Assembly: GCA_030998225.1 (NCBI GenBank)
Contig: JAPYXD010000608.1
Span: forward strand, 5,796,501 to 5,860,500
Source: Diplolepis rosae
Taxonomy: Eukaryota; Arthropoda; Insecta; Hymenoptera; Diplolepididae
Direction of reading: 5' to 3'
Length of the DNA stretch: 64,000 bases
A model generated the notes under the pieces. The model was not told the DNA's origin and did no database searches. It was given only the letters and a program-made list of their open reading frames with translations. Below, one piece after another: positions 1 through 64,000 of the stretch (the first letter of the stretch is position 1; each line of letters starts with the position of its first letter). The translations under genes were made by a program, and so were the position numbers.

Positions 1-357
1 TTAATACGTCTCCCTAAAATCATAGATAACAATAAATTACGACAAGCCAAATTAAGCCTAGACGATGCAGAAAATATGTTAAAATCAATAGCCATTAACA
101 GAAGACTAAGAACATGGAGAGAAACAACTATGGATTGGTTAAGCTATTTAGGTTACGCAGCGCTAGGATTAGGATCAGCCTATGTTCTGTACAGATTAGA
201 AATACTCGAATTCATACAAAAGTGTATGCCCAAAAAACTCTGTATATTCTGTGTAAAAACAAAGGTAACAACGCCGACGAACGTCGTCACGTACAATTCT
301 AGCTTGCAACCCTTGGTGATCACCGAAATACCAAAAGTAAGGAGGGTAAGAATTTAG
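1..357 (+). pseudogene. Env C-terminus of an errantivirus-like Gypsy element (partial)
   Basis: Open frame from the first base of the window to a stop at 357, so only the 3' end of the gene is present. The visible part has a hydrophobic segment (about nt 136-198, from WLSYLGYAAL to YVLYRL) followed by a short tail rich in Lys and Cys. This is the arrangement of the transmembrane anchor and cytoplasmic tail of insect retroviral-type envelope proteins, which mediate membrane fusion. A purine tract and an LTR-like sequence follow 26 bases later, as expected for env as the last gene before the 3' LTR. No stop interrupts the visible part, but the ectodomain lies outside the window. The assignment rests on architecture and position, not on a diagnostic motif. 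Confidence 0.6.
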
Positions 358-393
358 TAAATTAAGAGACTAATTTATGTCTAAAAAGGGGAG

Positions 394-592
394 TGTTACC
401 AGGCCAGATGATGACCTCCTTCCCCCAGGTTTAGTTATCCATATATGTAGAGGTTGATGACCTCCCCCTCCTAGGTTTAGCTGTCTATATATGTAGAGGT
501 TCAGGCAGGCCTCGTCAGTTCTTCTCTAACATCTCTCAAGAATAAAGACATACAAAGTGATATCAGTTTGATGTCACTACCTTTAAAAATTA
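394..592 (+). mobile_element. 3' LTR (partial or complete) of the env-bearing element
   Basis: A polypurine tract (AAAAAGGGGAG, 383-393) ends directly before TGTTACC, the usual TG start of an LTR. Inside are a near-duplicated stretch (GATGATGACCTCC and GTTGATGACCTCC, each followed by TATATGTAGAGG), a TATATATGT box and an AATAAA at 541. The sequence runs into the Penelope-like fragment at about 600, so the true 3' end was not fixed. Without the 5' LTR for comparison the boundary is an estimate. Confidence 0.6.
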
Positions 593-614
593 GAAAGTTT
601 AGTTTTCACTATAA

Positions 615-1364
615 CAAGGTCGATATATCAATTTTTTCTCTAACCACTGTTTAACATATAAAATTGGCGTTATCTACTCACTTACTGATAGAGCAATACT
701 CTTATCAGATAAAGATTTTCATATAAATAATTTAAATTGTGTGCGATCTACATTACTAAAAAATGGCTATCCACTAGATCTTTTAAATGAAAAAATTTTC
801 GAACGTTATAAAAAATTAATAACAATTCAACATAAAACAAATCAAGTATGTAAATTTTATAATATAGATCACAGAGAAAGTAGAAAAGTCAGAACTTTTC
901 AATATATTCAAAATTTTCAAGAACAGCTATGCAGAATCTTTAAAAAAACTAAACTTCAAATTGTCTTTACAATAGAAAACTCTTTACAAAAAAAATTATT
1001 TCCAAGAATTAAAGATAGAACACAAAAAAAATTTAAATATAATGTCATTTATGAAATTAACTGTATTCAATGCAACAAAAAATATATTGGACAAACTTGC
1101 AGATTCCTACACAATAGATTACTGGAACATGCTAGATCTGTTAAAAATAAAGATAACAAAACTGCACTTGCAGAACATGCTACTTCTTACAAACATTCCT
1201 TTGATTTTAAAAATACTAAAATTTTAGATACAGAAAATATTTTAAAAAAACGATTAATTTTAGAAATGATTTATATTCAAAAAGAAAATTTTTCTATTAA
1301 TTACAAAACAGATATTGAAAATCTAAGTGCCATTTATAATAATATAATAAAATCCATAAAATAA
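615..1364 (+). pseudogene. Penelope-like element, C-terminal RT region plus GIY-YIG endonuclease
   Basis: Reading from 615 the frame gives ...INFFSNHCL..., then RAILLSDKDFH and NGYP, which are conserved blocks of the Penelope-like reverse transcriptase C-terminus. A GIY-YIG nuclease domain follows: VIYEINCIQC, KKYIGQT, an Arg in CRFLHNRLLEH and an EHA block. The nuclease nicks target DNA for retrotransposition. The frame is intact to a stop at 1364, but the RT palm with its YVDD motif is absent and a stop lies just upstream (612-614). This is a 5'-truncated copy, the usual fate of such elements. It abuts the LTR above, so it probably inserted into or next to it. Family assignment is firm; activity is excluded by the truncation. 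Confidence 0.85.
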
Positions 1365-2170
1365 CTTTTCTACTTTCTCTTATCTTTTCTAATCTTTTTA
1401 ATTGTATAATTTCATAAATTTCAAAAATTACCATTGAATGTTACCAATAGCCGATATATTACATATTAATTTTCTTGAGAACGCACCATAACATCAACAA
1501 CGCTACGATAGCCAAATGAACAATTGTGGAGACATTTTACTTCCAAAGTTTTGTGTAGTAAAAAATTTTTAAAAAATGTAACAATAACGTATAAATGAAG
1601 GAAACTGCTTGTAAGTAACTAATATTTCAAAAAATTTCTTTACATAATTTAATTCAAAATTTATCTCATATATATTTATTTTATAGGTGTCGTTATCTAT
1701 CAATATAACCTAAAAAGGTTGACACCAGTTATCCAAACAAAAATTTTTTAAAAAATTTAACGAACTCTCATAGCAACTAATATGCTATGATGATCACTTT
1801 ACAATATAATTTTATGCTTTTAAACTTGGATTTTTTGAAATTTTATTTTTATAAAAATTTAACCAATTATCAAACAATATGAATGGAAGTAAAATACCAA
1901 ATATGTCATCCAAGGTATGTTTATTATTATTATTATTCTTTCTCTCTTTTATCTTCTCTTAATTTTATATTTTATATTGAAAAAACAAAATCTTTTTATT
2001 ATATAAATATTATCTTTTTATTATATTCATAATTTTTCAAAAATTTTTATATATATTCATTTTGTATTTCCTTTTTATAGTCTTGATAAGGACCGAAAAA
2101 ACGGTCGAAAAGTTGACGTACTTTCAAAATAAAACAACTTTACAAAACCGGAAAGGCCATTCACTTTAAT
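1365..2170 (+). mobile_element. Presumed 3' flank of the Penelope-like element
   Basis: Very AT-rich non-coding sequence with a TTATTATTATTATT run near 1920. It contains a stem-loop with arms GGTGTC (1686) and GACACC (1721) and an inner AACC/GGTT, and a second stem-loop described separately. Assignment to the element is by position and by the second stem-loop; the 3' end was not determined. Confidence 0.4.
2082..2143 (+). ncRNA. Degenerate hammerhead-ribozyme-like motif in Penelope 3' region
   Basis: TTGATAAG is followed by a perfect 5-bp stem (GACCG...CGGTC) and then GAAA, in the order of a hammerhead core (CUGAUGA, stem II, GAAA). A further AAGTTG...CAACTT pairing can stand for stem III. 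Penelope-like elements are known to carry hammerheads in their terminal repeats. The core departs from consensus at two invariant positions (C3 is T, G8 is A) and stem I is not convincing, so a self-cleaving RNA is unlikely here. Confidence 0.35.
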
Positions 2171-2180
2171 GTTCAAAATA

Positions 2181-4590
2181 TTAATTTTCAATTAGGAGTA
2201 CGCCACGCGTACACTTTATTGCTTCCATTGTCATTATCTACTACCTGCTTTTGAGTTCGACTTCAAGCGGTCCGACAGAAGTTGTGAGACGATTTTCGTC
2301 TCATATCTGGCATTCAGGAAATTTGATTTTTGGCAAGTTAGACGAATTTATGCAACTGTAAAAAGAGCAAAATCTCAATTATATGCACTTTTACTTGACA
2401 TACTTTTCTGCAATATGAAGTTGGAACATTGCTTTATCATCCATGCTAAACTACGAATCAGAAATGCCGTTTAGCTCGGAGTAATTGAGCGTTCAAATAG
2501 ACCCCAAATGCCAGAAAATTTTATATTTTATTTTTGAATAAAAAACCAACTTCCCATTCGACGCGAACATTTTAATACGATTCTTTCGCTTCGATAAGTT
2601 TTTCTCTATCAGTTAGAGATTTAAAACTTTAAAGAATAGGAGGACGTCATAGTTTTTTTCAACCGTCTACGAAGTCAATTTATTGAATGAGTTTTGGAAA
2701 TGTCTCGTATCATATCGGCAGTCAGTTTTATGCCACTAGTGTTTGCTCCAACAGTTGTTCCCTTTGCAAAACACTGATGGCTTGCCCCATTCCTTCCCTA
2801 GTTGAATAAGTTTGAAATGTTACTCTTTTCGGAAAAGTAACTCAATCTCAAAAAGTTACTTGTTTGATAAATAATTTGAATAATCCAGAAATGCATATAC
2901 TGAAATTGTAATGGAAAATCCATACTTTCTGAATGCAAGTGACGCATGATTTTCTCAAATATTTATGATTTGATGCATGACACTCATATTATGTGTTTTG
3001 CAAGAAAACTTTACGATTTTCAATCTCATGGGCTAATGAGGGATAATATTAATTTTGAATTAGGAGTACGCCGCGCGTACACTTTATTGCTTCCATTGTC
3101 ATTATCTACTACCTGCTTTTGAGTTCGTCTTCAAGCGGTCCGACAGAAGTTGTGAGACAATTTTCGTCTCATATCTGGCATTCAGAAAATTTGATTTTTG
3201 GCAAGTTAGACGAATTTATGCAACTGCGAAAAGAGCAAAATCTCAAGTTCTATGCACTTTTACTTGACATACTTTTCTGCAATATGAAGTTGAAACTTTG
3301 CTTTATCACCCATGTTAAACTACGAATCAGAAATGCCGTTTAGCTCGGAGCAATCTAGCGTTCAAATAGACCCCAAATTCCAGAAATTTTTATATTTTTT
3401 TTTTTAATAAAAAACCAACTTCCCATTCGACACGAACTTTTTAATACAATTCTTTCGCTTCGTAAAGGTTTTATCTATCAGCTAGAGATTTAAAACTTTA
3501 ATGAATAGGAGGACGTCATAGTTTTTTTCGACCGTCTACGAAGTCAATTTATTGAACGAGTTTTGGAAATGTCTCGTATCATATCGGCAGTCAGTTTTAT
3601 GCCACTAGTGTTTGCTCCAACAGTTGTTCCCTTTGTAAACCACTGATGTCTTGCCCCATGTCTTTCGTAGTCACGTGAGCTTGAAATGTTACTCTTTTAC
3701 AATGAGTAACGCAATCTCAAAAAGTTACTTGTTTGATAAATAATTTGAATAATCCAGTAATGCATATTCGGAAATTGTAATGGAAAAACCATACTTTCTG
3801 AATGCAAGTGACGCATGATTTTCTCAAATATTTATGATTTGATTCATGATTCATTGCTTTATCATCCGTGCTAAACGACGAATCAGAAATGCCGTTTAGC
3901 TCGGAGCAATTGAGCGTTCAAATAGACCCCAAATTCCAGAAAATTTTATATTTTTTTTTGAATAAAAAACCAACTTCCCATTCGACTCGAACTTTTTAAT
4001 ACGATTCTTTCGCTTCGTTAAGGTTTTCTCTATCAGTTAGAGATTTAAAACTTTAAAGAATAGGAGGACGTCATAGTTTTTTTCAACCGTCTACGAAGTC
4101 AATTTATTGAATAAATTTTGGAAATGTCTCGTATCATATCGGCAGTCAGTTTTATGCCACTAGTGTTTGCTCCAACACTTGTTCCCTTCGCAAAACACTG
4201 ATGGCTTGCCCCATGTCTTCCGTAGTCACGTGAGCTTGAAATGTTACTCTTTTACAAAGAGTAACGCAATCTAAAAAAGTTACTTGTTTGATAAATAATT
4301 TGAATAATCCAGAAGTGCATATACAGAAATTGTAATGGAAAAACCATACTTTCTGAATGCAAGTGACGCATGATTTTCTCAAATATTTATGATTTGATGC
4401 ATGACACTCATATTATGTGTTTTGCAAGAAAACTTTACGATTTTCAATCTCATGGGCTAATGAGGAATAATATTTATTTTCAATTAGGAGTACGCCACGC
4501 GTACAGTTTATTGCTTCCATTGTCATGATCTACTACCTGCTTTTGAGTTCGACTTCAAGGGGCCGACAGAAGTTAGGAGACGATTCGTCC
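2181..4590 (+). repeat. ~868-bp tandem repeat, about 2.8 copies
   Basis: The block beginning TTCAATTAGGAGTACGCC recurs at about 2190 and 3056 and restarts near 4480. The first two starts are 868 bp apart. The second unit is cut at about 3846, where the sequence jumps back to the block that in unit one lies at 2430, so a partial unit (3846-4473) precedes the last start. Units look highly similar by eye with scattered substitutions and short indels. Each opens with a near-palindrome (GTACGCC.CGCGTAC). No long frame is shared between the units, so this looks like satellite or a duplicated non-coding repeat rather than a gene family. Confidence 0.85.
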
Positions 4591-4977
4591 TATAGCACAT
4601 ATGCACATATGCAATCTTCGCGGACTTCGCACATGTAGGGTTAAAATATAAGGTGTGTTTTTTGCGGTCATTTTTTTTAACTCGAAGTCAATATATTGTC
4701 GCGTGTCCCAAGGGTTGCACGCGTGTAAGTGTTATCCTGAAGTTAGGTATCAAAGTCTTTTGATATATTGAGGTATTGTTTATTGCTCTTATTGTATTTT
4801 TTGGATACCTGATCTAGGGATAAATTTCCGTCAATATGAGAATTTCTTTCTTAATTTCCCGTCTCACAATTCGTCACAAGTTTGGGTTTGAGACGTCTCA
4901 AACTTCTATATCATACAATTAAGCTATAATTGATGATGATCGTGTTGAAACTTCCATAAATAAGATAGTCGTATTAA
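4591..4977. other. No gene seen
   Basis: AT-rich sequence without a convincing frame. It starts at the end of the tandem repeat with short CACATATGCACATATGCA-type repetition. Confidence 0.6.
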
Positions 4978-5059
4978 CACGTTCCGTGCCAGACTTTTTG
5001 AAGTCATTACGTTAAGGCAGCAGCGGGGGTCGTATACGCCCCACGCGGCACGGAACGTG
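4978..5059. mobile_element. 82-bp MITE with TTAA target duplication
   Basis: Terminal inverted repeats CACGTTCCGTGCC and GGCACGGAACGTG are perfect over 13 bp, and each is flanked by TTAA (4974-4977 and 5060-5063). TTAA is the target-site preference of piggyBac-superfamily transposases, so this is best read as a minimal piggyBac-type MITE. It has no coding capacity. Confidence 0.7.
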
Positions 5060-5063
5060 TTAA

Positions 5064-6345
5064 TATATTATTTGAGTACGAAAAATATTACATGCATAAT
5101 TACATTTTTCATTTAAAATATGAATAAATTAATTTCTAAAGTTTTGTTTCATTCCAGAGATGTTGGTCATTGATATAATGTTATAGTTCGATTGATTTTC
5201 ATTCAATGTGTGTCTGACAGTGGTTATTGTAATTCAAAATTTTTTGCGAAAAAAACAAATTGTTCTAATGATTTTTTTCCCCATGATTTTCCCTGATAAA
5301 GTTGATAATATTAAAATAATTTAATATATTTTTTGGAATCGCGCATAAGTTTTCGTTACCTGCTTATCAAAAACTTTTTTGTATTCTCATTTTTGGTATT
5401 AGGTTTTTATCTAACGGTTTTTGTGACAGACGGATCAACTGACGGCGGGAAAAATGATAGGATCCTATCATTTTTCCCGCCATATATCGGTCATTGCGAA
5501 ACCTGCAATTTTTTTTTCAATCGGCGATATCTCCGGTTAGAAAAAATTTAAATAATACATGTAAATAGTGAAATGGAAAACTGAAAAGTGGCTCTTTTTG
5601 ATGGTTTTCTCATATTTAAAAAATAATAATTATTCGCGAAGTTATCAATGCTCAAATATAGCGAAAAACCGTGTTTTTTGCACTTTTAGGTTAGGATTAC
5701 TCGAAGACCTGACGCGATGGAGAAATTCTGCGCCCGGATTCGGTTTCTGCGCAAAAAATTACTTCGGAAATGACTATCGGTATTTCTATAACAATCACAA
5801 CCTCATATTTTGTCAACCTGTGTTATCTGTTCCCAAACCTCAAGAAATGGCTGTGTGGTAGGTGTTTTGAATAGAACTAAGAAGTTGAATGGGTATTTTA
5901 GAGGGTTTGACAAATCCTATTATTTAGAAGGCCACCCACCACTAGTCAAGACTCCATGCGCAATCATAAATCGCGCGCAGGTAAACAAGCAAGACAGAAG
6001 TATCACAGGAGGTTAAATTAAGTAGGAGTAATTTTCTTGAATTCGGAAGAAACTGTTGGCAGGGTAGAAGAGTCTGCTCCTGTCCTAATACCAGAGGCTT
6101 TTCTATAAAAATACAAAAGGAAGAAACTTAAAAAAAATTTTCACGTGTGATGGATAAAACATTGCTGTAACAAACGATATAAATGTATTGTGTGTGTAAA
6201 AACTGTGAAATCGGTCTAAATAGCTGAATTCACTAAAAAAAACTGTACAGAAAAATGTTTTCAATCTACCCTAAGAAAGATTATATGTACAGTAAAATTA
6301 TAGGCGTTGAGAAAAATTATTACATAATAAAATGTCTAAAAATCT
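5064..6345. other. No gene seen apart from a perfect palindrome
   Basis: AT-rich sequence. Frames of up to about 97 codons occur but show no recognisable domain or codon pattern. A slightly more GC-rich patch (5690-6015) does not resemble a known exon. Confidence 0.5.
5444..5481. repeat. 38-bp perfect palindrome
   Basis: Two 19-base arms (GGCGGGAAAAATGATAGGA and its exact complement) meet with no spacer. It is a cruciform-capable sequence or a head-to-head junction. Flanking bases do not continue the symmetry. Confidence 0.95.
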
Positions 6346-6471
6346 GCCCGCTTCGCGGGCACATTCTCATGGCGCGCTTCGCGCGCAGCTCATAAGATTG
6401 TGCGCGCCTAGGGCGCGCGATTTGATCGTCGCGCTTCGCGCTCCGTTCTTCCTGGGCCTCGCGCTTCGCGC
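6346..6471. repeat. Cluster of five GC-rich hairpins
   Basis: Five palindromes sit in 126 bp of otherwise AT-rich sequence: GCCCGCTTCGCGGGC (6346), GCGCGCTTCGCGCGC (6372), GCGCGCCTAGGGCGCGC (6402), and GCGCTTCGCGC twice (6431, 6461). Four share a central TTC(G). A weaker relative, GCGGTTCGC, lies near 6677. Confidence 0.9.
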
Positions 6472-6860
6472 TCGGTCTTGTGCTCTTCGCATACGTTTAA
6501 GTTTATTTCTTATAATTTAATACTGAAGCTCAAGCCAATTTAATGATATTAAAGATGATGTAATTAGTCATTTTCTCAAATTCACTAAGTTTCTTTTTCA
6601 GTTTAAGTGAAACAGAAAATTCAATTTACTTAAGGCTCTATCGGCCTTAAGGAACACATTCTCATCATGACACTCGCGGTTCGCGCTCGATTTTCTGTAT
6701 GCATTTTTGTAACTTTTTAATAAATTACATGATTATTGATAAATTTATTTTCTTCCAAATACCTCAAAAAGGAAAAACAATCGTAGACTTTATTTAAGGA
6801 AACGATTTTGCAGAACAACGCTTATTCCGTATCTCACATAATTTGGTAAAAAAATCGAAT
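6472..6860. other. No gene seen
   Basis: AT-rich unique sequence between the hairpin cluster and the degenerate repeats. Confidence 0.6.
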
Positions 6861-7430
6861 TTTTTCAATATTAAAAATCAAAAAATTAAAATATACATCC
6901 TGTCGAGAAATTTCTCGATAAGAATGTGTAGACCTTATTTAGCCAAACAATTTTTCATCTAAAAGTTTTTTTTGTATCTCACATATTTTGTCCAAAAAAT
7001 GGAATTTTTGAATTTTAATCATATTTTTTGGAATTGAAACGAAAAATATACCTTTTATCAGAAACTGTGTGAGACAAAATTTGTAGATCTTTTTGAAACG
7101 ATGAACTTTGTATTCTTACGTTTTTTTCGTATTTCACATATTATTGTTAAAAAATTGAATTTTGGATTTTCAATGGTTTTTTTTTAAATTAATAAGAAAA
7201 ATATGCATCTTATGAAAAAATGTTACCATTAAAATTTGTAGGTCTTTATGTAAAAAATAATATTGTATCATAACGTTTTTTCGTATCTCGTATAATTTAA
7301 CTTGAAAATGGAATTTTGATATTGACTTTTTTCGAATTTGAATATGCTGTAACATTTCTAATTTTGATTTAATCGAAAAATCTTATCAGGATAATTTGTA
7401 GAGATTTATGAGCACTATCAAAAACCAGTA
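6861..7430. repeat. Degenerate AT-rich repeats
   Basis: Blocks of the form GTATCTCACATA, then AAAAAATGGAATTTTTG, then a GTAGACCTT / GTAGATCTT / GTAGGTCTT element recur about four times at 130-150 bp spacing (near 6830, 6970, 7130 and 7280). Similarity is low and no coding frame is shared. Confidence 0.6.
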
Positions 7431-7611
7431 TTGAAATTTTTTATTTTTTCAAAAAATTATTTTCAAAAACACAAAATTCGTGCTCAATCCCTCAATTTTG
7501 ATTGGATGTGGCTGGTTAACGAACTTGTCCTTACTTTCTCGGCTCCGATAAAGTGTACCAAAGCTCAATTCAATCTGATAATTCTGTCAAGAGTTATGCC
7601 GCACACGACCT

Positions 7612-7654
7612 ACAGACAGACAGACAGACGGACAGACGGACAGACAGACAGACA
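7612..7654. repeat. CAGA/CGGA microsatellite
   Basis: A 43-bp run of ACAG/ACGG tetranucleotides. Such tails with a following CACTTTCGTAAAAAC are common at the end of dispersed arthropod repeats and may mark the end of the preceding repeat block. Confidence 0.85.
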
Positions 7655-7679
7655 CTTTCGTAAAAACCCTTGTTTCTGA

Positions 7680-8750
7680 CTCAGGGGGTCTCAAAACGTA
7701 AAGATTTGATGAAAATTTCGAAAGTCATTTTTCACATAAAACCAATACCTTCTCATCCATGATATGAGAATGTAAAAAACTGCGATCTCATCACAATAAA
7801 ATATTACCAAACAAAAACTGACCTATTATTTTGTTAAATAGCCGGACAAAACGTTGGTGGAAAAATTAATCCAAGTGACATAGTAACAAATTTTCATTTC
7901 TTCTTTTTTTCTCTCGCCGCAAACAAAATGAGCACATAATTTTCTGAAAACACTCCTGTGACTACGGATTTTTCCTAAAAACTGAGTTGCATTTGGAAAC
8001 AGACTTGGAAAGGCTTTGTAAAGTAAAGTACAGGGTAAGGTTTTTTATTCGGAGAGTCTCGGTTAAAGGGAAAGGAGAGATAGAAAATGTGTAAAGATGT
8101 ACACAAGATGACCAGAATACTGTGACAAAAGAGGGCTATGAAATTTGAAACAAGTCATAAAAAGTCGGTATATAACTGTTAAAAATTTTCATCGCAATCT
8201 CCCGAAACATGTGATTGGAGTTTTTTATTCAGTCACAGTCTCACCAGATTAAGATTGAACTTCAGCAAAATCAGTTACTTTTTTGTTCAATTTAAGAAAC
8301 GATTTTTTAATGATCAGTTACAAAGTTTTAAATGTTCTGATACCTGTATATAGAAATTATGAAACTTGTAACAGGAATAATTTTACGTTTTTTGGATTAC
8401 TGGAGTTTAATGCAGTTACATGTAGCTTAAAATTTTAGTTATAGTTTTGCAATTTAATGATAAATTTGATGAAATTCGGTTACAGTTTGACAGTTTTAAG
8501 ATACATGTTTTAAAAACTCAGTGTTACATTATATAAAATTAAAAATGTTTTCTTAAAAAAATTTTTTTACAATTTTAAGATACCTTTACTAAAAAACATC
8601 ATAAATGTCGTCAAATTTTAACGCTGACTTTGTAATATAACAATTTGGCAAATTTACGAATATTTACAACATTGTCCATTTTTTAAAAATTAAAAAGAGA
8701 GGAGTGTTTTCGAATTTAATAAAAGTATGCATTTTCAAAGAGGTTAAGGT
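7680..8750. other. No gene seen
   Basis: AT-rich sequence with no frame of interest on either strand and no inverted repeat that I could find. Confidence 0.5.
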
Positions 8751-8754
8751 TAAT

Positions 8755-9065
8755 TGTTTAAGAAGGGGAGGTAAAAAACAGATAGGTTTTCTGTGTTTGT
8801 TCTTTTATTAACAACATTAGATTGGCTGGCTATATCAGTCATTTCTAATATCATTCGTATTTTATAATTCCTGGATCTGTCAAAATGTCTACTACATTAA
8901 AATCCAATTTATGGTCTTGGTTCCAGGCATGTTCAGTTAATGCAGTCTATTCATCAAGGTGGTTAAACACATCTTTTTTATGTTCAGTAATCCTAGTTTT
9001 TAGTGGACGCTTGGTTGTACCTATGTAGGATGCAGAACAACGTGTGTACCACCCCATTATGCTCT
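8755..9065 (-). pseudogene. Penelope-like element, GIY-YIG endonuclease fragment
   Basis: On the minus strand the three frames together show CSASYIGTTKRPLKTRITEH, then a HLDE..ALTEHAWNQDHK block, the GIY-YIG nuclease signature of Penelope-like elements (Y-I-G-T, R, EH). It belongs to the RT fragment at 9560-10450 and is separated from it by about 480 bp of unrelated sequence. Several frame shifts and stops show it is dead. Similarity to the copy at 615-1364 is at family level only. Confidence 0.75.
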
Positions 9066-9069
9066 GTGT

Positions 9070-9545
9070 TCAAGACAAGTGATAAATGAGATTTTTGACG
9101 AAAAGTGGATAGGACGAGGCGGCCCCTGTAGCTTGGCCACCTCGTTCGCCGAATTAACAAATGCTTACAAGTCGAGGGTCATCACTTCGAGCATCTTCTG
9201 TAGGTAGACCCAAACCAAGGTTAGTAGATCCTTTGAAAGTAATTATTCTGATATGTTTCTATTTTCGACTATTTTCATACTTTGCGTGGCTAGAATGACC
9301 TTGTGTCGTCGGTCGTTGAATTTGTCTTAAAATCGGTAATAATGTCATTGAAAAAAATACATGATTCCATTTTAAAAAGTAGAGTTGACCTTGATGTAGC
9401 TTCAGCGCCTCCAACGATAAAAAAATAGGGTGGTCGAGTATGACGGCATTCTTGAACACTGAGACTTTTGTCTGAAACATTTTTGGATATGATCAATAGT
9501 TTGAGTGCGATCGCTCTGTAACGCTTTATGTGCCTCACCCTGTAT
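9070..9545 (-). other. Sequence inserted within the Penelope-like element
   Basis: This interval interrupts the RT-to-endonuclease order and matches neither domain. One edge carries TATACAGGGTGAGGC (minus strand, 9530-9545), resembling the TATACAGGGTG ends of small Tc1/mariner-type repeats. An 82-codon minus-strand frame is present but has no recognisable domain. I read it as a small non-autonomous element, but the second terminus was not found. Confidence 0.35.
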
Positions 9546-9559
9546 ATTTAGGGATTTGA

Positions 9560-10450
9560 GCTGCAGTTAATTTTGTAGTAGAGTGGATGATGTAAATAGA
9601 GCTTTAGAAGTCGACCAGAGCAAGTTGGTTTTTGGTACCAGTTAGTATTAATTTTTTTCCCTTCTCTGTAATGAGAACATCCAAAAAACAAATTTTTTCA
9701 TTTGATTCCTCTTCTATTGTAAATTGTATTTTGTGGTTATAGATTTGTGTTTGAGATTGTGTCAATTTCATCAGTAGGTATTGATATTATGATCTCATCC
9801 ACATATCGAAAAAAGAAAGGTAGTTGGAGAGGTAAAGATGCTCTACATTTTGTTTCTAAATCATCCACGGCTATATAACCTGCGATGGGAGAAAGAAGGG
9901 AACCCATGGGGAAGGCAGATTTTTGATTTTATGAGGTGTTTTGAAAATTAAAAGAGGAGTTTGATGAGCAGATTCTAAGTCCTTTTTCAAATTGGTACCA
10001 AGGTATTTTTGCATGTAACTGAATTTTTGGCCATATTTCTTTGATGCCTTTGATAGCTTATTATTCGTTTTGTGAAGTAATACTCCCTTGAGACTTCTTT
10101 TGGAAGAATCAATAAAAGGTCTCCATTCCTCATCCTTGTAAACACCTGGTTTCAGTTCATCCATTAACCCTTGAACATCGTAAAAATACACGAGGGATGA
10201 GTCGTCTATTTTCGTGAGGTATTTTCTAAATTTTTCTTCTCTGTTTTGGAAATAATCGACTTTAACATCTTTTGCTAGGAAGTTCTTTTTTGATAAACGA
10301 GGTAAGAAGTTCTGCGCCATCTTCTGGTAGCTCTACATCTCTTAACAAGTCATTTAGTTCCTCCTGCAGCGTAACTTGGAAAAATGTATCCTTTCCTCTG
10401 GGGCGTTTCATGTGATAGGCAAAAGTCAAGTCATTGATTTTCTTTATTTT
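9560..10450 (-). pseudogene. Penelope-like element, N-terminal and reverse transcriptase region
   Basis: Minus-strand translation gives, in order, an N-terminal block (INDLTFAYHMKRPRGKDTFF), a 149-codon open stretch (9871-10320), the PMGSLLSPIAGYIA block that precedes the RT catalytic motif, FFRYVDEIIIS (the usual YVDD is YVDE here), and TNWYQKPTCSGRLLKLYLHH. The order and motifs are those of Penelope-like RTs. Frame shifts and the changed catalytic position mark it as inactive. The DNA at 10408-10460 also matches 51658-51735, a stray fragment of the same family. Confidence 0.8.
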
Positions 10451-10454
10451 TAGT

Positions 10455-10961
10455 CATTTTGTAGTAATCAGCAATATTTGAATATTAATACTAAAGATTG
10501 ATATAAGTCCTGTTCATTATTATTTACATTATGGGCAATCAAAGTTAATAAAATGGAAATGGTTTCTTTGCGATAATTAAGAAGATTGACGGTGAACATA
10601 TTGTCTCATATATGAATAACCTTTCAGGAGCCAAAATATAGTTTGACACTTGCAAATAATGTTTAAAGTCTGCTAAACTCACCTTGAAAATATAGAAATG
10701 GTCTTTTTTGTTATATAGGGGTAAAAAATTTTTGAACTATAAAACTGCCAACGCGACCTATCCAGCTTCTGACTCTAGTGATTGGGTGCACCCATAATAG
10801 TATTGATAAGTGCTGAAAATGATACTTAGAGAAATTTATAAGTTGTTAATTAATTGGCTTGTTGAAAAAAAGGTACATAATAAGCGTTCGGAACTCCCAT
10901 TTTCTAGGAAAACGAGATCTTAGGAATTTTATTCAATTTTCCGAATAACCATAAAATCAAA
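10455..10961 (+). other. Non-coding; probable 5' region of the Gypsy element
   Basis: No frame of interest. It lies between the Penelope-like relic and the gag start, where a 5' LTR and primer-binding site would be expected. I could not identify a TG...CA pair or a tRNA-complementary site. Confidence 0.4.
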
Positions 10962-11739
10962 ATGCCTCACGAAAAAAATAATACCACTAATGATAAAACA
11001 CAGGGTGAAGAGTTTACAAGGAACATCTCACGTACCCTTAGCGACGCCATGGTCACTCCAATGGCGGAATTTTTTACTATACAGCAGGGAGTGTTGAATA
11101 TACCCACTTTCAACGGAAAAAATATGCCCGTTAGGGACTTTATTCAAGATGTATTAAATGGAGAATCCAGTGTACCTGCAAATTGCGAAAGACAGTATAT
11201 AATGGTGGTTTTAGCGTGATTAGAGGGTGCTGCAAGGGATAGCACTCATGGAGGAACATTTTCTACGATAACCGATTTAATGCAGCATCTTAATCAGCAC
11301 TTTGCCCCCCCACAAAACTTATTCGTGATATCCGCACGAGATATCCACAATTAGGATGTCTTGCATCGAAAGTGTTAGCGAGTTTTATGACAGAATCATC
11401 CTACCAAAATCCGGAGCTCAAGCTGCGTTAGAAGATGAATATCAGAATGTGGATCAGATTTTACTACCCTTGATTGACTGCGCGTTAGAGGCTTTCATCC
11501 GAGGATTACCCGATGTGATATCAGGGATTGTAGAGTCACGGAACCCATCCTCATTGGAAGCAGCCTTGAAGTACGTGCTCGAATATGAAGCACGACATCA
11601 ATTAAACCCACATTTTTCTATTAAGAATATCGTTGAAAATCGATATGCTACACTTTATGCAGGATCTAGGGATAGAAGCCCGGGCCCTCATGTTAGGTTT
11701 GCATCATCACCAGACATTACCAGACAATTACCCAAGTAA
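10962..11739 (+). pseudogene. Gypsy-type gag (element 1)
   Basis: An ATG in a good context (AAAATCAAAATG) opens a frame with FNGKNMPVRDFIQDV, a typical start of the capsid-like region of insect Gypsy Gag proteins. A TGA at 11217 and a frame change near 11330 split it. The second part (11356-11739) continues the family pattern (ALEAFIRGLPDVISG, then a KYVLEYE helix). No CCHC knuckle is seen, which is normal for this group. Gag forms the particle that packages the RNA. The open remainder ends in a basic, proline-rich stretch that leads into protease. Confidence 0.75.
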
Positions 11740-12059
11740 CTACGCACCCCCATTTCAATATCCCCCTTACTTATCCTATTAAACTTATCCGTACTATCCA
11801 GGAACGCACACGTCGAACAACCCTTACCCTAATTATAATTACCCCTATAAAGGAACCAATACAACCCCGAGATCAAAATCACCAGTTCCAGTCAATACAA
11901 ATGATTTAAACTTCGACTATGCTCGCCGAACAGAAGCGGCGACGGGCATAGAGAAAACACAGCGTCAGACCAGCGTGAGATTCCTCAAGAAACAAGAAAA
12001 ATCTTCTGCACCAAACTTAATCGAGAATCCCCAGTGGTAGAATTTTTGTCGAATGGACT

Positions 12060-13420
12060 TTTACGGTCAAAGGCAAGATTTTTAGTGGACACAGGTGCGG
12101 AAATAAATGTTATTAAATTAGATTCTTTAGACGAAGACACTGGTCGATAAAAACGAAGCAATAGAAATTACAGAAATTACGCAAAGTAGAATCTCGACCA
12201 TAGGCACAGTAAACATCAAATTAATGAAATGTAAAATCACTTTTCATGTGGTGCATTCTGATTTTCCAATAAGTACAGATGGAATACTAGGATGAGGATA
12301 TCTTTGACAGGAAAAGGTAGAAATATCGTTTTGGCATAACACTATTGCAACACATTCTAACCCTACCAAACCGATTCCGTTTATAGACAAGGAGTCTAGG
12401 GTGGCTTTAGAGAATACCACGGATTACAAAGGTTCTATGATAGGACCCATTCAGGTAAGAGCCAGGAGGCGAAGAGTAATTCCAATAGCAGTAATAAATT
12501 CAGAAATAAAGGAAGGGTACATACTCTTAATAAAAACCACAGAAGGCGTGCTAATGGGTGAAGTAGCCGTAACCAATTCGAATGGAATTCGTCATGTGTT
12601 CGCTATCAACACCGCAGACAATGACCTTGAAATAGAACGATCCCCACAAGAAATCATCCCCTTTGAATATTACAAATTACCGGGAGAGGATTTTGATGAG
12701 GATTCTGCAGATGAAGATTATTCACCCCTAGTGAATAAGGCTGATGAAGTGATAAAAAACCTTCGCTTAGGTCATTTGAACCCAGAAGAAAAAGATCACG
12801 TACTGGATATAGTTAGGGATTTTCCTGATAAATTTTACCTACCAGGAGAGCCTCTAACCCCCACTTACTTAGTAAAACACAAAATTCACACCCTGGACGA
12901 CGTACCTATTAACACCAGACCATACCGATTTTTACCCTCTCAAAGGGAAGAAGTCGAGAGAGTAATACAAAAAATGAAGACGGTAGGAGCGATTCAAAAC
13001 TCAAAATCTCACAATTCGCCCTAACTGATCGAACCTAAGAAAATAGACGCCTCGGGAAAAAAGAAATGGAGAATAGTATTTGACTTTCGGCCCGCTGTTA
13101 AATGAAAAAGCTGTTCGTGACGCATATCCATTGCTTAATATTTCAGATATTTTAGATCATTTAGGTACTGCGCAATACTTTTCTATTTTTGATTTAGCCA
13201 GTGGTTTCCATCAAATAGAATTCGATCCAAAAGATAGACAAGCCACAACTTTCATCATTGAATGGGCACTATGAGTATGTCAGAATGCCCATGGGATTGA
13301 AAAACTCACCTGCTACATTCCAACGCCTAATGGACAAGGTTCTACTAGGACTACAGGGTACAGAACTATTCGTCTATCTAGATGATATAGTGATATACAC
13401 TAAGGTTTAGAAGATCACGG
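12060..13420 (+). pseudogene. Gypsy-type protease and reverse transcriptase (element 1)
   Basis: The protease is marked by ARFLVDTGAEINVIKL (about 12080-12125) with the catalytic DTG intact. After a frame change the region 12401-13024 encodes the protease-RT linker and the RT fingers (a KHKIHTLDDVPINTRPYR block). RT continues in other frames with KKWRIVFDFR, IFDLASGFHQIEF and MPMGLKNSPATFQRLMD, reaching the catalytic YLDDIVIY at 13372-13395. About 80 residues of the RT thumb are missing after that. At least four frame shifts or stops are visible, so the gene is dead although each catalytic block is still readable. Confidence 0.85.
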
Positions 13421-13439
13421 TTAAAAGGTAAGACGTCTT

Positions 13440-14025
13440 CTCAAGCATAAAACAATTCCTAGGACTGGCTGGATATTATAGAAGATTCATCAAGGACTTT
13501 TCAGCGAGAACAAAACCCCTATCAAATTCATTATAAAAGGAAGCAGCATTTAAATGGGGACCAGAAGAAGAGAGAAGCTTCAAGGAATTACGACAAGCTC
13601 TCTGCGAAAGCCTAATACTACAATACCCTGATTTTAAAAAACCCTTTACAGTAACCACTGATGCCTCAGATTATTCAATAGGAGCCGTCCTGAGCCACGA
13701 AAAGGATGCAATGGATCTCCCTGTAACATATATGTCTAGAGTGTTAGTTGGACCTGAATTTAATTATTACACAACGGAAAAGGAATGCCTTGCAGTCCTT
13801 TATGTCGTAAAGTAATTCCAACGCTACATTTATGGGAGAAAATTTACCCTTATGAGCGATCATGAACCCCTCAGGTGGATAGATTCTGTAAAAGATCCAG
13901 GCCAAAGACTAATCTGCTGGAGACTAAAATTAAGAAACTATGAATACGAGTTTAAATACAAACCAGGCAAAATTATTACTAACGCCGATGCCCTATCGAG
14001 AAATCTAATTAGTAGGAAATTCTGA
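13440..14025 (+). pseudogene. Gypsy RT connection and RNase H (element 1)
   Basis: Starts with the RT connection block (KQFLGLAGYYRRFIKDFS), then the RNase H domain: VTTDASDYSIGAVLS (first catalytic Asp), a TEKECLAVLY helix with the catalytic Glu, LMSDHEPLRWI, and ends with YKPGKIITNADALSR. RNase H removes the RNA template. Stops occur near 13536 and 13814, yet the order of motifs is complete. It follows the RT directly, confirming that the two belong to one element. Confidence 0.85.
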
Positions 14026-14029
14026 CGAA

Positions 14030-15095
14030 GAAGACAAAGAAGAAAAATAACCTGCCATGTTACTGCCAATGCTGACTAGGCAAGCTAAAAAAACGAGAGG
14101 AACATAGCTCAAAACTCGCTTTAAAAACTTCTGTCTGAATTTAAAAATAAACCTCCGTTTCAAACTAGAAGAGGATTTACTTCTAGGATTGCACCCCCTA
14201 AACCACCTATTTCAAAACCTCAGAAACCAACCCTTTCTAGGTCCAAATCTGGTGCATCAACATCAGCAGAGCTGGACAGAAGCACTATTAGTAAACGCCT
14301 GAAACTCAACTAAATCAGAACTGACCAGACTATAAGGAGGACAGTAGTTCAGAGAAAACAGAAAGAGATCAAGAACCACCCCCAATTCTTATAAAAAGAA
14401 AAAGTGTGATGCCGAGTTTGAAGTTGCCACTTGCAGCGCACCCATAATGAAAAATACCGAAAAGTGCACCTGGAAGGCACAAGAGTGTTCAACCGAATTC
14501 TTCCCGAAAGGCCAGGAAGAATCAACCCCTACAACAGAATAACAGGAAACAGGACTCATTAAAATGGTGAGTCCACCACGCAGCGACAGCGAAGATAGTA
14601 CAACAGAAGAAGATCAGTAGAAAGATCAGTTGGAACAAGAAAAATATGAATCTACTAAGGAAAATATAGAAACATCATTTTCATTATTTAAGCAATCCTT
14701 GAAGACACATGAAGACTGGCTGGAAAGAACAGAGATGGACAAAGGTTCCCCGCTTCTTGAGGTCACAACAGTTTCGGAAGGAGAAAATAACCAAGAGCTC
14801 CTCGATGCCATCGATGAAATGGAACCTGAGAGCTAGACCGAATTCACAAACAGGTTTGAATCAGCTATCAAAAGAGCTAAAGAATTACTAAAAAAGACTC
14901 AGGAAAAAGGAAAAGTAATAAATTCCGAAAGTAAGGAAAATCTAGACCCCGGTATTTCATCTTCAGATGAAGAATTCCCTACCAGCAATCTACACGCTGA
15001 AACCAGAAAAAGTGTTACTTTTGACCCTGGATTTGCTTCAACCCCCGATGCTTCAGGGAAATATACCCTGAAATGCAAGTTCTTACCTTGAACCT
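14030..15095 (+). pseudogene. Gypsy pol linker after RNase H (element 1, first half)
   Basis: A low-complexity acidic and serine-rich region read in several frames, for example SPPRSDSEDSTTEED and a KSVTFDPGFASTPDASG stretch. In insect Gypsy polyproteins of this group a long acidic linker separates RNase H from integrase, and the second half of that linker is found at 27075. I therefore treat both as one linker split by the insertions at 15096-27070. Function of the linker is unknown. Confidence 0.55.
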
Positions 15096-16445
15096 GTCAA
15101 CTCTTTGGTGAGCCCAACTAATTTTATTAAATTAAAATACCTGAAACTAAACCACTTCTTTTATAATGTTGTTGAGCGCTAGTCACTTCCCCTAAAGTGA
15201 CAAAGTGAAGCTAAATTATTTGGAGACCCGAAACTAATAACACTAAATACAAGGCGGGGTGAAAATAAAGTCACAAGAGTTAACGGGTAATAAATGAGAA
15301 AACCAGAATATAATTAAATGAAACCAGGCAGCACAGAATTAATTGATATAATAAATAAAAGAAAGACTCTATATAAATTAAAATTACACAAGAGAAATGC
15401 AAAAATATCCATAGATTCTAAGTGAAACTTTACACGCCTCGGAACATTCCGAGTTACACGCGACAATATTTCGAGTTCCTTAATTCTAACCACGTCATGA
15501 CGAGAGAACCTGGATTTAACTACGATTAATTTTATTAATTGCTTTAATTCCTCACGAGAGAGAGAGAAATAACCACATAAGACATCACTCGAGGAAAGAA
15601 AAAGAACACTCGCGAGCACTTCAGGAAAAGAGAGGCAAAGTGGTCTCGGTAGGGGTGATGGACGCCATGAAGCGTTCTTGTCTATTGCCTACTGTCCGAC
15701 ATTTCCGGAGCACTTGCCAAGAGAGTAAAATATAATTAGAACCACTTACGCTACCTGTATTATGTCCTGGAGTTCTGGATCATAGCGTAATATAAACTCG
15801 CTCTCCATGGTGTGTGATAAAGATCCTTAAATAACCTCTCCGTAAATATCCTTAAATATTCGAAACCTTTGGCACTGGCCGCTAGCAGTCGCAGGACGAG
15901 AGGCAGGCCGTTTTATTAAATAAGAAACAATATTTTATTATTGTTACAATTTAAATCTATTTTACTGTATGAAAGGAATATGAAGACAATGGAGATTAAT
16001 AAAAACATATTATACGTGTGTATTTAATTTCGAACGATTGTGAATATTTGTGTGCCGTTCCGAATTTGCATTCTTATTAAACTTTCATGATGCCGAAAGA
16101 TCATAAATAAAAATATCTTTATAGATAAACCTATATGTTAATAACAGTTTCCATTGTTTTTATATTCCTTCCATACAGTTAAATAGATTTAAATTTATAC
16201 CGTAATAAAATATTTTGTCTTATTTAATTCTGAAACGGTTTTACCAATGGCATGTAGCTTGATGTAGCTCAGAAAGAGTATACAACAATGGCGGAACTCA
16301 TACGAAGCTGTTCCCCTTGCCGCACTCCATCCGCTTCCGACAACTAGAGCCGCGTATATCCCTGCACCTGAACTACCCTATGGGGACACCCAATACATTA
16401 GAGGTTGACCTGCCCTGACGAGAGTGAAAAAGGGAAGCCGCGACG
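15096..16445 (+). mobile_element. ~1.5-kb LTR-like repeat, copy 1, left part
   Basis: From CTCTTTGGTGAGCCCAAC onward this sequence matches 60490-61330 (for example AACTAATTTTATTAA, TTGAGCGC.A.TCACTT and CACACGCGACAATAT). It continues on the far side of the hAT element at 25594. It is non-coding, not inverted at its ends, and sits inside two different Gypsy elements at unrelated positions, so it is a mobile repeat. Its length and short TGT start suggest a solo LTR. A candidate duplication (GAACC before, CAACC after) is imperfect. A 312-bp MITE is inserted in this copy only. Confidence 0.6.
15916..16227. mobile_element. 312-bp foldback MITE
   Basis: Long imperfect inverted repeats of about 80 bp: the left arm starts TTAAATAAGAAACAATATTT and the right arm, read backwards, starts TTAAATAAGACAAAATATTT. 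Both continue through AATTTAAATCTATTT, ACTGTATG.AAGGAATAT and A.ACAATGGA. It is absent from the other copy of the host repeat, which supports insertion. The target duplication is unclear (perhaps TA). No coding capacity. Confidence 0.75.
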
Positions 16446-19310
16446 CAGTGTCTCCAGAACGTGGGATTTTTCGGCCCCCACCACGTTCCCATCTGGGAGA
16501 AACACATGCAAACGTGGCGTGTCAGTGTGTCGGCTCTGCTACACGTTGCGGTCACCAGCTTCGTGTAAAGCCGAAGGTGCAGGAAGACGGACTTCGTTAC
16601 AATGCTTGAGTTTTCAAGTTATTTTTAGATTTCACGCTTTCGTTTATCGAGTCGAAATTAAGAATTGTATTTTTCTCGAGTACGTGCAAAAGAGGCGCGA
16701 AGCAGACGACGAATTTGAATTTACGAAGTATATAGTTCAAGAAATAACACTTTTCTTCAATTTCTTGAAGAAAGTCTGCATGAAATAAACATCAGTATGA
16801 TCTTGGAAAATTTCATGAGGATTTCAACACTTCAAAAATAAACTTTCAGTGAAATTTAGTGACAATAAATGTATAAAATTTGAATCAATATATAATTTTC
16901 CATTCAAATTTATATACTTCTTACTAATTTTGTACATTTAACAATTTTTCAATTAGAACAATATTTTCTATCAAGATAAAATGAACATAAAATTCAAGTT
17001 CATAATTTATATTTTCAGTTATATGTTAGAAATATTTTCATCTCACATTTTTGTAGCCTAAGCACAAACTTTTCATTCCAAAACTTAAAATCTCTACGGA
17101 AATGGAAAACTGTCTAATATCAGTAGATAAATTAAAAAGCTAAAATATGTGTTTATTGGTATTTCCATATTAACATATAAATATCAATCAACTTTAAATT
17201 TTACATAAAAATGTTCGTTCGAAGTGTTCAAATCTTGTTACAATTTGACAAGATTTTATGGAAAAGTGCAATCTTTTGGATGAAATATTTTGTAGTTCTT
17301 AATTTGTCTGTCCGTCTGAAATCGTAGTAAGATTTGAACAGTAAACAACAAATTTTCCAATAGAATTCAGGATCAATAATAATTGATTCAGGAAATACTT
17401 CAACTCTGTAGAGCATTTTTGTATTTCGAATTCAACATGTGTGCTTAAGCCACAAAAAAGTAAGCTGAAAATGTAGATATAAAACTAATTATGTCATGTT
17501 TATGTCTTCTTAATGGAAAATACTTTGCATATAATTCTCTAATTCGATATTTTTTTAATGTATGAACATTCAAGAAATTGATAAATATTCCATCTTTTTA
17601 TAGGAACTACAAATTTCCGGATAATGCTTTGATTGAGAAAGCTAAAAATTTGTCAAATATTGATATAAATTGCAATTTTACAATTGCATTATTTTTCAAA
17701 TATTTTAACATCTCTTCAATCTTGATAATTCTTACAGAAGTTTATTTCATGTGAGTGACGTTTTCTTTTTCTAATGAAAGATTTCGTAATTCTAAATTCG
17801 GCCCAATTCGTAACATTGTAAAAAGATTTTAAAACTTCATAAAAATTTTTTTTCTGTTTTATTCAAAGTCAATAAATATTCAATGTTTGGAATCGAAATA
17901 TTAAGTAAATGATTTTTAATTTCTGGGAATAAACTGCTTTAATAAGACAATCTTTCTTCTTTGTGAGAAATCTCAATTTTAAAATTAAAATTCTACGCAT
18001 AGGATACAAAAACATAATATGAAAATACTTTTATTACAGAATTTTGAAATATACAAGTTGACCAATTTTTAATCGAGTAAATCGGCTACTTTAAGCAAAA
18101 AATTATGTTAAAAATATTTTATCAAAAAAAATAAGACACATTAAATTACGGTTTAAAATCCACATTCATAGATTGATGGTAAAAGCAGTTTAAAGTTTTT
18201 TAATCTTACGTTTTAGTGATGTATGCACAGACTTTTAATCAGATAAATGAAATGCTTTATAGAAAGTCAAAATTTTCTTATTACTGCACTTAATCAAATT
18301 TATAAAGTAAAAATATTTTTTAATTGATGCTTTCACTCAATTCTTTAAACATTCATTAATTGAAAATTGTACTCAAAATTTAATCTTGCAGCGTTCCAAT
18401 ATTCCCACAATGTTACAAAATCTTATTAATCATTATTTTAGTCGAATTATTTTCAAAATATTTAAAAAATAAATGTAAATATTTTGATTAAATACTCTGT
18501 CAAATTTTGCATTTGACTGATCTTGCAAAATTGTTGAAAGTTTTGAATACCGATAGAAGAAACTTTAAATGAAATTTTATGTCCATAAATGCTTAAAGTT
18601 CTATATAGAAATATCAACTACAACATTCTCAAATTTTATAAATAAACTACTAAATTCAAAAAGTTTCGGATTTTTTTAAAAACTGTACAAATTTCAAATA
18701 TGAATCAGTCAAAATCTACTGATTATCAGTGAGATTTGACTGATTTAAATAACTAAAAACAGGTTACTGTGAATCAGTCAAATTTCACTGATTACTTCAG
18801 TGAAAAGTAACTGATTTAACAGTGAAAAATATTGTTTCCACTGATGATTCAGTGAAAAGGCAAATCACTGATTCAATCAGTGAAAATTTGACTGATTCAG
18901 ATTTAGAGTGTATACAAATTTCAAATATAAAATGTACTCTGTACATTAATCAAACAAATTTAGAAGATGAATATTTTAATAAATATTCCTAAATATTATT
19001 GGAATATGATACATATCGATTTAGAAAAACTTCTTTAAAGTACTCAGACATTTTTCTTATTTTACGACATTTTTGCACCATGTTTGACCTTTGGGTAGGA
19101 TTCAAGAAAACAATTGTAGACATACTTTCATTACTTAGTAAAATACTATGAAGACTTGCTTTTTAAATTAAAGCGAAAACTTTTAAAACCTTTAACAATC
19201 GGTTGCATAGATTCTGCTCTAATCTTGGACGCAATTAGAGAAATAGGTTTTTTTGCTTTTTTTAGATCTAGTTTTTGCCTTAAACATAAAAGAAAGAAAA
19301 CACATTTGAA
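16446..19310 (+). repeat. hAT left arm (2,865-bp inverted repeat)
   Basis: Exactly colinear with 25593 back to 22729. Spot checks at the outer end, the middle and the inner end show no indel, and the only differences I noticed are single bases at 16582, 19036 and 19045. The outer 170 bp is GC-rich, the rest is AT-rich and without a coding pattern. Identity stops abruptly after ACACATTTGAA. Confidence 0.95.
18690..18910. promoter_or_regulatory. Array of CACTGATT / AATCAGTG boxes, left arm
   Basis: Within 220 bp the octamer-like box AATCAGT(C/G) or its complement occurs about a dozen times in both orientations (for example TTTCACTGATTACTTCAGTG and CACTGATTCAATCAGTGAAA). Subterminal repeats of this kind in hAT elements can be transposase binding sites. 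That role is inferred, and no protein-binding data can be read from sequence. The array is mirrored at 23130-23345. Confidence 0.5.
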
Positions 19311-20210
19311 ATATTAAAATAAAAAAGCTGGTTCATTCTTAGAGAATCCCAAATATTCTGAAATAAAACTCCTTTCCACACCACCACGGAGGTAGAGTTT
19401 ACTAGTAATAGTTCAATAAATTTTATGTACTCTAAATAAATTTTTTCGTAATTGCAGAAAACTTATTCCAAATACAAAAATTGTATCTTTAAATGTACAG
19501 GATAATTAATTATAAAAATCGTTCGAATTTGAATTTCAAGGACTTGCACACAATTTCAAGGCACATCGTTTTTCCTTTTGCAAAAATTTTTAAAACTTCT
19601 AATTTTTCAAGTAATTGGGAGAAGTACATTTAAAAAAAAATTGTTTTCTCTACTTCCACTCGCGCTAGCTTAACAAATTTTCAGAATATTACGATTTTAT
19701 TAATATTGTATTAAGTGTCTACATTTTCTGAAACTATCTACAGGAGAAAAATTTTAATACTTTAGTAAAGAAAGTTTTCTGAAAAGTTGTAGCTCAATCA
19801 GATTAATAGCCAAAAAGTTACCAATGTTTTAAATCGCAAACGAACGGTATAGAGGTCAAATTGGAGACGAAAACAAATAATAATAGCAACCTTCTTTTGT
19901 TTTCTTTTAAGATATACTTGATTCTCGCTTTATGCGTTATTCGAGAAGGCAAGAGTGTGGATTCTTCATATTTTCATCGTAATTTCTTATTGAAAACGGC
20001 AAAAGTAAGAATATTATATTATTATTTGGTGATACGTGAGTGCTCTTACGTACGTTATTGTTTGATACTTGTGGGTAAGTTTATTTTGTGAAACTTAATT
20101 TGTGTGCAGATTACAAATTATTCACATTCGCTCAATTTTATCGACTTTTCATCTTATTAATTCTTTTCAAATAATTCTGTTTTCCTTCGTCGTATAATTT
20201 ATTGTTCACA
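19311..20210 (+). other. hAT central region upstream of transposase
   Basis: Single-copy AT-rich sequence between the left arm and the transposase start. It would hold the promoter and 5' untranslated region, but no TATA or initiator stands out enough to call. Confidence 0.4.
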
Positions 20211-22430
20211 ATGAGTAATCCGGTTGACCCAAATTCGAGTGTTTTGAAGGACAGCCAGGTTCAAACGAAGGTTGACCACCGTTTGAACTCTGGTTCAAAC
20301 GAATGTCAACCCGCTAGAAAAGTCATGAAAAATGCAAAAAACTTTCAGTTGGGATGGTTTGAGGAATTTCCGTCATGGAGAGAGTGGGTGGTTACATTAG
20401 CAGATGAAACAAGATTTCATTGCAAAATTTGCAATAAAACGTTGCTATGTGGCAAATCGGAAATTGAAAAGCATGAAGCATCTTTATCACACAGAAAGAA
20501 GCAAGAGTTTTCAAATAAATTAGAATGTTATGGAGTAGTAAGAGAAAATTCTTCTAATGTAACTGCCAATTCTTACAGTGTTGAACCTTGTGTAGCAAGT
20601 TCTTCTGCTTCAGAATTCACAAATTCCACGATTCCGGAAAGTGTTACTTTCAAACAGAAAGTACAAGAAGCAGAGATTAGGATTAGTACATTTTTCGTAG
20701 AGCATAATTTACCATTCGCGATTTCATCAGAATTGATAGGACTTTTCCAAGATATGGAACCTTCGGTTTTAAAAGACGTTAGATTGAGCCACACTAAAAT
20801 GGTCCTAGTTGTAAATAACGTCGTATGTGCTGCTGAAACTGATCGCATGGCAAATATTTTGCGTAAGCAATCATTTTCAGTGTACGAAGACGAAACGACC
20901 GACAGGACTCTAGAAAAGTGGCTGTCATTAATGGTTCGATATGTGGAGCCAACGACATTTTCTGTCAGGGTGGAATTGCTCTAGCTTATTAATGTAAATG
21001 CTTCGGATTGTTCTGCCTCTAAAATTTTTGATGCGTTCGAAAAAGCATTGTCCGGGCAGAAAATCCCTTTATATAATATCTGTGCTTTAGCTTGTGATAA
21101 TGCACAGGTGATGGTCGGCAATAGGTCCTCATTTAAAACAAAATTAAAGGAAAAAAGTCCCCGTTTAATTGTTTTCCCGTGTGTCTCGCATTCGTCAGCA
21201 ATTGTAGCAAAATATGCTTGTGCCACAATCCTAGATGTAGAGGATTTAATCAAAGATTTTCCAGCTTTTCTTAATGCTAGCTCCAAGCGAACGGCTATTT
21301 TTCGATCGATTGTTTTGGAATTAGGAAATGACTATCAAAAAATTCCTAGTCATTCTGAAACTCGCTGGCTTGTCCGCTATCGATGCATAGATATTATAAT
21401 AAAGAATTGGGAAGTTATTCTTCAGTATCTTATGGTCCTCGTATCTGAGAAGGTAGAGAAGGCCAAAGACTTGTTAGGAAAAATGCAGAATCCTTTGACA
21501 CTCGCATATTTCCTATTCTTGAAATTTACTTTGAATAGGTTCAACGTATACAATGCGAAATTTCAAAGTCGCGAAACAATGGTTCAGGAACTCCAGCCAA
21601 ACTCGGCTAAATTCTTTGTATGGATTCTTAGCAGTTATTTGAAAGAGGGTCTTCTTCAACCGAATTTATTCTTTCAAATCATTAGAAATGTTAACTTTGC
21701 AGATCCTATTAATCAAAAGCCGCTTCAAGACATTGACGTTGGTAAGGAAACGCGAGAATATTTCCAGCAGCAACTTACAAACAAGAAATTGCAAATAGTA
21801 GAAGTTGATCTATTTCTTCGTAATTGCTTGAAATTTTATGTCACAGCAAGCGAAGAAATTCGCAATCGACTTCCTTTTGATGACATCTTTTTGTCTTGCG
21901 TTGCTGTTTTCCGGCCTCAAGTAGCTTGCTATGCTGATCGAAGCGAAACTTTTCCTAGGGTCTGGAAAGTTTGTCAAGATTTAGGGTCGTTTGATAGAAT
22001 AGGTGTACAAAAATAGTGGGATTCTTTACTTAAAATCAGACAGGAACTCAAAGAAAAGTGGTCGAATTTATCTTTTGACGAAATGTGGTCTAGTATCGGT
22101 GTATCTTCGACGAGTACAGGAGAAAAACTTTTTCCAAATTTGACCTCAGTATTGAATCATGTTCGGAGTCTTCCTCATTCAAATGCTGAGGCGGAGCGAG
22201 GTTTCTCCATGCTCACGGACGCGAAAACTCCCAAAAGAAATCGCTTAGGAAACAGGACGGTCAACTCAATTTGTGTTACTCGATCAGCCCTAAAGGCGAG
22301 AGCTGAAACAGCCAGAACAACGAGCATCACTTCGAAGCATTTGCAATTAATGACCGAAAATCTATATGAGATGGCAGAAAGTGATAGGGAAAGTGGTTTG
22401 TCGCTCTTCGCTCACGAAGGAGAGGATTAA
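20211..22430 (+). pseudogene. hAT transposase, interrupted only by two in-frame TAG codons
   Basis: One frame of 740 codons runs from ATG 20211 to 22430 and is broken only by TAG at 20982 and TAG at 22014, with no frameshift. Domains in order: a BED-like zinc finger (CKIC at residues 71-74, His 88 and His 94), DETTD with the first catalytic Asp near 227, CDNAQVMVG with the second near 296, HSETRW, and the hATC dimerisation domain LPHSNAEAERGFSML (655-669) carrying the catalytic Glu. Length fits the family. The enzyme would cut at the CAGTG ends and insert with 8-bp duplications. The gene sits between the two long arms of its own element. Both stops look recent; suppression or an intron is not supported by splice sites. 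Identification as hAT is firm. Confidence 0.9.
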
Positions 22431-22728
22431 TTCTAATGGCCAAGGCATGGCGTTAATCAATTTCAAACCCCTTTCTTACTCACAAAATAATGACATTTTA
22501 TTTCTTATATCAGAGATACGTTCTTTATTCCTTTCTTCGCGTGCCTCGGGTATGGAAATTGTTTAGTTTTAATTATTATTTTGTGAGTAAGAAAACATAC
22601 TGAAATTGAGTAATATCACGCTTTGGGCATAAGTGAGAGGCAAGGGTACTCACAATAATCAAGCACCCCAAATCATCCCGAATTAATCAAACTTCTTCAT
22701 TATTTTATTTAAAACAAAACATTTTTTG
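22431..22728 (+). other. hAT central region downstream of transposase
   Basis: Short single-copy stretch between the transposase stop and the right arm. It should contain the polyadenylation signal; no unambiguous AATAAA is seen in the first 130 bases. Confidence 0.4.
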
Positions 22729-25593
22729 TTCAAATGTGTTTTCTTTCTTTTATGTTTAAGGCAAAAACTAGATCTAAAAAAAGCAAAAAAACCTATTTCT
22801 CTAATTGCGTCCAAGATTAGAGCAGAATCTATGCAACCGATTGTTAAAGGTTTTAAAAGTTTTCGCTTTAATTTAAAAAGCAAGTCTTCATAGTATTTTA
22901 CTAAGTAATGAAAGTATGTCTACAATTGTTTTCTTGAATCCTACCCAAAGGTCAAACATGGTGCAAAAATGTCGTAAAATAAGAAAAATGTCTAAGTACT
23001 TTGAAGAAGTTTTTCTAAATCGATATGTATCATATTCCAATAATATTTAGGAATATTTATTAAAATATTCATCTTCTAAATTTGTTTGATTAATGTACAG
23101 AGTACATTTTATATTTGAAATTTGTATACACTCTAAATCTGAATCAGTCAAATTTTCACTGATTGAATCAGTGATTTGCCTTTTCACTGAATCATCAGTG
23201 GAAACAATATTTTTCACTGTTAAATCAGTTACTTTTCACTGAAGTAATCAGTGAAATTTGACTGATTCACAGTAACCTGTTTTTAGTTATTTAAATCAGT
23301 CAAATCTCACTGATAATCAGTAGATTTTGACTGATTCATATTTGAAATTTGTACAGTTTTTAAAAAAATCCGAAACTTTTTGAATTTAGTAGTTTATTTA
23401 TAAAATTTGAGAATGTTGTAGTTGATATTTCTATATAGAACTTTAAGCATTTATGGACATAAAATTTCATTTAAAGTTTCTTCTATCGGTATTCAAAACT
23501 TTCAACAATTTTGCAAGATCAGTCAAATGCAAAATTTGACAGAGTATTTAATCAAAATATTTACATTTATTTTTTAAATATTTTGAAAATAATTCGACTA
23601 AAATAATGATTAATAAGATTTTGTAACATTGTGGGAATATTGGAACGCTGCAAGATTAAATTTTGAGTACAATTTTCAATTAATGAATGTTTAAAGAATT
23701 GAGTGAAAGCATCAATTAAAAAATATTTTTACTTTATAAATTTGATTAAGTGCAGTAATAAGAAAATTTTGACTTTCTATAAAGCATTTCATTTATCTGA
23801 TTAAAAGTCTGTGCATACATCACTAAAACGTAAGATTAAAAAACTTTTAAACTGCTTTTACCATCAATCTATGAATGTGGATTTTAAACCGTAATTTAAT
23901 GTGTCTTATTTTTTTGATAAAATATTTTTAACATAATTTTTTGCTTAAAGTAGCCGATTTACTCGATTAAAAATTGGTCAACTTGTATATTTCAAAATTC
24001 TGTAATAAAAGTATTTTCATATTATGTTTTTGTATCCTATGCGTAGAATTTTAATTTTAAAATTGAGATTTCTCACAAAGAAGAAAGATTGTCTTATTAA
24101 AGCAGTTTATTCCCAGAAATTAAAAATCATTTACTTAATATTTCGATTCCAAACATTGAATATTTATTGACTTTGAATAAAACAGAAAAAAAATTTTTAT
24201 GAAGTTTTAAAATCTTTTTACAATGTTACGAATTGGGCCGAATTTAGAATTACGAAATCTTTCATTAGAAAAAGAAAACGTCACTCACATGAAATAAACT
24301 TCTGTAAGAATTATCAAGATTGAAGAGATGTTAAAATATTTGAAAAATAATGCAATTGTAAAATTGCAATTTATATCAATATTTGACAAATTTTTAGCTT
24401 TCTCAATCAAAGCATTATCCGGAAATTTGTAGTTCCTATAAAAAGATGGAATATTTATCAATTTCTTGAATGTTCATACATTAAAAAAATATCGAATTAG
24501 AGAATTATATGCAAAGTATTTTCCATTAAGAAGACATAAACATGACATAATTAGTTTTATATCTACATTTTCAGCTTACTTTTTTGTGGCTTAAGCACAC
24601 ATGTTGAATTCGAAATACAAAAATGCTCTACAGAGTTGAAGTATTTCCTGAATCAATTATTATTGATCCTGAATTCTATTGGAAAATTTGTTGTTTACTG
24701 TTCAAATCTTACTACGATTTCAGACGGACAGACAAATTAAGAACTACAAAATATTTCATCCAAAAGATTGCACTTTTCCATAAAATCTTGTCAAATTGTA
24801 ACAAGATTTGAACACTTCGAACGAACATTTTTATGTAAAATTTAAAGTTGATTGATATTTATATGTTAATATGGAAATACCAATAAACACATATTTTAGC
24901 TTTTTAATTTATCTACTGATATTAGACAGTTTTCCATTTCCGTAGAGATTTTAAGTTTTGGAATGAAAAGTTTGTGCTTAGGCTACAAAAATGTGAGATG
25001 AAAATATTTCTAACATATAACTGAAAATATAAATTATGAACTTGAATTTTATGTTCATTTTATCTTGATAGAAAATATTGTTCTAATTGAAAAATTGTTA
25101 AATGTACAAAATTAGTAAGAAGTATATAAATTTGAATGGAAAATTATATATTGATTCAAATTTTATACATTTATTGTCACTAAATTTCACTGAAAGTTTA
25201 TTTTTGAAGTGTTGAAATCCTCATGAAATTTTCCAAGATCATACTGATGTTTATTTCATGCAGACTTTCTTCAAGAAATTGAAGAAAAGTGTTATTTCTT
25301 GAACTATATACTTCGTAAATTCAAATTCGTCGTCTGCTTCGCGCCTCTTTTGCACGTACTCGAGAAAAATACAATTCTTAATTTCGACTCGATAAACGAA
25401 AGCGTGAAATCTAAAAATAACTTGAAAACTCAAGCATTGTAACGAAGTCCGTCTTCGTGCACCTTCGGCTTTACACGAAGCTGGTGACCGCAACGTGTAG
25501 CAGAGCCGACACACTGACACGCCACGTTTGCATGTGTTTCTCCCAGATGGGAACGTGGTGGGGGCCGAAAAATCCCACGTTCTGGAGACACTG
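22729..25593 (-). repeat. hAT right arm (2,865-bp inverted repeat)
   Basis: Inverted copy of the left arm, same length and apparently indel-free. Mirror-image frames in the two arms (for example 62 identical codons at 24623-24811 and, inverted, at 17228-17416) reflect the duplication and are not taken as genes. Confidence 0.95.
23130..23345. promoter_or_regulatory. Array of CACTGATT / AATCAGTG boxes, right arm
   Basis: Mirror image of the left-arm array, with matching box order and spacing in the parts compared. As there, a transposase-binding role is inference. Confidence 0.5.
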
Positions 25594-26460
25594 CCGCGAC
25601 GAATTAGTCACGTGGCCCAATGGCGGACCCGGAAGCAGGTCACATGTCATATTTCTGATAGACAACTGGACAAGCCGTGCCTAGTACAATAATTGTCCTC
25701 TGCACAGTGTTCACAGAACGTCGACGTAAACGGCCCCCACCATGGACCCTACCAGCTCATGGCTTCTTCCTCGCTTCACTGCCATAGGTTGGTTGAATGA
25801 GGAAGACACAATGAGGTCGAAGCATCTACGGTGGGGGCTGTTTACGTCCACGTTCTGCGAACACTGCCTCGGCAAATAATTTTTATAAGCATGCCGTTCT
25901 CTCTTATACGGCGAACATCGCGTGTAGTACATTGGCACTATGTTAGATAGTGTCCAATAATATTATATAACATAAATGTAGTATTTCTAATGTTGATAAT
26001 ACTAAATATAAAGTCCTGAGATCAGTGTGCCCCAGACTGCATCTTCCGGGTCACGTGGTTGAAGCAGGTCTTCCTGTGCGTCGCTCTCCAGTGATCGTTG
26101 GCGGAGATAATCGAAGCATCGATGTATCGAAGCTTGTCGAATATCGAAGCTCGATGAAGAGGCATGGCTGCTAGTGTTTATTTCTGCTCGGGACCGGTCA
26201 CATGCCTTCTCCGACGCCGCTGTCCTCTAGTGCGAACGTCCTCGTGTTGTGCATGGAACATACGGGAGAGGAAGCGTAATTGCGATTAGTGCGTGGTAAT
26301 TGTTACGAGTGCTCACGGGTAGCGACGAAGTGCGGTCTCTCGCCATACGATTTTTTCCGCCTGGACATAACCCCACTTGTCACACCGGTGAGTCTACGTA
26401 AATGCCTCTCATTTAAGTGACGGGTAAACTTTACCACAGTGGGTCCACTCATATAGGATA
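25594..26460 (+). mobile_element. ~1.5-kb LTR-like repeat, copy 1, right part
   Basis: Continues the repeat after the hAT element and matches 61340-61985: ACCCGGAAGCAGGTCACATG, CGTGCCTAGTACA, CTAAATA.AAAGTCCTGAG, CCAGACTG.ATCTTCCGGGT, ending near GACGGGTAAA.TTTACCA. It contains a small hAT MITE at 25705 that the other copy lacks. The 3' boundary is near 26450. Confidence 0.7.
25705..25866. mobile_element. 162-bp hAT MITE of the same family as the large hAT
   Basis: Ends CAGTGTTCACAGAACGTCGA and its near-complement over about 37 bp. It is flanked by CCTCTGCA and CCTCGGCA, and the empty site in the other copy of the host repeat reads CCTCGGCA, giving an 8-bp duplication with one change. The ends share CAGTGT, CAGAACGT and CGGCCCCCACCA with the large hAT element 111 bp away, so it is a non-autonomous relative. 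Confidence 0.85.
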
Positions 26461-27070
26461 AAAGGGGAACGAATTATAATGTTTTCTATCAACAAGTGGT
26501 GGCGCTATTGTCGCTACCGATGTTCGAAGCACCTCAAGCGTCGGCAATATATTTATAGATCTCAGGTGAACTCACTGACGCATTGTGATGCCCTGTCGTC
26601 GACAACGTTTTACTCAACTCCTTACTATTTCCTATGTAACCCTTATTGATATTCACTTTGGGTGAATTAGGTATTTATCAAATTCATTTTACCCGACCAG
26701 AATTTAATAAATGTTCAAATGTCGTTAAGTCCCAAGTTTAATCGACAGAGTTAAGTAAAATTACTTCAACTATTCTTCTCCGTGTAACAGTACAGTATTT
26801 AACTTTCATCGTGATTCATATTTAAAAATTCTTGATGTATTTTTATTCTTTCACAAATTATTTTCAATTTTAAATCATTTAAATTTATGAAATGGATTTC
26901 ATATAATATATTTCAAAATTTTCCGCTCTTTAGCATACATCGGGTTGGGGGACAGGGGTTTCGTTTGCATTGATATTAGTTCTTGCTATCAAAACTTGGC
27001 GGCGCTGATTCTCATTTTCACTTTTTTAAGTACCCTCCTAAAATACATGGTAGTGGCCGCACTGTGAACT
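26461..27070. other. Extra sequence between the 1.5-kb repeat and the Gypsy linker
   Basis: Bounded by two similar motifs, GGTAAACTTTACCAC (26425) and GTGAACTTTACCAC (27064), which suggests an insertion with a short duplication of the end of the 1.5-kb repeat. No coding frame. The second copy of the repeat at 61985 lacks it. Confidence 0.4.
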
Positions 27071-27074
27071 TTAC

Positions 27075-27660
27075 CACGTCACAACCCCCTCAGTAGTAAG
27101 AAAACCCAAAGCCATTTCCACGCCACTTCCAGAAAAACTAAGTAATGACCCTAGCTTTAAATTACCAACTGATAAACGTAATACTCGCAGAACGAAAATA
27201 AATATACCTAAATACTCAGACGAACCTACTACGGATATCACTAGTTTGCCGTCTGACCATTCGCGACCGTCAATAACTGGTATCCCTCCAGTGTTGCCTA
27301 AGGCCTGTGAAGTGCCGAGTGGAATTGAGACGCATAGTAGTAAAAACGTGCAGTTCAGACTAAATAACAACCGAGAGAATCTCACTTATTTGAAAAGTAA
27401 CAATGTACATTTTTTCTCAGCTGACTGTGAGTTTGTCACCCCTGTAAGCCAACTACATGTGGACTTGAGAGCAGTTGAATCCCAGGACCTGTAGGATACG
27501 AAACCAAAAGTAGGAGAAGTACTAATCGCTCCTCGTGAACATTTTAACATATATTCACTAGTAATTAAACAAAACAATTTTCTGGATATAAATGAAGAAT
27601 ACGTTAAAATAGCCATACATAATTTGAGAATAGCTCTAGAAAGAGAAAATACCAGGGGTG
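27075..27660 (+). pseudogene. Gypsy pol linker, second half (element 1)
   Basis: One frame, with a single TAG at 27492-27494, runs VTTPSVVRKPKAIS, then a basic-proline stretch, then a folded-looking region (NVHFFSADCEFVTPVSQLH, KPKVGEVLIAP, YSLVIKQNNFLD, IAIHNLRIALE). This matches the small alpha/beta domain that insect Gypsy polyproteins carry between RNase H and integrase. The fit to a macro-like fold is my inference. It continues the linker begun at 14030. The frame breaks at 27660 where a mariner begins; integrase, which should follow, is missing from the window. Confidence 0.6.
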
Positions 27661-27950
27661 TTAGTTGAAATTTGCCGGTTTTACTCATAGATGTCGCTAG
27701 AGATATGTATACATTTCTATGATTTGGCATCTATGTCATATTTTTCTATGGACAATAACCTTCAAAAATAAACAATTACATTCTACCAAAATAATAGCAT
27801 CATAGTTGTTTACCTAAGTGAATATGTCGAGTTTCGTTCCAAGTAAATCGCATTTGCGGCATTCGTTGCTTTTCTTATTTCATCAAAAGAAAAAAGCAGT
27901 TGAAGCTCATCGATTGCTGGTTAAAAATCTCTGGGAATTCGATAAAATAG
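27660..27950 (+). pseudogene. mariner relic, 5' end only
   Basis: Begins TTAGTTGAAATTTGCCGG, similar in form to the TTAGG-type ends of the mariner at 44398. An ATG at 27824 starts SFVPSKSHLRHSLLFLFHQK and KKAVEAHRLLV, the N-terminal helix-turn-helix of mori-type mariner transposases. The frame ends after about 50 codons, and the catalytic part is gone. It cuts the Gypsy linker domain. Confidence 0.65.
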
Positions 27951-28560
27951 GATACTACCCTTACTATATGGATATATGATTATAGCTACACTATCATTAT
28001 TATTCTCATTATTACTATTATAAATATATTATTATCATTATATATATTATTTTTATTATTATTATATATTCTTCCCAGCAAACACTGTTATATAACATGT
28101 ATGTAACTGTTACGTAACAGATTGTAACACGTTACATAGCTGGTGACTTACAGGTGAGTCACCTGTGACGCAAAATGTCACACTCTGTGTGATGAATTAG
28201 TTCTGTAACAGCTCTGTAACGCTGTGATGTAATGGGTCTGTAACAGACTTATGTAACATATGTACTATATTGTTACGCAGCATTAATGTAAATATGTTCT
28301 ATATGTGGTATGCAATTATGTTATATAGAAGTTTTGTAAAAGCGATATGTAAATAGTATGTAACGGAGATATGTCAAACAGATATACGATGCTAAAATAT
28401 TGATAATACACAACTCATTTCTATGAGTCAAATTTTGCACCTTTGTGTTATTTGTCGATTACTGAATATTATACTTAGGGCATGTGAAATGTTACTATAA
28501 GAGCAGTTTAGTTTACACAAGTTATTACCCACAATTTTTAATTTTTCCAACTATTATTGA
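27951..28560. repeat. ATT-rich run and GTAAC-rich leader of the satellite
   Basis: About 80 bp of ATT/ATTATT simple sequence, then 300 bp dense in GTAAC, TTACGTAAC and TGTAAC motifs (for example CTGTTACGTAACAGATTG). These look like strongly diverged monomers of the array that follows. Confidence 0.55.
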
Positions 28561-29225
28561 TGTCTGTATTTAGGAAATTAAAATATCTATATATAATATT
28601 ACATGATTGTTACATATCTGATAATAACGTGCATTATATACAACTTACAGAGAAGCACTACACAGTAATGCCATCATTGTAAACTTACGTAACACTGCAA
28701 AGAAAGTGTTATTGATCATTCGCGTAACCAAGTTACAGAATCAAAGTTACAGTATTGTTACATAAAAATTATGTCACACTGTTACGTAGCTGTTACTAAT
28801 TTACATTATATGCAACTAACATAACTATTCCGTAACATTGTTACATTACCCTTACGTAACAAAGCAACGAAATTGTAATAGATCATTTAGGTAACCAAGT
28901 TATAGAAAACATGTTACGTGATTCTTACATAAAAATTACGTAACATTGTTACGTAGCTGTTACTAATGTACATTACATAAAACTCACATTACTATTCCGT
29001 AACACTCTTACATTACCCTTACGTAACAAGGAAACGATATTGTTATAGATCATTCGGGCAACCAAGTTACAGTAAAAAGGTTACATGGTTCTTACATAAT
29101 AATTATGTCACATTGTTACATAGCTTTTATTAATGTACATTATACACGACTTACATAATTATACAGTAATGCCGTGACAGTTCACTTACATAACAATTGT
29201 GACAAAACTGTTACAGATCATGTGT
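28560..29225. repeat. ~167-bp satellite, about four monomers
   Basis: The block GATCATT(CG/TA)(C/G)G.AACCAAGTTA recurs at 28714, 28881 and 29048, with a relic near 29216, so the spacing is 167, 167 and about 168 bp. Monomers are rich in TTACGTAAC and GTTAC, which make many small palindromes. The array lies between the mariner relic and env of the Gypsy element, where integrase would have been. Confidence 0.85.
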
Positions 29226-29252
29226 TAATAAATTTTCTAAAATAACCTTTTG

Positions 29253-29983
29253 ATGTACAGAAGGATGGTTATCCAGATCCTAGGCCAAGCAGCAATGATC
29301 TGTGGAGGAATACTACTTATTGTGGCAGGCTCATCAAGAAATCCACGGCACTATGAAATCCAACCTTTTAATAACAATCCAAGATTATTCTACAAAAAAC
29401 TAGAAACCATCCGCACTGCCCAGAACCATTGGAGGTTTGTTATGTATATTCATGGATTCCCAAAAACTACAATAACATCTTCAATTCGATAAAGTGAGAT
29501 CAGAAATTCAAAAATATTTACGAAACATGCCCAAACCGTTCAAAAAGTAGTAACTGCAAGGACATGATAAAACTGGATTGACTGAATGAAAAACTACCTC
29601 AACTCGAGACTATAAAGGAGAATTTAACTGAAAGACTGATGGCACAACACCAGGAGACACCCCATGAAATAATCCCTCCAAAGACCATGCACAGACGAAG
29701 AGTACCCCTTCTACGATTTATAGGTAGTATTCTCGGACCAGTAATAGGGGTGATGATTTCCGACGACTCAGAAGAATACAACGAAGCAATAAGCAACATT
29801 TATGAAAAGCAAAATAACATCAGTAAAATAATTGGAAAAGAAACCCACATAATAAAAGCAGAAGTAAATGATATTCATTAGGACTTAAACAAGAAAACCA
29901 AACAAATTCAAACCATTCAGAAAGAACTAAATGAAACTACTCACGAAATAGAATCACAAGGACAATATTGGAACGACTACATG
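29253..29983 (+). pseudogene. errantivirus-type env, N-terminal and central parts (element 1)
   Basis: The ATG is followed by a hydrophobic stretch (VIQILGQAAM, GGILLIVAGSS) that fits a signal peptide, then YEIQPF.NNP and a WRFVMYI block, the usual start of insect retroviral Env proteins. After frame breaks near 29490-29640 a basic RRRVP site is followed by a Gly/Ile-rich segment (FIGSILGPVIGVMIS), consistent with a cleavage site and fusion-peptide region, then coiled-coil heptads (SNIYEKQNNISKIIGK). Env mediates membrane fusion. Stops and frameshifts make it non-functional. A mariner interrupts it at 29984. Confidence 0.7.
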
Positions 29984-29985
29984 TA

Positions 29986-30904
29986 CACAGTGTGTCCCAA
30001 AAATAACCGAACTTTTTGGATATAGAATAAGATACACATTATATTATCTTTGAAAGTTATTATTTATTGAAAATAGGTTCCATTAGACTCAATACAACGT
30101 TTGGAACGATCAACCAATTTATCCATAGACTTTTTAAACTCGGTTTTTGGGATGTTCTTTAGCACCTGTGTCACAGCTGATTGAATGGTTGGAACGTCAT
30201 CGTAAAAAGCTCCTTTCATTGCGGTCTTTAGTTTCGGGAACAGAAAATATTCACACGGTGATAGATCAGGCGAATACGGAGGGTAGTCCATGGCACAAAT
30301 CTGTTTTTTCATCAAAAATTCGTTGACTTTTTTGGTCTGGTGAGGAGGTGCATTTAACAAAACGTACAAAGACCTTACTTTTACCCAAATCTTCAGTTAA
30401 TATTGTGTAGATTGTACAGTAAGATAAATTTAATTCTTCTGCCAGCATTCTCGCAGTGAAATTTGCATCGATAGCGATTATTTCACGTACTTTTTCCACT
30501 AACTCAGCACGATTTGATGCTTCTGGTCGTCCAGGTCTTGGATCATCATTCAAATCGTCACGACCATTTTTAAATCGTGTAAACCACGTATAAACTTGAG
30601 TACGACTCATGCAATCATCATCATAAACTTTTTTCATCAATTCGTATGTCTCAGCGAATTTTTTTCCAAGTTTAACAAAAAATTTTATATTTGCTCTTTG
30701 TTCCATTTTTGTTTTGTAACATTAGCACACTTTTTCTTTTATTGAAATGGCTGTAACGTTCACATTTATCATCCGATTTACATGAATTTAGGTGCACTTG
30801 AAAGAGGATAAATGTATCTTTCCAATGCTGCAAATTTTCAATAGATGGCGCTGCATCTTGTATGATTTAAATATAAAGTTCGGTTATTTTTGAGACACAC
30901 TATG
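29986..30904 (-). mobile_element. 919-bp mariner element with TA duplication
   Basis: Inverted ends CACAGTGTGTCCCAAAAATA and, complemented, CATAGTGTGTCTCAAAAATA. Each is flanked by TA (29984-29985 and 30905-30906). It lies inside env, whose protein reading resumes on the other side. It is shorter than full-length mariners (about 1.3 kb) because of an internal deletion. Confidence 0.9.
30064..30706 (-). pseudogene. mariner transposase, internally deleted
   Basis: The N-terminal half (30706 back to about 30360) is open: a KFFVKLGKKFAETYELMKK helix, then a WFTRFKNGRDDLND block, and PRPGRPEAS followed by a second HTH ending YTILTEDL. It then jumps, with a frame shift, to NAPPHQTKKVNEFL, the block around the second catalytic residue, so the first catalytic Asp region is deleted. 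The C-terminal part has YSPDLSPCEYFLFPKLK, where the third catalytic position is Glu instead of the usual mariner Asp. The protein would be inactive. Confidence 0.85.
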
Positions 30905-30906
30905 TA

Positions 30907-31348
30907 TTACGAAAAAATTATTCAATAGTCAACACATTTGGAACTAAAATTAGAACATTCGAATAGAATATTAAAACAGTTCATTTAAATAATAGAATAT
31001 GCACGAGAACGAAAATTACACCTCTCAACAATTTGCAAAGCCCAACTACAGGAAGTATTCACCGAGATACACACCAAAATGGAAAACTACAAATTTCCAA
31101 TTCCTACTTCACACATTAGAGCAGAATTACTTTTTCAAATTGGCACAACAGACATCAGAATTGCGTCTAGAAAACTATTAATATCAGTGGACATTCCATT
31201 GCTGGATAGGAAAGCACTGAAATTATATAAAATTTATCCATTTCCTGTGCACCAAAACATTTCAGAAAATTATACAAGAGCCGTCTACATTTTACCTAAA
31301 AAACAATGCATTGCCCTGACAGTAGCCCTAATGCACCGCTCTATTTGA
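30907..31348 (+). pseudogene. errantivirus-type env, C-terminal ectodomain (element 1)
   Basis: Continues env after the mariner: LELKLEHSNRILKQFI heptads, then a YARERKLHLSTIC block, and from 31079 an open frame with FPIPTSHIRAELLFQI, LLISVDIPLLD and LYKIYPFPVHQN. The VDIPL...LYKI.PFPV pattern is characteristic of the conserved membrane-proximal half of insect Gypsy Env proteins. The frame stops at 31348, before the transmembrane anchor, so the copy is truncated. Confidence 0.7.
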
Positions 31349-31353
31349 CGCAC

Positions 31354-32048
31354 CTAAGCTAACCCCACAACTAAACCTCGACATTTTAGGGCATTCTTAC
31401 ACCCTAAAATGCGGTGCTTCAGTTCAAGCAATACCACACGCAACAGAACACCGGGATTCCTTGAATCTAGAACTCCTACCACGGAAAGGGAATCGCAGGA
31501 GACAGATGGGTCAAACAATTCTTGACAAGCCAGGGTCATCGATTCTATGACTTAACTGGACCGAACCCCGCGAACCGACACATAAAAAATCCCTAGTCGA
31601 TCTTCGATTTCGGAGACCCGCACCTGAAGGCTGTCGCGTCGCGGCACAAAAAAAACAGGATCCACAGAAGAAGTAGGCGATAACGCAAAACTCGGCTGTA
31701 ACAAGCAGAGGTCGAAATCCAAAACCGAGTGGGCAAACGCATCCTCGCAAGAGGGTGCAGTGGAAGGAACGGAGGTTTGAGGGCGAGGATGATCCGATGA
31801 GCCGAACCACTCGGCTAATAAAGAGTCCAGGGAGTCTCCTGCTTCCGAAATCTCGACACGAACTCAGACACTTTGCAAATGCGGCACTACCCGAATAAAC
31901 CACGGAAAAATTAAAAAAAGGGGTACTTACCAGCTCCTTCAGGCACTGATGTTGCCCCCTTCACCAAGGAGAGGAGGTAGCGAAAATTTCGGCATTGCTC
32001 TTCGTAGGTAATTGTCTCCGCACTAGAGGCTGAACCTTCTTCCGCCAT
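31354..32048 (-). CDS. Possible spliced gene of unknown nature (two exons)
   Basis: On the minus strand an ATG at 32048 in a strong context (CAACCATGG) opens 118 bases of clean frame (MAEEGSASSAETITYEEQ...) ending at a textbook donor, CTG|GTAAGTA, at 31930. Downstream, from about 31880 to 31354, one frame reads as a Ser/Asp/Pro-rich protein (for example SLDSLLAEWFGSSDHP and DPVFFVPRRDSLQVRVSEIE) with one TAA near 31547. An acceptor near 31870 (TTTGCAAAG) would join them. I do not recognise the protein. The acidic serine-rich character would suit a Gag-like or disordered protein; it could also be a decayed element. Treat the structure as a hypothesis. Confidence 0.3.
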
Positions 32049-33359
32049 GGTTGCTGGAGACTGAGGAGAAAATCATACCCACGACCCAGTATGCAACGAG
32101 ATGGCATCATGTCAACCATGCAAAATCAGCCAAAAACACCACCAAGGCAGAACTCTTAGGGCACACTTGCACTACAGCAAAGCACAAGATCCAAAATCAC
32201 CATGTGCAAGGAAAACACGCCACACACCAAGGAGAACGAGCAAGGAACCATTCACATATAATAATATTCCTATGATAAACCAATGTATACCTCACGGCGA
32301 CGGAGCGGTTGACACATGGTAATGAGTGGTAATGAAGAGCAGCGCTCTGTCCACATGATAATTGCACCCGCGGTAATGAGGCAGTAACTCACACCGCGTG
32401 TCGATAAAGTAGTGATGCTGTGCTAGCAACCTAATGAGAGATGGAGAGGTTATCAGCACAGCCTCATTAAATATAATATCTATATATTTTACGTAGGTAA
32501 TTATTATAATTAATTATCATCATATTTGTGTTATGTTACGATTATCAATTAACAACCTGGTTATCTATATAGTACTGATCATTATTAATGCTATTATGTA
32601 TTGATTGCCGATAATCAATCGGAATCAATGGATGAAAGTTAATTATGGATCATAAATAAAGGATTGATTGATTGATCATTGGCAATCGATTATTAATCAT
32701 AGTTTATAAAATAAACAATATAAACCACAGACAAACAAATGCAAAAAAAAAATAATTAAAACTGCTTTAAGTTGGAAAATAGAAATAAAATTGGGCAATA
32801 GAAGAGATGATGCCATGAACTCTGGCAGAGATCGTGCGTTTCTCATTTGGTTCTGATCAGTTGTAAGGTCAACTCGATTCATTTTGGGCCAATAACTCAA
32901 CGTCGTGAGCAGACCCTTCAATAAACGTAAGTCTCATCGGTTTATTTGAACACAATTCTACCTTCGGTACTTGCTAGATGAAATCCTTGTTCCTTAAGCG
33001 GTGCAAGTTCGGAAACAGTAGTGCTATATAGTTCCTTTGGATTACGTGTATCATCGTATTTAGTCATGTCGGTTAATAGTGATTCAATTCTGAAATCGGG
33101 ACGAACTAACCTGTCTTGTTAACAAGTGCATGCCAGATTCATTTCTCGTGTACTTAGTAAGACACGTGAGCAGATAATTTTCATAAGAATTGGTCGGCTT
33201 GCATCCCTTACACCGTACCTCCTGCAAGATTTATCGTTGTTTTACTACATCACGGACACAAACGAAACCCAAGTATCCTGCAAGAATTTGTGCCATTGAC
33301 TTGCAATTACAGGAGTAACAAACGACAATTCTCTCTTTTGCCCTCTAATATTGGACCTA
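32049..33359. other. No gene seen
   Basis: The first 300 bp would be the 5' leader of the candidate gene at 32048. The rest is AT-rich with small ATTGATTGATTGATC and TAATTATTA repetition. No recognisable frame. Confidence 0.5.
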
Positions 33360-34442
33360 TAACTTAATTCGTGCGGTTTTTTTTCAAAATTTAAACGTTT
33401 ATTTAAGAAAAACATGTACAATAGTATTATTCAAAGTATTGCCCATCTGAAGCTATGACTTTTTCCCATCTTTCTGGCAATTTGTGGATTTCATCCCAAA
33501 AGAACTGCGCCGGCTTGGCGGCCAAGAATGAATTAAGCCAATTTTTTATACCCTGTTCTGATGTGAACCGTATTCCAGTGAAGGCTTTCTACATCGACCG
33601 GAAGAAATGGTAGTCAGATAGGGCAAGGTCTGGGCTATAAGGCGGAGGGGTAAAACGTCCCATTCACTGTTTTCCAAATAGTTCTTAACCAGAATAGCAA
33701 CATGGGGCCGAACGTTGTCATGATGGAAATTTATTGCCGCGTGTCTGGTCGCATATTCCGGGCGTTTTTCGGCTATTGCTCTCTTCAAACGGATTAATAG
33801 TGTTCGGTAGAGTTCTTCATTGATGGTTTCACCCGGTTTTAGCAGCTCATAATACAGCACACCCTTCTGATCCCACCAAATAGAGAGCATTGCCTTCGCG
33901 CCATGGATATTCGGCTTTGCAGTTGATTTGTCTGGTTGGCCGGGTGTCACATATGATTTTTTGCGCTTGGGGTTGTCGTAATGTATCCATTTTTCATCAC
34001 CAGCAACCAGCCGATGCAAAAATGACTTCTTTTTGTGTTGTTCCAGCAGCATTTCAGACATCCAAAACCGTTTTTCAACGTCTCTCGACTTGAGTTCACG
34101 TGGACACCATTTTCCTTGCTTTTGAATGTATCTGGCTGCTTTTAAACGTTTTGAAATGGCTGCTCGAGTGGCTTCCAAAGATTCTGCGAGCTCTATTTGT
34201 GTTTGGCAACAATCTTCATCGAATGATGCTTTCAGTTCTTCATCTTCAAACTTTTTTGGCTGCCCAGGACGTTCAACATATTTGAGTGAAAAAAAATTAT
34301 TGTTGTTTACGCTTCAAATGAATGACATATACTGAAAAAGACGCACAATGGCAGTATCTTTCCAACGCATGTTCGGAATATTGGAACGATGGAATAATAA
34401 TCAAGTTACGCCATCTCATAGCAAACCGCACGAATTAAGTTA
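33360..34442 (-). mobile_element. ~1.08-kb mariner element
   Basis: Ends ACTTAATTCGTGCGGTTT and, at the other side, AAACCGCACGAATTAAGT, with TA pairs outside them (the exact end is ambiguous by two bases because the flank reads TATA). It is close to full length but lacks part of the transposase N-terminus. Confidence 0.85.
33546..34282 (-). pseudogene. mariner transposase (mori-like), near complete
   Basis: Frame from about 34282: the GRPKK-like linker (ERPGQPKKFEDEELKA), second HTH (a TRAAISKRLKAARYIQKQ block), then WCPRELK, the first catalytic Asp in VAGDEKWIHYD, the PNIHGAKAMLSIWWDQKGV strand block and the second Asp in HHDNVRPHVA. The third Asp (PPYSPDLALSDYHFF) is present only in another frame, near 33620-33660, after a frameshift. 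The first ~60 residues are deleted. The closest pattern is the mori-type subfamily by motif layout; the subfamily call is tentative. Inactive. Confidence 0.85.
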
Positions 34443-35417
34443 TAGATGCAATACAAGAGGTACTCTAGAAAGTTACCACCTAAGTATCGTTCTTTGTGTA
34501 AACGTATACAAAAGCTTATTTGTTCATAATAAAATATCTCATATTTATGAATTCAGTGTTTTATTTTCCTTGTGAACAACTAAGGGCCCATAGACCTCAC
34601 AAGTGACAACGTACCCACAAACAAAAATAAATTATCAGGCCTTACCAACCTGATATAATCAGCTAACCGCCTCCCTTTCATCCAAAAATCCAAACTACCC
34701 TCGCCTTTTGCTCGGGTCGTAAGACAACAAATTCAAAGATTGGTACGAAACGCGTGCTGAGTATACTCAAGAAGATGCGTGTCATTTGAATCGCATGCAA
34801 TCAGTAGCGGAAGAATCTTTATCAAACAAAATGCTCGAGAAAGATTAATCACTTCAATACATTCGCAATATATTGATGCAATGGTAAAACGACGAATGTT
34901 AAACTGTAAAACTGAAAATGTAAATATTTACGTTACAGTACTTTTAAATAATAAATTTGTTATGATATTGTTGAAACAAATTGAGTTTCACTGATACGAT
35001 TTTATTTGCGTGCCAATGGGAGAAGGGAGCGATTTCCAACAAGTGTGAAATTTTCTGCCTTAGCGGAACAATGTCCGCAATTACACAAGTAAAATAAATG
35101 TCTTTCTCGTGTTGTGCACGATTTTTTTCTTCTAAGGGGTCAGAAAATGAATTTGTTTGCCCCGCATGGGGAAATGAAATGTACTTTATGACCCACAAGT
35201 AGGAAAGCAATATTTTCCATAATGCACATGGGCACTTTGAGCAAAACATTCTGAGTCGTCTGGAATTGCATCCATAACTCACTTGTTACACAATATACTA
35301 ATGTTTCGTTATTGGAGCAGAGTCTTCAAATTTCTCTTTATTGCTTTGCTAGCTATACTCTATTATAGTTTCAAAAATTACAACTGTCTGATAATCTTCT
35401 ACACTTTAATGTTACAG
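34443..35417. other. No gene seen; upstream of the DIP exon
   Basis: Unique AT-rich sequence. If the exon below is real, the part next to it is intron, with a pyrimidine-rich run TAATCTTCTACACTTTAATG before the acceptor. Confidence 0.5.
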
Positions 35418-35603
35418 GTAGGGTGGGTGAAAGCGGATACAAAAGCAATTCAAGCGATTCACGATCGTGTGATAACTCATAATCCACGAGTTTATGTTTC
35501 TCATAGAGATCATTCAACGTGGAGTCTTCATATAAACGAGGTCCAGTTAGAAGATGCTGGCCCATACATGTGCCAAATCAATACGGATCCAATGAAAAGC
35601 CAG
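35418..35603 (+). CDS. Exon of a DIP / lachesin-type immunoglobulin-domain adhesion protein
   Basis: 186 bases, 62 codons in phase 0, between an acceptor (TTACAG|GTA) and a donor (CAG|GTAAAT). The peptide starts VGWVKADTKAIQAIHDRV, continues ITHNPRVYVSHRDHSTWSLH, then the Ig-fold core EDAGPYMCQINTDPMKSQ. WVKADTKAIQAIH, ITHN.R and the D.G.YMCQ.NTDPMK signature are typical of the first Ig domain of Drosophila DIP-family receptors (partners of Dpr proteins in synaptic wiring) and the related lachesins. The Cys in YMCQ is the second of the domain disulfide; the first lies in an upstream exon outside or not recognised in this window. No stop, no frameshift, and codons look constrained, unlike everything around it. 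This is the one secure host exon here. Confidence 0.85.
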
Positions 35604-36439
35604 GTAAATTATTTCTTAAATACTTACGAATAGAGAGTAATCAATTTAGAATTATCTACCCAGAATACTTGGAATAGTAGATTACGTGCCAAGGGCACGT
35701 ATAAATTTTTTCACGTCGTCTATGCCAAAAATCTGACTTTGAAACAATGTGTGCTGCGTAAATTTTTCAAAGTTACCATGAACTACCATGAACTACTAAT
35801 GTTAATAAAGTATAACACAATATGAAGAAATGCTAACTTTCAATAATCTGTTAAAATTTGATTCCTTTACTGATGTAGAGAACCATTCTTTGTGAGGGTG
35901 CAGGATGGAAGGAATTATTTTTCTTAACTATTCTGAACTCCGATGTCGATCAAAACATACAGAATACAAAGAAAGTAACTATGTCTCAATCTGGCTTTGA
36001 AATGCATTGCAAAGTAAGCATAGTAAGGAGTTTTTTAATTTAACAAATTGGAATTGGATAAAGTTAAATATGGTAGGGAGAGATTAGAAAACTGCATTGC
36101 TTAAAAAACCGTTAGAACCATGGTTGCAACCAGTTAAAACGCCAATAAGAAACCGGGTAGGTTACCATCATAAGCTCTGGAACTTTATCCGGACGTACTT
36201 GGGTTATAACGGGAAATTATAACATAATTGTGGAATTCTATCCCGGTGTAAGCGAGTTCAAAAAGGGTAATTGGTGCTCAAATTATATTATTTTAATTGG
36301 AAAATGGGACATTACAGGGTATACCTAGCTATCGCGCGGGATTAGTATATATAAATTACTTTCCCATAGTGCACTTCGGGTGTTTAAACGGGTCTAGCGT
36401 GATTGTATCAGTTATCTAAGGAATAATAGGTATTCGTAC
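35604..36439 (+). other. Putative intron of the DIP-type gene
   Basis: Starts with the GTAAAT donor. No further exon of the gene was recognised downstream in the window. Confidence 0.5.
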
Positions 36440-37760
36440 CTAACAGGGTCTAGACGGTCCCTAGCGGGGACATAGATTAAAAAATTTAACCAAGTGCGCT
36501 CTGGGTCTCTCAATGGGTCTACCGTGGTTCTATCAGGGATCTCTTAAATCGCAGGTATGGGCGCCTAACATGATCTGAACGGGTAATAGCGGGAACATAG
36601 ATTGACGAATTTCGTCAAAGTGTCTTCTGGGTGTATAAACGGGTCTACCGTGGATTCATCAGGGATTTCTGGAATCAAAAGTATGGGTGTCTGCTGGGTA
36701 ATAGCGGGGACATAGATTTAAAAATTCGGTCAAGTGCGCTCTGCGTGTCTAAAAGGACCTAGCTTCGTTCTAACAAGGCTTTCATGAATCGAAGGTATAG
36801 GCTTCTAACAGGGTCTGAACGGGTCATAGCGGGGACATAGATTGACAAATTTGGCCAAGTGCGCTCTGGGTGTCAAAAAAGACCTAGCATAGTTCTAGCA
36901 GGGATACTATGAATCGAAGGTGTAGGCGTGTAGCGGCGTTTAAGCAGGTTATAGCGGTGACATAGATTGACAAATTGGGCTGTGCACTCTGGGTGCCTAA
37001 CGGGTTTACCGTGATTCTATCATGGATCACTTGAATCAAAAGTATGGGCGTCTAACAGGTTCTAAACGGATAATAGCGGGAATATAGATTGACAAATTTG
37101 GTCAAGTGTGCTCTGCGTATCTAAAAGGACTTAGCGTAGTTCTAAAAGGGCTTACACGAATCGCAAGGTTTGAGCGTCTAACAGGGTCTGAATGGGTCAT
37201 AGCGGAGACATAAATTGACAAAGGTCATGTGCGCTCTGCGTGTCTAAAAGGACCCAGGTTAGTTTTTGCAGGGCTCCCATGAATCGAACGTACAGGCTTC
37301 TAACAGGGGCTGAACGGATCAAAGAACTGACATAAATTGACAAATTTGGTCAAGTGCACTCTGCGTGTCTAAAAGGACCTAGGTCGTTCTAACAAGGCTT
37401 TCATGAATCGAAGGTATAGGCTTCTAACAGGGTCTGAACGGGTCATAGCGGGGACATAGATTGACAAATTTGGCCAAGTGCGCTCTGGGTGTCAAAAAAG
37501 ACCTAGCATAGTTCTAGCAGGGATACTATGAATCGAAGGTGTAGGCGTGTAGCGGCGTTTAAGCAGGTTATAGCGGTGACATAGATTGACAAATTTGGTC
37601 AAGTGTGCTCTGCGTGTCTAAACGCTTCTACCATTGTTCTATCAGGGATATCTTCAATCGAAGTTATGGGCGTCTAACAGGGTCTGAACGGATAATGGCG
37701 GGAACATAGATTGACAAATGTGGTCAAGTGCGCTCTGTGTGTCTAAAAGGATCTTGCGTA
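36440..37760. repeat. ~123-bp tandem repeat, about 11 units
   Basis: The motif ATAGCGG(G)ACATAGATTGACAAATTTGG, allowing changes, recurs at about 36460, 36587, 36701, 36827, 36950, 37073, 37199, 37321, 37444, 37569 and 37695, a spacing of 114-127 bp. Each unit also has GTGCGCTCTG.GTGTCTAAA and ATCGAAGGTATAGG. The stretch from about 36772 to 36980 recurs almost unchanged at 37391 to 37592, an offset of 619 bp or five units, so a higher-order duplication is present. Confidence 0.9.
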
Positions 37761-38190
37761 ACAATGTTTGGTTCCGTATAGAACCCAGTTATGGACATAC
37801 AGAACCCTTTTGGGACCGGATACGACCTGCTTGGCACCCGTTTAAGATCATATAGGCGGACTAATTTCAGGTGCCGTATAAAACCCAGATAAAACCCTTT
37901 AAAGTCCTTCTTAGAATCGGCTTGACACCCATATAGAACCTGAATGGCACACAATTTTTTGAACCATTTAGAACCCTTCTTAGAGACGGGTACAACCTGG
38001 TTCCAATCCGTGTGAAACCCGATAGTCGCACAATTTTTTTATAAATTTAGAACCATTAAGAACCTTTGTTAGGACCGGATAAAACCCGGGGCAGAACCCA
38101 TTAGCAAAATCCGTGTACAACTCCGGTTACACCCGGCTAGAAACCCAGGTTCTAACAGGGTTGTATCAGGTTCCAACGGTTTTTTAAGCA
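37761..38190. repeat. Degenerate AACCC / GGACCGG-rich repeats
   Basis: Short related blocks such as ACAATTTTTT..A..ATTTAGAACC (37950 and 38030), TTAG(A/G)(A/G)(A/C)CGG(A/G)TA and AACCCGG suggest a second, older array. It may derive from the inverted strand of the neighbouring array, whose units contain GGGTCT and GGGTTC-like blocks. Confidence 0.45.
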
Positions 38191-39159
38191 GTGTGCACAC
38201 ATGCTTATACGGCAATTCTAAAATTGGATTATTACTAGTCTTATAACTAAGAAAAAATTTTATGTTTCCTGGTTGATCTGAAACTAGCGAGACCGTTTTT
38301 CTATTAATTGTACTTTAGCCTCTGAGAATCTCTTCAACTAAATGGAAATTGGAAAAGATGAAGAGATAGGGTAATTTTTTAGGCTTGTGGAGATAAGCCG
38401 CACTTTGAATATCTGTGACTACTTTTCTTTGGGACGTAACATTCTTTTACTCAGAAGTTTTCGATCCGGTTTTAAATGGCGAATTTAATGCTTTGAACCG
38501 TTCTTTTAATTCTCAAAATTTCATCCATACTTGTAAAAATTGAAACTTATTAGAATTTTTTTCAAAGTTAGTTTTTTCTCTTTATCTTAAATTAAAGCTT
38601 GTAATTTCTGCTTGCAAATCCCTCAAGGACAAAAGAACTTCTTTTGTTTTCGAAAAATTATATAGAGAATAAACTCGATACACTGCTGGCGCTCGTGACA
38701 TCTTGTGCGTTGACTCCGCGAAACATTTCCTTGCATGAATAGCTCAGGATTTTGCCACTATATGGACAGCAGTAATTTCATTCACAATGAAAACTACTGT
38801 ATAAATGTATACGTTATGCCGTATTGAATTAAACAATGATTTGAAACATCATAAAGGCAAGCAAAAGATGTAAGAAACTTGATTGCTTTACACCGAAGTA
38901 TTGTTCTTCCGAAATAAAAACCAGGAAAACCACTTTCTCTTGAAACAGGAGCTCTGGTGAAATATTGTTTTCAAACGCGATGACGATAGTCGCATCATGC
39001 CTTGTATGAAAGATTTCTGGTTTGTCAAAACTACTGATAGAAGACGTAATCATATTCAGAAACGACTATTGATTTCTAATTCCAAGCAGCTATACGCTCA
39101 CTTTTTGGCACAGTATCTAGAAGTTAAAATTAGTTTTATTAAATTTACTCAACTATAAC
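38191..39159. other. No gene seen
   Basis: AT-rich unique sequence; the longest frame (minus strand, 74 codons) has no recognisable domain. Confidence 0.5.
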
Positions 39160-39640
39160 GTGGCGTGTGTCCGCTATAACGTCAAAAAAAGTAAACTTTA
39201 TTGAGGCGGATCCGAGGATTCGGGATTACCCTCGGTAACACCAGCGTTGATAATGACAGCTTTAAAGTGAGCGCCTGATGTCATCTGATGCCAGATTTAT
39301 AATTCATCTAACCTATAATAAAAGCTTTGCAAGCAAATAAACTAAGCAAGAAAAAGGGGTGCCGGCTAGGACAATTAGATTCGGGAGTACTGGGTCAGGT
39401 AATTCAGGTTAGGAACTTAACCCATTACATAAAAAGATCTTATTTTGAAAATAAATTATAAAGCATACATTAACTGTAAAAGTTGGCGCACGCGCAGAAG
39501 CTGAGGTTTGCGCGGGCGACTCGTATTGTTAGGACGACGGCGTCAAGCAACCGATAAGCGTAAGCGTCTCTAAACTAACCTGCCCAATGGGCTTAAAACT
39601 TCGAGGAGCGGATTTGAATTACGAAGATTTCACGATTATT
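39160..39640 (+). repeat. Dispersed repeat R, copy 1
   Basis: Matches 49320-50012 in inverted orientation: TTCGGGATTACCCTCG.T, GCGCCTG..GTC.(T)CTGATGCCA, ATTCGGGAGTA, TCAGGTTAGGAA.CTTAACC, and a GCGCACGCGCAGAAGCTGAGG block. Non-coding and unclassified. The outer boundaries were judged from where similarity fades. Confidence 0.65.
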
Positions 39641-40412
39641 TTGAGGCTGGTCAAAAGGAATAAATACGAATTTCAAAATATCTCCAAATAAGGCATGCTT
39701 AAGTTGCATAATAAAGTGAATATTTAATGCTTATTAAGTTTCGGATCTCACTAGGAGATTTTTCTTTTTGCGATGACTGAAGCTTCAAAGCTGATGCCAG
39801 CACCGCCCAATCCACAGGCTGCAGAACGTGGCTAATCTATAAGCTGACCTTTGGATTCGCCGGTCTCGAATGCCTTTCCTGATAGGTGATGCCCTCAGTG
39901 GCTCACTCGTAAACCCCTCTGACGTGCAATGGTAACAAACTTTAAATGTGTTTGTCTAGAAACTAGACAGAAGACTCTAGGCAGTTTTGGCCAAGTGGTA
40001 ACGATATATTGTAACCTTCAAAAATCTTCTTAATTGTTCATTTCTCAATATTTGCGTTTAACTTCAAATCAATTCTCGTTTTAATCTGAGTTCCGTATGT
40101 CATGCACGGGAGGCGAAATAAAAACTCTAATTCTATTATGTGATCATGATAACTTCAATATAATCTAATATGCGATTCCTCTGAAGACGCTTCAAGCAAT
40201 TTTAATTTTTTCTCGGGTGGTCAGCCTGAACAGGCTAACTGTTACCTTACTAAATCAATTGGGTGAATTAACAATGACGTAAAAGAACATAAATTTGCTA
40301 TAAAGAACCAAGATACTATCCTATGGAATCTTGATGAAATAAAAGAACGTAAAAACAGCACAGTTTTTAACTGTGTACGCTTACGATATATATGAGGGAA
40401 CCCGCAGAAGTT
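39641..40412. other. No gene seen
   Basis: AT-rich unique sequence. A tRNA-like A-box at 39985 has no matching B-box. Confidence 0.5.
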
Positions 40413-40667
40413 TTAAAATTCGATCTCCTCAGATCCTGCAAATTTTGGCCGACCAGTTCTCTGAAGGTCTTTGATAGATCCATGATTCATAAAGCACCTT
40501 ACAGTTCTTTCAATTGTTGATTTTGAGACAGCATTTAACCCTTGTCCTTTACGAAAAGTGCGATTAAAAAGCAAACGAACTTGATCATAAGATCGAACTC
40601 GATCTCTCCAACCACGCATCATTAATACGTATACCCTCTCTCCTTCCGAAAGTTTACCTTGCGCCAT
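40413..40667 (-). pseudogene. DUF4817-type Tc1/mariner transposase, N-terminal fragment
   Basis: An 84-codon frame with MAQGKLSEGERVYVLMM, RSYDQVRLLFNRTF, then SKSTIERTVRCFMNHGSI and RTGRPK. This is the helix-turn-helix layout of the DUF4817 domain at the start of a Tc1/mariner-related transposase group common in arthropods. The catalytic part does not follow. About 370 bp upstream on the same strand lies CCCCGGGACTTTTTAGACACCCTGTATATA (41026-41055 region), which resembles the outer end of such elements. Confidence 0.6.
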
Positions 40668-41130
40668 AATAATCTTTTAGCGAAAGATAGTAAGTATGTA
40701 CTCGTAATACGTAAATTTAGTTTCGATTCGTAATATTCGTATGGAGATAGAAAAGCGGTATAGGACTTATGGTATCGCCTTAGGTATTGACTTAGGTATC
40801 GAAAAACGGTATAGGACTTTTCGATATAACTCTTTGGGGAGGAACAGAACTCTCACCAGAACTCCTGAAACTTTTAATGAAAAATTCCCTATACATATGA
40901 TTTTACAATATTGAAAACGCTGTAACCAAGATCAATACAGAGCTTACCAATGAATTCCTCGTTGAAATTTACTTCAGGAATGACCTTCACTTTTTTTAAA
41001 AATATTTTACCTGAGGAAATATCCAACCGCCCCGGGACTTTTTAGACACCCTGTATATAAAAGTAAATATACTTTCTCAGATTCATTTTAATTTTCTTCT
41101 TTTCTTTTGCTTTCCTTTTTTTTTCCTTTG
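40668..41130 (-). other. 5' leader and possible terminus of the DUF4817-type element
   Basis: No frame. It contains two near copies of GGTATCG..TTAGGTATTG-type sequence and GAAAA(G/A)CGGTATAGGACTT (40750 and 40803). The segment ending AGACACCCTGTATATA near 41055 has the form of a terminal inverted repeat; the matching end was not found. Confidence 0.35.
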
Positions 41131-41536
41131 CCTCGCTGGCTTCTTTCATCCTCTTTTCTCTCTCTTCTTTTTTTTTGAATTCGTTTAAGCACATTTTCTT
41201 TCTTTTTCATTTCAGTGGCTTTCTTTTGCTCCGCTTTTTCCTTCTTTTGCTGCTCCTTTTGTTCAATTTGATCTTTTTTATCTTGACCATTATGTGATAA
41301 AGCTTGATAGAATTCGTCGCTGGTCAGAAATTCAGAATGCTGGCTTCTCCGTTTTCGTGAAATAATCCTGCGCTGTGTAGTCAGGAAGCGGCATCAGTTG
41401 TTAAAGATGTGAGACAAATTCATTTTCTTGACAAGAATTTTCCTCTGACAAATTTTGTTCACCATCTTCCAATTCAACGAGTTCATGTCGTTGATTGGAA
41501 CAAGAAGCAGTAGGTGCACCGATTTCCTGAGCATTA

Positions 41537-42907
41537 TTCTAAGGTAGATCCGTGATCAAGGAAGGTGCAAATTCAGCATCCATGAAGATCTTCGGATTGA
41601 ACGGATGTATTCCAGTGCAAGCAAATCCATTTGTAGCTATTTCCATCCTGGAAACCTTCTTATATGCTTCGTTCACCAGACCAGCGACGTCATAATCGCT
41701 GATTCTCAAACCAGGATTCTTGCGCATCCATAAAGCGCACTCTTCCGAATATGCTTGTTTAAAAGATTTCATGAATGTTTTTGATATGGCTATTTGAAAA
41801 ACTGCAAGCTACCACAACCAAGAAGAAGAAGGTTTCATGAATGTCCGATCAAGAGGTTGCAATTTGTGACTCGTGTGTGGGGGTAAACTTAGAAAGATGC
41901 AGATGATTAGCACGAGCGTAATCGATGACATCAAGGTCCTTGTGACTGCCAAGGCCGTCCAATACGACAAGAATTGGAAAATCTTTTGTCGGTTTTGTTA
42001 TTTCGACAAAATTTTTCAGTCACGCAAGAAAATTTTCTCCATCCATCCAACCATTGTGCTGTGTAACGCCTACACTCCCTTCAGGAGCATTAATCATCAA
42101 ACGCATATTCATCCTTTTTCGCGGGAAAACGAACAGAGGTGGAATGAATGTGCCTGCTAGGCTCATGCAAAATAGAATTGAGATGTTTTTTCCTCTTTCT
42201 GCCGAGCTGAGCTTTCCTACCTGCAGCTTTCCTTTCAAAGAAATAACCATCGTGTTACCGTGAACGCAGGTTACGCCTGTTTCGTCACAATTGAAGATTT
42301 TGAAATGTTGGAAACGATTTTTCTGATCAAGCTCTTGGTATTTTCAAAAAAGGTCAGTCTTGTTGTTTTTGAGAATTTATGAAGAATTTTTAAACTTTCA
42401 GCTAAATTAAAAGCTAATTTTAAAAACTCTTTTCGAGATAGAGGCATGGGACGATTATCGAGATCAATCATATAATCAACAAGTTTCTTTTCATACGCAT
42501 CTGTAAAAGTACACTCAAATCTAAATGTTATAAATCTTATCCTTAAAGTACTTCGAGAAACATTATATGCCTCATGTACTTACAGTTCTGAACGTTCATT
42601 GAACGATGACAATTTTTTTTCATTCAAAACAAAATTAATGATTATGCTAATATTTATGATCCTAAAAATATACAATCTTTTATAAAATATACGCTACTTT
42701 TTAATTTACTGAAGTGAGAACTAATCATTTAGTTTTCAAAAATAGTATTTTCCATCGTTCAATGAACGTTCAGAACTGTAAGTACATACATGCCTCTAAA
42801 ATTTTTCTTACTGATGAGTTTTTCTCGAAAGCCAATCTTACAGCTCTTATCATACTCTCTTTCGTCCATTCCCCACGATTTGTAGATTTCCTTCTAAATC
42901 TAGGCAT
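41537..42907 (-). pseudogene. pogo/Tigger-like transposase, interrupted by a MITE
   Basis: From ATG 42907: PRFRRKSTNRGEWTKESMI and AVRLAFEKNSSVRKILEA, then after the MITE YNVSRSTLRIRF, together a psq-type helix-turn-helix. Next a long helical region (NRPMPLSRKEFLKLAFNLAE), then the DDE core: NCDETGV with the first Asp (about 42280), NISILFCMSLAGTFIPPLFV, VLDGLGSHKDL with the second Asp (about 41957) and, in another frame, PPHTSHKLQPLDRTFMKP with the third about 35 residues on. The C-terminal YDVAGLVNEAYKKVSRME and NGF...GIHPFNP blocks are typical of this family. Frame shifts and stops make it inactive. Pogo-type enzymes insert at TA. Confidence 0.85.
42583..42778. mobile_element. 196-bp pogo-type MITE
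   Basis: Perfect inverted ends of about 26 bp (CAGTTCTGAACGTTCATTGA...), flanked by TA on both sides. CAG(T) ends plus TA duplication suit the pogo group. It sits exactly in the HTH-coding part of the pogo-like gene: the coding sequence reads through if the MITE and one TA are left out. Confidence 0.9.
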
Positions 42908-43009
42908 TCCTAAAACGAGCAAGTATAATTTTATTTGGAAAATTGATTAAAATTACAAGAAGCCTTAAGCAGAATCCAAACACTCACCGAAAATAAATAA
43001 ACTTTATGT

Positions 43010-44397
43010 GCCTCCGGCGCGTAAACTCGTTTTTACGCTACAGTTTTGGGTAGCGTAATGTTGTGTATCACGATACAGAGGAATGTAATGTAAAAATTGA
43101 ACTGCGCATGTGCCTATAACCATACAGCGGAAGCTAATCTTCTTCTTCTTATTCTTCTTCTTCTTCGTACAGCGTTGGCACCGTACTGATAAAGCCTTGT
43201 ACATTTGAACTGCGCATGCTCTATTACAATACGCTACTGCTAAACGAGATCGAGAAAATCAAAATGGCAGGAACTAGTCGCGAAATATCAAGTGCAATGG
43301 ACGAGAATCATGATGAATACTAGATTAGATTCGAGTGTACGCATAAAAACTCGTATACGTACCGAAGTCACATAAAATAGAAAATGTGCCAATGCACACA
43401 ATTCGGGTAACTGCGAGACTTGCTTAAAATGCTCGCAGGACTGATCGCGTTTCGGCTTCGATCTCCTGCGAGCATTGTCGCCCCTCGCGTAATAACCCTC
43501 ATTGTGCCCTAGGCACATAATATACTATTACGTGCAAGACATACAGGTTATTTCATTATACATATATAAACCTCAATTACTTGAATTTATTTATGGTTAG
43601 GTATTTATCAATTTTTGACAGAAAACAAATTAAATCGACCATGCAGAAAAATGTGGTCAGGGTTACCCGACACAAAATGGCCAGGGCTATCCGACTCTGA
43701 AAAGTTTCAATAAAACTGCTGTGAATAAGAAAATACGCAAAAATATTGAACAAAAATTACAGGTCACATAGTTCGAAAGTGAATTTATATATCCCAATCA
43801 GAACCAATTTGATATTTTTTGAGCTTTATAAATATTTGATAATAAGGATGCTACATATTTCTGAAAATGCACCTGTTTTCTAGAAATGAAATATTTACAC
43901 CGGATTTTCTTTTAAGCCGGTGAAAGACACGAGTCCATGTCTTCAAAATCACGCTTTGGCACAATTCTGAAAGAGAAAAATGTTAATTTGTTTTTGCAGA
44001 GAGTACAGTTCATTCAATGTCATGAGTGGCCCGATGGCCGGGGCTACCCGACTCTCCCCTATACTATTAAATATTGCAAACAAATTTTTTTTTAAAATTA
44101 CTTGTTATATCATACTTACCTGTTTGCTTTGAAACGCAGATTATCTGTTCAGGTTGCATTAAATATTATAATTACGCGACAAAGAGGACATTTGCAATCG
44201 ATTCTGTAAGCGTGCTATCCGTTAAGTAGGTTTTTTAAAGCAAGTTACGTTTTAATGAACTATACGTGGCAGACTAATCTGCTGCAGATTTTATTGTTCG
44301 TTATGTATAAATAAAAATTTGGCACTGGAAAAACGGAGGCAGGTCAATAAGTTATCAAAAAGTGTACCAAATAGTGCTTAAAATATTGAAAGAAGTA
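43010..44397. other. No gene seen; small inverted and simple repeats
   Basis: A TTCTTC run (43137-43166), an inverted pair ATGCTCGCAGGA / TCCTGCGAGCAT (43430 and 43463), and two similar blocks GG.TACCCGAC.C / GGCCAGGGCTATCCGACTCT and GGCCGGGGCTACCCGACTCT (43657-43700 and 44034-44056). None is assignable to a known family. Confidence 0.5.
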
Positions 44398-44987
44398 TTA
44401 GGTACGCAACTAAGTTCCCGCTGTTTTTTTTTTATGAAAATGTAACTTTACTGCGTTTAAATGGTTACAAATGAATCATTCAAAGTACTGCCCATCGTTA
44501 GCTACAACTTTTGACCATCTGTCTGGTAGAGCTCGAATACCATTACAGTAAAAGTGTTCATCTTTTGGGGCTATCCACGAATCAAGCCATTTCTCGATGT
44601 CTTCATATGAACGGAACTGCTGATCAGCTAGACCATGACGGGTGGGGTAAGGCTTCCCATTAGAGCGTTCCCAGGTAGGTTTTATCGGGTTTGGCAACGT
44701 GAGGTCGAGCGTTGTCAAGCTGTAGAATCACTTTTTCGTGCCTCTGCTCGTATTGTGGTCGTTTTTAGCGTAGTGCTGGGCTCAAACTCATCAATTGCGT
44801 TCGATACCGTTCCCCAGTGATGGTTTCGATCGGTTTCAACAGTTCATAATAAATAACACCAACCTGGTCCCACCAAATACCATATATCTAAGCTTGGTTC
44901 ATGACGTTTTGGATGGGGCAAAATCAACCAGCACTTACTGCTGGAGCCATCTATTGACAAACAGCGGGAACTTAGTTACGTACCTAA
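44398..44987 (-). mobile_element. 590-bp internally deleted mariner
   Basis: Ends TTAGGTACGCAACTAAGTTC and, complemented, TTAGGTACGTAACTAAGTTC, each flanked by TA. The minus strand still encodes the transposase C-terminus (44476-44718: QQFRSYEDIEKWLDSWI, HFYCNGIRALPDRWSKVV) and traces of the DD region (DNARPH-type block as a shifted frame near 44700). The same family is represented by the larger fragment at 50807. Confidence 0.9.
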
Positions 44988-45039
44988 TATATTTCTAAAA
45001 AATGCCATCTTCTAATAGACTACTGTTGAATCTTCAGGA

Positions 45040-45333
45040 AAATATGTTGTGTAATTCGGTGAACGTGTTATCTCGAGAAATGGTACGGTCGAATGGCCGC
45101 CTTGTTCATGCAATCTAACGCCATTGGATTTCTTTTTATGGGGCCATATCAAGTCACTGATCTATGCCAACAAGCCAGCAACTTTAGACAACCTCAAAGA
45201 CAACATCCAACGCGAAATTGCCAACGTTCCGGTCGAAATGTGTGCCAGAGTGGTGGAACATTGGGTCCAAAGAATCGACCGCTGTAAACGGGCTCGTGGT
45301 GGTCATATGGCCGATATCGAATTTCATGCATAA
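45040..45333 (+). pseudogene. DUF4817-type Tc1/mariner transposase, C-terminal fragment
   Basis: Frame with FGERVISRNGTVEWPP, then NLTPLDFFLWGHIKSLIYA, NLKDNIQREIANVPVEMC, RVVEHWVQRID and RARGGHM. LTPLDFFLWG...K..VYA..P.TL..L is the last catalytic block and tail of the group whose N-terminal domain is DUF4817. It ends with a stop and a small poly(A)-like signal (AATAAA at 45359). It could be the partner of the fragment at 40413, but that lies on the other strand, so they are more likely two copies. Confidence 0.7.
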
Positions 45334-45339
45334 AATGTA

Positions 45340-46744
45340 ATGCATGCACTACACCCACAATAAATTTGAACTCAATATCTCAAATATTTCTGTGTTTTAT
45401 TCATAGATAAAATTGTTATGTCCCTATTGGTAAACCCTTTATATATATATTTGTGTTCACAATTAAAATCACCATAAATATATATCCTGTTCTGATGGAC
45501 TATTAAATTCATTCTTCATGATGTATTACTATGAATCAAGTAAATTTAATAATATTTTGATGTGAATCTACTTTTTTGAAAATTACTTTGAGTTTCCAGC
45601 ATTCGCTTTTATCAATATTTATTGCTTAATGTATGAAATCGAAAAATGGACTGGGACTCATGATTTAGAGGAAAAGATGTGAATTTATTTTTCAATACAA
45701 TGTTTTGATTAAAACAAAAAAAATATCTCATTCAAATTTTGTAAATAGAAATTATTGGATATAGTATATATAGTCATATGATATACAGGCTGTCCTGAAA
45801 TCATCAGTAAACCTTTTAAGGATACATTACTTTTTGAATTCTGGGCAACTTTCCCCTCTTCCAGTTTTGCGTATTCTGTATTGCGGATTGCCTTTATTTG
45901 CCAACTTACAGCTCTTATAACTTTCGTAATTTCCAGAAATCGCAAAAATAGAGAAGGAAGAGGTTCCATAGCGGACTTGGTTGAGAGTACGGTCAGAGAA
46001 TACTCTGACCACTCTCGGAACTCGCATTATTATGGCTAAGAGCGATAAAAAAACATTTAAAACATTGCAACTATGATTCTATGGAGAAATTGGGAATAGA
46101 AGGTGTAGGAATAAATACAATCATTTTATTTTTCTGCGATAAAAACTAGAAAAACATTGTATACAAGCGCGCTGAAGCTTGAGAAAACAAAAAAAAGAAA
46201 ATCATTATTCGATTTCATAATAAAATTAAAGACTTTAACGTGTAATGCATTGGTAAATTTTGTCCACGTTCATAATTTGCGTCCTTAAATTTATTGAAAT
46301 TTTGATATTATTATCATCATAAGTTTATTCAATAATTCTTCTTTTGTAAGTATTTTTTTCTCTCGCTAAAATTTTAATATCGCTAAAATGAACAAAATGA
46401 TTAAACTTCCATGAGTGCCGTGACTAACCTGTATTTACATTTCTAATCCTACAATTTATTTTAGGTTTATAAATTCTATTTTATAATCCTTAAGGGTTTG
46501 TCTACCATCGCGCCAAAATTTCGAGCCCGCGAAACAACTTCACATAATATTGAGAAGCGGTTCACCGTATTTTATTACCACTCTCAGGCTTGAAAAAAAT
46601 TACTTGGAAACAATTGTAGGCATTGGGATGAGTTAAGTTGAAACATGTAGATGATGTATTAAATTTATCTATTTCAGTAAACAGATGTCGATGGCATTTA
46701 TTATAAATTACTGAGGTAGCATCCACATTGTTTTTTCCTGGTCT
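45340..46744. other. No gene seen
   Basis: AT-rich unique sequence. TATACAGGCTGTCCTG at 45783 resembles the end of a Tc1/mariner-type repeat, but no partner end was found. Confidence 0.5.
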
Positions 46745-47375
46745 TTCTCACATCATGTATTTTCAAGACTAGACATTCAAATATTTAATCGCATATTGCT
46801 AAGAACTTTCTCTTCATTATTGCATTAGCTCATCTTTAACAAAATGCCACTTTCGAGAATTGTTATTTCATGTGCATTTCTCAAAACTGTATTATTTAAC
46901 TTGTAATTTTCTTTCCCAAATCTTTATATTCTTAATATTTGTTAATTTGTGACATTCCCGGCTTTGTTTCATAAACTCGACAGGTCAAGAACGCGACCAC
47001 TACCGCTTTTTTTACGCGAACTGAATGATTTGCGTCTAGTTTTTTATTCGCGCACTGGGAGGTTCGAGAAATAAGAACGACCACTACGAGGAATAAGGAA
47101 TAACAAACGCGGTATACCGTCTCTATAGAAATTTAGAGAGCGTCGTCTGCTCCGGCGGTATCTTTTTCTCTTCCCTCCCTTTTCACTCTTGAAGACACAG
47201 TATGACGGGTAATTGAATACGGGCCCACTGACCAGAGCTCCACTTGCACTGTGCACGATACCGAACGTTCCCGAGTATTCTCGAGCGTTACGGTCAGCGT
47301 CATGTTTTCCAAGTTACTACCCATCTCGAAAAAAGTGCGTAGCGCGCCATAAGAAGTTTCACTTCAAACAAAATT
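46745..47375 (-). repeat. Terminal repeat T, copy A (minus orientation)
   Basis: In the minus orientation it runs from CTTCTTATGGCGCGC..CGCA through CTCGGGAACGTTCGGTATCG, GCCGGAGCAGACGACGCTCT, GACGGTATACCGCGTT and CTCGAACCTCCCAGTG to TCGAGTTTATGAAAC. It then skips the exon-like part seen in copy C and resumes with AAGATTTGGGAAAGAAAATT and TTAGCAATATGCGATTAAAT. So it is an internally deleted copy of the sequence at 56545-57680. Confidence 0.8.
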
Positions 47376-47479
47376 CCGACCGCCTTTTTCAATCTGAAAA
47401 GGGCTGTAAAAATTAAATAAAAAAACTTTTTTCAAAAAAGGTCTTATCCTGACCTAGCTATATGTCTTCTGAAAAAGTA

Positions 47480-47809
47480 AAAAACAAGAAATCCCCGACA
47501 CTACAAATATTCTAGACGGACTTTTGCCAAAACTTTTGAAAAACACGACTTTTGGGAAAACGCATTTAAAAATATTAAATTGTGTTTTTATTGACTCCAT
47601 TCAAAAGAGGCGCGAAGCCGCAAACAATTTAAAGTTTACGAAATATGAAGTTGAAAAAATAACAATTATTTTTTCGATATTTTGGGGAAAATGTGCCTAT
47701 CATAAACATCAGAAGAATCCTGCAAAATTTGATAAGGATTTGAAAACTTCAAAAATAAAATTTCCGTAAAATTTGATGTCAATAAATGTTTAAAATTTGA
47801 ATCAATATA
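47480..47809 (+). repeat. Degenerate hAT-arm relic, part 1
   Basis: Matches the left arm of the large hAT (16660-16890): AAAGAGGCGCGAAGC, TTTACGAA.TAT, ATAAACATCAG and CTTCAAAAATAAA. Similarity is well below that between the two arms, so this is an older relative of the arm sequence without a transposase. Confidence 0.65.
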
Positions 47810-48468
47810 CGAAGGGCACAATTTATATTTAAGTCGTGGCAACGTTGAGCGCTCTCAGGTGCCATCTGACATTTGCACTAAAAAGTATGATATTTTTTAC
47901 CATAACCATCTTCAGACCGTTTTGTCATTTGAGCGTCATTTGTGTTGTTTGCAGTGTCTTTAAAATTGTGTCTCAGCATAAAATGGAATTAATTTATAAA
48001 CATTTTCGTGCGATGATTTATTACACCTTTGGACGTGGATTTTATCAAGACAAGAATGCATCGATCAACTTATTTTCACTTTTGGCGATAAAGCCCCATC
48101 CCTCGACACTGTGAAACGCTGGTATAACGAATTTAATCGTGGACGCCATTCGCTTACCAACGAATTTCGTAAAGATCGTCGTAATTAGTTGTTGAGCCAG
48201 AAAACATTAATGCTGTGCAAAAACTATTAATGCAAGATCGTTATGTGACATGATGTGAAATTGAGGCAACCGTAGGCATTAGTGCCACCAGTATATATAA
48301 CATGTTGCATAAACATTTAGCCGTGAAAAATATTTTTTCTGCTTGGATCCCACTCAATTCGACAAAAGCTTAAAAAGATTCAAGAGTCGATTGGTGCAAA
48401 CAAATGCTCAATAAATGACAAATTACTGTCTTTCATTATAAGGTTCAAAATATACATAGTGCCCCTCG
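47810..48468 (+). mobile_element. 659-bp mariner, inserted in the hAT-arm relic
   Basis: Ends CGAAGGGCAC and, complemented, CGAGGGGCAC, flanked by TA (47808-47809, 48469-48470). The hAT-arm similarity stops and resumes exactly at these points. The 3' half of the element is deleted. Confidence 0.8.
47983..48420 (+). pseudogene. mariner transposase, N-terminal half
   Basis: ATG then a KHFRAMIYY block, KAPSLDTVKRWYNEFNRGRH, SLTNEFRKDRR, and in shifted frames HDVKLRQ, IEATVGISATSIYNMLH-like sequence and SAWIPLNSTKAQKD-like sequence. These are the paired HTH and linker of mariner transposases whose N-terminus reads HFRAMIYYDF. A frame shift lies near 48070 and stops follow. No catalytic Asp block is left. 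Confidence 0.75.
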
Positions 48469-48850
48469 TATAAATTGAAGAGATTTTTAGCTTTTCAAAT
48501 CAAGTCTTAAATCAAAAATTTCAAATTTCTATACTTGTAATCAATTTTGTGAATTCAACAAATTTTCAGTTAGAGAGTTATTTTTTATTAAGAATAAAGA
48601 AACATAAAATTCAAGTTAAAAATGTTAAAAGAATTTTCCCTCCTATGTTTAAACTTACAAGACAATTATTGACAAATTTTTAGCTTTATCAATGAAAGTT
48701 TTATTTCAGAATTTTTATGTTTTATAAAAAGGTAAAATATTTATCAATTTCTTAAATGTCCATGCATTTCAGAAATATTGAATCAGAGAATTATGTGCAA
48801 AGTATTTAACAGTAAGAAGAGATAAACATATGACATAATAAATTCAAAAT
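48469..48850 (+). repeat. Degenerate hAT-arm relic, part 2
   Basis: First part (48475-48640) matches 16899-17060 of the left arm. The second part (48658-48850: GACAAATTTTTAGCTTT, AAATATTTATCAATTTCTT, AGAGAATTAT.TGCAAAGTAT) matches the arm sequence at 17500-17690 in inverted sense. So the relic is itself rearranged. Confidence 0.6.
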
Positions 48851-49319
48851 ATACATTGTTAGTTCCCAACGCAGTTAATTACGCTACATCTTCCCTCGTC
48901 CAACAACGTCACGATGGAGCCCAAACAGTCACGAATTGAAAATTCTCGAAAATGTTAAAGACAGTCTTAGAAGCAGCTTAGAACCTTTTTTATTTTATTT
49001 TCTGGCAGGTTTTTTCTTTGTTTCATTTCTGTCAGCTTGAAAGGAGTCGGCAACGAAGATCGCTTTGTTACTATTGTACATCAGACGGGTTTACAGGTGA
49101 GCCGCTGAGAGCATCACGTGACAGGCGTGGCATCCGAGAGCGGCGAATCTACGGGCCTGTTCGTAGACCGGGTACGTGCTGCTGCCCTTAGATCGACTAT
49201 TGCTAGCATCAGCTTTAATTTTTTGATCGGTACAGAAAATTATTGATATTTATTAATATCATATCGATATATTATTAATAATTGTATTATTTGCATTATA
49301 ATTAATGTAAGTCACATTC
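48851..49319. other. No gene seen
   Basis: Mixed-composition unique sequence with no recognisable frame, followed by AT-rich ATTATTAATAATT repetition. Confidence 0.5.
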
Positions 49320-50012
49320 CGAGTTCTTCGTAATTTGAACTCACCCCTCGACGTATTAAGCCAATGGGGCAAGTTGATCTAGAGACACTTCAGCTTATTG
49401 GTTGCCTGGCGCCATCCTTCTAACAAGACAAGTCACCCACGCAAACCTCGGCCTATGCGCGTGCGCCAGCTTTTCTTGATAATGTAATAAAACTGCGCGA
49501 CATCTGTGACGCGCAGCTTCATTTTATCGCTATCCAGCAAGTGGCCAATTTGTAGCCGATTCTTACTTTTTTTGTAAATTAATCAAATAGACTTATGATT
49601 TATTACTTATGATACTCTTATGATACGCCTAAACGGCGTCGCATTCCGCATTGATTTTAATCCTTTTTTTGATTGTATCGAGCCAGGGCTTTGCTTACCA
49701 CTTCTCAATAAATTGTAGCTTTGTTGATTTTAATGCTGCTTAATTTATTTTGTTTTGGTTTTAACGGCAAAGCTTCTTATGTCTCAGGTTAAGTTTTCCT
49801 AACCTCCAAATACCTGATTCGATACTCCCGAATTCAAACACCCTAGCCAGGACCTACTTTCGCTTGCTCTGCTTCGCTTTTTGTATACATGCAGGCTTTC
49901 ATTTTTTCAGGGTAGTAAACATATAAATATGGCATCAGGAGACGCCAGGCGCTAATTGTGAAGCAGCCATAGTAACGCCGGTGTCATCGAGGGTAATCCC
50001 GAACCCTCAAGT
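49320..50012 (-). repeat. Dispersed repeat R, copy 2
   Basis: Inverted relative of 39160-39640. It is longer, and it ends right where terminal repeat T copy B begins. Non-coding and unclassified. Confidence 0.65.
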
Positions 50013-50039
50013 CCGTCTGGATAAAGTTAATTTTTGAAT

Positions 50040-50665
50040 TGAAGCTTCTTGTGGCGCACCACGCAGTTTTTCCGAGGTGGGTAGTGACTTGGAAAACCTG
50101 ATGCTGAACGTAACGCTCGAGAATACTCAGGAATACTCGGGAACGTTCGGTATCGTGCACGGTGCAAGTGTATCTTTGGGCCCGTATTCGATTACCCGTC
50201 ATAGTGTGTCTTCAAGAGTGAAAACGGAGTGAAGAGAGTGAAAAGATACCACCGGAGCAGACGTCGCTCTCTAACTCTCTATAGAGACGGTATACCGCAT
50301 TCGTTATTCCTTATTACTGGTAGTGGTCGTTCTTATTACTCGAACCTCCCAGTGCGCGGATAAAAAACTAGAGACGCCAATCGCTAGGTTCGCGTAAAAA
50401 AAGCGATAGTTGTCGCGTTCCTGACCTGTCGAGTTTATGAAGGGAAGCCAGGAATGCGGGAATATCACAAAACAAGAAATCCGTATATTCCACTGATGGT
50501 CAACTTGGAAGGTTGATAACTATTAAAAAACAAACCGCGGCATATCGATTTATCTCCGTTTTTTCGTTATTAAATAATAAATGCGTAATAAAAATTAACA
50601 GGCGACTCGCATGCGCATTGAAACGTATTGAAACGCGCTCATCTCGAAATTGTTACGAAATGTGG
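50040..50665 (+). repeat. Terminal repeat T, copy B
   Basis: Same orientation as copy C: CTTCTTGTGGCGCACCACGC, CGGGAACGTTCGGTATCGTG, GGAGCAGACGTCGCTCTC, GACGGTATACCGCATTCG. It includes the start of the exon-like frame (AAATCCGTATATTCCACTGA) but lacks about 110 bp of its middle, resuming at ATCGATTTATCTCCG and running on through AACAGGCGACTCGC..GCGC.TTGAAACGT. Confidence 0.85.
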
Positions 50666-50806
50666 TGTTGCTCGAACAAGACTATACTACTGACTCAGCA
50701 AGTTGGCTCAGTTCTTAATTGCTGTATATACCATTAATGTTTCAAATAAATATACTAAATCTACATGTTTTGAAAAATATTTTTGGCGTCATATACTTTT
50801 GGTTTT

Positions 50807-51467
50807 ATGAAAATGTTTGATTTTGTGCCAAATAATCGTAATTTGCGGGAAGTGTTGAATTTCATCTTTCATTCGAAGAAAAAGGTGGCTGAAGCGCATC
50901 GAGAGCTCCAAAAAGTATACGGAGATGCTGCTCTAAGTGAATCAACGTTCCGTAATTGGTTCCGTCACTTCAAAGACGGTGATTTCGATGTTTACGACCG
51001 TCCACGTGAAGGAAGGCCAAAAACCCTCGAAGACGCTGATCTTATTTATTATGAGCTGTTGAATTCAAATGAAACCATCACTGGGGAACGGTATAGAACA
51101 CACTTAATACGTTTGAGCCGTGTACTGCGCGAAAAATGGCAACAATATGAGCAGAGGTACGAAAAAGTGATTCTACAGCATGACAACGCTCGGCCTCACG
51201 TTACCAAACCCGTTAAAATCTACCTGTAAACGTTCAAATGGGAAGTTTTACCTAACCCGTCGTATTTCCCAGCAGTCCGATTATTACTTGTTCAGGTTGA
51301 TGACACATGGTCCGGCTGAACAGCAGTTCCGTTCATATAAAGACATCGAAAAATGGCTTGATTCGTGGATGGCCTCAAAAGATGAACACTTTTACCGAAA
51401 CGGTATTTAAGCTCTACCAGAAAGATGGGCAAAAGTTGTAACTAACGATGGGCAATACTTTGAATGA
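50807..51467 (+). pseudogene. mariner transposase with internal deletion
   Basis: N-terminal part: MKMFDFVPNNRNLREVLNFI, HSKKKVAEAHRELQKVYG, then ESTFRNWFRHFKDGDFD and RPREGRPKTLEDAD. It then jumps to YYELLNSNETITGERYRTHL, with the second catalytic Asp in LQHDNARPHVTKPV, and after a frame change HGPAEQQFRSYKDIEKWLDS and GQYFE. The region with the first Asp and HTH2 is missing. Same family as the 590-bp mariner at 44398. No terminal repeats were found, so the ends are lost. Confidence 0.85.
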
Positions 51468-51554
51468 TTCATTTGTAACCATTTTGTCACAATGAAGATG
51501 CATTTTCATCAAGAAAACTTCCATCAATAAGATCTGCCTCTCCGTACAGCATTT

Positions 51555-51658
51555 CATTTTTTGAATCAAAAGTCTCTGCTTAAGCTGTAAAAATGTGAGA
51601 TGAAAATATTCCTAACGCAAAACTGAGAACGTGTTTTTAACTTGAATTTTATGTTTAT
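51555..51658 (+). repeat. Short hAT-arm relic
   Basis: AAAAATGTGAGATGAAAATATT and AACTTGAATTTTATGTT match the right-arm sequence near 24990-25055. Another trace of the family without a transposase. Confidence 0.55.
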
Positions 51659-51735
51659 GGGGCGTTTCATATGAAAGGCAAAAGTCAAATGATCGATTCT
51701 CTTTATTTTTCGTTATTTTGTAGTCATTGGGGTAC
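51659..51735 (-). pseudogene. Penelope-like N-terminal fragment
   Basis: GGGGCGTTTCAT.TGA.AGGCAAAAGTCAA and the following TTTATTTTT.GT.ATTTTGTAGT match 10408-10460. On the minus strand it encodes the same HLTFAFHMKRP block. Only about 75 bp remain. Confidence 0.6.
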
Positions 51736-52088
51736 TAAACAATGGTCCCAAAATTATTTAGCAAAATTTTTAATATTTGATATGTTATTAAATATTGAAA
51801 ATTTCGGACCTGTTTTTCATGATTTTATAATTCAAAATCCTTTAATCGCAAAAAAAACTTTCCAATACAAGAATACGCAGAGAACATTGAATTTTGATAA
51901 AATAAAAAATATTTACAAAATTATTAATTTTCAATTGTTTATTTTAAAACGGATTTTAATTCTTGGTTTTGACCGTGAAAGACATCATCGATTTTCAGAA
52001 TTATTTTTTATTAATGTTTAAGGTCTGCCTAACTTAACCTGAAGATATAAAAATCGTGTTCTTTGTTATTGTTACAAGTTGGGACTTT
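51736..52088. other. No gene seen
   Basis: A 116-codon plus-strand frame covers it (51671-52021) but is AT-driven (Lys, Asn, Ile, Phe rich) and shows no domain. Confidence 0.45.
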
Positions 52089-52262
52089 GCCCTTATTCCT
52101 TCCACTTAGTTGAGTCATATAGATAGCCGTCCACTGGTCGTATGGGTCTTGTCCGTTAGACTAAGTCAGTCTCTCCCCAACGCTTGAAGAAGCAACTTGT
52201 GAAAAATGAAAAATCTAATAAAGAACGATATATCAGAAAACTGATATGACTTAAAATTGAAA
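52089..52262 (+). mobile_element. 5' LTR of a deleted errantivirus-type element (element 2)
   Basis: Shares GATAGCCGTCCA, CTTGTCCGTTAGACTAAGTC, CCCAACGCTTGAAGAAGCA and AATAAAG..CG.TATATCAGAAAA with 55150-55290. The AATAAA signal is followed by the end of the LTR. A primer-binding-like site follows within 40 bases. Confidence 0.75.
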
Positions 52263-52293
52263 TATCGTATCATTCTTCATTCAGCGTACCATT

Positions 52294-52313
52294 TTTGGCG
52301 ATCCTGCCAGGAT
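52294..52313 (+). promoter_or_regulatory. Probable primer-binding site of element 2
   Basis: TTTGGCGATCCTGCCAGGAT lies shortly after the 5' LTR. TGGCG directly downstream of the LTR is the usual start of the tRNA-primed site in errantiviruses. Which tRNA pairs was not determined. Confidence 0.5.
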
Positions 52314-52742
52314 CCGTTTAAAAGTCGCGATTAATTAAATCCTATCGACGTGCGGAACTGAGGATTTTGGAATCCATGGACCCAATAGCTAAGGAATTCT
52401 ACAGAATTCAGATTAAAAAAAAAGACTCCGGACTTTTACTACGGTAAAGCCGGTCAACATATAGTGAGTAACTGTTTTGGATAAAATTAGTCGCTGAACC
52501 AAGTAAGCGCTATTCTACGTAAATTCAAAATCAGTAAAAACGAAAAAGTATTTAATCGAAAGGGTAATCAACAAACCAATGTAAGTACCCTACGAGGCCC
52601 GCAATCAGGCGGAAGAAGCATCTGCTTACAGGAACAGCTAGTCGTAACGACACCCGCATAGCAACAGGAATCAGCAGTAACAACCGGTCAACACGTTACT
52701 AGCCGAAAAACCTCCCAAACAGCCAGGCCTGAATGCTCTATG
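52314..52742 (+). pseudogene. Presumed gag remnant of element 2
   Basis: By position between primer-binding site and pol this should be gag, but the frames are short and I recognise no Gag motif. Confidence 0.3.
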
Positions 52743-53850
52743 TAACACGTGGATCAATAAGTCCCGGGACTAACTAGGAAAAACACATTTTTTTGGCAAA
52801 ACTGGACTTTATTCATTAACATAGTCTCCTTCAGTCAGTCCAGTGCTTCTCTAAAATTTCAATACCTTTCTTATGGAACGATTTATCTTTGGCCTTGAAA
52901 TAAGCGTTCGTTTCGGTGATGACTTCCTCGTTGGAATAGAATCTCTTTCCTTGGAGCATTTTTTTAGGTCTGCAAACAGGTAGTAGTCGCTGGGGGCCAG
53001 ATCCGGTGAATATAGAGGGTGCGGGAGCAATTCGAAGCTCAATTCATTCAATTTCGCCATGGTAGCGAGCGACTTGTGACTCGGCGCATTGTCTTGGTGA
53101 AAGAGCACTTTTTTCTTCCACATTTGGAGCCATTTCTCACCGATTTCGTTCTTCAAACGCATCAATTGGCCAATGTAACGTTAGGTATTGATCGTCTTAC
53201 CTTTTTCAAGGTAGTTGACGAACAAAACTCCATGAGAATCCCAAAATACTTAGGCCATAACCTTACCGGCCCACATTTGCGTTTTTGGCCGCTTTGGACG
53301 CTTCTCACCGACTGCAGTCCACTTGGCTGACGACCGCTTTGACTCCGGAGTGTAGAGATGGATCCAGGTTTCGTCCATTGTCACATACCGACGCAAACAA
53401 TTCCGTTTATTTCGGCGAAACAACTCCAAACAGCCCTCGGAATCAACGACACGTTGTCTTTTCTGATCCACCGTGAGAAAACGCGGCACGCACTTTGACA
53501 ACAGCTTCCTCATAGACAAATTATCATGCAGAATAGCGTACACACTGCTGTATGATATCTTTAAAGTGTCAGCTATCTCACGCAATTTTAATTTACGGTT
53601 TTCGAAAACGATTTGGTGTACTTTTTTTATGGTTTCCGGTGTAACTACCTCATTTGGCCGGCCGGAGCGTTCAGCATCTTCAGTGTCTGTAAGACCACGT
53701 TTAAACTCAGCATATCACCGACGAATAGTTGTTTTTGATGGAGCAAAGTCCCCGTAGCACTTTTCAAGCCATTGCTGAGCATGCACTGTGTTTTTTTTCA
53801 TCAAAAAGCAATGGTAAATCAACACACGAAATTGTTTCGAATCCATTGTT
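52743..53850 (-). mobile_element. mariner (irritans-like) inserted in element 2
   Basis: One terminus near 52750 (GGATCAATAAGTCCCGGGAC) resembles irritans-type mariner ends. The other end, near 53850-53940, is not recognisable. The surrounding Gypsy sequence shows gag-side DNA on one side and RNase H on the other, so protease and RT were lost around the insertion. Confidence 0.65.
52809..53846 (-). pseudogene. mariner transposase, full length but broken
   Basis: ATG 53846 gives MDSKQFRVLIYHCFLMKK, QQWLEKCYGDFAPSKTTIRR, RSGRPNE, REIADTLKISYSSVYAILHD, then all three catalytic Asp blocks: TMDETWIH, FHQDNAPSH and YSPDLAPSDYYLF, and the final EGDYVNE. The layout is DD34D, and the N-terminus and linker resemble the irritans subfamily. 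Breaks: stops in the HTH linker and after GKVMA, plus a frame change near the C-terminus (about 52950). It spans the full length of a mariner transposase (about 345 residues), the most complete mariner here. Confidence 0.9.
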
Positions 53851-53917
53851 TTGAGAATATCAAGACTAGCGTCACTTAAATCACGACTCAGACAATATCT
53901 GTTAGGAAACAAATTCA

Positions 53918-54075
53918 AGATACAAATAGACTACCATGCATTAGTTTTGCTTCACAATGTTAAAGACCCTAGTTCTCGAACTCCTGAGATGGAGGTTGCG
54001 CATGGAAGAATACTTGTATGACTATAAAACAAAGTACGTCAAAGGGAAAAAAATTAGCCAATTGCCTATAACCGT
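53918..54075 (+). pseudogene. Gypsy RNase H C-terminus (element 2)
   Basis: In two frames: QIDYHALVLLHNVKDPSSR (an altered TDHK.L block) and LLRWRLRMEEYLYDYKTKYV, with KGKKISQLP in place of KGKEN..AD. This is the end of the RNase H domain of an errantivirus. RT and most of RNase H are missing. Confidence 0.7.
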
Positions 54076-54620
54076 ATAACCAGATACCGTCAAGCAATCA
54101 AAGGACAATGCTGTTACAAGACCAAAACAATTAGAAACGCATTATCTGGCACTGAAATATCCGACAGCCCAGTGATCACTAGAGACGAACTGTTAGCACC
54201 AGAAAACAGAATTAAATTACCAACAAGAAGAATAAGAGAACCATCTGAAGGTTCCCAAGTACATAAGGCAAACACACTATTATTTGACCAATTTATACAA
54301 TGGAGATTACAACCAACAAACTCGGGTAAAATTAAAATCAAACCAAATCCTATAGGAGAATCATGCAAAGAAGTAACTAAGCAAGACTTACCGGTGTTCC
54401 ACGAAGAAGAATGGTTCTAGAAGTTTGAAACTTTATTCGAAAACTCAATAGAGAAGAAGCTTCCAATCACCAGATTAATAATCGGAGACCTCCTAATAAC
54501 ACCTATCGAAAAGGAATTCATGCAAGAACTAATAGAATTCGTATCAACTATTTACCCAGAACAAAATTTACACCTTTGCTTTAACAAACCCAGCGAGTTA
54601 ACCAGAAAGAAAGATAAAAC
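54076..54620 (+). pseudogene. Gypsy pol linker domain (element 2)
   Basis: An open stretch (54172-54420) and its continuation past a TAG contain KPNPIGESCKEVTK, a DLPVFHEEEW block, KKLPITRLIIGDLLITPIEK, EFMQELIEFVSTIYPEQ and NLHLCFNKP. This corresponds in position and style to the small folded linker seen in element 1 at 27075, but the sequences are clearly different families. Confidence 0.6.
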
Positions 54621-54890
54621 ATTCTCAAAGAAGCCCATAAGGAACATCTGGGTGAAAATAAAACCCTAGATAGGGCCAAGAATATCATGTATTGGAATGG
54701 CATGGACAAAGAAATCATATAATATGTCAAGTAATGCCCTATTTGCAAACTAGAAAAAACAACAAGAATTAAAAATCAAGCTGAAAGTATTATACCAGAA
54801 ATACCTACCAAACCTACTGATAAAATTGCTTTATATATCTATGGCCCCTTGCCCAAGACAACAAAAGGTAATAAATTTATATCAAACATG
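54621..54890 (+). pseudogene. Gypsy integrase, zinc-binding domain and start of core (element 2)
   Basis: EAHKEHLGENKTLDRAKNIM, YWNGMDKEII and CPICKLEK form the H-x3-H ... C-x2-C zinc finger of retroviral-type integrase. It is followed by KPTDKIALYIYGPLPKTTKG, the first block of the catalytic core (the first catalytic Asp of the usual D-I-x-GPLP is Tyr here). The core then stops, so the catalytic D,D-35-E is lost. Confidence 0.8.
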
Positions 54891-55074
54891 TGAGTCAAGT
54901 ATACTTAAAAGATATTTAGATGTAAAATGTAATAGGTCGCCATATCTGTTACATAGAGAAACATTTATCCCTGTCATCAACGGATATATCATAATACCAC
55001 TAGAAAAATTAACGCTAGACATATCTTGTAAAGACTCCATTAGAACGATAGAATTAACCAACCCAGAATTTTAA
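54891..55074 (+). pseudogene. Env-like fragment (element 2)
   Basis: Frame with KCNRSPYLLHRETFIPVING, then IIIPLEKLTLDISCKDS, ending at a stop 65 bp before the 3' LTR. The TFIP..NGY...PL..L.LDI.C pattern is like the cysteine-rich part of insect Gypsy Env proteins. Joined directly to the truncated integrase by a deletion. Confidence 0.5.
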
Positions 55075-55079
55075 AGATG

Positions 55080-55140
55080 AATTAATGATAATAATGATAA
55101 TAATGATATAATAATAATGATAATAATAATGAATTAATGA
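55080..55140. repeat. ATGATAATA microsatellite
   Basis: About 55 bp of AATGATAATAATGATAATA-type sequence between the env-like fragment and the 3' LTR. Confidence 0.9.
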
Positions 55141-55292
55141 ATGGATAACTTGTCATATAGTTAGCCGTCCAGTAGTCTTAAGTGTCTTGTCCGTTAGACT
55201 AAGTCAGTCTCTTCCCAACGCTTGAAGAAGCAGCTTGTAATAAAAAAAAAATCGAATAAAGATTGTTATATCAGAAAATTAATATAACTCAA
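55141..55292 (+). mobile_element. 3' LTR of element 2
   Basis: Partner of the LTR at 52089, with many substitutions and small indels between them, so the insertion is old. Confidence 0.75.
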
Positions 55293-55416
55293 ATGACAAT
55301 AATAATACACCTTTTGAAGAAGATCGGAAGAACCTTCCGATGCTTCGAAAGATCCTTCTACGCCTAATTTTCTGGGTAGCGACAAGGAATATGTTAAAGG
55401 AGATACAGGATTATAA

Positions 55417-56545
55417 ATGATAAATTCAGTGAAAGAAAAGTTTCTGAAAGCACATAATTTTTCAAATAAAATTTTCTGGTTAACTGAAACTCCGCAGAGT
55501 TGGACTGTACGACATTTGCAAAAAGAATTTAATAGCACCTTCAAATTGGCTCAGAAGACTAAAGAAATACAAATGAAATATAGATTCGGTTCATACCTAC
55601 CGTCAAGAAAATCCGTAACTCTTTCTGAAACTGATTTTTCATTAGAAAACAAATGTTCTGTCCGATGATATTATTTGTCTTATGCCTGGACGAAAATATT
55701 GTGTATCGGTTAAACAGACTGATGGTAAGAGAGTGAAAATTCAAAAGCGATTAATATTATACAACTTAAAAGAAGCATATCTACATTTCAAAATTTTGTA
55801 TCCTCATATGAAACTAGGATTTACTAAATTTTCTTTACTGCGTCTCAAAGAGTGCATTTTGGCTGATAGACATGGAACGCACACCGTATGTGTTTGCAAA
55901 ATTCATCAAAACTTCAAATTATTGAAAAATAGTTTCAAATGAGTTTTGTATCAACCTTCATTCAGAACTTACGAAGATGTATTAAACGATATGGTGTGTA
56001 AAAATTTCATTTCTGATTGCCAGCTTCTGAAATGCAATCTTTGTCTAGGCTTTAAAGATATTGGTACTGAATTAAAAATATTTGAACAAAATAATATTAC
56101 AATGGACTTATACTGATCCTTTTGCCTTATAAACGGTCACGAAAGACACGAAAACGTTTATCAACACGCTGAGAAATATAGCATTCATTCTTCATACACA
56201 CAACTTCATTGCCGAATGTCAAAGTAAATTTTTAAAAGCACTCAAACTTGAATTAAAAGCATAAGAATTTGTAATGATAGGTAATTTTTCAGAAAATTAT
56301 AGTTTCTTAATCCAAAATGCGATACAGAGTCAACACTGGAACAAAAATCAATGTACAATACATCCATTTGTTATTTATGGTTTAGAACCCGATGAAAATG
56401 GTCAACCAAACTTCAATAGTTTTGTTCTTATTTCAGAGTTCACTAATCATTACAATGTTGCTGTTCACACATTTCAAAAGAAATTCATTAATTGGCTTGT
56501 TGAAGAAAAAGATAATAGAATTTTTTCAAATTTATTGAAGTGGAA
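55417..56545 (+). pseudogene. Unclassified transposon protein (arthropod/cnidarian family), middle part
   Basis: Several adjoining frames give FGSYLPSRKSVTLSETDFSL, PGRKYCVSVKQTDGKRVKIQ, KRLILYNLKEAYLHFKI, then LRLKECILADRHGTHTVCVC, KIHQNFKLL, CQLLKCNLCLGF, and after breaks MIGNFSENYSFLIQNAIQSQ, HWNKNQCTIHPFVIYG and TNHYNVAVHTFQKK. I recognise this order (GTH.VCVC..HQN, FaENY.F..Q.a.Q..HW....T.HPF) from large uncharacterised proteins repeated in aphids, Hydra and other animals that behave as DNA-transposon products. The conserved acidic positions may be catalytic, but no named superfamily can be given. Stops near 55668, 55940, 56115 and 56235 break it. It is cut at 56545 by terminal repeat T. 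Confidence 0.6.
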
Positions 56546-57680
56546 CTTCTTATGGCGCGCCACGCATTTTTTCCGAGATGGGTAGGGCTTGGAAAACTTA
56601 ATGCTGACCGTAACGCTCGAAGATACTCGGGAATACTCGGGAACTTTCGGTATCGTGCATGGTGCAAGTAGAGCTCTGGGCAGTGGGCTCGTATTCAATT
56701 ACGCGTCACAGTGTATATTCAAGAGTGAAAACGGAGGGAAGAGAGAGAAGATACCGCCGGAGCAGACGACGCTCTCTAACTCCCTAAAGAGACGGTATAC
56801 CGCGTTCGTTATTCCTTATTCCTGGTAGTGGTCGTTCTTATTTCTCGAACCTCCCAGTGTGCATACAAAAAACTAGAGACGCAAATCGTTCATTTCGAGT
56901 AAAAGAAAGCGATAGTGGTCGCGTTGTTGACGTGTCAAGTTTATGAAACGAAGTCGCGAATGTCACAAATGAAAAAATCCGTATATTCCACTGAAGGTCA
57001 ACTTGGAAGGTTTAAAACTATTAAAAAACAAACTGTGGCACGTGAAAAGCTAGTTAGAGAGCTGTCTGAACGGAATAAATCGACAAATGAGGTGGTAAGT
57101 AATAAAATTACTACTTTTCCTGGTAAATCGATTCAGCTTCTTTTTTTAGTTATTTAATAATGAATGCATAATAAAAATTAACAGGCCGCTCGCTTGCGCG
57201 TTGAAACGTGTTGTATTTCTCTAATCTCGAAATTGTTACGAAACGTAGTTCGTAGGCACAAAACTCGACATGTTGATGCTTGTAGTAAATACACTGGTAT
57301 ATCCAACTTGGGTTGTTGTCTACTGAAAATCTTTCTCAGCTACTAGAGGGAGAAGATGGCGCTGCAGAAGCGGTCGTACGGTCGTAAACTGATGGCAAGC
57401 ACCATCTATAGGGAAATTCCGGTTTCATACTTCTAGACCTGGTATACCAATAATGTTTAAAATAAATACATTACATCTACATTTTTTGAAAAATATGTAT
57501 TAAGATTTGGGAAAGAAAATTACAAGTTAGATAATACAGTTTTGAGAAATGGACATGAAGTAAAATTTTTCAAATGTGACATTTTGTTAAAGATAGGGTA
57601 ATGGAATAATAAAGTGAAAGTTCTTAGCAATATGCGATTAAATATTCGATTGTCTTGAAAATACATAATGCGAGAAAAAA
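56545..57680 (+). repeat. Terminal repeat T, copy C (longest)
   Basis: Starts CTTCTTATGGCGCGCCACGC and runs through all blocks shared with copies A and B, then continues past the exon-like frame to AAGATTTGGGAAAGAAAATT and TTAGCAATATGCGATTAAAT (57640). It is not a simple LTR because the copies differ by internal deletions. It may be the promoter-bearing end of an unknown element. Confidence 0.75.
56969..57094 (+). CDS. Putative first exon inside terminal repeat T
   Basis: ATG 56969 opens 42 codons: KKSVYSTEGQLGRFKTIKKQ, then TVAREKLVRELSERNKSTNE, ending at a consensus donor GTG|GTAAGTAAT. The reading frame is partly kept in copy B (YSTDGQLGRL.TIKKQT). A basic, helical N-terminus is all that can be said. 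It could be the first exon of a transposase whose remainder is not in this copy. Confidence 0.35.
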
Positions 57681-57852
57681 AAATCTAACAAAAAAGAAAA
57701 CCAAAAACCAAAGATAAAAATTCAATGCAGACACGACCTTTCACTTCTCCCGCTGGAAAATAAACCTGCTTGGACCTGGCACGGAAAGTGAAACGTGTTG
57801 TCTGTATTGAATTTTTATCTGATTTTTGGTTTTCTTTTTTGTTAGTTTTTTT
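57680..57852. repeat. Long imperfect stem-loop
   Basis: AATCTAACAAAAAAGAAAAC, CAAAAA.CAAAGATAAAAATT, CAAT.CAGACA is answered by AATTTTTATCTGATTTTTGG and TTTTCTTTTTTGTTAG. Arms are about 60 bp around a 50-bp loop that itself contains TTTCACTT / AAGTGAAAC. A third partial arm (57909-57950: TTTCACTTCTTTCACCTGG, CCAAGCAGG) complements the loop. It may be a foldback MITE. Confidence 0.7.
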
Positions 57853-58320
57853 TTGTTAGATTTTTTTTCTTGTCATTCTTTTAAAAGCTTCTTTTCTCAT
57901 AATTTAGCCTAAGAAGTTTCACTTCTTTCACCTGGTCCAAGCAGGTTTAGTTTTTTTACTTTTCTGATGGTGCAGCTTCTCAGTATAAAAATAAGAAAAA
58001 TTTTATTGATTTAACCTCTTAGCTGCGGGAAAATTTCAGTACAAGTCGACCTCTTATAAAATGCAAAATTTATACATAAAATGACTGGATATCTCAGGTA
58101 GAGTCCCCGATCTGACTTCTGGTGGATATATCGACCAGCCCAGCAGGCAACGTAAAGTGCAATGTAAAAAATTTGTCTCATTTGCCATGAAGGTTTGAGA
58201 GGGTATTTCTATGTAATTTCACGCGCTGAATATGAAAAAAATAGTAAAAAAATTTCCGCAGACACCCTTGACCTTGAAAATCGCCAATTCAACCGATTGG
58301 AGGCACAGCAGACAAGAATA
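57853..58320. other. No gene seen
   Basis: Unique sequence between the stem-loop and the next element; no frame of interest. Confidence 0.5.
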
Positions 58321-58569
58321 ACACAGGCCCACAAAAAAAGTGGAATGAACTTTACATGTGACTATACTACCCCTATGGATTTTGAGCCGCTAAATCCGAA
58401 TCCGGTCTCAGAATTTCATCTGGACCCCCCTGTTTTCCCCTGGCCTAGGGTAAATGCGTCAAATCTTAGAAATTTCAGTATCTGTGAAAGCAATTTTGAT
58501 CTACGCAATATTAAATAAAACGATAATTTTTCACGTATCTCGAGTCGCTTGGTTCGAATCTTACTTTAG

Positions 58570-58910
58570 AATTTCCCTAGAGTAACTCAGAATTCCACTA
58601 GTCTAGGGAAAATGTGTTAAGCTGCGCAAAACTTGCGATTTCTGGAAGGTTCTATTTTTGAGCAAGAAAGCTGATATATTTTCGTATTTTGAGTTCCTGA
58701 ATTCATATCTGACGTGAGAAATGTTTCACAGTACTTCAGAATTTCCCTAGCCTAGGGAAAATCTGCAAAGATAAGGGAAACTTACAATTTCACGTAGCTT
58801 TTTTTTATACGGAGAAGCTTATGTCTTGTCGTCTTTCGAGTAGCTGAATTCATATCTGATATCAGACTTTTTGTACAAGACCTAGAAATTTTCCTAGTCT
58901 AAGGTAAAAA
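58570..58910. repeat. Repeated TTTCCCTAG.CTAGGG palindromes
   Basis: TTTCCCTAGAG (58572), CTAGTCTAGGGAAAA (58597), TTTCCCTAGCCTAGGGAAAA (58753) and TTTTCCTAGTCTAAGG (58890) recur at about 150-bp spacing with similar flanks, and again near 59530. This looks like diverged tandem units inside the element. Confidence 0.6.
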
Positions 58911-59095
58911 GTATAGTACGTGGGTTTTACGGTGACTTGATTTTTATATGGAAAAGCTGACGAGCATATGTATATCATGTGTTTAAGCATTGTGAGGGAC
59001 AGAACTAAAATTTGTCCTCGCTTTTTCTGTTTTGTATATCACTTTTACTTTCTAGTATAGGAAAGAAAAGTTGTTGCAAAAATCTCAAGAACAAG

Positions 59096-59371
59096 GTTGC
59101 CTCATGAGCATAAAATTACACTTCCTTCATTTCCATCTCGAACATTTTCCTGAAGATCTTGGTGATTACAGTGAGGAACAAGGAGAACGTTTCCACCAAG
59201 ATATCAAAGAAATGGAGCGACATTATTAAGGACGTTGGGATGAACACATGATGGTAGATTTTTGCTGGTTGTTGAAGAGGGATGTTGCGGGTGAAAACAA
59301 CAAAAGGAAGAGGAATCCACTCCGTCGGACGTTTGACGATAAAAGGACAAGGAAAAGACGAACGAACTAAT
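59096..59371 (+). pseudogene. Unclassified transposon protein, C-terminal fragment
   Basis: Plus-strand frame: SIKLHFLHFHLEHFPEDLGD, YSEEQGERFHQDIKEMERHY, stop, GRWDEHMMVDFCWLLKRD, then a basic tail (NNKRKRNPL, DDKRTRKRRTN). The SEEQGERFHQDI..ME..Y.GR....MM.DYCW.L.RD block is one I know as the C-terminus of long repeated proteins of unknown function in many arthropods, linked to DNA transposons. Only this last part remains and it has one internal stop. It lies inside the inverted-repeat element above. Confidence 0.7.
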
Positions 59372-59827
59372 ATCATGGAATTTTTTATAGGCTAGGGCAA
59401 TTGTTAGGAACTGCATAAAAATTCTGATGACAGAAATGAACACGGCAACTCAGAAGACGGAAAGATAACAGCTTTACCTTGCGAAAAAGGTCTGCATGAG
59501 TCTTCGGTATTTGCACAATTTTCTACGTTTTTCCCTAGGCTAGTGAAATTATGAAGTACTGTGGAACATTTTTCACGTCAGATATGAATTCAGGAACTCT
59601 AAATACAAAAATATATAAGTTTTCTTGCTCAAAAATAGAACCTTCCAGAAATCGCAAGTTTTGCGCAGCTTAACTTTTTCCAGGGGAAATTCTGAGGCTG
59701 GACTCAGATTCAGCGGCTCAAAATCCATAGGAGTAGTATACTCACATGTAAAGTTCATTCCACTTTTTTTTGTGGACCTGTGTAATAGAAAGAATCAACG
59801 CAGGAGAAGGACTAAGAGATGAAATGA

Positions 59828-60517
59828 GTGAGTAATAATCGCAGCTCAAATATTAAACATGTATTACCGGAGTTCAGAGGAGATACAAGCCCAATCAGAT
59901 ACATAAAAGAATTGAAGCAGTATTGGGAAGCGATAGAACCAAGGGAGAATGAAACCCACTATCTGATAGAAAGATCTTTACGAGGCCCACCAGGAGATTG
60001 GTGGCAAATCGTTAAAAGCGAGGTGCGAAAGTTAAAAACTTTCTTTCAGAAATTCACACAGGGATAATGGAGCGAAAAGGTTCAACATGAGATAAGGAGG
60101 AAAGTGGAATTTGGACATAATCTTCCAGAGAGAAATACATCAAGAGCCGAATATGCTATCAGCCTGTATGCAGAGGCGATAGAATTAAATCCACCGATAA
60201 AGGCAATTGAGATAATCTAGAAGCTAGCAAGACATTTTAATGAGGAGGTAAAATATGCCATTATAGTAAGAGGAATTTCTCGAGTAGAGGAACTAATCGA
60301 TCTATTAGAAAATTTCGACAAGGTGGGGCCTAGTAATTCAGGAAGAGGAGAGAACAAAGAATGGAAAGTAAGAAGGATAGAAGAGCAACAAAGCAATCGG
60401 TCAGAAAATAACACACAGGGCAGCATCGATACCAAGGGTCAGGAACACAACCTAGGACTGATGATAATAAAAATTGGAGAGGAGACAATTAACAGCCCTC
60501 TTTCTGATCCCAACTAA
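59828..60517 (+). pseudogene. Gypsy-type gag (element 3)
   Basis: Frame with HVLPEFRGDTSPIRYIKELK, IERSLRGPPGDWWQIVKSEV, then past a TAA FGHNLPERNTSRAEYAISLY, and past a TAG KLARHFNEEVKYAIIVRGIS and EELIDLLENFD. This matches the capsid-like region of Gypsy Gag (retrotransposon gag domain). The tail is Asn/Gln/Arg rich (RRIEEQQSNRSENNTQG). Two in-frame stops break it. The element's protease and RT follow after the inserted 1.5-kb repeat. Confidence 0.75.
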
Positions 60518-61985
60518 TTTTATTAATACGAAAATCAAAACATCTGAAAATAAAATACTTCTTTTAAATCGTGGTTGAGCGCCAATCACTTTACTTAAAG
60601 TGACAAAGTCAAATTAAATAGCCTTGAGACTCAAAACTCTAAAAGCAATAATACAAGGTGGGGTCAATCAAAAGTCACAACAGTTAGTTATAGCGGGTAA
60701 TAAATAAAAGAAACCAGAATTTAATTAAAATGAAATTTGGCAGAACATTATTTATTATAATAAACAGAATCTATACAATTTATGGTTACTTAAAGAAAAT
60801 TGCTAGAGTGACAAAGAAACAAATTTAAATTGTACAAGCGTCGAAACTGTCCCAGTCACACGCGACAATATGGCGAATTTTACTTAGTCTATCGCGTTGC
60901 CGCTCGAGAGAACAAGAGCTTAATAATGACTGAATTTAATAGTTTAAATTCTAGTTACTACGAGAAAGAGAGAATAAAATAATTAACGAAAAATATATAA
61001 GTATAGAAAAGGAGCACTCGCGAACACAAGAGAAAAAGAGAGGCAAAGTGGTCTCGGTAGGTAAGGTGGACGCCATAAAGCGTTAGTGTCAATTATAGAG
61101 TGTCTGGTATTTCCGGACAACTTGCCAAAGGAAATCAAATAAACCAAACTTACGCTACCTGTATGACATCCTCCAATTCCGGAACGAATCTTAAAATGAA
61201 CTCCACTTTCATTTTGACCACAATAATCTTCCAAAATTTCTCCCAGTCGTACAAAAATGAGCGTGGCACCGGCTTTCAGGAGTCGCAGGACGAGAGTGAT
61301 TAAGGAAGTCGCGACGCCAGAAAAGTTCCTGAACTTCCCCACGAATTAATCGCGTGACCCAATCGCGAACCCGGAAGCAGGTCACATGTCACATTTCTAC
61401 CAGACGACTAGGCAACCCGTGCCTAGTACAGTAATTGCCCTCGGCAAATAATTTTTATAAACACGCGGTTCTCTAGTACGACGAACAGCGCGTGTGGTAC
61501 ATTGTCACTATGTTAGGTAGTGTTCGACATTGTTAAAACACATAAATTTAGTATCTCTAACGTCTGTAACACTAAATACAAAGTCCTGAGGTCAGTGGGT
61601 CCCAGACTGTATCTTCCGGGTCACGGGGTTACAGCTCGACGTCCTATCTATCATGGCGTTGATAATTGATCCTTCGATCAGTCGAGACTCTTCCAGTATC
61701 GATATTCGATCCAGTGTCATGGCTGCCAGTGTTTACTTCTGCTTGGAATTGGCTACCTCTCTTCTCCAACGCCGCTGTCCTCTAGTGCCGTTGTCCTCGT
61801 GTTATGCATGGAACAGACGGGACAGGAAGCGTAAGTGCGGGTGATAAGTGTTACGAGTGCTCTCGGGTGGCGACGAAGTGCGGTCTCTCGTCACACGATT
61901 TTTTCCCGGGACATAATCCGACCTGTCATACCGGTGAGTCTCCTACAATATCTTTTCAAGTGACGGGTAAAATTTACCATGTCAC
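60490..61985 (+). mobile_element. ~1.5-kb LTR-like repeat, copy 2 (uninterrupted)
   Basis: Full-length counterpart of 15096-16445 plus 25594-26460, lacking the hAT element, its MITE and the foldback MITE, so it provides the empty sites for all three. It separates gag from protease of element 3. Short frames inside (61653-62025) are not conserved in copy 1, so it is non-coding. Confidence 0.7.
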
Positions 61986-62650
61986 AACACCCATATGTTG
62001 TATGATCCACGGGAGGACCTGTTAGAAGAACCGAAAGAAGGAGATACCAATAAACGCTCTAAATGTTATGTGGCAAATTTAATGATAGGAGACATATTAA
62101 AAATTGCACTTATAGAAACTGGTGCAGAAGTTAGGTGTCTATCTGACGAATTTGTGAACAAAAATATGGAACAATTTAGAGAATGTTCCATGTTACCGAT
62201 TGACGGAGTTACACTTAAGGGACCGATGGAAGGAAAAGCAGTATGATTAAATAAACAAATAAATGTAAACATACCCAACTGCCTCATTTAGACTATATTT
62301 TTGGTGGTACCAAAACTCTCAAGGCCCTGCATAATTGGCAGCGATTTCCTGGGCCATCTAAGAAGCAAAATAAATTTGGACAGTAAAACCATTTCATTCC
62401 TATATCTGGAGGGGGAACCTTCATTGAGAATAATCAATGGGAGATCAAACGACTCACATGAGAACATTACACAGAAAATAAACCTAAGAGGACGAATCAT
62501 CAACAGATATAGAATATAAAGAAGTCCACGAAAAGTTAGAAGAGACATTCACAATAGAACCTAAAGAGAAAAGAAAACTTCAAGAAACCCTATGGAAATA
62601 TAAAAAAAATTTTAGTAAACAACCAGGAAGATTAAGTCATATGAACCCAT
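61986..62650 (+). pseudogene. Gypsy protease and linker to RT (element 3)
   Basis: DPREDLLEEPK, then CYVANLMIGDILKIALIETG and AEVRCLSDEF: a retroviral-type protease in which the catalytic D-T-G has become E-T-G (about 62115). It continues with a VVPKLSRPCIIGSDFLGHL block, the second conserved part of the fold. Stops near 62244 and 62290 and further frame shifts show decay. Confidence 0.7.
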
Positions 62651-63465
62651 TCTAAAGGTGGAAAAAAACCAATCTTTCTTAGGTCGAAGCTATCTAGTAC
62701 CTATAGCACATAGAGAAAAAGTGGACGAAGAAATCCAAAGGATGCTCAATATGGAAATAATTCAGAGATCAAGCAGCCCCTACATCAACCCGATAGTACC
62801 TGTAATAAAAAAAAGATGGCACGGTGCGGCTGTGTCTGGTTGCAAGGAGACTTAATGAGATTCTGCTGGAAGACTGGGAATGCCCAGTACCAGCAGAAAT
62901 ACTATTTCAAAAATGTAAGGGAACAAAGATAATGTCAAGTCTGGACATGACTAGCAGCTTTTGGCAGGTACCCTTGCATTCAAACTGGAAACAATATATA
63001 GCGTTTCAGTATCGAAGGCGAACCTTTGAATTCAATGTGGTCCCTTGCGGTTTAAAGACAAGTACTGCAGCATTAGTTAGAGAACTCGATCAAGCATTAC
63101 AAGGGCTTGGAGACCATATAATATCATTTGTAGATGATACTTTAATTACCTCAGAATCGACACAGCAACATCTGGAACACATAGAAGAATTGGTCTATCA
63201 CTTGGAAAAATGTAACCTCACTATAAATTTAAGCAAATCACATTTCTTCAGAAAAGAGACAAAATTCCTGGGATTTGTACTAAATACTGAAGGCATCAAA
63301 CCCGACCCTGAAAAAATACAGAGAATGAAAGAATTTCCACCACCTAGAAACACAAAACAATTGAGAGGTTTTCTTGGATTAGTGAATTTCTATTTGAAAT
63401 TCAGTAGTAGGCATGTCTCTGAAATCATACCTTTGTTAAAACTAATGAAAAATGGAGTGCAATGA
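62651..63465 (+). pseudogene. Gypsy reverse transcriptase (element 3)
   Basis: SYLVPIAHREKVDEEIQRML and EIIQRSSSPYINPIVPVIKK give the fingers. A frame change near 62820 leads to an open stretch with VRLCLV.RRLNE-type block, SLDMTSSFWQVPLHSNWKQY, FEFNVVPCGLKTSTAALVRE, the catalytic SFVDDTLI (63124-63147), the SKSHFFRKETKFLGFVLN thumb and NTKQLRGFLGLVNFYLKF. It copies RNA into DNA. The catalytic FVDD is intact, and only a frame break and a stop at 63463 interrupt this domain. Confidence 0.85.
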
Positions 63466-64000
63466 AAATGGGTTGACGAGATGCAAGGCAGTTTCGAACG
63501 AATAAAGGATTTATTTTCCGATTCATTCATCCTGTACTATCCAGATGCCAAGAAACCATATTAATTGGAAACAGATGCAAGCAATTATGCACTAGGGGTT
63601 GTATTATATTAGAAAACCGAAAAAAAAGAGGTCATAACACTAGCTAGTAGAGCACTCAAGGAACCTGAGATAGCATACTTCACGACAGAAAAAGAACTAG
63701 CAATCCTGTGGGCATTAAAGAAGTTTAATATCGTATCTTCAAGGAGCGAAAATCATCAATCGCACAGACCACATGGCTTTAGCATTCTTAAAAACCTGTA
63801 AATTTGTAAATCTAGACTAACACGTTGAATACTAGCAATACAAGACTACAATATCACGATGGAGCACTGCCCTGGGAAAGAAAATAAAGCAGCGGATCTC
63901 CTGAGCAGACAACATCCAGATAAAGATTGGGAAAAAGAAAGAAATACCACTGAAATCCTTATTAATGAGGTAAAATACGAATGTTCCGGACAATTAAAAA
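63466..64000 (+). pseudogene. Gypsy RNase H, runs to window end (element 3)
   Basis: LETDASNYALGVVLY (first catalytic Asp in TDAS), a TTEKELAILWALKKF helix with the catalytic Glu, a shifted block around SHRPHGFSIL, and the closing CPGKENKAADLLSRQHPD. Stops near 63562 and 63610 and a frame shift near 63735. The integrase would lie beyond the window. Confidence 0.8.

Follow-up and report, generated by a model that had tools for sequence, protein, structure and literature searches.

A hAT transposon family with 2.96-kb inverted arms in Diplolepis rosae, probably kept alike by gene conversion

Anatomy of the element in the window

The window, i.e. the whole stretch of 64,000 nucleotides analysed here, contains a transposon in which a transposase gene lies between two long inverted arms (Table 1). 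The element starts with CAGTG and ends with CACTG, exact at both ends, and is flanked by a perfect 8-bp duplication, as the first-pass annotation had reported. Its description of nearly identical 2.865-kb arms around a hAT transposase was likewise borne out, with three substitutions and two 1-base indels in a gapped alignment of the left and right arms (99.826% identity). The arms are equal in length, as had been claimed, because the +1 and -1 indels compensate, but the exact colinearity (a constant position sum of 42039) fails within approximately 60 bp. When the arms were compared without gaps, 44 mismatches were found, 41 of which fall between arm positions 1686 and 1746, and this cluster is a one-base slip (8 versus 7 A where it begins, 3 versus 4 A where it ends). 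The inverted ungapped stretches of 1686 nt (one mismatch) and 1122 nt (three mismatches) are far above chance expectation. Missing from the right arm are its innermost 91 bp, and approximately 180 bp of adjoining unique sequence are absent as well (approximately 271 bp in total); other copies have both stretches.

Table 1. Positions of the element, its parts and related sequences in the window
Feature	Position	Strand	Remarks
Left target-site duplication	16438..16445	+	CCGCGACG, exact 8 bp
Left arm (terminal inverted repeat)	16446..19310	+	2865 bp; family arm would run to ~19401 (2956 bp)
Outer terminus, left arm	16446..16490	+	71% over 45 nt common to nearby short MITE
Nested palindromic stretch, left arm	18702..18898	+	12-bp inverted ends GAATCAGTCAAA; boundaries judged by eye
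Unique middle	19311..22728	+	First 91 bp are arm sequence in other copies
hAT transposase	20211..22430	+	One open frame, 739 codons, two in-frame stops
Right arm	22729..25593	-	Inverted copy of left arm, 2865 bp
Nested palindromic stretch, right-arm counterpart	23141-23337
Outer terminus, right arm	25549..25593	-
Right target-site duplication	25594..25601	+	CCGCGACG, exact 8 bp
Old arm relic (arm 218-447)	47578..47809	+	78.5%
Old arm relic (arm 458-561)	48520..48623	+	79%
Old arm relic (arm 1025-1217)	48663..48857	-	79%
Old arm relic (arm 536-655)	51541..51658	-	79%
Related flanking repeat without element (near-empty site)	61289..61446	+	One TCGCGACG

The outer terminus at 16446..16490 is likely the end recognised by the transposase. 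Within the left arm, the nested palindromic stretch is flanked on both sides by a 16-bp direct repeat (TACAAATTTCAAATAT), the right copy of which does not directly adjoin it. No tandem repeats were called at a score of at least 50 in either arm of the window copy, and self-alignments of the arm at approximately 58-61% identity were discarded, as AT-rich DNA was scored leniently and matches from symmetric palindromes were inflated. At the near-empty site, the single TCGCGACG is accompanied by approximately 24-27 additional bases within 61289-61350 (judged by eye).

The transposase frame is interrupted by TAG codons at 20982 and 22014. It matched the Pfam domain Dimer_Tnp_hAT (PF05699; E 8.9e-8; score 32.3 bits, cut-off 21.4), and a profile search matched Hermes transposase chains (E 4.4e-8, residues 628-687). 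Acidic residues that may be the catalytic DDE residues of an RNase H fold lie within conserved stretches of the alignment. The AlphaFold model of the relative P0002 was too weak (mean pLDDT 51.8) to support a structure search. A CAGNG-type terminal motif is a feature of the hAT superfamily, and the 8-bp duplication, the CAGTG ends, the dimerisation domain and the Hermes profile match together support the hAT identity of the element. The short terminal inverted repeats of tens of bases that are usual for hATs, albeit not strictly defining, were not found; the arms measure 2865 bp in the window and approximately 2956 bp in the family. A scan of viral contigs for the element terminus gave no matches, and no transposase relatives were confirmed in viral and prokaryote contigs.

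Long arms across the family

Searching the host assembly (757.7 Mb) with a terminal 30-mer, allowing at most two mismatches, gave 1331 matches (667 forward and 664 reverse), while a transposase 33-mer with at most three mismatches gave 614 (284 and 330); the reversed-pattern control for the former and the control for the latter yielded no matches on either strand. The element is present in hundreds of copies, roughly 600, in this genome. Among 1701 candidate transposase loci, 61 were scored and the best 30 taken with 1.5-kb flanks, and arm sequence was found inverted on both sides in all 30. Seven further elements, located at or beside terminus matches, also carried inverted arms. Copies with only short inverted repeats, which the first-pass annotation had named as evidence against the proposed architecture, were absent among those examined, although these are the best-scored part of the approximately 600 and the sample is biased toward well-kept copies. 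No internal stop was present in 40 of the 61 best-scored transposases.

A typical family member has an arm of approximately 2956 bp and a whole length of approximately 9.4 kb. The first 100 of the 1331 termini, all exact matches, include 33 convergent pairs (66 termini), and in five pairs the span is 9398-9467 bp; the 34 unpaired termini in this listed set are not evidence of solo arms. Six elements with both ends were inspected for target duplications, which were perfect in three (the window copy, C383 and C415) and absent or rearranged in the others (C97b, C43a and C86). At C97, the arm had been copied to the opposite end together with 68 bp of flank, forming a larger palindrome with no target duplication.

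When two of the relic pieces were used as queries, nearly all sequences found at 85-88% identity had an inverted neighbour no more than 20 kb away (11 of 11 for one query and 7 of 8 for the other, 18 of 19 pooled). Since these diverged arm relatives lie in neighbouring inverted pairs as well, the long arms seem to be old rather than recently formed, and on these comparisons they are apparently an inherited trait of this hAT lineage.

Likeness of the two arms within a copy

The arms were found to pair by copy. In seven elements, the within-element divergence was 0.637%, compared to 1.239% on average for all pairings, and was the lowest of 5040; C43b, with 285 paired sites, and C97a, which has no right arm, were left out of this test. 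The same was observed for a larger set of 25 elements (0.680% within versus 1.342%), where none of 20000 re-pairings gave a value as low, five of the 30 loci having been left out for fewer than 250 paired sites. Between elements, arm divergence was approximately 1.2-1.5%. Moreover, among 17 arms compared, with the left arms of C86, C415 and C43a masked past deletions, the window copy had ten alleles private to both of its own arms and a single one private to one arm. Long identical runs between the arms were found in C383 (906-2416, permutation p <0.0002), C380 (1445-2172, p 0.0006) and the window copy (137-2591, p 0.011). The effect depended on position. Over the arm body (251-2400), the ratio of private alleles in both arms to those in one was 51:58, compared with 2:31 for the inner part (Fisher p 8.5e-6). 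Across the 30 loci, the ratio fell from 9:5 at arm 1900-2266 to 4:23 at arm 2866-2956.

Homogenisation is favoured over recent arm formation because the two arms of an element pair with each other, have private alleles in common and agree less toward the inner edge. To judge from these alignments, pairing by copy, shared private mutations and inner-edge differences are together the pattern that arm-to-arm gene conversion would leave. The first-pass annotation had offered continuing homogenisation and recent formation as alternatives; the former is the one favoured here, and the latter less so, as the arms are present at all 30 transposase loci and in the seven further elements and diverged relatives are inverted too.

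Not all observations fit this pattern. Each arm of C380 is nearer to the arms of the window copy than to its own partner, the right arm of C86 pairs only barely (0.98% from its partner versus 1.00% from the window's), and so do the arms of C43a (1.04% apart versus 1.10% and 1.28% from the next). Private alleles in one arm exceed those in both arms in C86 (20 versus 5) and C43a (23 versus 4), and the identity runs in C97b, C43a, C415 and C86 were not significantly long (p 0.06-0.22). The edge effect was seen only at the inner side of the arm, as the outermost 250 bp (7:9) did not differ from the body (Fisher p 1.0), and the inner shift was modest within arm 2267-2865 alone (p 0.022). The arms and the middle differ in composition, which obscures any GC bias of conversion.

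We consider it quite probable that this is a hAT family in which arms of approximately 2.96 kb are an old lineage trait and are held similar within each copy by arm-to-arm gene conversion. Such elements would move by ordinary hAT cut-and-paste, with the transposase recognising the identical CAGTG ends and generating the 8-bp target duplications, and cutting would probably need only the outermost tens of bases. Less in keeping with this, target duplications were seen in only three of the six elements with both ends. The conversion, probably recombinational, would act over the arm body and fail toward the inner edge, where the homologous sequence ends. It may take place once a copy has inserted, in source copies or in the course of repair associated with transposition, and homogenisation in source lineages before insertion would give the same signature.

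A narrower form of this explanation, whose probability overlaps with that of the broader one, restricts homogenisation to the transposition cycle, with gap repair or copying in active sources followed by independent decay. We regard this as plausible, though at less than even chance. The arm of C97, copied with its flank and without a target duplication, is as expected from arm-templated break repair, and a comparable model, with repair between arms, has been put forward for Galileo (PMC3573991). The mosaic identity runs in C383 and C380 are, however, equally expected from conversion after insertion, and the two timings are not separated by them.

Alternatively, the copies may simply be young, one inverted duplication shortly before a single burst having provided arms identical at insertion, without any homogenisation. 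The many transposases lacking an internal stop and the low divergence between elements are consistent with youth, but a star-like origin with independent decay predicts equal divergence within and between elements, while that observed within is approximately half. Mutations private to one element yet present in both its arms, the sharp difference between inner and body regions of the arm, and the inverted arrangement of diverged arm relatives also argue against this explanation, which we find improbable. Even less credible is a composite element, in which two complete short transposons in inverted orientation moved jointly around a captured transposase gene. A unique middle between two long inverted units would suit such an origin, but the composite transposon was rejected as inner termini are absent: the terminal pattern has four matches in the window, confined to the two outer ends and a separate MITE, and the transposase belongs to the hAT class, as the ends would lead one to expect. 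An assembly artefact, the second arm being a folded-back read or mis-joined copy, is the least credible of all, for although C97 truly is a larger palindrome with an inverted flank, so that single cases could be suspect, the perfect target duplications of the window copy, C383 and C415, whose outer flanks differ, the forward and reverse counts of termini, the genuine differences between arms and the number of copies with differing flanks argue against this concern of the first-pass annotation.

Relation to known elements and implications

The family resembles Hermes and other hATs in its 8-bp duplication, CAGTG-type ends, C-terminal dimerisation domain and Hermes profile match, but differs from them in its arms of approximately 2.96 kb and in two ends that are identical over kilobases. 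In well-studied hATs, the subterminal regions of the two ends are unlike. High-copy grapevine hATs are described with terminal inverted repeats of 8-23 bp (PMC2528002). Within the open-licence literature covered, the nearest published cases are Galileo and a hAT-derived MITE of Atlantic cod. Galileo, of the P superfamily in Drosophila, shares the long terminal inverted repeats and has internally deleted and solo copies, with arms of one copy 98-100% alike and up to approximately 1.26 kb long, a P-type transposase and 7-bp flanking duplications (PMC3573991). The same study reports that no functional transposase was found and that the longest arms belong to copies without a transposase frame. 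Here, the domain is hAT and the duplication 8 bp, in place of a P-type transposase and 7 bp. The cod element, gadMor-hAT-1784, is described as non-autonomous, with inverted repeats of approximately 600 bp built of 167-169-bp tandem repeats and no transposase (PMC12368964), unlike the non-tandem arms of approximately 2.96 kb and the transposase copies seen here. Kilobase-scale inverted ends are also common to Foldback/Tetris and long-TIR Mutator-like elements, which differ in having no hAT transposase (PMC4079207, PMC3310237). The inverted arms of 2.87-2.96 kb are foldback-like, a likeness of structure and not of descent, and tandem internal repeats building the arms, as in Foldback, were not found. 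In the abstracts and passages of open-licence PMC papers surveyed, no hAT with arms longer than approximately 600 bp was met.

The foldback architecture arose in a hAT lineage that still holds transposases without internal stops, and not only in stripped-down derivatives. This raises the question of whether identical ends on both sides can serve a hAT transposase, as well as how such a family, with inverted repeats of kilobases, escapes hairpin-derived silencing and inversion damage. With approximately 600 copies in one genome, each a natural replicate, the family lends itself to copy-by-copy measurement of the tract length, edge effect and timing of gene conversion between inverted repeats that lie close together. 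A tentative idea, to which we give rather low odds, is that arm-to-arm conversion serves as self-maintenance: the ends would be interchangeable over approximately 3 kb, a damaged end could be rewritten from the other, and breaks made by the transposase may trigger the copying. Y-chromosome palindromes offer an analogue, in which one damaged copy is rewritten from the other. If true, such self-maintenance may help to explain how a family with identical ends rose to hundreds of copies.

Structure of the window copy and its family

The two arms of the window copy, the hAT transposon at 16446–25593, had been described in the first-pass annotation as exactly equal in length and colinear at every point checked. 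Both are indeed 2865 bp long (16446–19310 and, inverted, 22729–25593), but strict colinearity did not hold, as approximately 60 bp lie one base out of register between two A runs that each differ in length by a single base, in opposite senses, for a net change of zero. An uncorrected comparison yielded 44 mismatches because of this shift. The near identity claimed for the arms was borne out, with these two length changes and three substitutions over 2865 bp, at arm positions 137, 2591 and 2600 (counted from the outer end inwards). Both outer ends start with CAGTGTCTCC, and the perfect 8-bp duplication was recovered as CCGCGACG on either side. The repeat in which the element sits has a related copy without it at 61289–61446, which kept a single TCGCGACG and had approximately 24–27 added bases at the insertion site; that site is thus nearly, not perfectly, empty. 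The roughly 24 surplus bases (61317–61340) are partly palindromic and might be an old excision footprint. Palindromic stretches with repeated AATCAGTG/CACTGATT motifs were also observed within both arms (18702–18898 and 23141–23337), and the left flank contains an imperfect palindrome (15915–16228; ~69% self-inverted under lenient scoring), which is seemingly missing from the related flank copy.

Start-to-stop frames of at least 150 aa within 14000–28000 were found only in the middle of the element, as two parts of one frame. The end portion of this frame matches Pfam Dimer_Tnp_hAT (E 8.9e-8), supporting the hAT transposase proposed between the arms. Seven relatives were found, the closest being 62% identical; the four that are named belong to ants (Dinoponera, Formica) and a wasp (Prorops), and a profile built from the relatives matches the Hermes transposase (E 4.4e-8). 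This points to an insect as the probable host.

Features of the window and of a second family locus, C97
Feature	Position	Remarks
Transposase frame	20211–22430	broken by two in-frame TAG codons
MITE	25705–25866	162 bp; 111 bp past the right end of the element
Mariner-type transposase fragment	30269–30721	Mos1 HTH above Pfam cut-off
Mariner-type transposase fragment	33549–34313	Transposase_1 above Pfam cut-off
Exon-like frame, immunoglobulin domain	35241–35633	PF00047, E 2.1e-6; probably part of a host cell-adhesion gene
Tandem array	36440–37760	unit ~125 bp, 10.7 copies
Mariner-type transposase fragment	50774–51229	judged by eye
Mariner-type transposase fragment	53253–53714	Pfam matches sub-threshold only
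Reverse transcriptase fragment	62809–63465	RVT_1, E 1e-25
Larger palindrome	C97:172183–183791	partial copy, ~66-bp spacer, full copy, spacer inverted

Another seven elements, from six additional loci of the host assembly (757.7 Mb, 428 contigs), namely C97, C380, C383, C415, C86 and two at C43, were examined as sequence, together with one additional fragment beside the C97 element. All seven carried sequence of both arms, some being truncated or interrupted. Combined, they gave a family arm of 2956 bp and a unique stretch of ~180 bp ahead of the right arm. Both this stretch and the innermost 91 bp of the right arm are missing from the window copy. Summing the pieces, a complete element should measure ~9.42 kb, and 5 of the 33 terminus pairs among the first 100 of 1331 termini listed were 9398–9467 bp apart (overall range 3989–13690 bp). 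A genome-wide search allowing up to 2 mismatches placed the terminus at 1331 sites (667 + 664 by strand), and one allowing up to 3 found a transposase word at 614 (284 + 330), a ratio of 2.2; the control gave 0 matches in each case. Some 614 copies of 9.4 kb would amount to near 0.8% of the genome, many copies being shorter. A protein search returned 1701 transposase candidates, the best 61 of which were scored; all were 97–100% identical, and 40 had no internal stop. At the 30 loci taken from this search, inverted arm sequence was invariably present on both sides, and the arm pieces of the two sides overlapped in 28.

The same architecture occurs in Galileo, which belongs to another superfamily and has shorter arms (PMC3573991). 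A hAT-derived MITE of cod is described as lacking a transposase, its 600-bp arms being built of tandem repeats (PMC12368964). No hAT element with kilobase arms was found in the portions of the literature searched, which does not prove absence from print.

Agreement between the arms of single copies

Seven elements had sufficient sequence for a pairing test; matching each left arm with its own right arm gave a divergence of 0.637%, the minimum of 5040 pairings (mean 1.239%). Similarly, the inner arm at 25 of the 30 loci diverged by 0.680% within elements versus 1.342% when randomly re-paired, with 0 of 20000 re-pairings as low. Of the alleles peculiar to the window copy among the 17 arms compared, ten were carried by both of its arms and one by just one of them. 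The simplest account is that the both-arm alleles arose once this lineage had separated from the other examined copies, one arm then serving as the source for the other. The arms were clear mutual nearest neighbours in four elements (the window copy, C97b, C415 and C383), the pairing barely held in C86 and C43a, and the arms of C380 were not each other's nearest neighbours.

Runs of identity within single copies ended abruptly, spanning arm positions 906–2416 in C383 (p <0.0002), 1445–2172 in C380 (p 0.0006) and 137–2591 in the window copy (p 0.011); those in the remaining four of the seven elements were not significant (p 0.06–0.22). The arms agreed less well towards the inner border, the limit of their homology, as gene conversion between two repeats predicts. 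Across the seven elements, the ratio of within- to between-element divergence was 0.20–0.55 over arm positions 1–2400, 0.81 at 2401–2700 and 1.00 at 2701–2956. At the 30 loci, divergence from positions 1900–2266 to 2866–2956 rose from 0.27% to 1.50% within elements and from 1.38% to 2.03% between them. Private alleles of the seven elements were distributed, both-arm to one-arm, as 51:58 in the body (251–2400) and 2:31 in the inner part; at the outer border no clear drop was seen (7:9 in the outer 250 bp).

The inverted repeat of C97 extends 68 bp past the element ends into the flank, the target duplication is absent, and a base-3 change is common to both ends and was not found in arms of the other loci. 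Such a footprint would be expected if a broken end had been repaired with the opposite arm as template and copying had run on past the end of that arm. A more complex rearrangement is a possible alternative source, a direct partial copy lying just upstream, and the larger palindrome formed there points to a copying or template-switch event.

Age of the arms and likely mobilisation

A relic at 47578–51658 comprises four pieces ~79% identical to the arm, two plus and two minus, in the orientation order expected of an inverted-arm element. The piece corresponding to arm 1025–1217 had 813 candidate matches, of which the best 40 scored were 85–87% identical apart from the relic itself; among these, 11 of 11 same-contig neighbours within 20 kb were inverted as expected, 1.5–18.7 kb apart. 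For arm 536–655 (304 candidates; best 40 scored, 85–88% identical), this applied to seven of eight such neighbours, one being opposite, while arm 218–447 had 1575 candidates (best 40 scored, 81–84% identical). A 17-base word common to arm and relic occurred 2112 times; among the first 100 occurrences, all five close pairs without a link to any of the young termini or transposases listed were convergent, as were 28 of 30 other close neighbour pairs. Given these inverted pairs of diverged arm relatives, known from match positions and identity, the long inverted arms seem older than the young family.

The ends of the MITE beside the window copy (CAGTGTTCACAGAACGT) resemble the outer 45 bp of the element (71%), and the 8-bp duplication flanking it differs at a single position (CCTCTGCA / CCTCGGCA). 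If both use the same enzyme, the outer tens of bases would suffice for mobilisation, and the long arms would be passengers.
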